Made by a program: the position numbers and the translations under genes
Source of the DNA: Ricordea florida
Taxonomy: Eukaryota > Cnidaria > Anthozoa > Corallimorpharia > Ricordeidae
Assembly (NCBI GenBank): GCA_949710005.1
Contig: OX453281.1
Span: forward strand, 28,366,339-28,430,338
Direction of reading: 5' to 3'
Length of the DNA: 64,000 nucleotides
Notes under the pieces: generated by a model
Told to the model about the DNA's origin: nothing
What the model saw: the letters and a program-made list of their open reading frames with translations, nothing else
Database searches by the model: none
Shown here: positions 1-64,000 of the stretch, piece by piece
Position numbering within the stretch: position 1 is the stretch's first letter
How the letters are laid out: the number at the start of each line of letters is the position of its first letter

Positions 1-203
1 GAATCTTTGTCCAGTGTGGATTTGTTGTTGTTGTTGTTTTGTTTTATTTTGTTTTATTTTTTTTGATGTACAATGGACCATATGTTCTTGGATCACACTT
101 ATCCAAATCCATATCACACTAATGGAACTCTCCCTCAGACTCTTCGGTTATGAAATATTAGAGGCAGTCACTGCTTACTGTATGATCTTACATTTCTTTT
201 TAG

Positions 204-1194
204 CCTTTGTCCGCAGCGATAGGCCTGCCAAGTTTCCTAATCTGAGGATAAATGTAAGTTTTTTTCTGAGTAGGGCAAGTAGATCCCAGTGTTTTGGTCT
301 GACCCTTGTACATGAAATTTCATCTGTCTTCCTCTCACATTCATGTGTGGGTTGGTTGGTTGGTTGGTTGGTTGGTTGGTGGGTGGGTTGGTTGGTTGGT
401 TGGTTGGTGGGTGGGTTGGTTGGTTGGTTGGTTGGTTGGTTGGTTGAGATCAAAATAATAATTATGGACTGATAGCAGCTGCCAGAGGCACCTTTACAAG
501 CTGACATCCGAGAAAAATGAATTGTAACAATTGTGAAGTGCCATGGACAGATAGTGGGGTATGGCACTCTATAAGTGAAACTTGATTTGATTTTATGTTT
601 TTAAAATAAATTCAACATTATGTAAGGTAGTAAACAAATGGACTTGAAAGTTGTCCATGCACTTTTCCCGGTTTTGGTATTGAGATTTGATTGTTATTTT
701 ACCCTACAGCTATGTGGCCTTTTCAGAAACTGGATCTGAAAATTCCTTAACTTGTTTTAATATTAATTTAAAAATATTAATATCTCTTTAATTTTTTTAG
801 TTTGTTCGAGGGGCAGATCCAACTCTTAAACTTCATGATGAAGATAACCAAGTCAAAGAGCTTCTGAGGTTTGTAACATATGTACACATAAATGTTTTTA
901 TCCTAAGCAGGGTCATAATGTATGGACAGAGCACAGTGAGGTTGGTATGTCTTGACCTTGAGCAAAATATTTTTCTGTGCAGCCGTCTAACTCAGTCAAT
1001 TAAAGTACATGATAATATTATCTTGTATGTGGGGCTTGAACCATTGAACTCTAGGTCTTAATAATAACAGTATGAGAGAAAGCACCATTGACACTGTTGC
1101 CCCTCATTGGTTTTTTTGTGTATTTCCCTTCAGCATTGAGAAGTGGAATACAGATAGTGTTGAGGAATTCCTCAATGAAAGACTCATGAAGTAA
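204..1194 (+). CDS. SELENOF: Selenoprotein F (15-kDa selenoprotein), last three coding exons, 5' partial
   Basis: Three exons can be joined: 204-253, 801-868 and 1134-1194 (stop TAA). Each has AG/GT borders and phases match (2 nt carried in, phase 0, then AG|C). The peptide begins [16 protein letters not shown], continues [16 protein letters not shown] and ends [17 protein letters not shown]. This aligns with the C-terminal thioredoxin-like part of SELENOF, where the human protein has AFVRSDK, YVRGSDP and [11 protein letters not shown]. In the family the protein sits in the ER lumen, binds UDP-glucose:glycoprotein glucosyltransferase and takes part in glycoprotein quality control. Its selenocysteine is about a dozen residues before FVRSD, so the UGA(Sec) codon and N-terminus lie outside the window. 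A SECIS element follows in the 3' UTR and independently confirms the call. Confidence 0.93.
348..446 (+). repeat. (GGTT)n tetranucleotide microsatellite
   Basis: About 24 units of GGTT with occasional GGTG interruptions, inside the first visible SELENOF intron. It reads through as Gly/Trp/Leu/Val or Pro/Thr/Asn/Gln low complexity on the two strands, so open frames across it are artefacts. Confidence 0.95.
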
Positions 1195-3751
1195 ATCAGC
1201 TGGTTCAATGGCTTATGCAGTGACTGTGGAGTGTTATTTGTGATGTACATCATGATGAAAACTTTACTAGAAACCTTTGTTTGGTGTGTGAAGTTGGATG
1301 GAAAGATGTACATTATATGACTTGTAGTTTTTTATGTATAGTCTACAACAAAGAACTTATTTTAATTCAGTACAATGCTGTATCATTCTAACTTTGTATT
1401 TATAAATTGTAATCCTCTTATGTCCGACCTATTCTGCCTATAGTTGTTTGAAAGCAAATCTAATTTGGAGCACTGTTGTTTAGATCACTTATCACTATCA
1501 GTCTTTTTTTAGAGTATAAAATGTAATCAAAATGTTGAGTGGATCTGCGCAAAATCAGGCATGTAGACAAGCCCTTTGCGGTATTATATTGCTCTTCAAC
1601 TCAATGCATCTACTCTGCCTTTTAATACTCTCTTGGTATGCCCTAAATGCAAAAAGTTGTTGTTACAACACAAAAGTTGTATTCAGAGGTGATCAGCTGA
1701 ATATGGAATGATTGAGCAAATTAGTTATTAAATAGTCATGGGATGGAAGGTAATGTTGTAGAACCACCTAAAAACAGCTGTGAAGGGGAACAAGGAAATG
1801 GTTTCACTTGCTTCTTCTGGTGACTTTGTATAACAAATTTATGATGGTGCTGTTTCCAGTTTTATTAGGCAATTCATGACAGTTCTACTGCAATTATGAT
1901 GACTTTACTTTAAACTAATCTGGCTTGTAAGGTTTGAGCTTACAGCAGTGGTATTTACTGTTGCAAGTTTGTTTCAATAAAGCTGGTTTGTACCTCAAAT
2001 CATGTGAAATGTTGAGCAAAATAAATATTGTAGTGTAACTGCTGATCAATCAGAATGCTCTGGTTTATTAAGAACATTTCCTGGCTGTTGTAAACTTTAC
2101 TCTCAGTTTGGTATAAACTCAACCAATATTTATTGCAGACCCCTGCCCACTGAGGCTTGACTATATTTATCCAGATGTGTTCAGTTATTGGTAATGGTAG
2201 CTATGTAAAATGAATGAGACGAAAAAATCAGTCACTTTTTTCACTGAAGACTTTTACTCCAGAAAAAATGATGTAAGCACTTTCAACAATCAAACATCAA
2301 TACAAATCTGTGCAAAAATGTTTTCAACATTCAAATCTTTACTAAACTCATTTTCAAATCTGCTTCAAAATTGCAAATCATTTTTAGTTTATCAAATAAA
2401 CTTAATTATTGAGCACAATAAAACAGTGTGAAATCTCATAAGATGCAACATCAAAATGCAGTCAAATAATAAATCACTCTTTATGTCAGGTGTTTAAGTC
2501 CAGAGACAAACATTTTTGGGAAATTGAGAGCAACTTCGGAGTCACTCACCAGGCTGTAAACATCCCCACTGTGCAGATTATGCAACTTTAAATATTATAC
2601 ACAAAAGGATGTTCTAACTAAAAGCAACAATTGTTATTGCTTTGATCATTAAAACTGAGCCTTTAATTATCAATACTGCAACTAAGCTCTTAATTACATA
2701 AACTTGATAGTTGAGTTTTTACAGTAAATCATCGTGCAGGATCAAAAAAAATCATGCCGGACTAAAATTCACAAACTGTAGCATGCATGTAAGCAACCCG
2801 TATTTCCTGTTTTCTTCTGTATGCAACAACAAGGAAATACAAGACACTGCAGGAAAGCTCTATAATAAATGCTTCAAAATTAATATTTTAAATAATCTAT
2901 AACTTAATAATTTTAATAGGCCGTTTGGCTATTGTGGCAAAAATGCTGCTTTTTTAAAACCTCACTAGTCCCACAAGCCATGCATTGGGTCCCTCTGCAA
3001 ACTCTGCAACAATATGTCATTAAACCCTGAAACATAAATTGGAGTGAATGCTATACAGAATAATAATTTACAGTTTACTTCTACACATTTCTTCAAATCT
3101 AGTAACTTCATCCTCACAATAACTTCTTCCTACTCTCCTGCTTCCTGTTTTAAAACTTAAGTCCAGTTATTAAGTTTCTTCACCCTTCATTTACATAGAA
3201 GACAGTGTCCAACACATTTGTTGCAATAATCATCCTATTCCTTAGGAAATTTGCCAACATAAATTTAAGTGATCTTATATTGATCTTATAATTGCATGGC
3301 CCAATTAAAGGAGGGCTATTTGTTAAATCAATCAACTTTTAACAATGACTGCATCTACTGAGGTTTGACAAAAATTTTTCCCAACTTCAACACTTGGGAC
3401 TTCAGCAGCAGCTTTATGGCACCATCAGCACTCTGATTAGTATTATATGCCATCAACATATTTACAAATGATCAAATGAAATGGATAGAAGAACAAAAAA
3501 ATCAATGGAAAATACTCTAACACATGGTGAAACATCCAAATTACCTCAGTCTTCACTCCTTCACTCCCAGTAGTATCTATTCATTATCAAGCAAACATGT
3601 TATTAGAATTAGCTGGAGAAGGTCATTAACTTGAGGATAATGAGGCAATGTACAAAAATTCTCCAAACTAACATGTGAAAGACAATCACTGCTAACTCAG
3701 ATCATGGGAGTGAAAGGTTTAGTGGATGTACAGTGATAGGGTTTTATCAAG
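1195..3751. other. SELENOF 3' UTR, then intergenic spacer
   Basis: After the SELENOF stop comes the SECIS, then AT-rich 3' UTR with a polyadenylation signal AATAAA at 1976-1981. From about 2020 to 3751 I see only AT-rich sequence without convincing coding potential. Its last part must hold the 3' UTR of the leftward Kelch gene. Small open frames at 2210-2431 and 2711-2902 show no family features. Confidence 0.7.
1243..1313 (+). promoter_or_regulatory. SECIS element in the SELENOF 3' UTR
   Basis: The 71-nt hairpin starts 48 nt after the stop codon. Helix I is a perfect 9-bp pairing of ATGTACATC (1243-1251) with GATGTACAT (1305-1313). The 5' side of the non-Watson-Crick quartet is ATGA at 1255-1258 and the 3' side is GGAT at 1296-1299. 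Helix II pairs AACTTTAC (1260-1267) with GTGAAGTT (reading 1288-1295, one G-U wobble). Exactly 12 nt after ATGA is the apical AAA (1271-1273), followed by a small ACC/GGT top helix, which suggests form 2. Such elements recruit SBP2 and the selenocysteine-specific elongation factor so that an upstream UGA is decoded as Sec. Confidence 0.88.
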
Positions 3752-6700
3752 TCAAAAGTAGTTAAAAAAGTTCCATTTGTCTGCCTTGACATCAAAACAC
3801 TCAATGGTTTTCAGAAATGATGAGCCACTGAATCCACCAACAGCATAGATGTATTCACCAATGACAACCACGCCAACATTATGACGAGGAGTGTTCATAC
3901 TGGCAACAGCCACCCATTCCCCAGTGGGTGGATTGTAACACTCAACACTGTTCAGAAAACTTGTGCCATCAGAACCTCCAATAACATACAACTTGCCATG
4001 GATAACTGCCGCACCTGCACCACGGCGTGGGGTTTTCATTGGTGGAATGAATGACCAGTGGTCTTCTTCAGGATCATAGCATTCAACTGAGCTGAAGCAG
4101 GTCCAGCCATTGTAGCCTCCAATAGCATACAGCTTGCCATCTAAAGCCTCTACACACAGGTTGTTACGTTCAGTGTTCAGTGGTGAAACTCTTAACCACT
4201 CTGCCTTTATAGGATTGTACACCTCAACACTCTTTAAGTTTCTTGGTCCTTCATAGCCACCAACAGCATAGATCAGACCATTGATAACACCTGTTCCAAA
4301 GCTGCAACGACACTGGAGCATTGAAGGTGCAAAGGCCCAACTGTCTGTAGCTGCATCATACTTCTCAACAGTATTTAGCTCTGTCTGTCCATTGGAACCA
4401 CCAAATGCAAAGATTTGGCCATTAACCACTTTAGATTCAAGTCTCCCTCTCTGCCAGTTCATACTCTGCACAGGCATCCACTCATTTGTCTGTGGGTCAT
4501 ACTGTTCTACAGTATCCAGACAGTCTCCTCTGTCATAACCACCAATGGCATACAACTTCCCATCAAGTTCCACAGCTCCAACACTACAACGACCTGTTAA
4601 CAATTTGACAAAATTGCATGTCTTGAAACAAAAAAAGACAATTATAATGAACACCAATATTTACAATAATAATAATCATAAATATCACTTTAGATCAACA
4701 TAAAGTACTATTAATAGTCCTATTACTGCTAATAGTAATTCTTACCATTTTTCTTTTTTTTTGTGGTGTCAAAGTTCAAATTGGTGTTTAGTTGAACTCT
4801 CTTCATTCACATATTTTCTTTTCCTCTTTTTACATCACATTTTTTTACCAGCTACTTTTTGGCATTAAACTTGTACAACATTTAGATCTTAAAATGCAAA
4901 CTTTAATTCAAATCACTGATGACTGTCTCTGCTTTTGCTTGGTGAAATTGGTAATGGTACTCTAGGGTCAATTGTTGACAATGTAGAATTCAAAAGCCCA
5001 TGAGATGGCAAAGAGTTCTTTCCAAAGACACAAACAAGTTGCTTGCAACCAATCCCACTCCATTAAGTTGTGACTGTTGTATTGTGGCAAGATTTCCGCA
5101 CAGGTCCCTACTTCATTATGCATATGGTCCTTTGATTCAAGAAAATAGTGATAACAATAGATATCCTTTGGGTCTGTTGCTCTTTGTTCTTCTTAGAGGT
5201 TTTTTCTTCAAAACAGTAGTGCAAATGCATGATTAATTTGTCCTGCATGCATAATGAAGTAGGGATCTGTGCGGAAATCATTCCATGTATTGTTACCACT
5301 GTGCACCAGAGCGTCCAAAGGCAAAATGCCAGAAATAAATAAAACATCTGACTAGATATCTGGGGTCTTGGCTCGGGTGCATCTGATCTGTGCTTAAATG
5401 ATGTAAGCACTGGTGAGATCCTACTTACCTCTACTCATTGGAGCAAGTAATACCCACTCCTCCCCCACAGATGAGTCACTTGAAACTGAGGTACTACTAG
5501 ACAACTGTGCTTGAGTGTGAACAGATATTGCCACCAACATCCCTCCAAGAGTAGCCACTCCCACAGAGCAATTATCATTACTCTGTACAGCACCAATCAA
5601 CTGGAAGCCCTTATCACCAAACTGAGATGACCTTTTTCTCTTGTTGTTATTTTCCAAGTAGACCATTGGATCTTCTTCATCTTCACTACTGTTTGTTTCT
5701 ATCTTGGAGAGCTGTTCCAGTGAAGAGTGATGGATGTATTCTCGTTGAGCCTGTGTAGTGATAACCTTGGGACTCTCTTCACTTGAATCTAATTCTTCCA
5801 GAGTGCATTCCTTCAGCTCGTTATCAGCAGTTAGGAACATAATGTATGTCTTCTCTAGTAGCATCCCCAAGCTAATGTTTCCATCCTAATTTTCAACAAA
5901 ATTGGCTTTAACTCAGCTCTATATCATCATATCTAAACAGAACTCAGCCATATTTCCACATCACCACATACTTCATTATGCATCTTTAGCTATAATGTCT
6001 AGGATAATGCCTGTGCAACAGCATGTTTAATGAATATCAGTAAAAATATTGGGTGATATGGAAGTCTATTCCAGGACTCCACCTATTTACTTGCCAATTA
6101 AACTGTAAAGACATGGCACAAAAAGAGAAAAAATACAAAGGCAAATGCTTACTGTGTGAAACAATCCTCAGTTAATACAACAGAAAACAAGAATTATTTC
6201 CCCAAATAATTTCATTTGTGCTTAGACTACTTTCTTAGTTCCCTCTGCAGGTAGGTTTCACACAAGCCTGGTAGAACAATAATTAATAAAAGTAACGACG
6301 ACAGGTGCAGAATGTAAGCAGATGATTGCACTGCTAACTCCCAAGGAACTCTCTCACATTAGCATGGTTCTACACCAAATTTCTCAAGGCAAGCTTAACT
6401 GTTAAATTTAAAACCTGAAGCGCGTTTCTATGTGCGAAATGTGAGCACTACTGCAGTATGTGTTAAATTTCTTCGGAATCTTCTAGCCTTGGCACATTAG
6501 TTTGTGTCAAGATTTTAACGGTCACTTCACACTTGGTAAAATTACAACAGGAAACGACACTAACAAGTGTCACTCGCATTCTGTGCCATGGCTTTCGATT
6601 TCCTTTGTTTTGACAACAGATTGTCTTCGAAAGAAGGCGAAAGCAAAAAATGCTGTACCAAGATTAAAAAAACATGGCAAAATTTGGTTGTGACGTAAAA

Positions 6701-7641
6701 AAACCGCAGACGTTACAACCGAATGACGAATTACATGCAACTGGTTATTCTCATCACGTTTATCAAAACTATTCGCGCGAAAATCATTTCCCGCGAAAAT
6801 GACTAGATTCCAACGGAATCAAACTCGGGTGCAAAAAAACATAGGTTACCGAATTCGAAAGAACCGCATTAACAGTTGAAAGATTAAAACATCAAACAGG
6901 TAACCTCATAATTTTGCTGGGGTATAAACTTCCTGATGGATTATGCATAACCATGGAGAACTTCCGTCAACAACTATTTTGGACAGAGCAGAACCCTGAA
7001 CGAACAAAAAAATTGACTACGAAAGCTGAGAAACTCACCTCAAGCTGCTTACGTGCCCAATTCATAACGACTTTACAAAGCTTCTCTGGCCCATGAGTTT
7101 CTTCCTGACGGCTGCTTGTGGAAGCCAATTCAATTTGAAGTCGCGGAAGCTGAAAGAAGTCTTTCTTGTGGTAGATTTCCTCGACGTTCCTTTCGATAAA
7201 TTTATCAACTGCGACCATTAAACCCGGGCAATTGCTTGCTTCTGCGAAGGCTCTCACAGTCATCCAGTCCAGAGGGACAATTTTTTCTCGAATGAACTGT
7301 TCCACTGCATCCTCGACCGCTTTTACGCCAAGCAATCTTGCGGCTATGTACAGGTTTGTAGCCTGGTCGGGCTGCACGTTCAGCTTGGCAGTGTAAGCAA
7401 ACTCCACGAGAGCTTCCACAGCGTTGGGCTCGACACCATCTAGGGCGATAGCATAAACAGTGTCTTCTTTGTTGTCTTCCTTTTCGAAAAGCTTTGGTAT
7501 GGTTGCCGCCAAAACAGAACGATGGCCTCTGATTTCATTTTCGCGGACTTTCAGAACAGCATCGCAGTACAGCCCGGATTTTCGCTGTTGGTTAAGCGAA
7601 TCCAGGACACGTCGAACATGTCCGTCACTTTCAAAATTCAT
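3752..7641 (-). CDS. IVNS1ABP: IVNS1ABP-like BTB-BACK-Kelch protein
   Basis: Three coding exons on the minus strand, 7641-7039, 5885-5429 and 4593-3752, join in frame to 633 residues (human IVNS1ABP has 642). Exon 1 encodes the BTB domain (from MNFESDGHVRRVL; HRSVLAATIPKLFE is the core) and most of BACK (to WARKQLE). Exon 2 is an acidic, Ser-rich linker ending LLAPMSRG. Exon 3 carries six Kelch blades, each with a GG doublet and a downstream Tyr/Trp (for example LYAIGGYNGWTCFSSVECYD), ending NFFNYF. The exon plan, the linker and the last blades (RRGAGAAVIHGKLYV, IYAVGGFSGSSFL) fit IVNS1ABP better than other KLHL proteins. Family members are actin-associated Cullin-3 adaptors. The start is the first ATG; an upstream GTG extends the frame but is not a plausible start. 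Confidence 0.88.
5091..5279. repeat. Inverted-repeat element (MITE-like) in the Kelch gene intron 2
   Basis: A 33-bp sequence at 5091-5123 recurs inverted at 5247-5279 with one mismatch (core CCCTACTTCATTATGCAT). The 123-bp centre is AT-rich and noncoding. A 15-bp match to the inner end (TACTTCATTATGCAT) occurs alone near 5970. No clear target duplication is visible. Confidence 0.7.
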
Positions 7642-7681
7642 CTTCCCGGCTTCTGAAAACGATCTGGCTTTTCCCACTTTC

Positions 7682-8260
7682 TCGTGGTGCTATTGGCAAA
7701 AACCAAGTAGAATAACACATTATCAGTCCAAGGGTTTACATGAGAAATACATGCAAGGCTTTAAGGCAAAAAAAGCGATTCACTCTGACATATATCGTAA
7801 TTAAGCCATGCGAGCCAACACGTATGTTAGTCTTTGACATGTGAGGGATAAAAATGTCTGAGAAAACGTGGAGAATCCCTTTTGTAAAGTTAAGGGGCAA
7901 TAAAATTAGTACAAAAATAAGAGTTGCGGATTAATAAATGAAAACTCAAGGACTACCTTCATTTTTGGCGGTTTTCACAAGGTTTGAGTTCTTGAGCCTT
8001 GAGTAGCACCTGCCAGAGCAATGTATCCCGCTTTCTATATAAAAGCTGTCCGTTGATGGCAATTCCAGGCAAAACCCCGGAGAGACGAACGTTTTCTGCA
8101 TCAGAGAGGGGCCGTTTCCTCCGAGACATATGCTTTTCCGCACGCTACAGGGTAAAACACTGCAATAAGGAATAGGATTTGAAAAGTCCACGTGAAAAGA
8201 TCGCTGCCGAAAGATCCGATTGACGTCATTGATTCCTATTGGTTCAAAGTAACAAAAGGA
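7682..8260 (-). promoter_or_regulatory. Promoter and probable 5' UTR exon of the IVNS1ABP-like gene
   Basis: On the minus strand a donor-like CAG|gtgct at 8010/8009 and an acceptor-like ccaatag just before 7699 could frame a noncoding first exon upstream of the ATG. Above it is a full cAMP-response-type site TGACGTCA at 8221-8228 and an inverted CCAAT box (CTATTGG) at 8236-8242. The arrangement suits a housekeeping promoter firing leftward. The exon borders are inferred from splice-like sequences only. Confidence 0.5.
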
Positions 8261-8495
8261 TTGTCATTGATAACACCAAAGGGAGACAGAGCCTGACGAC
8301 TGCGCGATGACAACGATCTTAATTAAAATTTCCTTAATATGAATAATATCCACATTTTCGAAATCTCAGCTGGTATAGATGAAAAAGTTTCTCGATTAAT
8401 TCCATAATTAAAACAATAACAAAAAAAACTTAAATATCAATCTGTGGGGATAGTTTCTAAAGAAACTGTTGCTGCGTCGGTGGGGGATTGAAGAA

Positions 8496-8614
8496 CAAGA
8501 ACTATTGGGATAATCAAACGAATTGATAAAGTAAGTTGTACCCCCGTAAGGTAAAAGTTAAACCACCGTACGTTACTTTATTTTAAAATTCATTTGATTA
8601 TCCCGATTTCTTGT
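8496..8614. mobile_element. Hairpin MITE, about 119 bp
   Basis: Imperfect terminal inverted repeats of roughly 40 bp. The left arm contains GGGATAATCAAACGAATT and the right arm the complement of GGGATAATCAAATGAATT. No coding capacity. Target duplication is not clear. Confidence 0.65.
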
Positions 8615-11376
8615 GCTTAAAATATCAATCCCTGCCGGGTTATTTAACTACCGCCGGCAAACTGAGGTTTCATGACAAGGATCATGTCACGCAATACCTC
8701 TCCACTGGGTTTAAATTTAGCGACAAAAGGACAAATTCCCCTGGCAGATACGTCACACCTTTTGTAAACTCTTTTTTCATTTTTTTTTTTTTTTTTTTTT
8801 GAAGTTAAACGGTATTTAAGATCTTCAGGGTAGCCCATCACCCTGTGACCGCTTTAAACAGAAAGCATTTCTGTGGCTGAAGCCAGCCCAGTTCGCTTGC
8901 GCTAGATTCGCGCTCTTTTGGGTCACGTGACCTTAGTAGCGAAGTAGTGTGGTTGTGTTCAGACCAATATTTATTTCTCGCTAGTTCAGCGTGTATTCGT
9001 TTTCATTATTCGGTCATTTCGCTGTACAAGGCTGGACAAGGTACACAACCTTTCATTTACCTCCTGTATTTCTAGTTGTCCTTTCATAGTGTTGTTTATG
9101 TTGTCTTCTTCACAAGTCGATTTCTTGGTGTATAGTTCGGTAAGGCCTATCTTTGTATTTTCTTTTAGTTTTACGGTTTCAGTTTGGACCAGTAAAATCC
9201 CAGCTATAACTACGACTTGGTTGGTTGAATCATCTGTAGTTACAATTTCGTAATCTCAATTACGCTCCTAAAGTATAACTTGTCAATACGTCACAGCAAT
9301 TTACACAAGATTTACGCAATTTAATTTTTTTCTCTTCTGGGGGTTCGTAGAATGAGGCTGTTAATTTAGGAATTTCAATAGAAGCCGACTGCTAGCTGGC
9401 GCGATTAGTAGAACAGTAGTTCTACTATGGTCTGGCCTGTCACTGCCGTGATTTCCAAAACTCTATCTCCTTACAATTACAAGGAATATATACAATTGTA
9501 TCTTACCACATATGTTCCTTACTTGCCACTACTCCGTCATCTTTCAGACTATACAATTGTAGCGGGAAACAAGTTTGAAATTATCTTTTTCCTTAATCCT
9601 CAAGACGCTATTCAACAATACAAACTTTGACATCTTGGATTAACTGTGAAAATTGAAAAATTATTGTTTGAGTGTGACTTAACCCACTATTGCCCCAGTT
9701 AGGTCTTAGCATAGGAAGGTAAACAATGGCTGCATATGACGCAAAAGATGATCATTTTTGCTAAAAATATTTTCATTTACCAGTTATTCTGAGCAGTTCG
9801 ATAATATGTCTTCCTTTACCTAGAACAGCTGTGCAAAAATCAAATAATTAAATACATGAAAATATCGCTGCCAGAGTAGAGACATGGCCCCAGCTCACCC
9901 CACTGAAGTAAACATTTACACACATATAAAATACTAATTAAAAAAAGTAAGATATAATACACACTGTTATTGGTTAATAGTTGTGTTTGTATTAGTCTGT
10001 ACAAACATGGTTTTGACGTCACCTTTGAAGTGACAAGGGGCATAGTGTTTGTTTGTGCAGGCTTTAATACACAAGCCTTGGTGTGTTTGGGAGGATTCTT
10101 GAGCAGATACAAATAATCAAGTTCTTACAGATTTCAATCTGTAAACTTCTTACCTTTAATGCCAATTTAGGTTTCCTGCCTTTTGCATCTTTATCTCGCA
10201 TCCTCAAACTTCTGAACTGAAATACCAAAGCTAATACTTGGTTACAACAATAATATACTACAATATTGATGTAATTTCAGTGAATGATGGGGCTGATGAT
10301 CCTTTGGGGCTTTTTTCAGCCGAAAGCTCTCAAATTGGAATTGTGTCACTTTTCATAATGATTCAAAAGGTCTCTCTCACCTAAATGTAATCACTACTGC
10401 ACATTAATTTGCAGTGCATGCCCACTCATTTGCATTCCCAAATGGTGCTATAAAATTCCTCTCTCCTCTTAAGAGATGACTCTCTACACATCACCTCCCC
10501 TTAACCATTTAAGTCCCAGTAGTTACCAGCATCCAATCTCTCATTACAGTATTCACTGTTCATCAGCTATTCATGTGGTGAGAATAATGACAATGATCAC
10601 CAAAAAAAAATTGTATTGACACTTAAACAAGTTCTCACTAGTACCATAACAAATACATGAGAACAGTTTGGAGAAAATGAATATTGATATTGGGGCTTAA
10701 AGGATCGAATCTTTTTTGTCTATAAATCTCCACTGTTGACCACTTCCATGTTTAGATCACGACACCTGTGATACTTTACCTACTGAAAAATTCCCAACAT
10801 CGGAAGATTCCCAACATGGGATCCACACCAGTCCTGTTGTTAACAGTAATTCAAGAACAATGTTCAAGCATGGAACTCGAAGGTCATTTTGCCATAATTA
10901 ACAAGGTTTTGGACCTAATTTTTTTTCTTTATTATATAACACATAACAGCCATTGACCACACAGTCTCATGATTGTTTTCAGTAAAAATATGATGTACAC
11001 TGTACTACTTTACATTAATATTATTACATCATCTGTACAAGGACAAGTAAGCCTTTTTACTCTAAAAAATCCTGTAAATCCACAAAATCTTGCGTGCAAT
11101 TATTGCAACAAATGCGATAGTTCTTTCCTGCGGAGGTGAAGTAAACACACAAAAAAAAAGAAAATGGTGCAGGAATAAAAATGCACACAAGTACTGCATA
11201 TATATCATGCATAATAATAATAATTTTCTGTAATGATTTTAGCAAACAGCAAAAACGCCATGTCATCTCTAATCTGGGGACGAAAAAACAACTTTTCATC
11301 GATGAGGTTAGCAATGGTCGAACATGTTAATGACAAAAGGCAATGAAGACTAGCGGGTGGAATTTATACAGCTGTG
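8615..11376. other. Intergenic spacer between the Kelch gene and TMEM203
   Basis: No supported gene. It holds a poly(T) tract (about 8779-8800) and a short CpG-richer stretch around 8880-9060 containing the 12-bp palindrome GGTCACGTGACC (8931-8942). From 9100 to 11050 it is AT-rich noncoding sequence. The 3' UTR of TMEM203 presumably occupies part of 11050-11376. Short open frames (for example 9427-9630 and 9840-10112) show no recognisable domains. Confidence 0.6.
8931..8942. promoter_or_regulatory. Palindromic E-box (CLEAR/USF-type) in a CpG-rich patch
   Basis: GGTCACGTGACC is a perfect 12-bp palindrome containing the extended E-box GTCACGTGAC bound by MITF/TFE and USF factors in animals. 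It lies in a locally GC-richer stretch with no annotated transcript in either direction; a donor-like CAAG|gtacac lies about 100 bp downstream near 9040. Role inferred only. Confidence 0.4.
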
Positions 11377-11781
11377 TTAGTAATCCACTTGGCAAGCTCG
11401 AACAGCAAGCATCTTCAACAGGATAAAGAGTGGTACATGGATAACAGCGTAGTCGATGTCTCGAACACCCTCCAAACGCTGACATAAAGTGATCTTGTAA
11501 GTTAGCAACAAGGTAACCATACTCATACTCCATAACGTTCTGGTGGCTGCTAGACGCCTGTCGCCTTCCAGGAAAAGTCTTATAAATACGATGGCAGAGA
11601 AATAAGCTACACAACCATCGCAAGCAAATAACGGAGAGAAAACAGTCCACCAAGACATGTTTCCGCTTTCGAGTTTCACTGCTAGCAATATTGAAAACAC
11701 AGTAATTGAAACTACGTGAAGCCACAGTTCGAAGATCGACAAACCCAGCCATTTGATGACTTCTTTGAGTGTAAAAATCAT
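11377..11781 (-). CDS. TMEM203: TMEM203, four-pass ER membrane protein
   Basis: A single-exon frame of 134 residues starts MIFTLKEVIKWLGLSIFELW and ends LAVRACQVDY (human TMEM203 is 136 residues, also intronless in its coding region). Shared landmarks are the N-terminal WLG..FE, SWW.VF.P.FA.DG in the middle, the RLF..G..RLA motif, and the C-terminal SPLFILL..L.IRAC.V pattern, here PLFILLKMLAVRACQ. Four hydrophobic segments can be recognised. The vertebrate protein is an ER membrane protein involved in calcium handling and reported to bind STING. The frame stays open upstream to 11850, but the first 23 residues of that extension are not family-like, so the internal ATG at 11781 is preferred. 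Confidence 0.93.
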   Translation of the reverse strand: MIFTLKEVIKWLGLSIFELWLHVVSITVFSILLAVKLESGNMSWWTVFSPLFACDGCVAYFSAIVFIRLFLEGDRRLAATRTLWSMSMVTLLLTYKITLCQRLEGVRDIDYAVIHVPLFILLKMLAVRACQVDY

Positions 11782-11862
11782 CCTAGGTAGAAGGTTCTTC
11801 CTTGTAAGAGAAAGCCAACAGGTACAGTGTTTGTTGTCACGTATTACCACTATGCTTAGATT

Positions 11863-11876
11863 CCGCCGCCATTTTT
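11863..11876 (-). promoter_or_regulatory. YY1-type site upstream of TMEM203
   Basis: On the minus strand AAAATGGCGGCGG lies about 85 nt before the TMEM203 ATG. This fits the YY1 consensus that commonly marks transcription starts of housekeeping genes. Confidence 0.45.
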
Positions 11877-12159
11877 ACAGCCGTCGAAACTAATCACGCC
11901 AGGACTTGTGGTTAAAGATTTCGACTCCTCATGGGAGGGGTACTGAAATTTTTATCTGATATTTAACTCCTACAATCCACTTTTAAAAGAAATAGCGTTT
12001 ATGTTAATCGATTTTCGCGCATTTTTTTCTTCCAAACAATTAGCTCAAATCAAAAGCAATAGTGCTGCTTTTCTGGGATAGCCTTCTTCCCTGTCGACTG
12101 TGCCGAGTACCTCTCCCTCGGGGCAGGTTATGTAGACTCGAGGTTGGCGCAAATCGGTA

Positions 12160-13640
12160 AGGCCTTCATGTTAGGCCCGTAAGACGTCCCATACATAACA
12201 ACTGTTGCTCTTCAGTAAAAATATACTTGTAGACTGATGCAAATGTCGCAATCTATTGGCTGAGGTACCGCAGACTATCAGCAATTGGAAAGCACGTGGT
12301 TGAAGATCGTTTACAAAATGGCGACGTATGGGCGCTTTTAGCGAAGTTTCGCACGAAAATTGAGTATTTTGGTGTTTTTTTTTACCAACACATGATTTTA
12401 CTAAAACAATTAGATTATTTGCTCTCGATTTAAATGAAGTGATAGTTGATTCGGCCTTCTGCCTCATTAACTATCACCCCATAGAAATCTCGAGCTCATA
12501 ATCTAATTGTTAATTATATATACCATACCAAGTTTCCCTTTACACCATTTCTTACCACGTTTACCTACATTAATCCCCTTTACCCACATCTACCCTAACT
12601 TACCCTCGTTAATTCTGCCACAGCAACCGTCATTCACCCTTAATTAACCTCGTTCTACCGCGGTAACCCTCGTTAACCCTAATTTAAGTATTTTTACCCC
12701 TTACTTCCTTAATCCTCTTCGTTCCTAGTGGAACATAGGTCCTCAACTAGAGCGCACCACCTAACCCTATTCTGTGCAGTGACCTTTGCCTCATTCACGT
12801 CAGATGTTTTCTCTCCAACTCTGCCATTCTCGTACGTTGCCAGGTGTGCTGGGGTCTCCCTCTCTTTCGCTTTCCCTGTGGGTTCCACTCCACTGCCCTC
12901 TTGACTACATGTCCATCTGGTCTCCTCAAGGTGTGGCCGATCCAGCCCCAAGCTCTTTGTCTTATCTCTTGCTCTATCGGTCGCTGCCCTGTTTGTCTCC
13001 CGGGCCCATGCTCCTTGTTGCTGATTTTCCTAGGCCACCAAATCAGCAAGATGTTCCTCAGGCTCTTATTGATGAACACTTGCAATTTCTGGTCCAATCC
13101 CTTATGTTTACCCCTATCTACCCTAAATTAACCACTTCATACCTCGCTGACCATCGTATTGCCCAAGTGAACCTCGTTCTACCACGTTAACCTCCTTTAC
13201 CCTCATCTAGCATGGCTTACCCTTGCTCTACCACGTTTACCCACATCTACCCTAAGTTAACTACGTCCACCCCTGTCTACCCTAAGTTGACCACTTTATA
13301 CCCTGCTGACCTCCATCTACGCTAGTTAACCTCGTTCTACAACTTTAACGCTCATCTACCCTAAGTTGACCACGTCTACCTTTATCTACCCTACGTTAAC
13401 CACTTTAACGCTCATCTACCCTACGTTAACCACTTTAACGCTCATCTACCCTAAGTCGACCACGTCTACCTTTATCTACCCTATAACCACGTTAACGCTC
13501 ATCTACCCTAAGTTGACCACGTCTACCTTTATCTACCCTACGTTAACCACTTTAACGCTCATCTACCCTAAGTTGACCACGTCTACCTTTATCTACCGTA
13601 TGCTTGGCTTCTTTATACCTCGCTGACCTCCGTCTACTCA
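12160..13640. repeat. Degenerate satellite flank, left side
   Basis: From about 12540 the sequence is a worn array of phrases such as CTACCCTAAGTT, CACGTTAACC and CCTCGTTAACC, recognisable ancestors of the 40-bp satellite to the right. At 13335-13600 they form three to four copies of a better-ordered repeat of about 60 bp (CTAAGTTGACCACGTCTACC core). A LINE fragment interrupts the block at 12709-13097. The unique start (12164-12204) recurs inverted at 26710-26750. Confidence 0.8.
12709..13097 (-). pseudogene. Non-LTR retrotransposon fragment: C-terminal tail of a reverse transcriptase
   Basis: On the minus strand one frame reads LQVFINKSLRNILLIWWPRK, then RAWGWIGHTLRRPDGHVVK, WNPQGKRKRGRPQHTWQR. 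After a frameshift it continues QNRVRWCALVEDLCSTRNEED. The order LQVFINK.LR.I / W.WIGHTLR / WNPQGKR.RGRP..TW.R / RW...V..LCSTRNEED is the standard C-terminal tail of a widespread animal LINE polyprotein. The catalytic RT and endonuclease are absent, so this is a 5'-truncated, frameshifted dead copy ending in the degenerate satellite. Confidence 0.85.
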
Positions 13641-13643
13641 TTA

Positions 13644-14021
13644 GGGACCTTTAGTAAGGACGACGTCGACGTCAACGAGAGCGACTACGAAAAACATACA
13701 TTTGCATTACTGCAATGAAATTGCAATTATTCCAACACATTCTCCTTGTCAAACTCATGCCAACTGTCCAGGAATTTAACTGGCATGAACGGCATTGCTG
13801 TTTTCCGAGTAAACTGAACATTTCTCTGCTTGTGCTCACGTCCTCCACAGAACTTTAAATTTGGTCATTTCACTTCGTTGCAGGAGAGAACGGCAACAGA
13901 ATGTACCAAAATGCGGAACGCGGGGCGTGCGGAGCCATTGTTTTTGCTAATTATGCCTATTGTTTTTTTTTTTTGGCGTTCTCGTTCTCGTCGACGTCGT
14001 CCTTAGCTTGCTAAAGGTCCC
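13644..14021. mobile_element. 378-bp MITE with TA target duplication
   Basis: Terminal inverted repeats GGGACCTTTAG.../...CTAAAGGTCCC are followed inward by CG-rich arms (GGACGACGTCGACG and complement). TA flanks both ends (13642-13643 and 14022-14023), as expected of Tc1/mariner-type mobilisation. The interior is noncoding. It splits the degenerate satellite, so it inserted after the satellite had spread here. Confidence 0.8.
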
Positions 14022-14089
14022 TATTAACCTCGTTGTACCACGTTAACCCGAATCTACGCTAAGGTGGCCACGTTTACCCTCATTTAACC

Positions 14090-17000
14090 TCAGTTAACTA
14101 CTTTATACCTCGTTAACCCCTATCCACCCTAAGTTAACTACTTTATACCTCGTTAACCCCTATCTACCCTAAGTTAACTACTTTATACCTCGTTAACCCC
14201 TATCTACCCTAAGTTAGCTACTTTATACCTCGTTGACCCCTATCTACCCTAAGTTAGCTACTTTATACCTCGTTAACCCCTATCCACCCTAAGTTAACTA
14301 CTTTATACCTCGTTAACCCCTATCTACCCTAAGTTAACTACTTTATACCTCGTTAACCCCTATCTACCCTAAGTTAGCTACTTTATACCTCGTTGACCCC
14401 TATCTACCCTAAGTTAGCTACTTTATACCTCGTTGACCCCTATCCACCCTAAGTTAACTACTTTATACCTCGTTAACCCCTATCTACCCTAAGTTAACTA
14501 CTTTATACCTCGTTAACCCCTATCTACCCTAAGTTAACTACTTTATACCTCGTTAACCCCTATCTACCCTAAGTTAGCTACTTTATACCTCGTTGACCCC
14601 TATCTACCCTAAGTTAACTACTTTATACCTCGTTAACCCCTATCTACCCTAAGTTAACTACTTTATACCTCGTTAACCCCTATCTACCCTAAGTTAGCTA
14701 CTTTATACCTCGTTAACCCCTATCTACCCTAAGTTAACTACTTTATACCTCGTTGACCCCTATCTACCCTAAGTTAGCTACTTTATACCTCGTTGACCCC
14801 TATCTACCCTAAGTTAGCTACTTTATACCTCGTTGACCCCTATCTACCCTAAGTTAGCTACTTTATACCTCGTTGACCCCTATCTACCCTAAGTTAGCTA
14901 CTTTATACCTCGTTAACCCCTATCTACCCTAAGTTAGCTACTTTATACCTCGTTGACCCCTATCTACCCTAAGTTAACTACTTTATACCTCGTTGACCCC
15001 CCCTATCTACCCTAAGTTAGCTACTTTATACCTCGTTGACCCCTATCTACCCTAAGTTAACTACTTTATACCTCGTTAACCCCTATCTACCCTAAGTTAA
15101 CTACTTTATACCTCGTTAACCCCTATCTACCCTAAGTTAACTACTTTATACCTCGTTGACCCCTATCTACCCTAAGTTAACTACTTTATACCTCGTTGAC
15201 CCCTATCTACCCTAAGTTAGCTACTTTATACCTCGTTGACCCCTATCTACCCTAAGTTAACTACTTTATACCTCGTTGACCCCTATCTACCCTAAGTTAA
15301 CTACTTTATACCTCGTTGACCCCTATCTACCCTAAGTTAGCTACTTTATACCTCGTTGACCCCTATCTACCCTAAGTTAACTACTTTATACCTCGTTGAC
15401 CCCCCCTATCTACCCTAAGTTAGCTACTTTATACCTCGTTGACCCCTATCTACCCTAAGTTAGCTACTTTATACCTCGTTGACCCCTATCTACCCTAAGT
15501 TAGCTACTTTATACCTCGTTGACCCCTATCTACCCTAAGTTAGCTACTTTATACCTCGTTGACCCCCCCTATCTACCCTAAGTTAGCTACTTTATACCTC
15601 GTTGACCCCTATCTACCCTAAGTTAGCTACTTTATACCTCGTTGACCCCTATCTACCCTAAGTTAACTACTTTATACCTCGTTGACCCCTATCTACCCTA
15701 AGTTAGCTACTTTATACCTCGTTGACCCCTATCTACCCTAAGTTAGCTACTTTATACCTCGTTGACCCCTATCTACCCTAAGTTAGCTACTTTTTACCTC
15801 GTTGACCCCTATCTACCCTAAGTTAGCTACTTTTTACCTCGTTGACCCCTATCTACCCTAAGTTAACTACTTTATACCTCGTTGACCCCTATCTACCCTA
15901 AGTTAACTACTTTATACCTCGTTGACCCCTATCTACCCTAAGTTAGCTACTTTATACCTCGTTGACCCCTATCTACCCTAAGTTAGCTACTTTATACCTC
16001 GTTGACCCCTATCTACCCTAAGTTAGCTACTTTATACTTCGTTGACCCCTATCTACCCTAAGTTAGCTACTTTATACCTCGTTGACCCCTATCTACCCTA
16101 AGTTAGCTACTTTATACCTCGTTGACCCCTATCTACCCTAAGTTAGCTACTTTATACCTCGTTGACCCCTATCTACCCTAAGTTAGCTACTTTATACCTC
16201 GTTGACCCCTATCTACCCTAAGTTAGCTACTTTATACCTCGTTGACCCCTATCTACCCTAAGTTAGCTACTTTATACCTCGTTGACCCCTATCTACCCTA
16301 AGTTAGCTACGTTTTACCTCGTTGACCCCTATCTACCCTAAGTTAGCTATTTTATACCTCGTTGACCCCTATCTACCCTAAGTTAACTACTTTATACCTC
16401 GTTGACCCCTATCTACCCTAAGTTAGCTACTTTATACCTCGTTGACCCCTATCTACCCTAAGTTAGCTACTTTTTACCTCGTTGACCCCTATCTACCCTA
16501 AGTTAGCTACTTTATACCTCGTTGACCCCTATCTACCCTAAGTTAGCTACTTTTTACCTCGTTGACCCCTATCTACCCTAAGTTAGCTACTTTATACCTC
16601 GTTGACCCCTATCTACCCTAAGTTAGCTACTTTATACCTCGTTGACCCCTATCTACCCTAAGTTAGCTACTTTATACCTCGTTGACCCCTATCTACCCTA
16701 AGTTAGCTACTTTATACCTCGTTGACCCCTATCTACCCTAAGTTAGCTACTTTATACCTCGTTGACCCCTATCTACCCTAAGTTAGCTACTTTATACCTC
16801 GTTGACCCCTATCTACCCTAAGTTAGCTACTTTATACCTCGTTGACCCCTATCTACCCTAAGTTAGCTACTTTATACCTCGTTGACCCCTATCTACCCTA
16901 AGTTAGCTACTTTTTACCTCGTTGACCCCTATCTACCCTAAGTTAGCTACTTTTTACCTCGTTGACCCCTATCTACCCTAAGTTAGCTACTTTATACCTC

Positions 17001-20000
17001 GTTGACCCCTATCTACCCTAAGTTAGCTACTTTATACCTCGTTGACCCCTATCTACCCTAAGATAGCTACTTTATACCTCGTTGACCCCTATCTACCCTA
17101 AGTTAGCTACTTTATACCTCGTTGACCCCTATCTACCCTAAGTTAACTACTTTATACCTCGTTGACCCCTATCTACCCTAAGTTAGCTACTTTATACCTC
17201 GTTGACCCCTATCTACCCTAAGTTAGCTACTTTATACCTCGTTGACCCCTATCTACCCTAAGTTAGCTACTTTATACCTCGTTGACCCCTATCTACCCTA
17301 AGTTAGCTACTTTATACCTCGTTGACCCCTATCTACCCTAAGTTAGCTACTTTTTACCTCGTTGACCCCTATCTACCCTAAGTTAGCTACTTTATACCTC
17401 GTTGACCCCTATCTACCCTAAGTTAGCTACTTTATACCTCGTTGACCCCTATCTACCCTAAGTTAGCTACTTTATACCTCGTTGACCCCTATCTACCCTA
17501 AGTTAGCTACTTTATACCTCGTTGACCCCTATCTACCCTAAGTTAGCTACTTTATACCTCGTTGACCCCTATCTACCCTAAGTTAGCTACTTTATACCTC
17601 GTTGACCCCTATCTACCCTAAGTTAGCTACTTTATACCTCGTTGACCCCTATCTACCCTAAGTTAGCTACTTTATACCTCGTTGACCCCTATCTACCCTA
17701 AGTTAGCTACTTTATACCTCGTTGACCCCTATCTACCCTAAGTTAGCTACTTTATACCTCGTTGACCCCTATCTACCCTAAGTTAGCTACTTTTTACCTC
17801 GTTGACCCCTATCTACCCTAAGTTAGCTACTTTTTACCTCGTTGACCCCTATCTACCCTAAGTTAGCTACTTTATACCTCGTTGACCCCTATCTACCCTA
17901 AGTTAGCTACTTTATACCTCGTTGACCCCTATCTACCCTAAGTTAGCTACTTTATACCTCGTTGACCCCTATCTACCCTAAGTTAGCTACTTTATACCTC
18001 GTTGACCCCTATCTACCCTAAGTTAACTACTTTATACCTCGTTGACCCCTATCTACCCTAAGTTAGCTACTTTATACCTCGTTGACCCCTATCTACCCTA
18101 AGTTAGCTACTTTATACCTCGTTGACCCCTATCTACCCTAAGTTAGCTACTTTATACCTCGTTGACCCCTATCTACCCTAAGTTAGCTACTTTATACCTC
18201 GTTGACCCCTATCTACCCTAAGTTAGCTACTTTTTACCTCGTTGACCCCTATCTACCCTAAGTTAGCTACTTTATACCTCGTTGACCCCTATCTACCCTA
18301 AGTTAGCTACTTTTTACCTCGTTGACCCCTATCTACCCTAAGTTAGCTACTTTTTACCTCGTTGACCCCTATCTACCCTAAGTTAGCTACTTTATACCTC
18401 GTTGACCCCTATCTACCCTAAGTTAGCTACTTTATACCTCGTTGACCCCTATCTACCCTAAGTTAGCTACTTTATACCTCGTTGACCCCTATCTACCCTA
18501 AGTTAGCTACTTTATACCTCGTTGACCCCTATCTACCCTAAGTTAGCTACTTTATACCTCGTTGACCCCTATCTACCCTAAGTTAACTACTTTATACCTC
18601 GTTGACCCCTATCTACCCTAAGTTAGCTACTTTATACCTCGTTGACCCCTATCTACCCTAAGTTAGCTACTTTATACCTCGTTGACCCCTATCTACCCTA
18701 AGTTAGCTACTTTTTACCTCGTTGACCCCTATCTACCCTAAGTTAGCTACTTTATACCTCGTTGACCCCTATCTACCCTAAGTTAGCTACTTTTTACCTC
18801 GTTGACCCCTATCTACCCTAAGTTAGCTACTTTTTACCTCGTTGACCCCCCTATCTACCCTAAGTTAGCTACTTTATACCTCGTTGACCCCTATCTACCC
18901 TAAGTTAGCTACTTTATACCTCGTTGACCCCTATCTACCCTAAGTTAGCTACTTTTTACCTCGTTGACCCCTATCTACCCTAAGTTAGCTACTTTTTACC
19001 TCGTTGACCCCCCCTATCTACCCTAAGTTAGCTACTTTATACCTCGTTGACCCCTATCTACCCTAAGTTAGCTACTTTATACCTCGTTGACCCCTATCTA
19101 CCCTAAGTTAGCTACTTTATACCTCGTTGACCCCTATCTACCCTAAGTTAACTACTTTATACCTCGTTGACCCCTATCTACCCTAAGTTAACTACTTTAT
19201 ACCTCGTTGACCCCTATCTACCCTAAGTTAACTACTTTATACCTCGTTGACCCCTATCTACCCTAAGTTAGCTACTTTATACCTCGTTGACCCCTATCTA
19301 CCCTAAGTTAGCTACTTTATACCTCGTTGACCCCTATCTACCCTAAGTTAACTACTTTATACCTCGTTGACCCCTATCTACCCTAAGTTAGCTACTTTAT
19401 ACCTCGTTGACCCCTATCTACCCTAAGTTAACTACTTTATACCTCGTTGACCCCTATCTACCCTAAGTTAGCTACTTTTTACCTCGTTGACCCCTATCTA
19501 CCCTAAGTTAGCTACTTTATACCTCGTTGACCCCTATCTACCCTAAGTTAGCTACTTTATACCTCGTTGACCCCTATCTACCCTAAGTTAGCTACTTTAT
19601 ACCTCGTTGACCCCTATCTACCCTAAGTTAGCTACTTTTTACCTCGTTGACCCCTATCTACCCTAAGTTAGCTACTTTATACCTCGTTGACCCCTATCTA
19701 CCCTAAGTTAGCTACTTTATACCTCGTTGACCCCTATCTACCCTAAGTTAACTACTTTATACCTCGTTGACCCCTATCTACCCTAAGTTAGCTACTTTAT
19801 ACCTCGTTGACCCCTATCTACCCTAAGTTAGCTACTTTATACCTCGTTGACCCCTATCTACCCTAAGTTAGCTACTTTATACCTCGTTGACCCCTATCCA
19901 CCCTAAGTTAGCTACTTTATACCTCGTTGACCCCTATCTACCCTAAGTTAGCTACTTTATACCTCGTTGACCCCTATCTACCCTAAGTTAACTACTTTAT

Positions 20001-20690
20001 ACCTCGTTGACCCCTATCTACCCTAAGTTAGCTACTTTTTACCTCGTTGACCCCTATCTACCCTAAGTTAGCTACTTTATACCTCGTTGACCCCTATCCA
20101 CCCTAAGTTAGCTACTTTATACCTCGTTGACCCCTATCTACCCTAAGTTAGCTACTTTATACCTCGTTGACCCCTATCTACCCTAAGTTAACTACTTTAT
20201 ACCTCGTTGACCCCTATCTACCCTAAGTTAGCTACTTTTTACCTCGTTGACCCCTATCTACCCTAAGTTAGCTACTTTATACCTCGTTGACCCCTATCTA
20301 CCCTAAGTTAACTACTTTATACCTCGTTGACCCCTATCTACCCTAAGTTAGCTACTTTTTACCTCGTTGACCCCTATCTACCCTAAGTTAGCTACTTTTT
20401 ACCTCGTTGACCCCTATCTACCCTAAGTTAGCTACTTTATACCTCGTTGACCCCTATCTACCCTAAGTTAACTACTTTATACCTCGTTGACCCCTATCTA
20501 CCCTAAGTTAGCTACTTTTTACCTCGTTGACCCCTATCTACCCTAAGTTAGCTACTTTATACCTCGTTGACCCCTATCTACCCTAAGTTAGCTACTTTAT
20601 ACCTCGTTGACCCCCCCTATCTACCCTAAGTTAGCTACTTTATACCTCGTTGACCCCTATCTACCCGAAGTTAGCTACTTTATACCTCGT
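14090..20690 (+). repeat. 40-bp satellite array, main block (about 165 units)
   Basis: Head-to-tail copies of a 40-bp unit whose halves read CTATCTACCCTAAGTTAGCT and ACTTTATACCTCGTTGACCC. Recurrent variants are TTAAC for TTAGC, TTTTTACC for TTTATACC, CGTTAACC for CGTTGACC, and CTATCCACCC. Five units carry an extra CCCC (near 15000, 15402, 15564, 19010 and 20611) and one an extra CC (18847). The left edge is rich in CGTTAACCCC, the middle almost uniform CGTTGACCCC. Identity between neighbours is mostly above 95 percent by eye, which implies recent expansion or homogenisation. No spacer-like unique sequence is present. Confidence 0.97.
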
Positions 20691-21470
20691 TAACCTTAAT
20701 CCACCCCAAGTTAGCTACTTTATACCTCGTTAACCTTAATCCACCCCAAGTTAGCTACTTTATACCTCGTTAACCTTAATCCACCCCAAGTTAGCTACTT
20801 TATACCTCGTTAACCTTAATCCACCCCAAGTTAGCTACTTTATACCTCGTTAACCTTAATCCACCCCAAGTTAGCTACTTTATACCTCGTTAACCTTAAT
20901 CCACCCCAAGTTAGCCACTTTATACCTCGTTAACCTTAATCCACCCCAAGTTAGCTACTTTATACCTCGTTAACCTTAATCCACCCCAAGTTAGCTACTT
21001 TATACCTCGTTAACCTTAATCCACCCCAAGTTAGCTACTTTATACCTCGTTAACCTTAATCCACCCCAAGTTAGCTACTTTATACCTCGTTAACCTTAAT
21101 CCACCCCAAGTTAGCTACTTTATACCTCGTTAACCTTAATCCACCCCAAGTTAGCTACTTTATACCTCGTTAACCTTAATCCACCCCAAGTTAGCTACTT
21201 TATACCTCGTTAACCTTAATCCACCCCAAGTTAGCTACTTTATACCTCGTTAACCTTAATCCACCCCAAGTTAGCTACTTTATACCTCGTTAACCTTAAT
21301 CCACCCCAAGTTAGCTACTTTATACCTCGTTAACCTTAATCCACCCCAAGTTAGCTACTTTATACCTCGTTAACCTTAATCCACCCCAAGTTAGCTACTT
21401 TATACCTCGTTAACCTTAATCCACCCCAAGTTAGCTACTTTATACCTCGTTAACCTTAATCCACCCCAAG
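20690..21470 (+). repeat. 40-bp satellite array, variant block (about 20 units)
   Basis: The period stays 40 bp, but the unit changes abruptly to TAACCTTAATCCACCCCAAG plus TTAGCTACTTTATACCTCGT. The 20 units are almost identical (one C for T near 20915). The block is a separately amplified subfamily. Degenerate copies continue to about 21535. Confidence 0.95.
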
Positions 21471-21535
21471 TTAACCTCGTTATACCACGTTTACCAATAT
21501 TTATCCTAAGATAACCATCTTTACGCTTATCTTAA

Positions 21536-22177
21536 ACTGTTGGAGCTATCGCAAATTTAAACTAACCCTGCATGTGTTAAGTGGTGTTTCAATAAGTTTA
21601 TTTATTGGCACCTTTGGAATCAGATTTTTTGGCCTTTGGTTTTACACATTTCTCTAGAATAGTAAAGGCGACCTTCAGAACAAAACGAAAAGTTATGACA
21701 AAGGATTATTCTCACTACGGCGGCCTAAATTTAATCCATTATGTTTTCTTTCAATAATCCCTATAGTCAACGTGGATAAGGAAAAATTTACGGAACTCCA
21801 AGGGTCTGATGTATTGAAATTATAAGGAAGGTAATTGTAAGTACTACCAGGAGCCCATTATTGGGCTTCTGGTACTGCCGAATGTAAGTATAACCGGCGT
21901 AACATAACCCGTTGCTACTAGAAAAAAACTATAATGACTGATAGGACGCCAAACTTGACTTATCTGCTTGCGGGAACGCTAAGTTGTCCAAGGATTTTTA
22001 CGAGAAATGGACCACAGGAACACGGATCAGCCGTGTGCACCAGTTCCATACCCCCCTCCATGGATACGTTTGGTCCATGGACCTGGTGTCCACGCTTTGT
22101 ATGCGTCTGGTATTCCACGACAAGTACAGTGAAGTGATAAACAAACATTGCTTTATACATGTTCAAATGCTGTTTTT
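21536..22177. other. Unassigned sequence between satellite and inverted composite
   Basis: No gene is supported. A short hairpin lies at 21845-21875 (AGGAGCCC / GGGCTTCT inside an ACCAG/CTGGT stem). Open frames across 21934-22214 overlap on both strands, share no known domain and run into the repeat arm at 22178. Confidence 0.5.
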
Positions 22178-22490
22178 GCTGCGGAGCGAGCGCAGCGAGA
22201 GAGCAGCAATATAATTAGGATTTAAGAGAGATATACTAGGGTATCTAAAAGATAGTGATGCCTCGGCGAATTCTGTTGATACTGACATAGTTTAGGCAGT
22301 GTTCCATCTACCTGCGTGTCCCAAGACTTTTAAGACCTTTAATTCTCAAAATCGTCACAAATTTTGGCGTTACGAAAAGTGGTTTAAGATCCCCCACTAA
22401 AAACAATTCAAATTCGACAAGTATGAAGGAAAATTAAAACCACATTACGTCTAGGTTTATTTAGTTTTGTTTTCAGTCATTGACTTTATA
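22178..22490 (+). repeat. Left arm of permuted inverted repeat
   Basis: Begins with the iterative GGAGCGAGCGCAGCGAG motif and a segment containing GGATTTAAGAGAG, then about 260 bp ending GTTTTCAGTCATTGAC. Both pieces recur on the other strand at 24245-24570, but in swapped order. Identity is high, roughly 85 percent by eye. Confidence 0.85.
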
Positions 22491-22769
22491 CTAAGACGCT
22501 GACGGGTCTATAGGTATTAGTTTTCGAAGGTCTTAGTTTTCTTAATTTCCCAAATCATGGGCAAAATGCTTCCTCTAGAACGCACAAGATTCCTTTCTGT
22601 TCATTATGACGGTTAACTATTATGATAGTTAGTAACTATGCTATTATGGTGTAATGAAGTCATTGAGGGTTACATCATTGTCTGCAGGAAAAAAGACAAC
22701 GATTATGTGACTTAAAATCTGTCCTGGTGTGTATCAACTTCATGCATGGTGACGCATCGATGGCGAGGT

Positions 22770-22970
22770 GTGACTACGTTTGGATATAAAACGATTCATA
22801 TCAACCCCCCCCCCCCCCTTTACCAGATTGGGACAATCGAAATATGTGGAAATTGTAGGAGCAAAAAAGCTGACTTGTGTTTGGACATAAAACGATACAC
22901 ATCAATCTCCCCTTTACCAAATTCCGAAAATCGAAAGATGTGGAAATTGTAAGAGCAAAAAGCTGAACTG
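22770..22970 (+). repeat. Two tandem copies of a repeat of about 100 bp
   Basis: Copies at about 22781-22870 and 22882-22966 share GGAxATAAAACGAT, CCCCTTTACCA and TGTGGAAATTGTA. The first copy contains a 14-nt poly(C) run (22806-22819). Confidence 0.8.
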
Positions 22971-23339
22971 GTATGCATTAAATGTCTCTAGAATGTTGAC
23001 AGACTGTACGTGTCGAGAACGCGTCCATCGCGATGTGTGAAAATACTGAAGCTTTAGCTAAAAATTTATTTGGATAAAAGATCGCATCAGATAAGAAATT
23101 AGCGTGTTCTACGGTTCTCGTTTGTTTCATTATTCTACAAGCTTTAGTACCGGCAATTTCTCTTCATTTAAGAATTCGACCAAGGAGGCGAGACTGCTAC
23201 GAAATGACACACTAAGTTTTAAATTAAATTAAGATGTCACAATTAATCGTCCAGATTTACAAACTTTCACTGAAATCCACGCAAAAAAGGACGCCGGTGC
23301 GACGGTATGACATCCTCATGCTTTTCTGGCGCAATGCAT

Positions 23340-24225
23340 TCTGGTAAAAAGTGCTACGAAGAGCTCTGGTAAAAACTGTGGGTAAGTACTTGGTGTATGC
23401 CCGATTAGTGGTTAAATGCAAGGCATTCTGGTAAAAAGTGTGATTAAATGCAATGCGTTCTGGTAAAAAGTGTGATTAAATGCAATGCATTCCGGTAAAA
23501 AGTGTGATTAAATGCAATGCATTCTGGTAAAAAGTGCTACGCAGAGCTCTCGTAAAAACTGTGGGTAAGTACTTGGTGTATGCCCGATTAGTGGTTAAAT
23601 GCAAGGCATTCTGGTAAAAAGTGTGATTAAATGCAATGCATTCTGGTAAAAAGTGCTACGAAGAGCTCTGGTAAAAACTGTGGGTAAGTACTTGGTGTAT
23701 GCCCGATTAGTGGTTAAATGCAAGGCATTCTGGTAAAAAGTGTGATTTAAATGCAATGCGTTCTGGTAAAAAGTGTGATTAAATGCAATGCGTTCTGGTA
23801 AAAAGTGTGATTAAATGCAATGCGTTCTGGTAAAAAGTGTGATTAAATGCAATGCGTTCTGGTAAAAAGTGTGATTAAATGCAATGCGTTCTGGTAAAAA
23901 GTGTGATTAAATGCAATGCGTTCTGGTAAAAAGTGTGATTAAATGCAATGCGTTCTGGTAAAAAGTGTGATTAAATGCAATGCGTTCTGGTAAAAAGTGT
24001 GATTAAATGCAATGCGTTCTGGTAAAAAGTGTGATTAAATGCAATGCGTTCTGGTAAAAAGTGTGATTAAATGCAATGCGTTCTGGTAAAAAGTGTGATT
24101 AAATGCAATGCGTTCTGGTAAAAAGTGTGATTAAATGCAATGCGTTCTGGTAAAAAGTGTGATTAAATGCAATGCGTTCTGGTAAAAAGTGTGATTAAAT
24201 GCAATGTGTTCTGGTAAAAAGTGAT
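23340..24225 (+). repeat. Minisatellite: 32-bp units plus a longer composite unit
   Basis: About 15 near-identical 32-bp copies (GTGTGATTAAATGCAATGCG followed by TTCTGGTAAAAA) fill 23740-24222. To the left, a composite unit containing GAGCTCTGGTAAAAACTGTG and TACTTGGTGTATGCCCGATT occurs three times (near 23350, 23530 and 23651) with 32-bp units between. It occupies the space between the two permuted inverted arms. Confidence 0.93.
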
Positions 24226-24244
24226 GAATTCGAGAATTCGTCCT

Positions 24245-24580
24245 ACCTTATATACCTCTCTTAAATCCTGATTATGTTGTTGCTCGCTGGCTGCGCTCGC
24301 TCCGTCAATGACTGAAAATAAAACTAAATTAACCTAGACCTAATGTCGGGTTTTGATTTTCCTTCATACTCGTAGAATTCGAATTTCGGTGGGAAGTGGC
24401 AGGGGTATCTTAAACCACTTTTCGTAACGCCAAAATTTGTGACGATTTTGAGAATTAAAGGTGCTCTAACAAGTCTTGGGACACGCAGGTAGATGGAACA
24501 CTGCCTAAACCAAGAGAGAATGAATAACAACAGAATTCAGCATCACTATCTTTTTGATACCCTAGTACTAAATATTATTT
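24245..24580 (-). repeat. Right arm of permuted inverted repeat
   Basis: Read on the minus strand it starts GTACTAGGGTATC, runs through the same 260-bp segment to GTCATTGAC, and only then reaches GGAGCGAGCGCAGCCAGCG and GGATTTAAGAGAGG. In the left arm the GAGCGAG part comes first. The two arms are thus circular permutations of one unit in opposite orientation. Confidence 0.85.
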
Positions 24581-26460
24581 TCAAGTGTTCTCTTTATGAC
24601 TGCTGCTTATAAATATTATTTACTCTACCATTTTGCAAAAAAAAAAATCAAGTTCCTAGCCAACTTCAAAGTTTATTTCAAACTTCCGGTACTGAAGCTT
24701 CTTTCATTAATTCCCAAACTTTTAGTTACGAATGGGAAATTATTCAGGTTATAACAGAGGTGAACGCACGCGATTTAAATGTTCAATAATGAATATAATA
24801 TCAAAAAAATCATGATAAAGTCAATCTGCGCAGAAAATAGTAAGTTGATTAACGGAACAAGTAATCCATGCAAGATTAATTGAAACCATTTATTATAACA
24901 GAATTTGTAGGGGATACTGGTTATGAAACTCGCCAGATTTTCTTCCTTCTGTGTTATTGCTTTCTTGGACCTGACCGTGTAGAAGTAATAATACCTTATA
25001 CGTGCCATCTGGCCAGTAGAAACGTCCAATTAACTTATTCGGACTCATTTCAAACACTAGCAAAATCTTGTCCACGGCCAGGGAGCTCCTTCTTTGTGAT
25101 CAGAACTACCAGAGGATAATGGATTGGAAAGCTGGCAAAGATAAAAAAAAATAAAACTTTCGTGCTGTATCGTTAGCACGTCCTTTGTTACATTATGTAG
25201 GGTTTGGAGGTCCACAACAAAACTATATATGCATATAAAAATCAAAGGGGAGATAAGCAAAACTGTACACTAAATAGGTTGGTCTGGACTGTGGGAGGAC
25301 CAGCGCACACAATGTCTCTCTTTGTTCCATATGAGCCAACTTGGCAGCTATCTGCGTTGCTGTTTTTGATGACGAACTAACGGGCATTTGTCCCGAAAAT
25401 TTATATTTGGACCCCACTACGATATTGTACAGCGTCGTAATATTTCCCGGAGATGGTTTTACATCAGTCAAATTAACAACTCTAATTACAATTGTTAACA
25501 AAACTGACTCACAATTCGTTCATGGTCCATATATTTGAGAAATTCCTTCCTACTATAGGAACTGTGATCCCTTCACCCTTTTGTAGATACCAGGGGATCT
25601 TTTCCTCTTTGATCCTCACCCCTGATGGCCTTGAGAAGGGGTGGGAATGTGCACCGTGCACACTGTTTTGCAACCTAGACAGGAGCAGATATGGGAGAAT
25701 CACTGTCTATGTCCTAGGTAAGGGCACTTCAAGTGGACAGTTACTGTTACTGTAGGCTGCGTATTGTTTTTGGCATCTCCTCCGTCACTTTTTAGCCATA
25801 CCTTCTCCATATCTACAGCTTAGGTGGCTATGTAGCACTTTGCCAGCTGAATTGTCACCGTTGGCACTGCATATTTGTTTATATATATTGCAACAGTTTT
25901 TGCAAATGCGTCTCCTTGAGCACGACAACCCTTTTCTCACACAGGGGCAAACCTTGCATGCGGATGGAAGGCAGGACTCTTGCTGTATTTTTGCCACAGG
26001 AGCAGCCTTTCAAACCAAAGTTAACTGATATTTCAGAGTCTGCAAGCCACAGAAATTACACTACATAGTAAATAAACTGTTAAAACTGCTTGCTTAGGCT
26101 CCCGTTTGTTAGAACATACAGTCTGGTTGACTACATGTTCTCTAACTGAAAGGCGAACAATGTTTTCTTTTCATCTTGCTTTGAAAATGCTCTCGACAGA
26201 TGATGCTACAACAACGGTAAACGTTGTCGGGTGGAAATGCAATATAGGAAGCAAAAAGGAGGTTACAGTCAATTTAAAACTGGAGTCATTAATGCAAGAA
26301 ACAAATGGCGAAACAAATGACGTAGTTTAATGTGCCCTAGCTAAACTGTGGGGAATATCGCAATGGTGGTATTCCCCAAGTGATTTCCACCACTGGTGTG
26401 CATGTGCAGGCTCTCACTGATAAACTCAAAATCTTAAACGCATCATCCATTCAGACAAAC
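24581..26460. other. Unassigned accessory sequence, probably worn transposon
   Basis: No intact gene. On the minus strand 25997-25785 encodes a Cys-rich stretch (SACKVCPCVRKGLSCSRRR, then ICKNCCN) like the clustered cysteines of CXC-type DNA-binding regions in some transposon proteins. It is cut off by stops on both sides and has no visible partner exon. A frame at 25501-25223 (minus) shows no known motif. A small inverted CACCACTGG-like palindrome lies near 26370. Treated as remnant sequence. Confidence 0.4.
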
Positions 26461-26750
26461 GTTGAGGATTAACGTGGTTTACATGGGGTAGATGAGGGTT
26501 AACGTGGTTTACATGGGGTAGACGAGGGTTAACGTGGTTAACTTAGGGCACCGTGAGGGTTAACGTGGTAAAAAGAGGGCAAGTAAGGGCACATGAAGGT
26601 GAACGAGGTATAAAGTTGGCAATATATGAGGTAAACATGGTTAAGTTAGAGTAGATGAGGCTTACCATTGGATGGTCTTAAAGGACTCTTGGTGTGGTAT
26701 AATTGTTAAAGTTGTTATGAACGGGACGTCTTATGGGCCTAACATGAATG
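26461..26750 (-). repeat. Degenerate satellite flank, right side (inverted)
   Basis: 26461-26660 reads, on the minus strand, as CACGTTAACCCTC, TCTACCCC and TTATACCTCGTT phrases. These are the same vocabulary as the left flank at 12540-13640 but in opposite orientation. It is followed by 26710-26750, the inverted match to 12164-12204 (about 36 of 41 positions). Confidence 0.8.
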
Positions 26751-26787
26751 CTTTTCCCGAAAATATTTGAAAGTTGCCAAAATGGTA

Positions 26788-26904
26788 GTCTCCTTTGCAG
26801 CCGTTGTTAGGATTGTCACGCAACGCTTCACGCAACGCAACGCTTGTCCCCCACAGTGGCGGAGAAGCGTTGCGTGACGATCCTAATAACGCTGCGGAGG
26901 AGAC
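26788..26904. mobile_element. 117-bp hairpin MITE abutting the ANAPC5 start codon
   Basis: Terminal inverted repeats of about 42 bp (GTCTCC...GCAACGCTTC and GAAGCGTTGC...GGAGAC) with TA directly on both sides (26786-26787 and 26905-26906). The interior contains a second GCAACGC inverted pair. The right end is 6 nt before the ANAPC5 ATG, so the element forms the proximal 5' UTR or core promoter. Confidence 0.85.
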
Positions 26905-26910
26905 TACAAA

Positions 26911-29900
26911 ATGGCGACAAGACAAAAGAAGGTTGAGGTACCGCAGAAGGGGAGAGAAATAGACTGGATTTCACCTCATAAAGTCTCTCTTCTGATGCTT
27001 ATAAAGCACTTAAGCTGCGGGTCTGTGGAACAGGAAAACTATACAGAATGTATTAAACGATGTGGGCTTGATCTATCTTTACTTTTGTTGGATTTTCTAC
27101 AGGTAATAGTTTCATTGTCGGCTTAACAGAACTCGTACGAATTTAGATAAATGTTGGTTTCCTCTTTAAAACAGAAAAAGCCTTTGATCAATTCGAAACC
27201 TTTGGAGTAGAAATATGTGTAATAAGTAGATGCTGTAAGAGGGATCATATTGTGACATTGTAGATTTTTTAATTTGTGAGTTAGTCCAGCAGAGTCAATG
27301 TTAAAGTATAAATTCTCATTCTCCCTTTACTCCATAAGATGATCAAAAGGCATCTTCTCCTTAATGTACTGATGTCACTGTTAAAAAAATAAAACAGGTG
27401 ATGAGAATATTGGCAAAGTTTATGTATTTATAATAGCTCAGTGGTATTGAATTGATCCACAAGTAAATTAATATTATTATTCTCCATACAAAGAAATGAT
27501 TAAGTTACTGTCACATTGTTGGGCACTCACAAAGGAAAATTTCTGGTACGATTTTGTACTAAAAGGGTTAATTATTTAAAGTTCCTAAAATGTTATTGAA
27601 GGTAGAAATTGAAGATCCTTGATTGCAATTTGCTATAACCTGGTTCTGGTTTTCTTTCAGGCTCCAGATCTTGCATTGCAAGAGCTTTGCAGAAGACTGA
27701 CAAAAGTAGACTCTGAATTGCCAGATATTTTATTGACAAGGTTTATTTTCTTAATAATTATTATTTCTGCTTCAAATTGATGCATGTTGGGTGTGGATAA
27801 CAAAGGAGGGAAGATCTCGAGAATATTTTCTTGCCTCCACCCCTAGCCTCTAGTTCCTGAAAATCTTTTACTTTCAGACTACAGTATTTTCTATGTCTTG
27901 TAAAACTACTTTTTAACACCAGACTGAGTATATGTTTTGTGAGAATTATTTTTAGACTCTAGAATATCATTGGTTTGTTTCATTACTTCAGCTTACATGA
28001 ACTTGTTGAAGATGGAGTCTCTGAAATATCAGAATTTTTCCAGTCCCTGGAGAAACTATTTGTTGGACAGGAACCTTCTTTGCATAAAAAAAGTTTGTTT
28101 GGTAAGTGTTAACTAGCATTAGAGATCCCAACAAAATTGAAAATCATAAGTTACAAGGAGTGATCAGTCAATTATTTCATTCCCGCCATACTTGCCATTA
28201 TCAAAAACTATTCTTCTGTTGTTGCATGTAAGTTGAGTTTAAATGTTAATAAACCTTTATTGTTGGCCAGTGTCCCTATACACTCAAGGTCTTTATAGTT
28301 ATTTCATTGGCATCAAATACTTGTTTCATATCTCCCTGTGCCAACTTGTAAACTTGTAATAAACATTAAATAGCCTTAGCAAATAAAGTGTCTGTCTGTG
28401 CAGTACAAATGTAAGACTTGTAAATCTGTTTATGTTTTTTGTGTCTTGAGAAGGAACAAATGGAAAGGTCTTTAAGTTAGAAATATTGCAGCCTTGTGCA
28501 TAAAACTCTCAAGTTATATTCAGTGATTGACATTTAATTTCTCCCTGTATTATCAATTCAAAGTGATGAACACCCATAGTGAGAATATGAGAAAACAATG
28601 GCTGATAATGACATGTGTTCAACTTGATGTCACAGTACATTCACCTTCCTTGTGTTATGTGAAATGTATGGGGACACTAAAGAAAAATTTGTATCCTTAC
28701 CTGAGGGATAGACTCATGATTGTCTTTTGTCTTGTGTTTACCACAAGGAACTTCAGATTCATCAAACAATACTTACTGTAGCACTCAGTCTCCTGCGCAG
28801 ATGCTCCATATGGGCTTTATCACTTGTTCCTCCCCGTGAATGCATGACGACCCAAGGGGGTGGGGGGGGGGGGGCAGTACTCTGGATTTGAAATGACAGG
28901 GATGATCGAATGGCAGCAAAAATAGAAAAAAAACCTTAGAGCTTCAAACAAAACCCCCAAACAAGATGTGGACTGAAATTTAACCTTGAAGAAATCCCAT
29001 GCCAAATTTCCAAGCCAAAAAAGATGTCCAGAAAGCATTAAATGATATAACCTGAAAAATATTAAATAGATTTAGGCAAACCTAAAAGCGGAGCTCCTCA
29101 CACAGTCCCTCCAAAAATGCTTGAAAACTTGTAGAAAGAACTCAGCTTTATGCTTATGTCCCTCCAAAAACGCTTGAAAACTTGTAGGAAGAAAATTTTT
29201 CCTCCAAAACTGCTATGAATAATCCGTTTCTTCAGCAAAACATTGTAGACTGCTGTAGACTGCTGGCTGTAGGTTGTGTAGCCGCGGCAAGCCACGAAAA
29301 GCGTGCGAAAAACAAAGCCTCGTTTCGGTTTAAGACCTTCTAAATATCCCGGATGACTATGGCCGCCATGTTGGGGCAACGTCGTCGTTGTCGTCGTTGT
29401 CGTCGTCATCGTCGCTAGGCGCACGCGCCCGCGAGCCATGCCGCTAGCCACGATGACCATGAAAACTCAAACGCATGGTTTTCTCAATTTCTATCCTCGC
29501 ACGGTAGTTATGGGGCTCCGCTCTGCGGCTCTTTGAGCCGCTGTGGAGCTCTGCTAAAAACATTTGTAATGGAATGTTTGTTTATTTATCACGCCATCTT
29601 GAATAAGAGCATTTTTCACATCTGGAGGTCATAGTAACAACTCTTGAGACACCCAAGAACAGTTGCAAAACAAGTTTGGTTTTACTTTATTTGCGGAACT
29701 ATGCAGCTGGGATACACAGGAACTATCACAAATCTTTAGATTGTTTGCCTACCCAAAAAAATTCCCACTTAAATTTAAGCTACTTATGTATAATAAACAG
29801 TATCAGTAACAAAAAATTTTCGTATCCAAAAAAAGTCCTTCGACCATCCCTTTCACTTGAGCCCAAGGATACGAGGCTATGTACCACGTGACAGACCTAT

Positions 29901-31484
29901 ATATCAACTAATATGTCTGTAGTATGTAAAAATCAAGTCTACAAACCCGCCTACATATGGTTGTTGTTTCCTTTTAATATAGGTCTGTTTACACGACGTA
30001 TGGTGCTTTCATTCCAAAAGATGACATTTAGGCAGGTCAGCCGTTTTGTGGACTTAATGCAGTTGTACTTTGAGGACCATAGCAAGTGTAAAGATGGTGA
30101 TGAGATGGAGGTTTTGGAAGATAGCAGTTTAGACATCAGCATGCACAGTGCTGGGAAAAACGAAGATGCTGAAAACATCAGCAGTAACCAGTAATTATTG
30201 AAGAGGAATTAAATGAAACCAATTTGATTGTTTTGTTTATGTTGTTTTTGTAAGATATGTCAAATTGTAGTATCTAACTGCAACACCTGTTTTTTTCAGA
30301 TTGCTGCATTTGCAAGGTTCTGTCTCCAATAGACAAGCTGAGTTCTTTCTGGGAAAACAGGTGAAGTTCTATTATGAATGCATGTGCTCTGGTTTAAAAA
30401 AGTTGTACAGTTTAAATTTGCACCAAATGATGCATTTTGGCAAAGCCTTTTAATGCTGTTGTCAACAGTATTTATAAGGCAACTGACAGTACATGAAAGA
30501 ATTTTGTTTTTCCATTTTATTGTTTGGGTTTATCCAATCTGAAAAAGAATAGAACACTTGTTGTAAATATTGCAAACTTCAAGAACCTCAGGTGAAGTTA
30601 CATGTACAGTCAGAATCTAGATGTCAACTACTTTGTCTTAAGCTTGGTGTTGCATACTTAGTTTGTCGTTCTCACTTTTGACACTACACATTGTTTTGGT
30701 AGGTGTCTCTAATGCAGTCTAATGAAACAGCAGCTATTTCTCCTCCTGAACTACAGACAAGGATCACAGACCTTTTAGCTGCATCTCCAGACATTGCAGA
30801 GGCTGTGAGTTTGATTGCTCCTGTCTAAATTTAATAAACTGAGTAAATTTGAGATGTCTTTAAGATTTGGTGTCATGTGTTACTGTGTGATTAGTATTTT
30901 TTTTCTCCCTACCAGCACTACACAAGCTTTCTCAACTGCCTTAGGAGGAAAGAGTTCAAGGAAGCATTAGACAGTTTGTATCATTATTTTGATCGGCAAA
31001 AATGGTCTGGTGATTCTGTCTCAAAAGCTGCAGGTGACGTCGATGACAGTGAAGCTGAAAGATGCTACAGATTTAGATATGCTGCCCTGAATTTGGCAGC
31101 TCTTCACTGTAGATTTGGACACAGGTGTGAAATCAATAATAATGATGAAGATGATGTTATGGAAAAGATTATTATTCATCTTGGGAACTTAAATGATAAT
31201 ATATATTAGTTCTATTGTCTCACGACGGAATCACTTGGGTGGTGGTCGCAACCTTTCAACTGCTTACTATTATTCTTCTTCAGGTGATGAAGATGATGAT
31301 GATTATGGTAATGATAATGATGATGATAATGATAATGGTGAAGTTGTTGTTGATAATGGTGATGATGATGTAAGGATGATGATGACGACGATGATGATGA
31401 TAATGGTTATGATAGTGGTGATGGTGATGATGATGATGGTGGTGGTGATGATGATAATGATGATGATGATGGTGGTGGTGGTGG

Positions 31485-31515
<31 letters not shown>

Positions 31516-34500
31516 GATGATGTTGATGATGTTATTACCTTAATTTTTACGATGGTGTACAACCATACTATGAGGGCTTGAACATTGTTACTGTAATATA
31601 GTATAACCCTGTTAATATGGTCACCAATGGGTCGAAAAAAATTTGCTGTATTACCAGGATTAGGCCGTAATGACAAATATGTCACCTTCGCACTTCCTGA
31701 AGAACTGTTCTGTTCAGTAAATAACCAGAATGTACATGTAGATATGCATTGTGAGTGAAAGAGTGAACGAGCACACCTTCTTAATTACCGTACTGAAATT
31801 TGATCACCGTCTTATTTAGCATACTAAAATTTGATCATGCCTTGTAGAAGCACAATATGACTTAATCGCTTTGCAATTTTCTTAGTGGATGTTAGAGTCA
31901 AGATTTATTTCCTTTATCATGTTTGTAATGAGAACAGGGAGGATTGTTGCCCACATGTACTTTGGAAAGTGATTCAGCTTTTTGATTGTCAAATGACAGA
32001 GATCAGTGAAATTGACATGTCAAAGGCATTTTGTTTTACTAAATTTGGTGCATGTGGCCATATTAATGGGGTGGCATTATAAATGATTCTACTGTTTGGG
32101 ATTTTCAAATGTGGTGCATTAACTGGTGACCACGTTAACAGGGTAATTTGATAAGAAAATGTCAGTATGGCAGCTTTGCCAGGTTGAAAAAAAAGTGGCC
32201 GCAATAATTAGGTGACCATATTACCAAGGTGGCCGTAAGGCAGGGCTCCATTGTATTAAGGCGTATAGCATAATATTGTTACATTGGCTAAGAGCCCTAG
32301 CTTTGTAATGATAATGGTTTTCCTGTTTGTATCGTATCACTCCATATACTAATGCTAATGACAGAGTTAGACTAAGGGTAAATCTACAGTTTGTACTATT
32401 CTTTCAGCATCTTTTTCATAAATTTCAGACAGGAAGCTTTAGCAGCTTTAAAGGAGGCCATTCAAATAGCACAAGAGACCAATGATCATGTTTGTCTGGA
32501 ACACTGCTTGGTAGGTATTGATATTTCATATTAATATTGTTACAGTAGTATATTCCAACTCAGCAACCTTGGCGTTTTGAGTATCAGTATAATTTGTTTG
32601 GCTCACTATCTTGGGATTCTTGGAAGTGGTTGTGCAAGTGACCAAAATAATGTCTAAAAATATTTTTTTGTTGTTTGTAGGGATGGCTTTACAGACTGGA
32701 GCAAGATGGCAGTTCACAAGCCAAGTTTTTATTAGACAGATTTGTAGCAAGAGCTGCTGAGCTTAAGATCCCAGTATGTTATTTTGCTAAGCATTGGGTT
32801 GATAATTTTTATTATGTGGCTACAATAGTATGCATGCTCTGATTGGCTGCTAAGCGGGCATGATTTTCATTTTTGATTTTTCATTCCTCGTAATGACTGG
32901 AGATTATGAAAATTTTTCAGAAAAATTTTTTCCCTTTACTATAGACAAAAGTTGTCTCACTTTCAAAGAAACTGTTTCTTCTGTCACTTCTTGTTTCTAT
33001 CACATGATCAGGTGTGTTTTGGTTCAGTGAACACGACCTTGAATGACCTCTTGCTCACCCAAATGGATCTTGAAAAACCCTTCTGTTTTTATTTTTCCAG
33101 TGCTAAAAAGGCCATAATTATGATAAATAACTTATTAACCTTGTCTGTTCGGTCATTACAAGGAAATCTCAGACCTTGGCCTTGACTGTATTGACCTTGC
33201 TATTGTTCGGTCAATACAGTCATAGTTAGTAGAGTAACTAGAGTAGTCTACTAACTATGATACAGTCAAGGTCTCGGTCTGAGATTTCCCTGTAATGACC
33301 TCACTCTCGGTTAATAAGTAGTACATCACAACATTGTTTGACAGTTTGATTATAAGACACAGTTTGGTGAACATTTAACTATTGTCTTGCATGCAAAATA
33401 ATATGCTAAAACTGAAAAATATTTTTTAAAGCTAGTCAAATTTCAAAGTGTAAAGAAATAGCAAATTATAGAGCAGTCGATTCTTATATTATGGATGACA
33501 ATAATTAGATTTTAATTTAATAAGAAACAGCTTTTCTAGATTAGGGTGGCAAAAGAGGTGGACTGTTCACAGTCCTCTATTTTCTCGTATTTTTCTTCAG
33601 TCGTTGAATGTGGGGAAAAAATTGCCAGGCTACTGGACACCATCACAAAACGGGAGGTGCAGGGGGGTGGGGGGCGGGCAGCGAGAAAAATAGAGGGGCT
33701 GTAGACATCTTTAGGAAAAAAGTACATTTCCTGTTTCCCCAGAAACTGAAAATTCCCATTAGATAAAAGGTGGCAAAAGTGTCATCACCTTGACAACAAC
33801 CAATCACGATTGCTTCCTGGCCCATCTTGTGGTTACAGTAGTACATGTATGTAAAAATAGAGGGCCGTGAACAGTCTACAAAATAGGGAGCTTGCTTTAA
33901 ATTTTCATTCAGTGTGTTTTTATTCGCGTCAGTATAGCTGATAGAGTTTTACCAGTACTTTGAATCTTCGCTAAACAATTACATGTATATCTTAATATTT
34001 CAGTACCTAACTTCCCTTGGAATGCTTAGTCACTGTCAACATGATATCATGGCTGGTGCTGCTCCTCCCAAGTATGTACAATGTTTACACTGTAGAAAAA
34101 ATATTAATTAACTATTTCATATAATTATTATCATATAATGATTGTTAACAAGTATGTTTTGGTAAGTCAGTCAGTCACCCAGTCAGTTGGTACGTACATG
34201 TTCTGGTAGGTTTCCTAATGGAATGTTTTGTCATCATTTTCATAAAGTTACACACACTCCTTATGAAATGAGAATGACAATGAGATTTACTTGTACCATC
34301 AATCAGTACTTTTTCTACTGTGTGTTCTGCTAGTTTGTGGTCAGTGGCACAATGCCTTTATAACATTTTATGTTATATTTTATCAGCTTCAGGCTTCAGT
34401 CAGGTGGCATTCCATTGTCATAAGCACTATATTGTTTGCATAGGGTTGTGGGTCAAGATCTTTCATGATATACAGGTATATGAAATATACAGTAAGCCAG

Positions 34501-37500
34501 TACCCCTTGGGGGTACAGATCGAGTGCAACTTGTATACGACCAGGTAAAATAGATCTATTACATAAAGGGTGCATGAGTTAAATTTTGTGGCATATATAT
34601 ATAGTAACATACTGTAATGTTATTATTAGTAATTAACTATATTTTGTTTCAGAGTATTACAGAACTTGGCTCAACTCAACTTGATCAACTCACAGAATTC
34701 ACTTTCTGACCTTATGACAACAGCACATGTACAACAAGCTGCAATGTGGCAAGTTTATGGCAAAAAGTAAGGGACACCCCCATGCCCTCATTTAATATTG
34801 ATGTAAGTGATAAAAATAATGGTGTTCTGTATGTTACTGTAGGTAATTGCTGTTTTAGGGAGAGAGAGATGTTTCACAAATCCTGTGCGAGCACAACAGT
34901 TTAATAGTTCTACTATTCTGTTATCAGCTCAAATCATTTTAATGATGGAAGCTTCAGCATTATTGTTTAATTGTGGCATCTTCCTTTCAGTGGCATAGCA
35001 ACAATTTTCAACCAGTTTGTACTGCAGCAAAACTCTTCATCTGGTCACAAGCAGTTATTTTCAGTTGGTAACAGTCCAGGAGTTCAAAGTTCAGAAGCAA
35101 CATGTCTCTCTCTCTGTAGCCTGGCAGAGGAACATGCTGATCAAGTAAGAAATGCTCAATTTTGTACTACTTTTGAGTCTCTACTGATTGCAGAAAATGG
35201 GTATCAGATTTGAACAGTGGTCACATGTAACTACAGTCTTTGTTACTTCAAATGTACTGAATATGTGAAAGCGAATGTCTTGGTACATGTATAATACATT
35301 GTTTCATTGTAATAGTGCCAAACTTAGTGTATGAAATACTCACAGGGAATGTATGAAGCAGCTTCCAACATTCTGAAGTTCTGCAAGGAAACGTTTTTGG
35401 TCCATTCCAATCTTTCCAAGGTAAGATGAAAAGTAGTGGGACTGTGGTTGACTGTTTAAACATTCCTTGGATAATTTATCACAATAATACTCATAAAATT
35501 TGCTTCAGCTATGGATGGCAATGGAAGCAAAAATTGATCACAACAAAGCTGTCCTTCAGGGAGACATTGAAGGAGCACAGATATGTGTGGAACAGCTGGC
35601 TGCTGTAGATCCTGCAGAAGCTAAATACAGGTTTGGTTTCAACTGAAAGATCATAGTGTTAATTGAAGAGCTGCATGCGAAAGGGTTGTTAGCCAATTTT
35701 ATTTTCTCCAAATTGAGCCAGTTTTTTGTATGTGGACTTCTTTTTGTGTGATAAGTAATGTCCTGCATTTTTTTGTTGGATTCTGTTTTATTTTCGAAAA
35801 ACAAAAAAGGCATGCAAAAGCCTTTGTTTCTCCAGTCGGTCTCCTTAGTAAGAGCCACATTAATTTTGCTAACTAGAGAATATTTTAATGTTGTCAGTTT
35901 ATTTGCTATCCTTCAATGACATGTTGAACACTGACCCCCTCTGGGATTACAATAGCTAGTAGCCCTGAATTTTTGTAGTTTTACAAGTCGTTAATAGTTG
36001 ACAGTCCTACCTTGGTTTCCTTGAACAATTCGCACATTAAAAGTTTGAGAGGAGCCCTCTAATGCCTCACACATTTGTGCATGGTCCTATGCTTCTCAGA
36101 ATAGTTTTCAATGAAGGCTTTTTTTTATAGTCATTTACTCCTTTTTCTGTGACAATCTCTCTTCAGGACAGCTTTGAACATGCTTCATGCAGGAGAGTTC
36201 ACATCAGCATTCCCTCTGCTGCGGAAACTTCTTGAAGACTGCAGGTTAGTTATGTTCAAGGTGAAATATTAAAGGTTCTTGGCCAAATGAGGGATTGAGC
36301 GTTTCTAGTTATGAATGTCTAACTCTTGTTGCTACAAAGTAGCTCAGTGTTTAATGCCATTAACCCATAAACTGAGGTGTTATTTCATTGATTCTGACTT
36401 GAATTAAATTGATGTCAAACTTCTCCATGTTCAATACAATCATTTCTTTCTTTCTTATAGGGACAAAGTATTTTTAAATGATGGAACAAAATCAGCCTCA
36501 GAGTTTAAAGCCCGGTAGGTTAATCTCATCAGTGCAGGTCAGTAGATAGGAAGCAGACCTCTTGAAGAGTTAATCTTGCTTTTTATGACTTCCATCTACA
36601 ATGAAATTTAATGGTATGTTACACAAGTTATTACTCTCTGTCAATTAACATTACCGGGCAGTCCTCATTGATTATGGAGACATGTTGGTCATGTGATCAG
36701 TGTTTTGGCCCTTATTTTATGTTATGTTTTTGGGAGTTTGTAGCCCAGGTGTTTTAACTGTATTGATTCCCGTGACAAGAAAAGCTTGAGTGCACATTGT
36801 CTTACTTAGCGCCCGGTTTGAAAGAAGCCGACTTACACTATTGAACCTGGAATTAACCAGTATCAACTATACTTAACGCTTAAACCTTCACCAGAGCTCT
36901 TAGATGTTCTGGGAACTGGACCGCGGAAATACTATAACATGGAATGACCTACAACCATCTAAAACCACCTACAACCACCTTAAAACCACTTACAACCACC
37001 TAAGACCACCTACAACCACGGTTAGAAATCTAAAAAAATCCACTCATAATACTGTTTTTGTCATTTTGAGTGATCTTGAGGCATTTTAGTGACAATTTTG
37101 TTGAGTTATTTTGGCGTGTGCCACAGTGATCGTTTTCCACGTTAACGTACACCGGAACCGGAAATTGTTTTGTTTTGCAGATGCCTATCAAAGACTTCCT
37201 ACCACTCATAAATACGGCAACAAAATTCCTTAATATACCAACTGATCCAGAGTTCTTTGCGCTTTAAGTACGATAACTAAACTGGATCGATGAAATCAAT
37301 ATCTTGACGCTCTTACCAGGTAGTTACTTTGCTTACAGGAAACAAGAAAAACGTGAAACAACACAGCGTTTCCGGTGTGTATGCAGGCTAATTGAAATCG
37401 GTCACACAGTCACAAAAATTGATGCTAAAATACCTCAAAATGATAAAACCAGCATCATGAGTGGATTTGTTAAATTTATGTAGGTAGTTTTAAGTGGTTG

Positions 37501-40500
37501 TAGGTGATTTTAGATGGTTGTAGGTGAATTTAGATGGTTGTAGGTGGTTTTAGGTGGTTGTAGGTCATTCCATATGTTAGTATTTGCGACTGGACTGTGG
37601 GGAATACATGGGTAACAGCGATTGCTGCGGTAAACCCACAGTGGACTTGCATTTTATACAGGCGGCAGGTTTGCATTTCCTAATTCTCTTATTTGATTGG
37701 ATCGCCATGTTTAGCTGCTCCATTGTCTAAATACAAGGCTAGAGGCTTCTAGGCAGTCTAGGGGTATTAGTTCTTTTGTTTGTTCCTCTGTTTATCACTT
37801 GGGTTGCTAACCAATAGCCATGAGATTGAACTTGAGATAAAAGGTCGTCTCACGACCCTTGGTTGTAATAACTTCGTGGGACGTTAAAGAACCCACACGC
37901 TGTTCGTAACGAGTAGAGGACGTAGTTCCCGGTGTTGTGGTATATATGGCCTTCGTGAATGTAATTTCACACATGTACGTATTATGAACGAGCTTATATA
38001 GCTCCTAGGCGTTACGTGTATAAATAAAGTATTGATTGATTGATTGATTGATTGATCATTCAGTTTAAATACCAATGCTCGATTGTTACAGTAACCGGGA
38101 CAATCTCTGGCACTCTGGACCTTCTGTGGCTAACCTCCATGTGAATTATTGCTGATGGTTAAAATTTGTTTTACATGCAGAGTTCTGTTGGCTGTAGCAC
38201 AACTGTTTTTGTTATTAGAGGACCCAGTTTCAGCTCTTCCGTATGCTATGAGCTGTCTCACTTTATCAAAGTCACGTTTTATGAACAACATGGCATCTCT
38301 GGCATCTCTGTACATTGCACAAGTCCAGGTAAACATATCCACAGCTGTGAAGTCATCATGGTGTAGTGGTTAGTCAGACTTTGCAGGTATAGTTGGTGCT
38401 TTGAGCCTTGGTGATGCCACTATGTTGCTTCCTTATACAAGAAACTTAATTTTGCACTCTCCTTTCCCACTCACGTGTGCAGATGGTGACCTGGTGTCAG
38501 GGTTTAATTTTGTTAGTGTTTTGAATAGCAGGGACCAAGATGTGGCTATGCTGCCGTCTTGCACACAGTGCCTAGTCGGGGTAGGTGTGGGAGAGGGGTC
38601 ACCCCCTCCCATTGGGGGGGTGGTCTGGGGGCCTCCCCCAGGGAAAGTTTGAATTTTAAGGTCCAGTGGGCGCATTTTTGGCTATTTCTGGTCAATGTGG
38701 CTCCCCTATTTAATAATTGAATACAGGTATTGGTTGCTCTGAAATACACCGTGTATTAACAGGTGATATAATGCTGGGGGTAACCATGTGATGAACTAGC
38801 ATCCCGTCCAGGAGGGAGTAAGAAACTAGAACTGCGTTCACACCGGAGCTTAAAAGTTGTTTAGTTGCGCAAAACAGCTTCTTGTAAATTCTCTACTGAC
38901 TTCAAAGTTATTTCTAAGGAATCACTGTTACTCTCTTTTTCTCACTATGTGTAAAGATTAGACTTAAATCATTTGGGAGACTTTTGTGGAAATTTCAAAA
39001 CCTAGTTTAACTAAACAAGTTTAGTTGGTGTGAATGCGGCATAAGATAAGTTCTGGCAGTGAGGGCCCTTATGGCTTCCATGTCCCTATATCTTTTCACT
39101 GCTATACTACTCCTACGTCAGATTTACTTGCTGTGTGATAAACATCTTTACCATCACGTGTTATTTGATATCACAACAAAAGTTGAGCAGAAGTGGCACC
39201 ATTTTGTGCTGTGTTTCACCAGGCATTTGCTCAGACAAAAAGAACATCTGATTGCAAGTTTCCCACCTGACAGCCACGTTAGAAGGGAAGGTCAACATGT
39301 GCCATTTAGTACACAGAGTTAATGCTACTCTCCACTAAATGTGGTCACACCTCTCGGAAAAGGAATGCTATTTGTGATGAAAATACTGTAGCACAGTTAT
39401 TATAATTATATTTACTAGTAGGTGTCAGTCAACCATGCACTTTAAAGCTTTGTGTTTGTTTCAGCTCTTATTAGGTTTGCCAACAAAAGCCGTGGACCTT
39501 GTGAAGAGGAACATGGTACAGATCTTGTCACACAGTAAGTAACGTCTGGATACTTGAGTAACTGGAATCAAAGTTTGGCTTCAGAAGATTGTGCTGTCTG
39601 GACAAAGTTGTAAAATGTGCTTAGACTTTGGAAAGCTACTGAACAGTACTGTACTGTGTTACTGTTTGTTTTACTATATGGTGTGGTTCTAACTTTTTCA
39701 TCTGTGGATCAAACCATGCAGTGTGACAATTCTTTGTAAAGCTACTGAACAGTACTGTACTGTGCTGTTTGTTGTACTATACAGTGTGGTTCTAACTTTT
39801 TCATCTGTATATCAAACTATGCAGTGTGACCATTCTTAGTAAAGTGACTATTCGTTTTACTATTCAGAGTGAAAGTCATCATTAACCGTGGCGGTTTTTG
39901 GTTGTTTGCAGGTTCTTTGTACGTGCAATGTTGTGCTCAATTCCTGTTGGTCAAATGTCAGCTCTCTGCATCAGCTTTGCCTGAATGCAACAAACGAAAA
40001 AACGGTTTGTGTTTTCAGAGTACTTTAGGAGCACGTACACAGATTGTAGAGCCTTATGAAACTCTTTCGACGGCCAGATAGCGCAAAACCAGTCACAAAA
40101 ATTTCCAGTTGGTGGACCTGGAAGCACCATATCGATTACATTACGCGGGATGACGTAGTCAGCCAGCGTATAAAATTCGGTAGCGCATTCCTTTCGTCGT
40201 CTTGGGAGTCAAAAATTGCCTTGTTTTTTTAACTTTCCCGTGTCCCGAGCCCGTCCCGAAAAAATTGTGTGATTTTTATTGGCTGTAACTCCGAATCTCG
40301 TGCAAGTCAGGTTGGATTGCACCATGGACATCCATGATCGCACAATCAGCAAAAGAACATACTGCGTCAGCAATTTTAAACCAACACATCTCGCGTAAAC
40401 GCCTTCAGGCGTCTTCTTGTTACTTCTAAGATCAGCAAAACTGTTGGTTTAATGGCCAGATTGCGACACTATGTGCCGCCAAGCACTCTCCTTCAAACTT

Positions 40501-42823
40501 ACCGATCTTTTATATTTCCCTATACGCTTTACGGTTTAGCTGCTTGGGGCCCAGCAATGTACTTCTACTAGAGCCCCTAGCCCATGCAATGTGATGTAAG
40601 ACAAATTCTTATTCTTCAAAAGCGAGCTCTTCGCCGCTGCATCTTTTTCTGTAATATTAGATTCCATGCTACCCCATTATTTACCTCTTCCAATATTTTA
40701 CCAACTGACATGCTTTACTTTGAAACAGTATCCTGCCTTATGCATGATGTCTCCAACGAGTCTGTACCGAAAAATATTCAGAATCTATTTAATTGCTTAT
40801 CAAGCGTTCATAAATACAGAACTCGATCCTCAGCTGTGGGTAACTATTATGTCCGCAAATCACGATTGGACTTATCGTTGAAATCTTTTTCTCATTTTAG
40901 AACACGATCATGAAACTCTCTTCATTCTGATTGGCGTGCGCTTGCAAAACGGCCTTTCAAAATACGTATTCATAAATTCCTGCTCACAGTTCTTGAAGTT
41001 AAGGATGTTTATGTTGACGCCCACTCATTACTATTAAAATCGAAAAATCGTTGTTGCATTTCTCTCTAATTTTGCTCCATTTCTCTCTTGTTAATTTTGT
41101 TTCCGGTTTTTTATTATAATTTTTATGTACCGTATGTAATTTTGCTCTTGCTGGTGAATGCTATATGTAATGTTGTTCAAATTCCTCTACACATCTCAAT
41201 TAGCTCTGCTATTTGCGTGTAGTGTATACTGTACACTTATCTTTTATTTGGTAAATAAACTTGATCTTGACTTGACCTTGAAAAGAGCAAATGTTCCCGG
41301 CTGTTATGGACCGCATACCGCTGGTACTGGGAGAGGGTTAGCTAACACTTCTCGAGTTTCAGTGACCAATCAGATTGCATTAAAAATGCTAAACATGAGT
41401 TTGGCGTCAGTTGACTTAAGTTATTCTTGAACTGTGTCATACGCTACGGGTGCAGTAATTTAGTATGATAAAAAGCCATTTCTTTTCCTCCTGAGTGTTC
41501 AAGTGTCAAATGCTCTTTTACCAAACTAAGAATGCACTGCCGACCAGTTAGCTCAGTTGGTAGAGCACCGGACTACTCTGCAGGAGGTCGCGGGTTCAAA
41601 CCCCTGCCGGACCAACACTCAGGGTCATGTAATGACATCTGCATATGGTTAGACTTTCTATTCTTCTCGGATAAGGACGATAAACCGTAGGTCCCGTCTC
41701 ACAACCCTTGTTCATGATAACTTAAGGGACGTTAAAAGAACCCACGCACTGATCGTAAAGAGTAGGGGACGTAGTTCCCGGTGTTGTGGTCTGGCCTTTG
41801 GTTTGGCGCTTCACACAGGGATAACCTCATTGCACCCTTCCCCCTTGGACAGAATTGTCCAAGAAAAATAAGTATGTTCTTTGGTATGATCTGGATCACA
41901 CGGATCATGGAGGAACTGATGAATCTATTTTGGATAAGAAGTTGGATTCGGATTCAGATCCTGATGTGAACCATACCAATGAAACATACCCTTAATCATG
42001 ACATGATATTCATTGAACTTGTACCCTTTTCCATGTTAGACCTTCTCTCCGCCTTAACCACTTTGGACAGAACACTGGATGGACTCGAAAAGTTGGACGC
42101 TTTTAACAAAACTAGAGACATTCTTTACTATAAGGTAAGATTTGATGAAAATAGAGTGAAACAAACAGTGCAGGTGAAATGTGTCCTTGAAACTGTCACA
42201 TATATATATATCTGGTGCTTGACTTCTATGAAATGTCAATTGAGTAGGTGGCGCATGACATGCTGAAACTGTCAAACACAACTGAAGAAACGCGTTATTA
42301 ATTGACTGTCTTACACTAAAGGGGTAAGATGGGACATCCATAAACTGTTAAAGACCGGTCATTATTTGTGCAGAGGGGCGAAGGGAAGAATGTAGGGCCT
42401 AAGGTGTAACACCGCTATTTTGTACAGCTTCCTTTGAGGTGACGGGGGGTCGTCTCATAATATTGAATAAAGAAGTGGGGACACTTCAGAGACTGTTACC
42501 GGTATATCTACCATGTCACAAAACAACTAGAGCACGACAAAGTGTTTCATGATATGATGAAAAATTGACTTTAATTTACTGTGACATACAGCAGTATCTC
42601 TAATTTACTGTGACATACAGCAGTATCTCTTAGGAGTTTGATTCTGCTGTGAGGTGTTCAAGTGAGTATTGTAGGGTTGATGTAAGTTGATTTTTTTGTG
42701 TAGGCGAGGATTCATGATGAGTTGGGCAACACGACAGAAAGGGACAACTGTGCAGAAAAATGTTGTGAACTTCTTCAGAGTCAGCCACGTACACCCGTGC
42801 AGTTATCCTTGTTTGTACTGTGA
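26911..42823 (+). CDS. ANAPC5: ANAPC5, anaphase-promoting complex subunit 5
   Basis: Twenty-one exons join to 775 residues (human 755): 26911-27102, 27661-27740, 27992-28101, 29983-30190, 30300-30360, 30703-30804, 30916-31124, 32429-32510, 32681-32773, 34004-34071, 34653-34766, 34991-35144, 35346-35420, 35509-35630, 36167-36244, 36461-36514, 38181-38328, 39465-39534, 39912-40004, 42040-42134, 42704-42823. All borders are GT-AG and phases match. Diagnostic segments are SNRQAEFFLGKQ, RYAALNLAALHCRFGH, EAIQIAQETNDHVCLEHCL, YLTSLGML and RDNCAEKCCELL. APC5 is a TPR-superhelix scaffold subunit of the APC/C platform, the E3 ligase that drives metaphase-anaphase transition and mitotic exit. The N-terminal helical domain is in exons 1-4; an acidic loop (exon 4 end) precedes the TPR part. 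The start ATG is in AAAATGGCG context immediately after a MITE. Confidence 0.95.
28102..29982 (+). other. ANAPC5 intron 3 contents
   Basis: Contains a poly(G) run near 28860-28874 and two direct copies of a segment with AAAACTTGTAG (29108-29141 and 29160-29190). There is also a CpG-richer patch at 29280-29440 with a GTCGTC microsatellite. The long minus-strand frame at 29460-29098 contains a Thr run from that microsatellite and no domain, so it is not called a gene. Confidence 0.6.
31285..31540 (+). repeat. (GAT)n-rich microsatellite in ANAPC5 intron 7
   Basis: About 250 bp of GAT/GGT trinucleotides, imperfect. It reads as poly-Asp/Met or poly-Ser low complexity in the various frames, which is not protein evidence. 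Confidence 0.95.
33131..33318. mobile_element. Hairpin MITE, TTATTAACC termini (ANAPC5 intron 9)
   Basis: Starts CTTATTAACCTTGTCTGTTC and ends with the complement-like CTCTCGGTTAATAAG. Internal inverted pairs include GGAAATCTCAGACC/GGTCTGAGATTTCC and TGACTGTAT/ATACAGTCA. It resembles in ends and plan the element at 62343-62484. Noncoding. Confidence 0.75.
33561..33875. mobile_element. MITE of about 315 bp (ANAPC5 intron 9)
   Basis: Terminal inverted repeats GACTGTTCACAGTCCTCTAT and, on the other strand, GACTGTTCACGGCCCTCTAT. The interior is noncoding with a G-rich tract near 33660-33680. Target duplication is unclear. Confidence 0.7.
36922..37590. mobile_element. Foldback-like element with minisatellite arms (ANAPC5 intron 16)
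   Basis: The left arm contains GGAATGACCTACAACCATCT followed by repeated ACCACCTACA-type units (36942-37020). The right arm (37480-37590) carries the same on the other strand. Similarity extends inward through TCCACTCAT, GTCATTTTGAG and GGCATTTTAGTGACAATTTT-like segments, giving inverted repeats of roughly 190 bp around a centre of about 290 bp. Noncoding. Confidence 0.75.
37800..38057 (+). mobile_element. SINE copy, 5'-truncated, (ATTG)n tail (ANAPC5 intron 16)
   Basis: The 100-bp core 37842-37941 (GGGACGTTAAAGAACCCACA inside) matches the SINE at 41541-41815. It ends in an (ATTG) simple repeat at 38031-38057, a typical SINE/LINE tail. The tRNA-like head is missing. The core resembles the conserved central domain of deeply conserved metazoan SINEs (Nin-DC type); that assignment is from memory and needs alignment. 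Confidence 0.7.
38356..38825 (+). mobile_element. Probable tRNA-headed SINE or composite repeat (ANAPC5 intron 17)
   Basis: Starts with an A-box-like TGGTGTAGTGGTTAGTCAG and ends near GATGAACTAGCATCCCGTCC followed by AGGAGGGAGT, a tail motif common in animal SINE/LINE 3' ends. The box B is weak. A G-rich hairpin-like stretch (38594-38645) lies between. Confidence 0.45.
40395..41275 (+). pseudogene. Non-LTR retrotransposon 3' end, reverse transcriptase tail (ANAPC5 intron 19)
   Basis: Reading through stops, 40420-40560 encodes GLMARLRHYVPPSTLLQTYR and SFIFPYTLYGLAAWGPAM. Then 40584-40913 encodes ILQKRALRR, LPTDMLYFETVSCLMHDVSN, VHKYRTRSS, and a later frame KRPFKIRIHKFLLTVLE. This is the typical C-terminal region after the RT domain in CR1/L2-like elements. 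The RT catalytic part is absent. The 3' end has AAATAAACTTGATCTTGACT and a short repetitive tail. Confidence 0.85.
41541..41815 (+). mobile_element. tRNA-derived SINE (ANAPC5 intron 19)
   Basis: The head has a perfect A box TAGCTCAGTTGG (41549-41560) and B box GGTTCAAACC (41593-41602), i.e. an RNA polymerase III promoter. The acceptor-stem halves do not pair, so it is not a functional tRNA. The body at 41689-41791 matches the SINE at 37842-37941 with high identity (GGGACGTTAAAAGAACCCAC). Confidence 0.85.
41870..41992. mobile_element. Hairpin MITE, TTTGGTATGATCTGGAT family, copy 1 (ANAPC5 intron 19)
   Basis: Ends TATGTTCTTTGGTATGATCT and, inverted, the imperfect ATCCTGATGTGAACCATACC. Shares GATGAATCTATTTTGGA with copy 2 in UCHL5 intron 2 (49740-49893). 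It finishes about 50 bp before the acceptor of ANAPC5 exon 20. Confidence 0.75.
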
Positions 42824-42993
42824 TCAAACTCGCACTTGTAACACCACAACTAATGAACACAAGTAACGTTGATAGAGTGGACAGGGACCAGCATGCTTAG
42901 AGGGTGTTGGAGCAGTCGCAAGGATCGTGCAAGGATCGTGAGCACATGCGAGGCGAAACGCCTCTTCCTGCGTTTTCATTGCGCAGCCTTTAA

Positions 42994-43263
42994 TGCCTGG
43001 TTCACATTAATTTATGAGATAGGCACAAGCGTAAGCGCAAGCATAAGCACAAGAAAACGCTAGTGTGCACCGAGGTGAAATAAGCACAAGAATAAGCACA
43101 AAAAAAATTCCTTTTCTTGTGCTTGTGTTATGCTTATTTCACACGTGGGAACTGGCGTGAAATAATCACAAGCATCAGGAAAACATCGCACTGTGCACAT
43201 GTGAGTCACCAGTGTGAATATCGTTGTGCTTATGCTTGTGGTTATCTCACTAGTGAACCAGGC
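42994..43263. mobile_element. MITE with TTAA target duplication in the ANAPC5 3' UTR region
   Basis: TTAA flanks both sides (42990-42993 and 43264-43267). Ends are TGCCTGGTTCAC and GTGAACCAGGC. Inside are several CACAAGCATAAGCACAAG-type repeats in both orientations. TTAA duplication with short terminal repeats suggests a piggyBac-type non-autonomous element. It lies 170 bp after the ANAPC5 stop and before its polyadenylation signals (AATAAA at 43464-43469 and 43521-43526), so it is probably transcribed in the 3' UTR. Confidence 0.7.
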
Positions 43264-43781
43264 TTAAAAGATATTGGCATTAACCTCGGCGATAGGACGC
43301 GTGCCAAGTCGCGCAAGAAGTGGGTGTGTCCGGAAAGTTGACTAGTGATGGTGGCATCAGGTGGCTAAGCAAAGAGGTGGGAACTGATCAAATACGGTCT
43401 TCCAAGAACTTCTGATTTAATACCAAAGTAGACTATTCACATTACTGGAAAACATGAAGTACCAATAAAAGAGAAGTACGTTACAAATATGTGGTGCAAA
43501 CAGTTGCAAGATACTTGTTTAATAAACATCAAAATTTTAATGTTTTGCAAGTCATTTTAGTGAAAGTTCCATATCAATGAAACTACCAAGTTAAAATCCT
43601 CTGCAACTATATACAGTAAGTGTTTTCTTCCCCAAATTCAGTCCGATAACAACACTGCATGGTACTGTTTCCCATTCCTCTCCTGGACGCTGTAGTTTGG
43701 TTGAACGAAAGTCCTGCTTTATTGAGGTAGGTCTGGGTGGAAGTGCCGAGTAACTGCCTTCATTTTCTTCCTATCGTTCGT

Positions 43782-46700
43782 TTATGACTCCTTCGCTTTC
43801 TCTGCTTTTTTCGCTTCTACTTCTTTTTTGGCCTGATAAAAAAAGCAGATTGACCAAATTTGCAAGTTAAATCATTCTCTTCAGTCCCAAGACACTAAAA
43901 AACCCAACTTGTACACAGTTAACGCAAGAGTTCAAATTCTCCAAAATAATATATGAGGAAGTGTATGGTATCCAGTAAGGAGATTTACTACTCACATCTC
44001 GGTGTGAATTGGGTAAGCAAGTTAAAGCATCATCCTAATTTGCTAATGTGTACTTTTCTTTTAAAGACTAAAGTTACTGTAGGTTACCTTTTCCACCAAT
44101 GGCATTAGATTGCCTTCTTTGGCCAAAATTTTTAGGAGTTCCATAATCAGAGGAAGATAGTTATGTTTCCTTCTGATATTTTCAACCTGCAAACAAGTTA
44201 TGAAGATTACATCACAGCAAATGAGGAATACGTGACAAAGCCCAAAGAAAATATGAGAAGCTTGTAGTCTAACGATCATCGAGTTGAAAATCGCGTTTTC
44301 TGTGCTCTAATTTGTCTATATTTTAGCCATAAAGCACTGACAGCAAAAAACTTGAATCAATTTGGAAAGAACTACGTAAGGATTGCAAGGTAACAGCAGT
44401 TTCTTAGAGAGGTGCAGCAAATAGTGTTTTTAGTTTTAGTTTTATCACCATCATTGCCACCACCAGAACCATCATCACCATTATCATCATAACCATCATC
44501 ATCGCCATGAACATCATCACCATTGTCATCACCGTCATGATCACCATCATCATAAACATCACCACCAACGTCACCATTATCATCATCACCACCATCATCA
44601 CCATTATCATCATCATCGCCATCATTAATATAGCAAGAAAAGCCCAATAGAAACTTTCAGATTACCAGCACTGAGTTTCTAATTAAAGGAATACAGTTTA
44701 CAGTAGGCAGATTTTTATCAACGTAAGGATTTAAGTTCACACACCTTGTATCGAATCATCTTATCATCCTCAGCATTAATAAGCGCTTGTAATCTTGATA
44801 TTTCAGAGTCAGTGGTTTTCAGCATAGCTTGCAGTTCACTAATAGATGGCACACTTTCATCTGTCTCCATGGCTTCTCCCTGAAATCATGAATTTGAAAT
44901 GAGATGTAGAGTGAGAGAGACCCCACCCCACCTCTATTCACAGCACAGATGGTTGACTGCAAGTATTAAGTCTACCAGCAAAAATTTTCTTAACTGTTAA
45001 ATAACAAAACAGTTGTATTTTTCTTTTTACTGATCCTCACTCTATGATATCTCAGATACAAGCATGGAACATGCGAGGGTTCACCACCACATGTGAGTCT
45101 CATTCACCACTTTCACACCTCTTTTTGCGCATTTTCATCTTCCATTTGCTACAGCATACAACTGTGTCTTAGTCTACGTGAACTTGCAAACATAAACAAT
45201 CAACTTCTTAACTCCTATATCAGCATGACAGGAGTCCATATGATCTGCATTTTTCTTTTGATTAAGATGGAAGCCGATCATTTTTAGAGAAAGGGTGTGT
45301 CAATCTTACCGGTGCTGCTGCTTGAGCTTTCAACTCTTCCAACTGAGGACAAAGAAAGAAGAGTGATAAATGAATAAATAATTAATAAAAGTGGAAGGAA
45401 ATGTGTGTGAACTACAACCCTGACCAAGAGGTTTGGGACAATCCCTTCTTGTAACATAAGCTGGACATACTGGTACATTTCTAAATAAAACAGCATTTTC
45501 CTCTTTCCCACCCCCCCCCTTTCCAATTTGGTATGATTCCAGGGGGAGGGGGGTGGCACAGTAAGAGAAAAAAAGATGACTTAAGTTGTATTTTCAAATT
45601 GATCCTAAACAACATACCGGTATTCATTGCAATAGCTCAAAAGTGTACAGAGGATTTTTGGCCAGAATTGCAGTTTAACTTCTGGTTTGTTAGAAAAACT
45701 CTTGAGATTATTTGTGGTCTATCTCATTTTAATGCAAAACCTAATTAAACACCAAAAGTAACTGTACCATTTAATTTCAAACTGGTCTTTACTGTATCTC
45801 TCCAAAATTACCTTGTCTAGAATTTGTGTTTTCTTTTCATTAAGTCTATCAATGTCTTTCAGAAAAAGTGTTTTTCTGGATGATACAATAGCCATCAGGT
45901 TGAAATGGATTTCCTCTGCTGAATACCTTTAAAAATAAAAGAGAAATACAGATCAGTTTAATGTCCTTGTTCCCACAAGTCCTCTATGGCTCAGTGGTAA
46001 AGCATCCAAATTAGTAATGAGAAGGTGATTGGTTTGACTCCTGTTGGGAGAACTTGGATTTTCATTTTCAGAGTTTGCCTATGACAATGCCAAAACACAC
46101 ATCTTTCACAGATCAATAAACATGTCATAATTTCCTTGAGCACTATATTTACAAACTGTATATCAACCATGGAAGTCCCTATTTACATGTAGTAAGTAAT
46201 AAATGCTATAAACATTTAGTTGATCAGATAAACCTACTTCTGCATTCTTGCTTCTATGATGGGCTTGCAGACTGAGAGCCAGTTTTCTGGAGTACATGGA
46301 CCTGTTAAGTGATATGATCACCATTGCATTCAGTGAATAATATTGGTAGCTATTCATAATGACTAACTAACTGCTCTTAGACTACTACATAATGGTCCTG
46401 TACAGTAAAACGACTACCATGACACCAACAGTAAGCACTTTCTATTTATAGTCTACCTGGCCTTGTGACCACAATATGTGAAGAAACACAAGTAGTTCAT
46501 GTGACAATAATATCATTTTAAAAACTTTTACATTCATGAGCAGAACTCATGTCACACATGCACTGTATACAGAACTGCCTGGAAACAAAAGGATATAGAC
46601 ATTGCCATCCCAAGGGGCACTCTCGCAAGGTAAACCTAGAGCCATCTATAGTGTAACTCACGTCTTCACCATAAGTATCTAACAATTGTTCCATTGTTCT

Positions 46701-47399
46701 TCTTTTTGTTCATAACTGCTACCATGGAAACTCCCCGGTTCCTCTCAAAGAGCTGTTTAACAAACGCACCCCAAAATATAACTTGCGACAGAAGATGTGC
46801 GTTTCGCTGCCCCATCCAAGGACTGAATTTTTAAAGAAATCTATTGCGTACCGTGGCGCCACCTTATGGAACTTTTTAAGTAATGATATTAGGGCAGAAG
46901 ATAATGTAAATAGTTTTAAACGTAAAGTAACCAAAAGTAATGTTTTAGACAATTTCACTTTATTCGATTAGCTTTTTATTTTATATATATATCTATATAT
47001 ATAAAATAAAAAGCTAATATCCCCTGATGAGTGGGCAACCACGAAACAGGCTTGTAGGGATAAACCTGTAGTTTGTTTGTGTTTTTTCTCCCGCAACAAC
47101 TACTTCGCTCTACGTTCACGTATTGAGCACTGTTTTACGATTAATCAACTTTTACAATTTATATATATATATAGATATAAATTGTAAAAGTTGATTAATC
47201 GTAAAACAGTGCTCAATACGTGAACGTAGAGCGAAGTAGTTGTTGCGGGAGAAAAAAACACACAAACAAACTACGGGTTTATCCCTACAAGCCTGTTTCG
47301 TGGTTGCCCACTCATCAGGGGATATAATTTTAACGTTTTAGATTGTACACGACCACATCAGCAACGCTGTATTTTAAACTATCGTGTCTAAATAAATGC

Positions 47400-47432
<33 letters not shown>

Positions 47433-50400
47433 CATTATTATTATTATTATTATCTAAGGTAGCCCAGTTTATACTGGACAAGCTAGAACATTTTTCCACC
47501 AGCTACAGCTGTAGCTTGTGAGCTCAACTGACAGCACATCCTGGACCACTGTCGTCAATTTAACATTTTTTTTGAATGTCTAGCTTTAATCACCCCTTGA
47601 TTAGCAGACCAGAAAGCCGTCTTACTGCAACTAACACTAATATTATTAATTAATTTATCAATTATAAATCATTAGTAGTAATAAATTATTGTTTATTGAT
47701 ATTGTTGATAATATTTCAGTATTAATTTAGAATTGGGTTACTAAATGAAAACACACATGATTCCCTGCAACTCTGAGTTTCGTGCTTACGCACTCATCAG
47801 GCAGATTTAATGAAGAAAAACCCTATCAGCTAGTATATATATATATATATATATTTACAATAAGTAAAACAATAGGAGAAGCTGCGCGTTAATTACAATA
47901 GGTGAGGAAGGCGGATCAGTATTAATTTATTATTAATTTCATTAATAATTTTTTGTTTATAGTAAATTTTATTATTGATTATTATGAAAATCCCTTACCA
48001 AGGTTAACAGGTCCATCTCTAAGGCCATCCAGCTCGTACAGCTTGCCACTGATGGGAACATATGCAACAAAGTGGTAAACATTTTCATCTTTTTGAGGTA
48101 GTTTACCATCAAATTCAAACATCTGTTGCCTGTTAAAAAACAACGGTGGCAGTAAGATATTAACTTCATGTCAGTAGCTTGATCCCCAAGTTGAACTCCC
48201 TCTGTTACTGTTATAATTAGCTATTTGTATTCAACTCAAATAGTCATGATAACAAATTATTGTGCGAACCTGGCAAAACCATTGTGAACTTGTTTAATAA
48301 CATCAGAGTTGCTTAGACTGAGGCCCTTAAGCTGTGGACAAGATGAGAAATAACTGTTATAGATAATATTCAGCACATTTTTTGATATACTGGCATACAA
48401 AAAAACATGATTTCTAGTACAATATACATTTTAAAATAGGTAATACTATCTAAACTGAACAGAATCATTGAAATTCAAGTACTTTATTGCTTTACCTTTA
48501 AGGGACTAGCAATAATTAGGAAAATAAAAGCATTACTTACAGATCCATCAAATGTTGCTGAGAATTCTTTGAAGTTTGATAGAGTTGGTCCAAGGTCAAG
48601 ATCTGGATGATGGCAGTTTAAAAGAACACTTAAAATGGCTTGAGTTGCACAGGCATTGGTGATCACCTGGAATAACAAGACATACTTGTACTTAACTCGT
48701 TGATCATGCAACAATATTTATTTATTTATTTCTGCTTCATTAATCTAAACTGTACACGTTATCTGGGGTGTCATTAGGTCCGGGCAATGGGCAAAATTGA
48801 CTGCACATGACGACAACTTTGCCTGGCTGCTTCAACATCTCAACCAAAAGAACAAAACATACTAGTTATGCAATGCTTTCGAGTAATATACTATGGAATA
48901 TCCCATAAGTCACATATTTTCTTGGTATCACAATGCACAATGGGAAGGCTGGGTGTGATACCGTTGAATTGCACTGATCTATGAGAATGTTCTATGGAAT
49001 ACTAATGAATATACAATGGCTTTCCTACATTCCGATTCCCTGTTTTTTCTATGGCAGGGTATAAAAGTTTTTATCTAGTGTGATGACTTGAGTAATGTAT
49101 GCCTGGGTGCAAACAGAGATGCCCACCTGCTTCAAACTTTAAAGAAAACCTGCTATAAGCATTACACATTTATTTACTGGATATTATCAACTCTGGGGTG
49201 ATCGGTCAGAGACATTTCAAGTGAATCCTTTGTGATTTGTTATCTGATCCATTATAATTTCTCAACTGAATTTATATTAGCCACTGTTTACCTTGGTCTA
49301 AGTCAAAAACACCAACTTTCATAGGGTGAAATGGTTTGATATTGATTACCTCTTGGGATAAGTGAGAAGTAAAAGTTGTGAAAGAAAAAGTTTCACACCC
49401 ACTTGTTTAGCAAAGAAAATCCCCTGAGTTCTGCTCTCATGGACAATGGGTCCAGCAGGCTCCTCACCAGGCTTCCACTTGAACAGGAATATTAGACCGT
49501 GAACAGGTCTGGGAATGACACATTCAAGAAATTTTAAATCACGTAATTACTGAGTGACAGTGTAAGTATAGTGTGTGGAGGGTAAAAAGTGGCAGTCACT
49601 GTTACAATCAAACCAGGCCCCTAGAAAGAAATATTTAATAATATAATTATGGGTAAATGCACTAGGGTGTAATCTAGCAAAATAGCCAGTGTAACTTAAG
49701 GAAACCACAAAGGCAGTCATCTTAAAAATACCAGTTAAAGGGTGTGTTCCTTTGGTATGATCTGGATTTGAAAACATGGATCACGGCACATCAAAGAAAC
49801 TGATGAATCTATTCTGGACAAGGACTCATCTGTTCCTTTAATTTCCTTTAATTTTACAAATGCAGATCCTGATCATACCAAAGGAAAGCACCCATAGTCA
49901 AAGGTTGTAAAGTGCAATTTTGAGGCCTTTATTTCAGAAACCAGAGCTGTTGCATACAAGAAACAGTGTCAAAAGCTGGTTGTAGAGTATATTACATATA
50001 TCATTAGAGTGAAAAAGTACCGTAAGTTTTCTAGAGACGCCTCATCAAGGGAGTAGAGCTCCTCTACTTGCACACCAGCACAACCTATGTTGAAACAGCC
50101 AGGGTAAATCAAATGATCTGTTACTTCCAAATTGAAACTGATTAATACTAACAAACTATTTGTCATTAATTGATTAATTAATTCATTAATTATGTATTTG
50201 CAAGTGTAAAAAAATAAGAGTTGGAGCGATTGAGAATTTACAATAGTAAGATTACGTTGTAATGCTTGGCTGAAACACGTATTACCTTTAACACTGTTCC
50301 AGATTAAAAATCTTTAGACTGGGAAATGATAAAAAAAAACTCTTAAAATTTGCTTAGTTGTTAGCCACAGTGTCTCACAGCACCATGTCTGGATGTCATT

Positions 50401-50714
50401 TCCTAAGATAACAAAAAAACAAAGAAACAATTTCTTCTTCAGTCAAGTACGGGAGCACGTGTTTCATAATTTCATCGTCACAAACTGGACCGGCTTTGTC
50501 GCGCAAAATGTTCCTTTGAAATAGTTGAGACTGACTCGAAAACAATCAACCACATGTATATTCTCAGTTAGATTTCGACGATCGGCTCAAAATTACAGGT
50601 GCGCAATGGTATCGGCGTTCAACAGTCACTCTACATACCAAAACCACGAATTAATTCGGTAAAGACTCCCGGGTCGCTCTCGATAAGACACCATTCACCT
50701 CCGGCCGCCATCAT
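43782..50714 (-). CDS. UCHL5: UCHL5 (UCH37), ubiquitin C-terminal hydrolase
   Basis: Twelve minus-strand exons join to 353 residues (human 329): 50714-50639, 50084-50021, 49508-49403, 48666-48541, 48331-48270, 48129-47999, 46301-46238, 45926-45812, 45342-45310, 44879-44745, 44186-44088, 43832-43782. The start [20 protein letters not shown] equals the human N-terminus. The catalytic cysteine is in ITNACATQA (exon 4), the histidine in VYHFVAYVP and the aspartate in LYELDGL (exon 6). The C-terminal coiled/ULD region ends [19 protein letters not shown] and a Lys-rich tail, the part that binds RPN13 (DEUBAD) at the proteasome and NFRKB in INO80. All active-site residues are present. Two in-frame ATGs start the protein (50714 and 50711). 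A minus-strand AATAAA lies at 43718-43723. Confidence 0.95.
44440..44625 (-). repeat. (GAT)n microsatellite in UCHL5 intron 10
   Basis: About 185 bp of imperfect ATC/GAT trinucleotides. It produces Asp-rich and Met-rich low-complexity frames on the minus strand, which are not genes. Confidence 0.95.
45978..46060 (+). repeat. tRNA-like sequence, probable SINE head (UCHL5 intron 7)
   Basis: Has A-box-like TGGCTCAGTGG (45987-45997) and B-box-like GGTTTGACTCC (46031-46041) at tRNA spacing. It does not fold as a full tRNA. It reads opposite to UCHL5. Confidence 0.5.
46720..46985 (+). pseudogene. LINE reverse-transcriptase C-terminal tail (UCHL5 intron 6)
   Basis: Reads [19 protein letters not shown], then [20 protein letters not shown] and NSFKRKV before a stop. 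This is the standard end of CR1/L2-like polyproteins. It stops at a TA-rich microsatellite that abuts the hammerhead palindrome. Confidence 0.8.
47018..47062 (+). ncRNA. Hammerhead ribozyme 1, minimal type I
   Basis: Every element is readable. Stem I is TATCCC (47018-47023) with GGGATA (47057-47062). The core is CTGATGA (47024-47030). Stem II is GTGG/CCAC closed by a GCAA tetraloop, then GAAA (47043-47046). Stem III is only 2 bp (CA 47047-47048 with TG 47053-47054, loop GGCT). The cleavage triplet GTA is 47054-47056, with scission predicted after 47056. The very short stem III is characteristic of hammerheads in Penelope-like retroelements, which often work as dimers. Confidence 0.9.
47280..47324 (-). 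ncRNA. Hammerhead ribozyme 2, minimal type I, opposite strand
   Basis: Identical over its 45 nt to ribozyme 1 but on the minus strand: TATCCC (47324-47319), CTGATGA (47318-47312), GTGG-GCAA-CCAC, GAAA, CA-GGCT-TG, cleavage triplet GTA, GGGATA ending at 47280. It is in the same orientation as UCHL5 transcription, so it would be present in UCHL5 pre-mRNA. Confidence 0.9.
47395..47453 (+). repeat. (ATT)n microsatellite
   Basis: Trinucleotide ATT/TTA run with one ATC interruption, directly right of the hammerhead palindrome. Confidence 0.95.
47764..47805 (-). ncRNA. Hammerhead ribozyme 3, minimal type I
   Basis: On the minus strand: stem I TCTGC (47805-47801) with GCAGG (47768-47764, one G-U). 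Core CTGATGA (47800-47794). Stem II GTGC/GCAC with GTAA tetraloop. GAAA (47781-47778). Stem III CT (47777-47776) with AG (47772-47771), loop CAG. Triplet GTT (47771-47769). Its stems differ from ribozymes 1 and 2 while the core is intact, so it comes from another element copy or subfamily. A (TA)n tract lies close by at 47833-47852. It is also in the UCHL5 sense orientation. Confidence 0.82.
49740..49893. mobile_element. Hairpin MITE, TTTGGTATGATCTGGAT family, copy 2 (UCHL5 intron 2)
   Basis: Terminal inverted repeats GGGTGTGTTCCTTTGGTATG and, at the other end, CATACCAAAGGAAAGCACCC. The interior shares ACTGATGAATCTATTCTGGA with copy 1 at 41870-41992. Noncoding. Confidence 0.8.
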
Positions 50715-50927
50715 GAATCATTAGTGGAACAGATGCCGGGAACGACGGAAGAATGAGCACTAGAAAACAATCATAAAGCCAAGATGGCGAACACTTTTGA
50801 TAGTCGCGCGTATGAACGGTTAAGTCCGAAAAGTAGCTGTAAGCTGTAAACCTCGCGAAAATTTCACTTAAGAAATGAGGGTCTTGTACTCCCTTTACGT
50901 TACTGCCCACAGCACAAGGATTAGCCC
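50715..50927. promoter_or_regulatory. Bidirectional promoter between UCHL5 and DROSHA
   Basis: Only 213 bp separate the two start codons. The interval contains a YY1-type CCAAGATGGCGAAC (50778-50791) on the plus strand, several CpGs, and no TATA box. The UCHL5 start codon is itself in ATGGCGGCC context. Short head-to-head spacing with YY1-like sites is typical of shared housekeeping promoters. Transcription starts cannot be placed from sequence. Confidence 0.65.
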
Positions 50928-53900
50928 ATGCAAACGGTAGACACGCCAAACTGGTGCAACGATACAATGTGGCGACCACCTTTTAGCGAGTTTGTGTCTT
51001 CTGCTTTTTGTCCCGGCTCATCACCTGCGCCCTTACCACAGGTGAAAACTTGCTGTAAACCTGTTCTTCATGTTAAGTTCTTTTACAGTATGCATTTTTG
51101 CGTAGATTTAAGGTTGTAGGTCGATTAGCCCCCAAGTCGATTAGTCCCCAAACTAAAAGTCGATTAGCCCCCAAACTAAAAGTCGATTAGCCGTCAAATA
51201 ACTTTTCTATTATCGAACAAACTCGCGATCTAACTTATCTACTCGTGACGCTAGCTGACATCGGCGTACTAACAAAACCTGCGATGGTCCACGATCCAAA
51301 CGTTTTTGATGTTGATGAAATTGTAGCCTGTTGCGGTCGAGACAAATCGGTTGATCTGATCGATTAGAACTGTATCTTGTAAATGTTCTTTACTTCGTTA
51401 ACATTCAGAACCAAAATCTCGTTCTAAAGATCTTAAACCAAGCAAAAATCATGAAGTTTTTAAACGTAAACTTAAGCAAATGTTGTTCGATATTTAGATA
51501 TTAGATTTCTAATTATTAACTTTTCCCCTTTTCAATATTCAACATGAGCTTACTATTTTGAAAAAAAATAGTGATTAAAGAAAGGAAACCCGGTCACCCT
51601 CAACGAACGAACAAACGAACTTACTTATTGACTTCAATTCCAAGCATTACTAAAACAATGAGAAACCCGAAGAAGAGTAATCTAGTATTAAAGTTGAAAA
51701 CAGATTTTCGTTAGGGGCTGATCAACTTTTACTTGGGGGCTAATCGACTTGGGGGCTAATCGACCGGATACCGATTTTAAACTTTATTCAATGTGAAACA
51801 TATGCAAAAAAAAAAAAATCAGTTTGATGCGATTATTACAGTGAACAAAGGGAGTTTTTTCTACATTGTCCTATGCCATAAATCCAGTTTGACTAGATAT
51901 ACATAGATGTTACCACGTACTCCATTGTGCATGTTGTAGCTACACTGTTTAGGATAACATGTTGGTAAATGATGTCTTGCCTTTGATGAAGGAAACAGTT
52001 CAGCCACAGCATGTATTATAAGGTATAATAATAATATATACCTCTTACTAACCGAGTTCAAGGTCGAGGCTCTGTAACTTACAGTATGGAGAGAGAAAAC
52101 AAGGTTTGTAAGATGTTTATTATATCTCTTCAGCAACCAAAACAAATTTTTGAATTTAGTGGGACATACAGTGAAGTATGGCCCACTAGAGTGACCAATC
52201 ACAGGGCAGGTACTAACTGAGAGATATAATAATGAACTTTATTTGAGTGTCAACTGTATGTAGCACTAACATACTAATTGGTGACACTGTAAAGTGTAAA
52301 TGAAAAATGAAATGTATGGGCTGGTGCAGAAATGTAGCCAGTTTCTCCAATTGATATGTGTCTCAATATTCCTGTATAAATTACTTTATCCTTGCAGGGT
52401 GACAACCAGCAATTTCGTCCGAGCCTTCAGTCTTTCTGCGGTCGGGGAAATGTTGCTCCAGGCTATTCCACAGCATTGCCAGTCAGCATACCACCTGCAT
52501 ATTCATCAAGACCACCAACTCTGCTTCGGCACCCAGGGATTCATCAGCCTGTGGCTCAAATATACCAACAACCCAACATGTTTATGAGTCAAAGGACGTT
52601 CTTACCCACCTCTCCCATAGGCCCACCTCCAGTCCAGATGCCAAACATGCTGTCTCCTCCCCCCAGGAGCATGTTTATCCCAAGTCAACAGTCTTCAGTC
52701 TCTGGGAAAAAACCTTGCAACCAAGGGATCAGTCTGCCTTTACCACAAATACACCAAAACCCAAATATGGTTACTAATCAAAGGCCATTCTTACCGACCC
52801 AACCCATGGGTCCACGACAACCTCTTATGCCAAACACACTATCATTCCCTTCCAGGAAGATGTATACTCCAGTTCCACGGTCTTCAGCTGTGGGTATTAT
52901 ACCTTGGAAGGAAAGTGTCAGCTCACTACACAGTTATGATAATTTCAACTCTAACGTTAACAAGAAGCCCTTTGTTGCTGCTGCTCAACATATCCAACAG
53001 ACGTCTCTTTCTTATAAGCACAAAAGCATCAATTACAGTCCTGTAAATACCGGTATTCAACGGTCAGCTGCCCATGAAAAGGTAAGTACATGCTTTTGTT
53101 TTATTCAACCCTTTATCCCCTAAGAGTGACTTTATAGATTTTACTCTGGCTTATGCTAGACGATCTTACTCATCTCAGGGAGACCCATTAGGGCTTAAGG
53201 AGATAGTTTTTAAAGGGTTAACCAAGCTACATTACAATAATAGTGTACAAGTGATTAATAATCATGTGAACAGAGTTACTAAGTCACTAATTGCATCCTG
53301 GTCATACAAACATCAAGAAATTTACCATTCGTTACCATGGACCAAAAATCTGAAATTGCCTTCCTGTATCTATTACAAACTTGTCAAGATATCCTATCTT
53401 TAAGAATAGAATGCTAGAGTTTATTAGAATAGTTTCAGAGTTATCCTAGCCACACACTTTTGCAGCCCTTATTTATTTCTTATTTTTTTTTTTATCATAT
53501 TGTGATGTTGAGGTGGCCTCTCCTATGAGCTTGGTGGTTTCTTAAGGTCTCCTCCCCTAGCAACTACAAACATACTGTACTCTGTGAAACTCATTCTAAT
53601 ATCAAGGTTAATAAATGATGATGATGATTTTATATCTAAACAGATGGTCTCAGCAAGATCCAGGAAACCACAGGTTCATGGGACACCATGCCATGGACAA
53701 AGATCCTCAAGCCCTTCAACCCTACAAAGAATAACATGTCACCATAGAGATTATATGGATAGGGACCCTGGCAGGTGAGTTCTGCTTGGTAAAGGTTTTC
53801 AGTAAGGCTTGACTTCCATATTTTCACTGGCATTCATGATGTTTTATTTACATGTGGTGCCTTTTACAGTATTTTCATAATTGATAAAACAGCTACAATG

Positions 53901-56900
53901 ATGTCTTTAAATACTTCTGTGACCATACTGTAAAAACATTTGCCAACATGCCAGTGTAACAGAGTAATGTTTAGGTTAGGACTAAGGAAGACATGCGTTC
54001 AGTATTGAGAGTAACTCACTGCATTTATAGTGCTTTTAGTTATCTTTTCACACACACACACCCTTTATTGATCTTCGTTATCTTCATCAGTTAATTATAA
54101 TTACAAAATCTAAGGATAGAAATTTAAATTTCTTCAGAGACAATTAAACACACAGGCATCCTCTGCTTGCAAATAAGCCTAGGCTAATTGAGGCAGCAGA
54201 GGAAAAAAAGGAAAAAAAATAAAAATGGGAAGAAATTTATAACTAGGAAGAAATTAAGAATAAATAAATAAATAAATTATTATTATTATTATATCATCAA
54301 GATCTATCTATATAAATGATTAACAGTATTACAATTGTATAATCACAAAATATACAAACTATACAAGCTTACTTTACATTTCATATGTCATCTTACTTAA
54401 TTTATTTATTAAAGTAGGTGTGTCAACATAAGTATCCTCCAATTCTAAGATATGTAGGAAGAGCTGATGTAAAGAAGCTTCAAATTTTTGTCTAGATAAA
54501 GCACTTGGATACTTAAAGGAATATTGTTCCAAATTCTCGCACCAAATCTAGAGAATAAGTGTTTTAATTGATTTGTTCTGGAATATTTAATGTATAGTCT
54601 GCTTGTCTGTGAAAATCTAGTATTGTAGCTATGCACTTTTGTGAAGATTTAAGAAATAAGAATGTTTTCTGGCAAACAGTTATAAGAAACATCATGCATT
54701 ATAATACAGACTGACCTGCAGTATTTAAAGTTAATCAGGAGGATATTACATAAGTTAAATAACGGGATTGCATTAGATCTGTAGGGAGCAAAATGAATTT
54801 AATAAACAAAGAGCGTGTTTTTGAAAAATTAATAATGTGTCTAAGTTTATCTTTATCTAAGTTTGTTTGAGCAGTTTTGCCCCATACAGGGATACCATAA
54901 GTTATGTAGGGCTGAATCAAAGATTGATATACAATATATATTTAGTAAAGTGTCAGTGGAAACAAAATGTCTCATATGATGTTTCCAAGTTAGCTTTGAG
55001 TCAATAAGAATACCAAATACGTTTTTGTTGTGTTCAGGGGTAATTAATTATTTTGTTTGCCATGAGCAAGTTGCACATGGTGGTAAGTTTTCTATGAACC
55101 GTTTCTTCTAACGCGCACATTTAATTCTTATCTGCATACAAGACGTTTATTTCATCAGCAAAGAGGAAAAATTTCAATTGATTAGACAAATTGGAAATAT
55201 CATTGATATATAATTATAATAACAACAGTAAATATTTGTAAATATTGGGAAAAGTGTATACTTTAGGAGACTGAGGTATTTTGGATGCAAGATAAGGTCC
55301 AACAGAAGCAAAATGTTTGTTAAGGATATTTAAAATTTCCAGTTGTTCGGTAGGAACAGTGTTACCTGGGCGCTTAATAGAAAAGATTGCTTTGTTGCCT
55401 CTTTTATGATTAATCAGCGCATTTATACCTTGGACCCATGTCTTTTTCATATTGCATACATTTTGCAAAAAGTAATTGTCATGAATGTTCTTTTACTAAT
55501 ACGAGAAAGATGCAATATTTTATTCCTGTAAATTTCATACTTTTCTCAATCTCCAGAAAGGAAGAGCTCATTCATAATCCTTATAGATTTTATTATTCCC
55601 ATAGTGGTCCAGGGTTTTGACAGTTGTTTGATTTTGCATTTAGATAATGTGCGAAATGGGGCGTGTTTATTAGTTAATTCATTTAGTTCATTATAGAAAG
55701 TAGAAAATAGTCTATCAACGTCACCCCCAGTGAGAAGATATTCCAATTTAGTTGTGAAACATCCTGCAAATATCTCTTATCAGAAAATTTAGAGTAGTCA
55801 TGAGTAGTAATTTTTGCTGATTGAGTTGTATCAATAGATGAACGAAAGATGCAAAATTGGGAAAAATGATCAGTGGTGAATGTTTTGTTTTACACCATTT
55901 GATGTTCTGTATCATCAGAGCTGGTTGCTCGGTATGGAGCATCCTGATGACATACACAGAGTCCCATGTATACATGTGTACACTCAAATCAATTAAGTTT
56001 GTGGAAATTCGTTGTGCTTCTATTGCAGCTGTTACTTTTTTGTACAACAATAATACTTTCTTTAACGCAGAAAACAAAGAGCAAGAGACAGCAGTAAATC
56101 GAGAGGGCTTCGCTGTTACTCTCCTCCACCACCAGATGTAGAGAGAGTCATGAGCCACATCATACCTGATGCATTTTACAGCAAATCTAGTAAAGATGAG
56201 GTTGTGTTTATACATCTTTAAATTTAATGGTATAACATATCTTGATATTTCAAGACATACACATTTTGATATCATCATCTAACTTCTTTGTTTCCCACAA
56301 CATGAAGTTTTCTTTACATGCATAGTGTAATTTTGTCAGAAGGGTTGTGGTACTATTGAAAGAACAATTCACATATTTAACAGTTATCTTTTATGATATG
56401 AGTTTTCCATACAATGGCAACCATTGTCATCCAGACAGATGACAAGAGTCAAAAAGGAATATTGAGTACAACTAACATAAAATTCATTTATTGTAACAAA
56501 CACTGGAATAGTGCATGGTGCTCATTAACAAGAACTGCTGTAGTGTACTCAGAGCTTGAGAGTGAAATTGTGAAATACTCGGATCAATGGAAGTGTCTGA
56601 GCAACTTGCACCTACCCCTCCCCTAACCCAACAAAATGTAATAAGTTAAAAAGTTAGTGTTAATGTTGGGTTAGGGGAGTGGTAGGTGCTCAGTTGCCCA
56701 GATATTTCCATTGATCCAAATACTCTGCTTACTTCAGGATATTGCTCAGATCATCTTTGGAACTGAAAGTCTCAAAGAACTCCACCAGAAGTTTGAAAAG
56801 GAGATATTGAACATGGAGCCAATACTTGATCAAGACAGTAATAGTGAAGAAGATTTATCATCAACAAAAGGGGAAAATGGCATGGACAAAAGTGATTTCC

Positions 56901-59900
56901 ATTGCGGACATGAGAGGGATGATGGTTCAGCTATTTTATCCAATGTACTTACTAGTGACTCAGATGTGGACAGTGATATTGACAGTACTGAAGAAGGAAG
57001 CCAAGCTTTGAGTGACAGCTCCGACAGTTTTGATATTGATAATGATGATGATGATAACGACAGCAATAATGGTGATGATGATGATGATGATGCAGAAGAA
57101 GAACATTTTAACAAAGGACCCAGTGTGAAAGAAATTCGTAAGAGGAAAATGAAACATTCTCAGAGGCTTCACCCTGAACTATGGTTCAATGAAAAAGGAG
57201 AGGTAAGGAAAATGGCTTTGGGTTCAGTTCAATACTAATCACAGCAGCATATATAACAACTCGGAAACCGTGGCATTTTGAGTAATCTTATTGGCTCATC
57301 ATCTCGTGATATTCAACTCTATCCACCTTCCAGAAGATGTATAATGCTGGGGTTTCTGGGTAGTTGTTGTGTTTGTGAGTTTTGGTAGAAGAAAAAAAAA
57401 TGACCATAGCATGACCTGCTACTATTCACCTTGATTTCAGAGAGTACTAATAATTATTGTTAATTTTCTTGTAATAGCTTCTAGTACTCGTTTTGATTGG
57501 TATTTGTTAAGAATTCAGGGTGTACAGTGTGTGTACCGTACACTTGACCACTGCATATTACAACATAACTTTGGAAAGTGCACATTATAATTGGCTAATA
57601 CGTGCAATCCATTTGCCCATGTCGAGTTGCATGCTGATCTCAGATTGCTAAAGTTCTAAAGTCCTATGCTGTAAATGAAATGGTATTTCCCAACATCTGT
57701 GCAACCATCGTGTTAGGGATGCACTCAGGAGATTTGCTAAGTACATCGAGAAGCAAGAGATGCTCTTGGATGCGCCTCAGACATCTCTTTTATACTCTTC
57801 TCTAGTGCTTAGCAACCTCCAGCGTGCATCCATAACTCAGTGGTTGCACGCTGCAGGTTTATCATTTTTTCATTGAAAGGTGCAATGCAGATTATTGATA
57901 AATTGGTTGTTATCAATTAATAGAATCATTATTACAATTGTTGTTCCTATTATTTGTGGTATTTCTATTTAGCTGTTAATGTTTTTATGATCTCAAATTG
58001 GCTGCAAGAAGTTCGATCAAATATGGCCAATGATAATAATATAATTGTATTATAGCATTGGGAGAGTGGAAACTGTGAGAAATATAAACATAACCTTTGA
58101 CCATTGTTTGTGTCCACCAATTGAATGTGTATGTAGAGAAATTCAAATATTATAAATCACTGACAAAGCTCGTGGGGTTTTTTAGAGGATTCACTTTAAC
58201 TGTAATGAACCAGCTTCTCTATAATATAATTTTGAGGTGTGTTTTTTTTTAATATTAGTTTTGCCATTTGTCTCTGTTGAACTCTTTAGACAAATGATGG
58301 TCCTATTTGTCGATGTAGTACTGCAGACAAAACACAGGGAATATGTCACAGCATTTATCCTGGTGAAAAGGTGAGTTGTTTGTTACAGGAACATTTTCAC
58401 ACTGAATTGATTCTACAGTACTTCATATCTTTTCACCATCTTCATCTATATGCAATACACCAGTTTAATAGCATTGCTGTGGGGTTGTAGGTAGTCCACA
58501 ATTCCTAACACTATATATGTTGTGGTTCAATTTTATCCTTGGTTTAAATTTTATTTTCCTTTGTTTCAAACTCATTAGCATCAAACTACCATAACCAAAA
58601 CAAAGGAAAACCAAATTTGAACCAAGGATAAAATTGAACTACAACAAATACATTGCAACCATTTCTGTACTTTGTGCTTTTGTTAAAGACATCATCTCAG
58701 AGTGTAGACAGGATCCCCTCCAGACCAGATATTATATCTCTGTTGTGTTTTTATAAGCCACTGATGAAAAATCCTGGAATGCATTTTGCTTGATTTACTT
58801 ACTAACAATGTTAATTATTTTGTTCTTTCAAGGCCATACCAAAATGTAATCCATTGGGCAACAATGCAGACATATTACATCATTACTGGGTGACAGTAAC
58901 TCCCCATACAAACTTTATGGTGAGTACAAAATTACTTTGTGGAGGTAACCTGTGTCTATGCAGTGTCACATGAAAGTATGTCATTCAGTATAAGGAGTCA
59001 GTATCGAAATAAACTTAACTAGAACAGGTGTTTCTTGAGCAAGATGAAGTAAGTGGTAAAATGTGTTTCTTTGTTGTCTGAGAGATTGAACTTTATTTTA
59101 TGCAGACTGAGAATCCTACAGTAATCAAAGTTGACAGGAAGGACTACACTTTTGAAGGGTTTTCTCTGTTCTGTCATCAACCACTGCAAGAGGTAGAGAG
59201 AAAATTAATATGTTCATTCCTATATATATATTATTACGTTAGGATAGTCCCCGTTAGGACATACATTAAAGGGTTAGATTCATTTCTCATGATCAATTTT
59301 CTTGGCAATTTTGTGATAAGTTTTAATTGCTATTATCAACTTTTTTACTTACAGATGTGCTTAGAAAGACATAATATTATTATAGAATTAGTGTGCTATT
59401 TATTACTTTCTGTTTCACAACATTTTGGTCTAATACGCTGTTAACACCCAAGCTTAAACATGTTTAAATACTCTTTAGTTAAACACAGTTTAAAGTTGTT
59501 TCCTTTACAAAGCTACTGACTGATGTTATTTAAAAGTTTAGCACAAATAGAAAGCACTTGTTAAAGTTTATTTGAATCCTGTGTAAAGGCCCTTGTGTCA
59601 GTGTTCAGTTACCAATTTTTACATCTTAAAACCTGGTTTAACTAAACATATTTAGTTGGTATGAATGGGCCAGTTTAGGAATTAGCATTTAACTAGAAAC
59701 AGCTTCATATCAGTCTTCCTTAAGTGTGTCTCTGTTCTTTGACAGGTTCCAGCTTGTTCTGTGATTCGATTCAACATTGAATACTTTCTTCACGTGGTCA
59801 AAGAACCCATACCCCAGGTGAGTTATACTTCTTGCTCCACACGTCTGTTCCCTTCTGTCTGCATCATATTTTTTTCTTTTCCAAGAAATAGTCTGTAAGT

Positions 59901-62900
59901 TTATTATTCGTATTGTTTCTCTAGAATTTCTGTGTTCAAGACTTGGAGCTGTTTTCACAGTTTCTGTTTCACAAAGTGCTTGAACTATCTGACTGGGACC
60001 TAAATGGTAAGATGGATTATTAGAAATAATTCTGTTATTTTTTAAGGTCATTCTTTATGCAGTCGTTAAGGCCTGGTAATTGTGCAAGCAGGCAGGGATA
60101 ATGATGAAGTGTGGGTTTTGTGTCATAATAATAACATCATTTTTTTAAAAACTTATAATGATTTATTTTTTTGAGCCATTGTAGCCAATATTTGTTTACA
60201 TGACTGTGTAGATTTGGACTGCCCAGATAGTATTCTTTAATTGAGGTAGTTAGTATGTAATAGTTAAAATTACTATTCTTACAATAGGTAGTGTTCCAGA
60301 TACATGCCAACAGTATCATTTTATGCCAAGATTTGTTTACAGAGATCCAGGTAACTTATGATAATTATGTGGTCTTGTGTCTGATAACAGCTAAAAAAAA
60401 CAGCTGCTAATTTACTGTCATAAATTTAACACACACGCAATTTCCCTTGCACTCAGTCCAAAGCACCAATCACAACTCAGGGAAATACTTGTTGTCAAAA
60501 CTAAGACAGGAAAATGTGTGTGACCTTGTGCAATTTCTCTTAGTTTTTCTACTGAATGGTTGATGAATTGCATTGAGGTTCTTTGGTCAATTACTTATTC
60601 TAGCAATACAAAAGCATACCAGTTGTAGGATTACTTTTGAAAATGAATTGAAAACCAGTGCAGTGCACAATATCCCAGTCTTGCCACAGCATACATGTTT
60701 CACTACCGGCAGTTTGGTGTGGTTTGGGCTTTCCAACTCTAGTTTACAGTATTTTGAGGTATAGATACAGGCTAGAAATATATGCCATTCAGTGGTCAAA
60801 GTTACAATGAATATGGTATTTAAATTGTATAAACTTTCTCACTTGTCTCATGATGCATTTTCTTGGATGTGTATTGCGATTTTTTACCTCTAACTGCTGG
60901 TCTTCTTCAGGAGATGGGATAATGACTGAGATTTAAATTATTTTTAGTATTGAAAGCTTAATCAAACTTGAGTCTGTTCTTTCAGATAAGAGTGAAAGTA
61001 AGGAAGAACAGCATAAACTTCTGTCAATGAATTATGTGTTGTCCCATATCATAGACAGTGCTGAGCCACTTATTAAGGTAAAGCCATTAAACATTTAATA
61101 TGTTTTAGTTTATAGTTTTTAGTTGAGCGGTTATAATTTTTATACTTTTGTAAATAGCTGATGAATTTGCCCGTGGTTAAATAAAGTTTCATTCATTCAT
61201 TCATTCATTCACTGTTTATTTCAAGAATGGAGGGGCGTGTGGGTCGGGGGGGGGGGGGGGTCAGTAGAAGCCAACCACCAGTGGTATGGTATACCAATAA
61301 CTGCATATTTAGGGAGTTTAAGATCTACGACGGCGACGGTCGACGAAAACGTCACCTCAAGATATAACTTTGCCTTATCATATTAAAGTCTTTCGCGATT
61401 ATTCAGTTTCATTCACGTCCTACAATATGGGCGAAATATCCTAAAAATAAACTGGTACGAGCGGTTTCAGAGTTAAAATAGAGAATGAAAGATTCTCTGT
61501 TGCATGCTTACGTTGTCGTCAAAACCTCAAATTTGGTATTTTCACGTCGTCATTATGCGGAGTACCGCAAGAAACCGTGTCGCACGTGCAGCACGATTAT
61601 TTGTGCTCTTTTAACCAATGATATCATTGTTTTGCGGCGTTGTTGTTGCCGTCGCCGTCGTAAAATCTTAAGCTCCTTTATGACTGATAAAGAGGACTTA
61701 ATGTGGACGTGTCAAACTAAGGCCTTGCTTGACCAAGCGAAAGTGAGGTCATTATAAAATGGCCAAGTCTTGTTCCCGTTAAGACCATACATGCGCGTTC
61801 AAGGTTAATGTGTTGTCAATTATATGGCTTTGTTTGGGCAATGGTGGTCCTAATAAGATGTTGCTCTGGACATAAACATTTATTCAGAATACCCCTGGGT
61901 CTTACGGGGGATTCTGCGCCAGGATGGCTAATCAGAGTCGTTATATCGACAAATAACACTATAGTAGTGAAAACTATACGTTGTGGTCCAATTTTATCCT
62001 TGGTTGAAATTTTATTTTCCTTTGTTTCAAACTCATTATAATACATTTCCATACCAAAAAAAAACAAAGCAAAATAAAATTTAAAGCGGGGGAAAAACAA
62101 CATATATACCAACTCGGCAACCTTGGCATTTTGAACAATGTGATTGGCTGTCAAGATCTTGGGTCGATATGCTCCCAGTATGGCCCTCGCGCCTGGTCGA
62201 TCAGATATATATATAATTATTTATTATATCTCTCAGTTAGTACGCGCGCTGTGATTGGTCAATTTAGCGGGCCGTACTTCACTGTACGGCCCGCTAAAGT
62301 TTGTTTTGGTCGCCAAAATGACTCCAGAGATATAATAAATATCTTATTAACCTCGTTTTCTCGGTCCGTACTGTAAAATACGGATCCTCGTTTTTTCCCG
62401 TAGATTTATGGCCCAAGCGCGAAGCGCGCGGGCCATAAACTCGGTCCGTATTTTACAGTACGGACCTCGAACTCGATTAATAAGAGAGGTATTTACATCC
62501 CTGGCCACTTTTCCCCTCTAGTTTACTGAATAATTTTCAATTATTTCATTTGTTGTACAGCCGTACCACTTTTGTCTTCCCTTTGATGAGTGGCGGGAAT
62601 TTGTCAAGTCCTGTGTAAACTCCATTGTTATCAGACCAGACAAGGTATGGTTAATTGCAGTTAAGCTAAACATCAGATAAATTTGTTATATTTGGTATAT
62701 GTTAACATGCCAAGTGGCCAATCAGATAGATGCGTGTTCCTCCACCCCCTCCCCCCCCCCCCTAGGTTTCTGTAGCTCAGGGGAGCAAAGGCACACATCT
62801 GCCACAGGACACCTACGATTTGGAAGGTTATCCCAGCTATAGTAACACAAAGAAGAGTATTTTTGCCTACTCTCCCTTGTTTTACATTTTTTCATTAAAA

Positions 62901-63886
62901 GCCGAGGAACGATTAACATTACTGTATTTTGATGGTAGAAACCAGCTGCTCTCCGAGTTGATGATCTGAAGTTTTATGAGGAGTCAGACGAGTTAAGCAA
63001 CAAGAAGGTCGGTAAAACTCTCCTCTGAGTTGCTCTCAGTTGCAGGGTGTTCAAAACGGGCAGTACAAGATGGCTGCCTTCGGAAGTATGAAAAAGGCAG
63101 AAATCGCGTGTTTTGACTTCTGCTATTCTAGCTATCGGTTTTGTCGTAATCTCATGTCAAACGTCGTTGAAACATCTTCGGTCTATTTCGGTCACGTTCG
63201 GAAATATTTGAAGGTCGCTGGGACGGTTCCGGAAATCCCAGTCATGGCGCGACGGAAATCTCACATTTTACTCAGAAAATCTCACATTTTACTCAGAAAA
63301 TCTCACATTTTACTCAGAAAATGTTGGCAGGTGTAAATGTTGTATTTTTCGGTTTACGTCAGGTAGACACCAACAACTCTTTTACCGTAATACCGACTCA
63401 TTCTTCAGTACTAATCTTCATACATTCCCTATGATTGTTGTGTGCTACGACGAGAATTTGCTCTCCCATCCGCAAGTTTAGCTCACGCGTGAAAGCAAAC
63501 GTGCCTCCTGTTTTTACCAGTCTGCCCATTTAATGATAAAATGGCTGTTTCTCCTAACTTTCTCTCTTTTCTATATTCTGGTGACGTGCGGAGAAATTAG
63601 ATGCTGATATTGCTGAGACACTGCATCGTTCTTTGCTGTTGTAGGATTACCCGTATATTGTTCATCACGGTATTAGACCAGTACAGATGAGTTTTGCTGG
63701 AGACCCAAAGTAAGTTTATTTTCCATTGGTTTGGACTGATGGCGTAACATAGTTTCAACTAATTAAAGTTGGATTAAAATATCCAGAAATATCGGTACTT
63801 GGTAAACTTGACGTGATTTGTTTCTTTCCTAGGTACCAAAAGCTTTGGAAGAGTTACATCAAATTAAGGAACTTTATCTCCAACAC
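50928..63886 (+). CDS. DROSHA: DROSHA, microRNA-processing RNase III, 5' part (3' end beyond window)
   Basis: Sixteen exons give 786 residues without a stop: 50928-51041, 52398-53081, 53644-53774, 56071-56200, 56738-57202, 58290-58370, 58833-58919, 59106-59192, 59746-59817, 59925-60006, 60288-60350, 60986-61077, 62561-62644, 62939-63007, 63645-63709, 63833-63886. Exons 1-3 encode a Pro/Ser/Gln-rich N-terminus. Exon 5 encodes FGTESLKELHQKFEKEI, an Asp/Glu/Ser tract, then HSQRLHPELWFNEKGE, the family anchor (human HPDRLHDELWYND). Exons 6-16 form the central platform domain: NDGPICRCS, CHSIYPGE, DYTFEGFSLF, VIRFNIEY, YHFMPRFV, VHHGIRPVQMSFAGDPKYQK. Drosha with DGCR8 cleaves primary microRNAs in the nucleus. 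The two RNase III domains and dsRBD are past 64000. The start is the first ATG of exon 1; an upstream noncoding exon cannot be excluded. Confidence 0.95.
51119..51765. mobile_element. Foldback-like element with GTCGATTAGCCCCCAA subterminal repeats (DROSHA intron 1)
   Basis: The left end has three to four direct copies of TCGATTAGCCCCCAA/ACTAAAAG (51121-51195). The right end has the inverted versions (ACTTTTACTTGGGGGCTAAT, then CGACTTGGGGGCTAATCGACC; 51728-51765). The interior of about 530 bp is noncoding apart from a short LINE-tail-like peptide (HEVFKRKLKQMLF) near 51450-51490. Confidence 0.75.
52117..52232 (-). mobile_element. Hairpin MITE, TTATTATATCTCT family, copy A (DROSHA intron 1)
   Basis: Ends TTATTATATCTCT and AGAGATATAATAA. 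On the minus strand it reads CTCAGTTAGTACCTGCCCTG, TGATTGGTCA, GGGCCATACTTCACTGTATG and TTTGTTTTGGT, matching copy B at 62221-62339 in the same order. The interior holds a palindromic GGGCCATACTTCACTGTATG-type stem. Confidence 0.8.
54430..55760 (-). pseudogene. Disrupted non-LTR retrotransposon (DROSHA intron 3, antisense)
   Basis: Minus-strand fragments in element order: NELTNKHAPFRTLSKCKIKQ and LSKPWTTMGIIKSI (55746-55546, endonuclease-RT linker); GINALINHKRGNKAIFSIKR and LNILNKHFASVGPYLASKIP (55468-55260); YITYGIPVWGKTAQTN (54920-54735, post-RT); HSYNTRFSQTSRLYI, FGARIWNNIP (54636-54445, C-terminus). Frames are broken between them and the RT catalytic segment is missing, so there is an internal deletion. 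It appears to be a CR1/L2-like relative. Confidence 0.85.
56581..56717. mobile_element. 137-bp hairpin MITE with 8-bp target duplication (DROSHA intron 4)
   Basis: Exact 8-bp direct repeats AAATACTC flank it (56573-56580 and 56718-56725). Terminal inverted repeats are about 50 bp, GGATCAATGGAA...CTCCCCTAACCCAAC versus the complement. The 8-bp duplication suggests hAT-type mobilisation. The right duplication ends 12 nt before the acceptor AG of DROSHA exon 5. Confidence 0.9.
57203..58289 (+). other. DROSHA intron 5 contents
   Basis: AT-rich intron. Near 57247-57290 it contains a fragment with AACTCGGAAACCGTGGCATTTTGA, related to segments at 62104-62145 and 32550-32585. No coding or RNA gene is visible otherwise. 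Confidence 0.55.
58520..58644. mobile_element. Hairpin MITE, TTCAATTTTATCCTTGG family, copy 1 (DROSHA intron 6)
   Basis: 125 bp with terminal inverted repeats of about 45 bp: TTGTGGTTCAATTTTATCCT and, inverted, TTGTAGTTCAATTTTATCCT. The unpaired middle is short (about 30 bp). Related left arm at 61980-62035. Confidence 0.85.
61195..61262 (+). repeat. (CATT)n repeat and poly(G) tract (DROSHA intron 12)
   Basis: TCATTCATTCATTCATTCATTCA follows AAATAAAGTTT, as at retroposon 3' tails, and a 14-nt G run lies at 61248-61261. Confidence 0.9.
61312..61676. mobile_element. MITE of about 365 bp with CGACGG-rich ends (DROSHA intron 12)
   Basis: Ends GGGAGTTTAAGATCTACGAC and, on the other strand, GGAGCTTAAGATTTTACGAC, followed by GGCGACGG on both. 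TTTA flanks each side. CpG-rich ends and interior resemble in style the 378-bp MITE at 13644-14021, but the termini differ. Noncoding. Confidence 0.8.
61980..62100. mobile_element. MITE, TTCAATTTTATCCTTGG family, copy 2, worn (DROSHA intron 12)
   Basis: The left arm TTGTGGTCCAATTTTATCCT and TTTTCCTTTGTTTCAAACTC match copy 1 at 58520. The right arm is degenerate (AAACAAAGCAAAATAAAATT). Confidence 0.65.
62221..62339 (+). mobile_element. Hairpin MITE, TTATTATATCTCT family, copy B (DROSHA intron 12)
   Basis: TTATTATATCTCTCAGTTAG to AGAGATATAATAA. The middle contains the perfect palindromic stem AGCGGGCCGTACTTCAC/ACTGTACGGCCCGCT. Same element as 52117-52232 in the opposite orientation. Confidence 0.85.
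62343..62484. mobile_element. Hairpin MITE, TTATTAACC termini (DROSHA intron 12)
   Basis: CTTATTAACCTCGTTTTCTC at the left; at the right GAACTCGATTAATAAG. Internal inverted pairs are CGGTCCGTACTGTAAAATAC / GTATTTTACAGTACGGACC. Another palindrome GCGCGAAGCGCGC lies in the centre. It starts 3 nt after the preceding MITE. Plan and ends resemble 33131-33318. Confidence 0.8.
63255..63320 (+). repeat. 21-bp tandem repeat, three copies (DROSHA intron 14)
   Basis: Unit AAATCTCACATTTTACTCAG plus A, three head-to-tail copies without differences. Confidence 0.9.
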
Positions 63887-64000
63887 GTAAGTGTCTGAGC
63901 ATTGTTTTGTTCGATGTTGACCGCAAAAATTCAAGCTATTTTTAGGGAGGGTTTGTTTGGTAGATTTTAGGTCTGGGATCAGACTTGGTAATAGAATTGG
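63887..64000 (+). other. Start of DROSHA intron 16, cut by the window edge
   Basis: Follows the donor AACAC|gtaagt. Nothing else is visible. Confidence 0.8.

What the first reader, a model, noticed from the sequence alone, without database searches (positions are those of the whole stretch)
47018..47062. Complete minimal hammerhead ribozyme with 2-bp stem III
Seen: CTGATGA, a GTGG-GCAA-CCAC hairpin, GAAA, CA-GGCT-TG, GTA triplet, and TATCCC/GGGATA stem I, all in the canonical order. Known: type-I hammerheads with very short stem III occur in Penelope-like elements and metazoan retrozymes. Inference: this is a self-cleaving RNA from such an element, probably active as a dimer because stem III is so short.
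Basis: partly seen in the sequence, partly recalled or inferred. Interest (0 to 1): 0.8.

Follow-up and report, generated by a model that had tools for sequence, protein, structure and literature searches.

The report
Minimal hammerhead ribozymes on a palindrome
The short stretch does spell a complete self-cleaving hammerhead RNA of the kind carried by animal jumping genes, but it is one of two mirror-image copies at the ends of a 300-base palindrome dropped into what looks like an older jumping gene, with a third, related ribozyme nearby; it is a real but largely expected find, the mirror arrangement being the unusual part.

Summary
The hammerhead at 47018-47062 (+) is real. A covariance model built only from viral-contig type I hammerheads gives three strong hits in the 64-kb window: 47018-47062 (+), 47280-47324 (-) and 47763-47806 (-), E 2e-9 to 4e-9; the next has E 1.1. 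A strict descriptor gives none in 128 Mb of simulated sequence. Rfam sees it only below threshold. The third hammerhead, with compensatory changes, sits in a 186-bp insert with a putative 14-bp target-site duplication. All lie between exon pieces of a UCHL5-like gene. The dimer idea has some computational support: the two-strand minimum-energy fold is a double hammerhead with a 10-bp stem III, while the monomer prefers another fold. But the copies are inverted, so one transcript cannot make a cis-dimer and buries its ribozyme in a long hairpin. Most likely a non-autonomous, reverse-transcribed element of Penelope/retrozyme type, inserted as an inverted dimer. The own genome could not be searched, so family, copy number and host are untested.

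The parts
47018..47062 (+). Minimal type I hammerhead (HHR1-left); stem I 6 bp, stem II 4 bp, stem III 2 bp plus A15.1-U16.1; predicted cleavage after 47056
   Evidence: 34.5 bits, E 3.7e-9
47280..47324 (-). Identical inverted copy (HHR1-right); predicted cleavage after 47286 on the - strand
47018..47324 (.). Near-perfect palindrome, arms about 153 and 155 nt, centre at about 47169/47170 in (TA)n; HHRs at the outer ends facing inward; outside (TA)n the arms differ by one substitution and one 3-nt length difference
46967..47018 (.). Short palindrome (25-bp arms, 2-nt spacer) also centred on (TA)n, at the left junction; its left half overlaps the LINE-like stop codon, so it is read as a fold-back of target DNA (inference)
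46675..47453 (+). LINE-like remnant (frame open to a stop at 46969-46971, end in (TTA)n at 47402-47453) that holds the palindrome; start approximate; the LINE label is recalled from the look of the protein and has no Pfam hit
47764..47805 (-). Third minimal hammerhead (HHR3), with changes on both sides of pairs in stems I, II and III relative to HHR1; predicted cleavage after 47769 on the - strand
   Evidence: sequences; 35.2 bits, E 2.1e-9
47730..47915 (-). 186-bp insert holding HHR3 with (TA)n upstream of it; 68 nt from the ATG inside CTGATGA to the 3' end
47716..47729 (.). Putative 14-bp target-site duplication, copy 1
   Evidence: a shared word this long in 2 of 1000 shuffles (tested after the repeat had been seen)
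47916..47929 (.). Putative 14-bp target-site duplication, copy 2
44061..49546 (-). UCHL5-like gene; pieces matching UCHL5 chain residues 146-189 (within 47985-48170, E 4e-17) and 210-239 (within 45719-45928, E 0.005, weak but in order) bracket both hammerhead inserts
   Evidence: the piece at 49349-49546 is below its Pfam cut-off (25 of 27 bits)

Best explanation
The motif is a genuine minimal type I hammerhead of the sort carried by animal Penelope-like elements and short non-autonomous hammerhead elements. SHOWN: complete core, three stems, covariance of stems I and II, two identical inverted copies at the ends of a ~300-bp palindrome, and a third diverged relative in a separate short insert with a putative target-site duplication. 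INFERRED: the palindrome arose when a ~150-nt RNA with the hammerhead at its 5' end and (UA)n at its 3' end was reverse-transcribed by a retroelement enzyme; the (UA)n end folded back, or two cDNAs annealed there, giving an inverted dimer that was joined into an AT-rich break in the LINE-like remnant; the small fold-back at the left junction records the same (TA)n self-annealing on target DNA. INFERRED: as a monomer the ribozyme is slow or misfolded and works best as a trans-dimer of two RNAs, cutting after 47056; in a transcript of this locus it can act only before its downstream complement is made, then it is buried in the hairpin. So this copy is probably a quiet insertion, tolerated in an intron.
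For: Covariance model from viral-contig sequences only: three hits E <= 3.7e-9, next 1.1. 0 descriptor hits in 128 Mb simulated. On 5 distinct sequences (2 from the window, 3 viral-contig ones picked by hand) 98.3% of 60 cells pair, 8 of 12 pairs have changes on both sides, slid controls pair 29-39%. Dimer fold -36.7 kcal/mol equals a double hammerhead. Palindrome arms and both (TA)n centres. 14-bp repeat around the third copy, 2 of 1000 shuffles. Papers: PMC3846280 passages (inverted pLTRs with palindromes at the junction, self-priming proposed, a sense template predicted to give tail-to-tail repeats, AT-rich targets), PMC11167929 passages (a Penelope protein cleaves and extends both target strands; hammerhead cleavage not needed for insertion in vitro), PMC7229834 parts 1-4 of 6 (minimal hammerheads in Penelope-like and Terminon elements; short circRNA elements in animals).
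Against: No reverse transcriptase or endonuclease gene was found; only 10 proteins were scanned. No target-site duplication was found at the palindrome: longest shared flank word 8 nt, reached in 410 or 644 of 1000 shuffles for two choices of the left edge. Whether other copies exist is unknown: all 24 requests to the own-genome search did not complete. Penelope inverted repeats are most often head-to-head (PMC3846280, passage); here the hammerheads face inward, tail-to-tail. Flanks of HHR1 and HHR3 show no significant similarity, so a common element is not shown. The self-complementary stem III loop is only moderately special: 33rd of 256 tetraloops, and 83 of 256 loops give the active dimer; HHR3's loop ranks 59th of 64 and its hammerhead fold is -7.2 against a best fold of -13.3. 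The prefix folds of the + transcript give stem III probability 0.00 at all 13 lengths. Folding z-scores are weak. For the Anolis Penelope element no RNA-seq reads ended at the cleavage site (PMC11167929, passage), so cleavage in vivo is uncertain even for known relatives.
Confidence: 0.55

Rival explanations
1. A MITE-like DNA element: a ~300-bp fold-back with TATCCCC...GGGGATA ends inserted at TA by a transposase, which has a hammerhead inside its terminal inverted repeat.
For: Near-perfect inverted arms to the very ends; TA on both outer sides; no longer duplication found.
Against: TA next to the ends is trivial in an AT-rich target; a hammerhead in a DNA-transposon end has no function that I know of (recalled); no transposase evidence was seen, though it was not searched for specifically; the third hammerhead sits in a retroelement-like insert with a putative 14-bp duplication.
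Confidence: 0.2
2. A solo inverted pair of Penelope pLTR pieces, i.e. a direct remnant of an autonomous Penelope-like element.
For: Inverted pLTRs with palindromic junctions are described in Penelope elements (PMC3846280, passages); the hammerhead overlaps the ATG as in the Anolis element (PMC11167929, passages); ATG to cut is 30 nt here and 26 bp there.
Against: In Penelope the pLTR ends about 12 codons after the ATG (22 with the tail) and the palindrome lies at its 5' end (PMC3846280, passages), so hammerheads at the ATG should face outward; here they face inward with (TA)n downstream. The frame from the ATG closes after 14 codons.
Confidence: 0.15
3. A local rearrangement: a single hammerhead element inserted first and was later turned into an inverted duplication by DNA repair or replication slippage at (TA)n.
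For: Both palindromes are centred on (TA)n, which forms hairpins and promotes fold-back repair (recalled).
Against: The inverted copy stops at the hammerhead outer end on the far side, next to the LINE-like sequence; a later event would be expected to copy flanking DNA too.
Confidence: 0.1

Closest known systems
Minimal type I hammerheads of Penelope-like elements and Terminons (Cervera and de la Pena 2014; Lunse et al. 2017; Arkhipova et al. 2017: known here only through other papers, not held)
   Same: CUGAUGA/GAAA core, short stem III, no stem I loop, predicted dimer, ATG inside CUGAUGA, AT-rich target
   Different: No Penelope gene or pLTR shown; inverted inward-facing pair instead of tandem copies
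Animal non-LTR retrozymes (PMC7229834, parts 1-4 of 6 read)
   Same: Short non-coding unit (about 153 and 186 bp against 150-450), GC 38% and 35%, type I hammerhead, putative duplication longer than 4 bp (third copy)
   Different: No tandem array; no loop-loop type stem I; one copy is palindromic
Penelope inverted pLTRs of Adineta vaga (PMC3846280, passages read)
   Same: Inverted repeats with a palindrome at the junction, AT-rich targets, one family inserted into a non-LTR retrotransposon
   Different: Most often head-to-head and described around an ORF; the word hammerhead has 0 occurrences in the main text held
Schistosome W-element hammerheads (PMC8490949, passages read)
   Same: Minimal hammerheads with extremely short stem III in repeats
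   Different: Satellite-like repeats; no palindrome with hammerheads at its ends in the passages seen

Membership tests
Hammerhead ribozyme, type I | CUGANGA...GAAA core with H17 before the cleavage site | tested here: met
Hammerhead ribozyme, type I | Stems I, II, III supported by covariation | tested here: met
   stems I and II; the two stem III pairs counted do not vary, and the next stem III pair (A-U in HHR1, U-A in HHR3, from the sequences) is the only stem III change on both sides
Hammerhead ribozyme, type I | Rfam gathering score | tested here: not met
   best hammerhead score 15.0 bits for HHR1, 21.0 for HHR3 (Hammerhead_3, E 0.0073)
Hammerhead ribozyme, type I | Self-cleavage | not testable with these tools
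   no bench
Penelope-like element | RT / GIY-YIG ORF nearby | tested here: inconclusive
   no such Pfam match in 10 proteins; the rest of the window was not scanned
Penelope-like element | Hammerhead at the 3' side of a pLTR, pLTRs in tandem or head-to-head | tested here: not met
   the palindrome is tail-to-tail with inward hammerheads; the third insert has a fitting polarity but no ORF
Animal retrozyme | Tandem repeats of 150-450 bp, each with a hammerhead | tested here: not met
   no tandem copy in the window
Animal retrozyme | Small circular RNA | not testable with these tools
   needs RNA
TA-duplicating MITE | Several copies with the same palindromic ends and TA duplication | not tested
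   own-genome search unanswered (24 calls)

The most novel reading that the evidence does not exclude
A distinct family of non-autonomous elements that spread as inverted hammerhead dimers: each genomic copy encodes a ribozyme on both strands, so transcription from either side yields a cleaving RNA early and a self-silencing hairpin late, and (UA)n self-priming regenerates the palindrome at each jump.
Probability: 0.12. Interest if true: 0.7.

Novelty: new member of a known kind. Interest (0 to 1): 0.35.

Why it matters
[quoted passage not shown] A recent-looking inverted dimer with intact ribozymes at both ends suggests that uncleaved RNA was the template and that (UA)n self-priming on a sense RNA can happen, which a 2013 paper says would give tail-to-tail repeats (PMC3846280, passages). 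If the palindrome recurs in the genome, that becomes directly testable.

Tried and rejected
Chance: rejected. Relation of the HHR1 arm to the HHR3 flanks: none beyond the ribozyme (95 to 499 of 500 shuffles as good). tRNA-type SINE: no A or B box by simple patterns. miRNA precursors: Rfam E-value matches on the long hairpin are below their gathering scores and reflect the palindrome itself. Duplication around the LINE-like remnant: longest shared word 7 nt, reached in 298 of 300 shuffles. Assembly artefact: judged unlikely because the arms differ by a substitution and a length change and the insert splits a LINE-like remnant; not tested with reads. Relatives: the GTG...CAC stem II version has 0 matches in genome contigs and viral contigs, both of which may leave out the own genome; all 58 matches in 45 viral stretches carry GTC...GAC. 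LINE-like C-terminus in viral contigs: 8 pattern matches, none confirmed. Heterodimer of HHR1 and HHR3: rejected by eye, their stem I strands do not pair. Papers not held: Cervera 2014, Lunse 2017 (two ids), Arkhipova 2017. A palindromic or inverted hammerhead element was looked for and not noticed in the listings; that is no proof of absence.

Covariance training set: of 58 matches, 35 passed my type I filter (stem I at least 5 bp), as 18 distinct sequences; 2 long ones were left out before the first alignment, then 4 that aligned badly, leaving 12. The core was fixed by the search pattern, so the core's part of the score is by construction. For one search I picked three of these sequences by hand.

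Full report
OBSERVATION. Three hits to a strict descriptor exist in the window: 47018-47062 (+), 47280-47324 (-) and 47764-47805 (-); none arose in 60 first-order simulated windows or in 2000 second-order simulated windows, 128 Mb. Folding energy alone is unremarkable, z -1.3 to -1.75 for four stretches. Rfam lists nothing at gathering level in the 64 kb. With the search cut down to the motif it lists RAGATH-1 hammerhead 15.0 bits and Hammerhead_1 12.2 bits for HHR1, and Hammerhead_3 21.0 bits, E 0.0073, for HHR3, all well below threshold.

INDEPENDENT COVARIANCE TEST. A scan of viral contigs for a hammerhead core pattern gave 45 stretches with 58 matches. From these I took 18 distinct type I sequences (35 of the 58 matches), dropped two long ones and then four that aligned badly, and built a model on 12. 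Over the window, both strands, it gives three hits at E 2.1e-9, 3.7e-9 and 3.7e-9, and a fourth at E 1.1; the calibration is short, so the E-values are rough. The core's part of the score is by construction; the stems I and III are not fixed by the search pattern, although my filter demanded a stem I of at least 5 bp in the training set. On an alignment of the window motifs with three hand-picked viral-contig ones (5 distinct rows) 98.3% of 60 cells pair and 8 of 12 pairs change on both sides; slid controls pair 29-39%. The two stem III pairs counted there do not vary.

HHR1 has an identical copy on the other strand. The two form the outer ends of a palindrome of ~300 bp whose arms differ, outside the central (TA)n, by one substitution and one 3-nt length difference. 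The hammerheads face inward. The centre is (TA)n. A second, small palindrome (25-bp arms) abuts the left end and is also centred on (TA)n. The whole interrupts a LINE-like remnant whose frame ends at 46971 and whose far end runs into (TTA)n; that it is a LINE is recalled from the look of the protein, without a Pfam hit. Both this and the third hammerhead lie between pieces of a UCHL5-like gene on the - strand that match UCHL5 chain residues 146-189 and 210-239 (E 0.005), with a further piece at 278-314; the residues in between were not located.

THE THIRD HAMMERHEAD. It keeps the core but differs from HHR1 on both sides of several pairs in stems I, II and III (sequences). It lies in a 186-bp insert bounded by a 14-bp direct repeat first seen; words that long between the flanks occurred in 2 of 1000 shuffles. 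In ribozyme sense, (TA)n precedes the ribozyme and the insert ends 68 nt after the ATG inside CTGATGA. The Penelope pLTR plus tail reaches 22 codons into the ORF (PMC3846280, passages), a suggestive but single match. Beyond the ribozyme it shows no significant similarity to the palindrome arms.

HOW IT MAY WORK. The HHR1 hammerhead fold is -10.9 kcal/mol, but the monomer's best fold is -13.8; it keeps stems I and II but pairs the core CUG with CAG. The two-strand fold is a double hammerhead at -36.7 with a continuous 10-bp stem III. Its weight is modest: 83 of 256 loops would do the same and the native loop ranks 33rd. HHR3's loop ranks only 59th of 64, and its hammerhead fold is -7.2 against a best of -13.3. 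In growing + transcripts of the palindrome stem I has probability 0.61 at 47062 and at most 0.11 from 47070 on, stem III 0.00 at all 13 lengths; the complete transcript is one long hairpin. So this copy should cleave poorly in cis, and since its two ribozymes are inverted they cannot pair as a cis-dimer.

ORIGIN. Three observations point to reverse transcription: the third copy's putative duplication, the intact ribozyme in both arms (an uncleaved template), and (TA)n at both palindrome centres. Passages in PMC3846280 propose self-priming for Penelope and state that a sense template would give tail-to-tail repeats, which is what is seen here relative to the ribozyme. Passages in PMC11167929 report that a Penelope protein nicks and extends both target strands and does not need hammerhead cleavage in vitro; the same paper found no RNA-seq reads ending at the cleavage site. 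Against: no duplication at the palindrome itself, no retroelement gene in the 10 proteins scanned. A TA-type MITE is not excluded and would be settled by a genome search, which did not complete (24 calls).

VERDICT. A real minimal hammerhead, new member of a known kind, in an unusual inverted, inward-facing arrangement seen once. My judgement is about 0.93 that the motif is a bona fide hammerhead by descent, 0.55 for the full origin story. The host species is unknown to me; the gene content (Kelch-like, UCHL5-like) looks eukaryotic and I take it for an animal, untested.

Noticed in passing
47716-47929: 186-bp insert with the third hammerhead and a 14-bp putative target-site duplication
   Followed up: yes
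14088-21510: Satellite of a 40-bp unit, about 185 copies, 97% matches; similar-looking 30- to 117-bp arrays at 13246-13601 and a 30-bp one at 26463-26569
   Followed up: no
22182-24524: 32-bp tandem array (23408-24223) between inverted repeats of 59-61 nt (86-98%), perhaps a DNA transposon
   Followed up: no
52065-52242 and 62211-62390: Two inverted copies of one repeat family, 83-84%
   Followed up: no
3752-7689 (-): Six Kelch repeats in one frame, BTB and BACK in another: probably one Kelch-like gene
   Followed up: partly
47018-47324: A transcript of this locus would be a ~150-bp near-perfect hairpin, a possible small-RNA source
   Followed up: no
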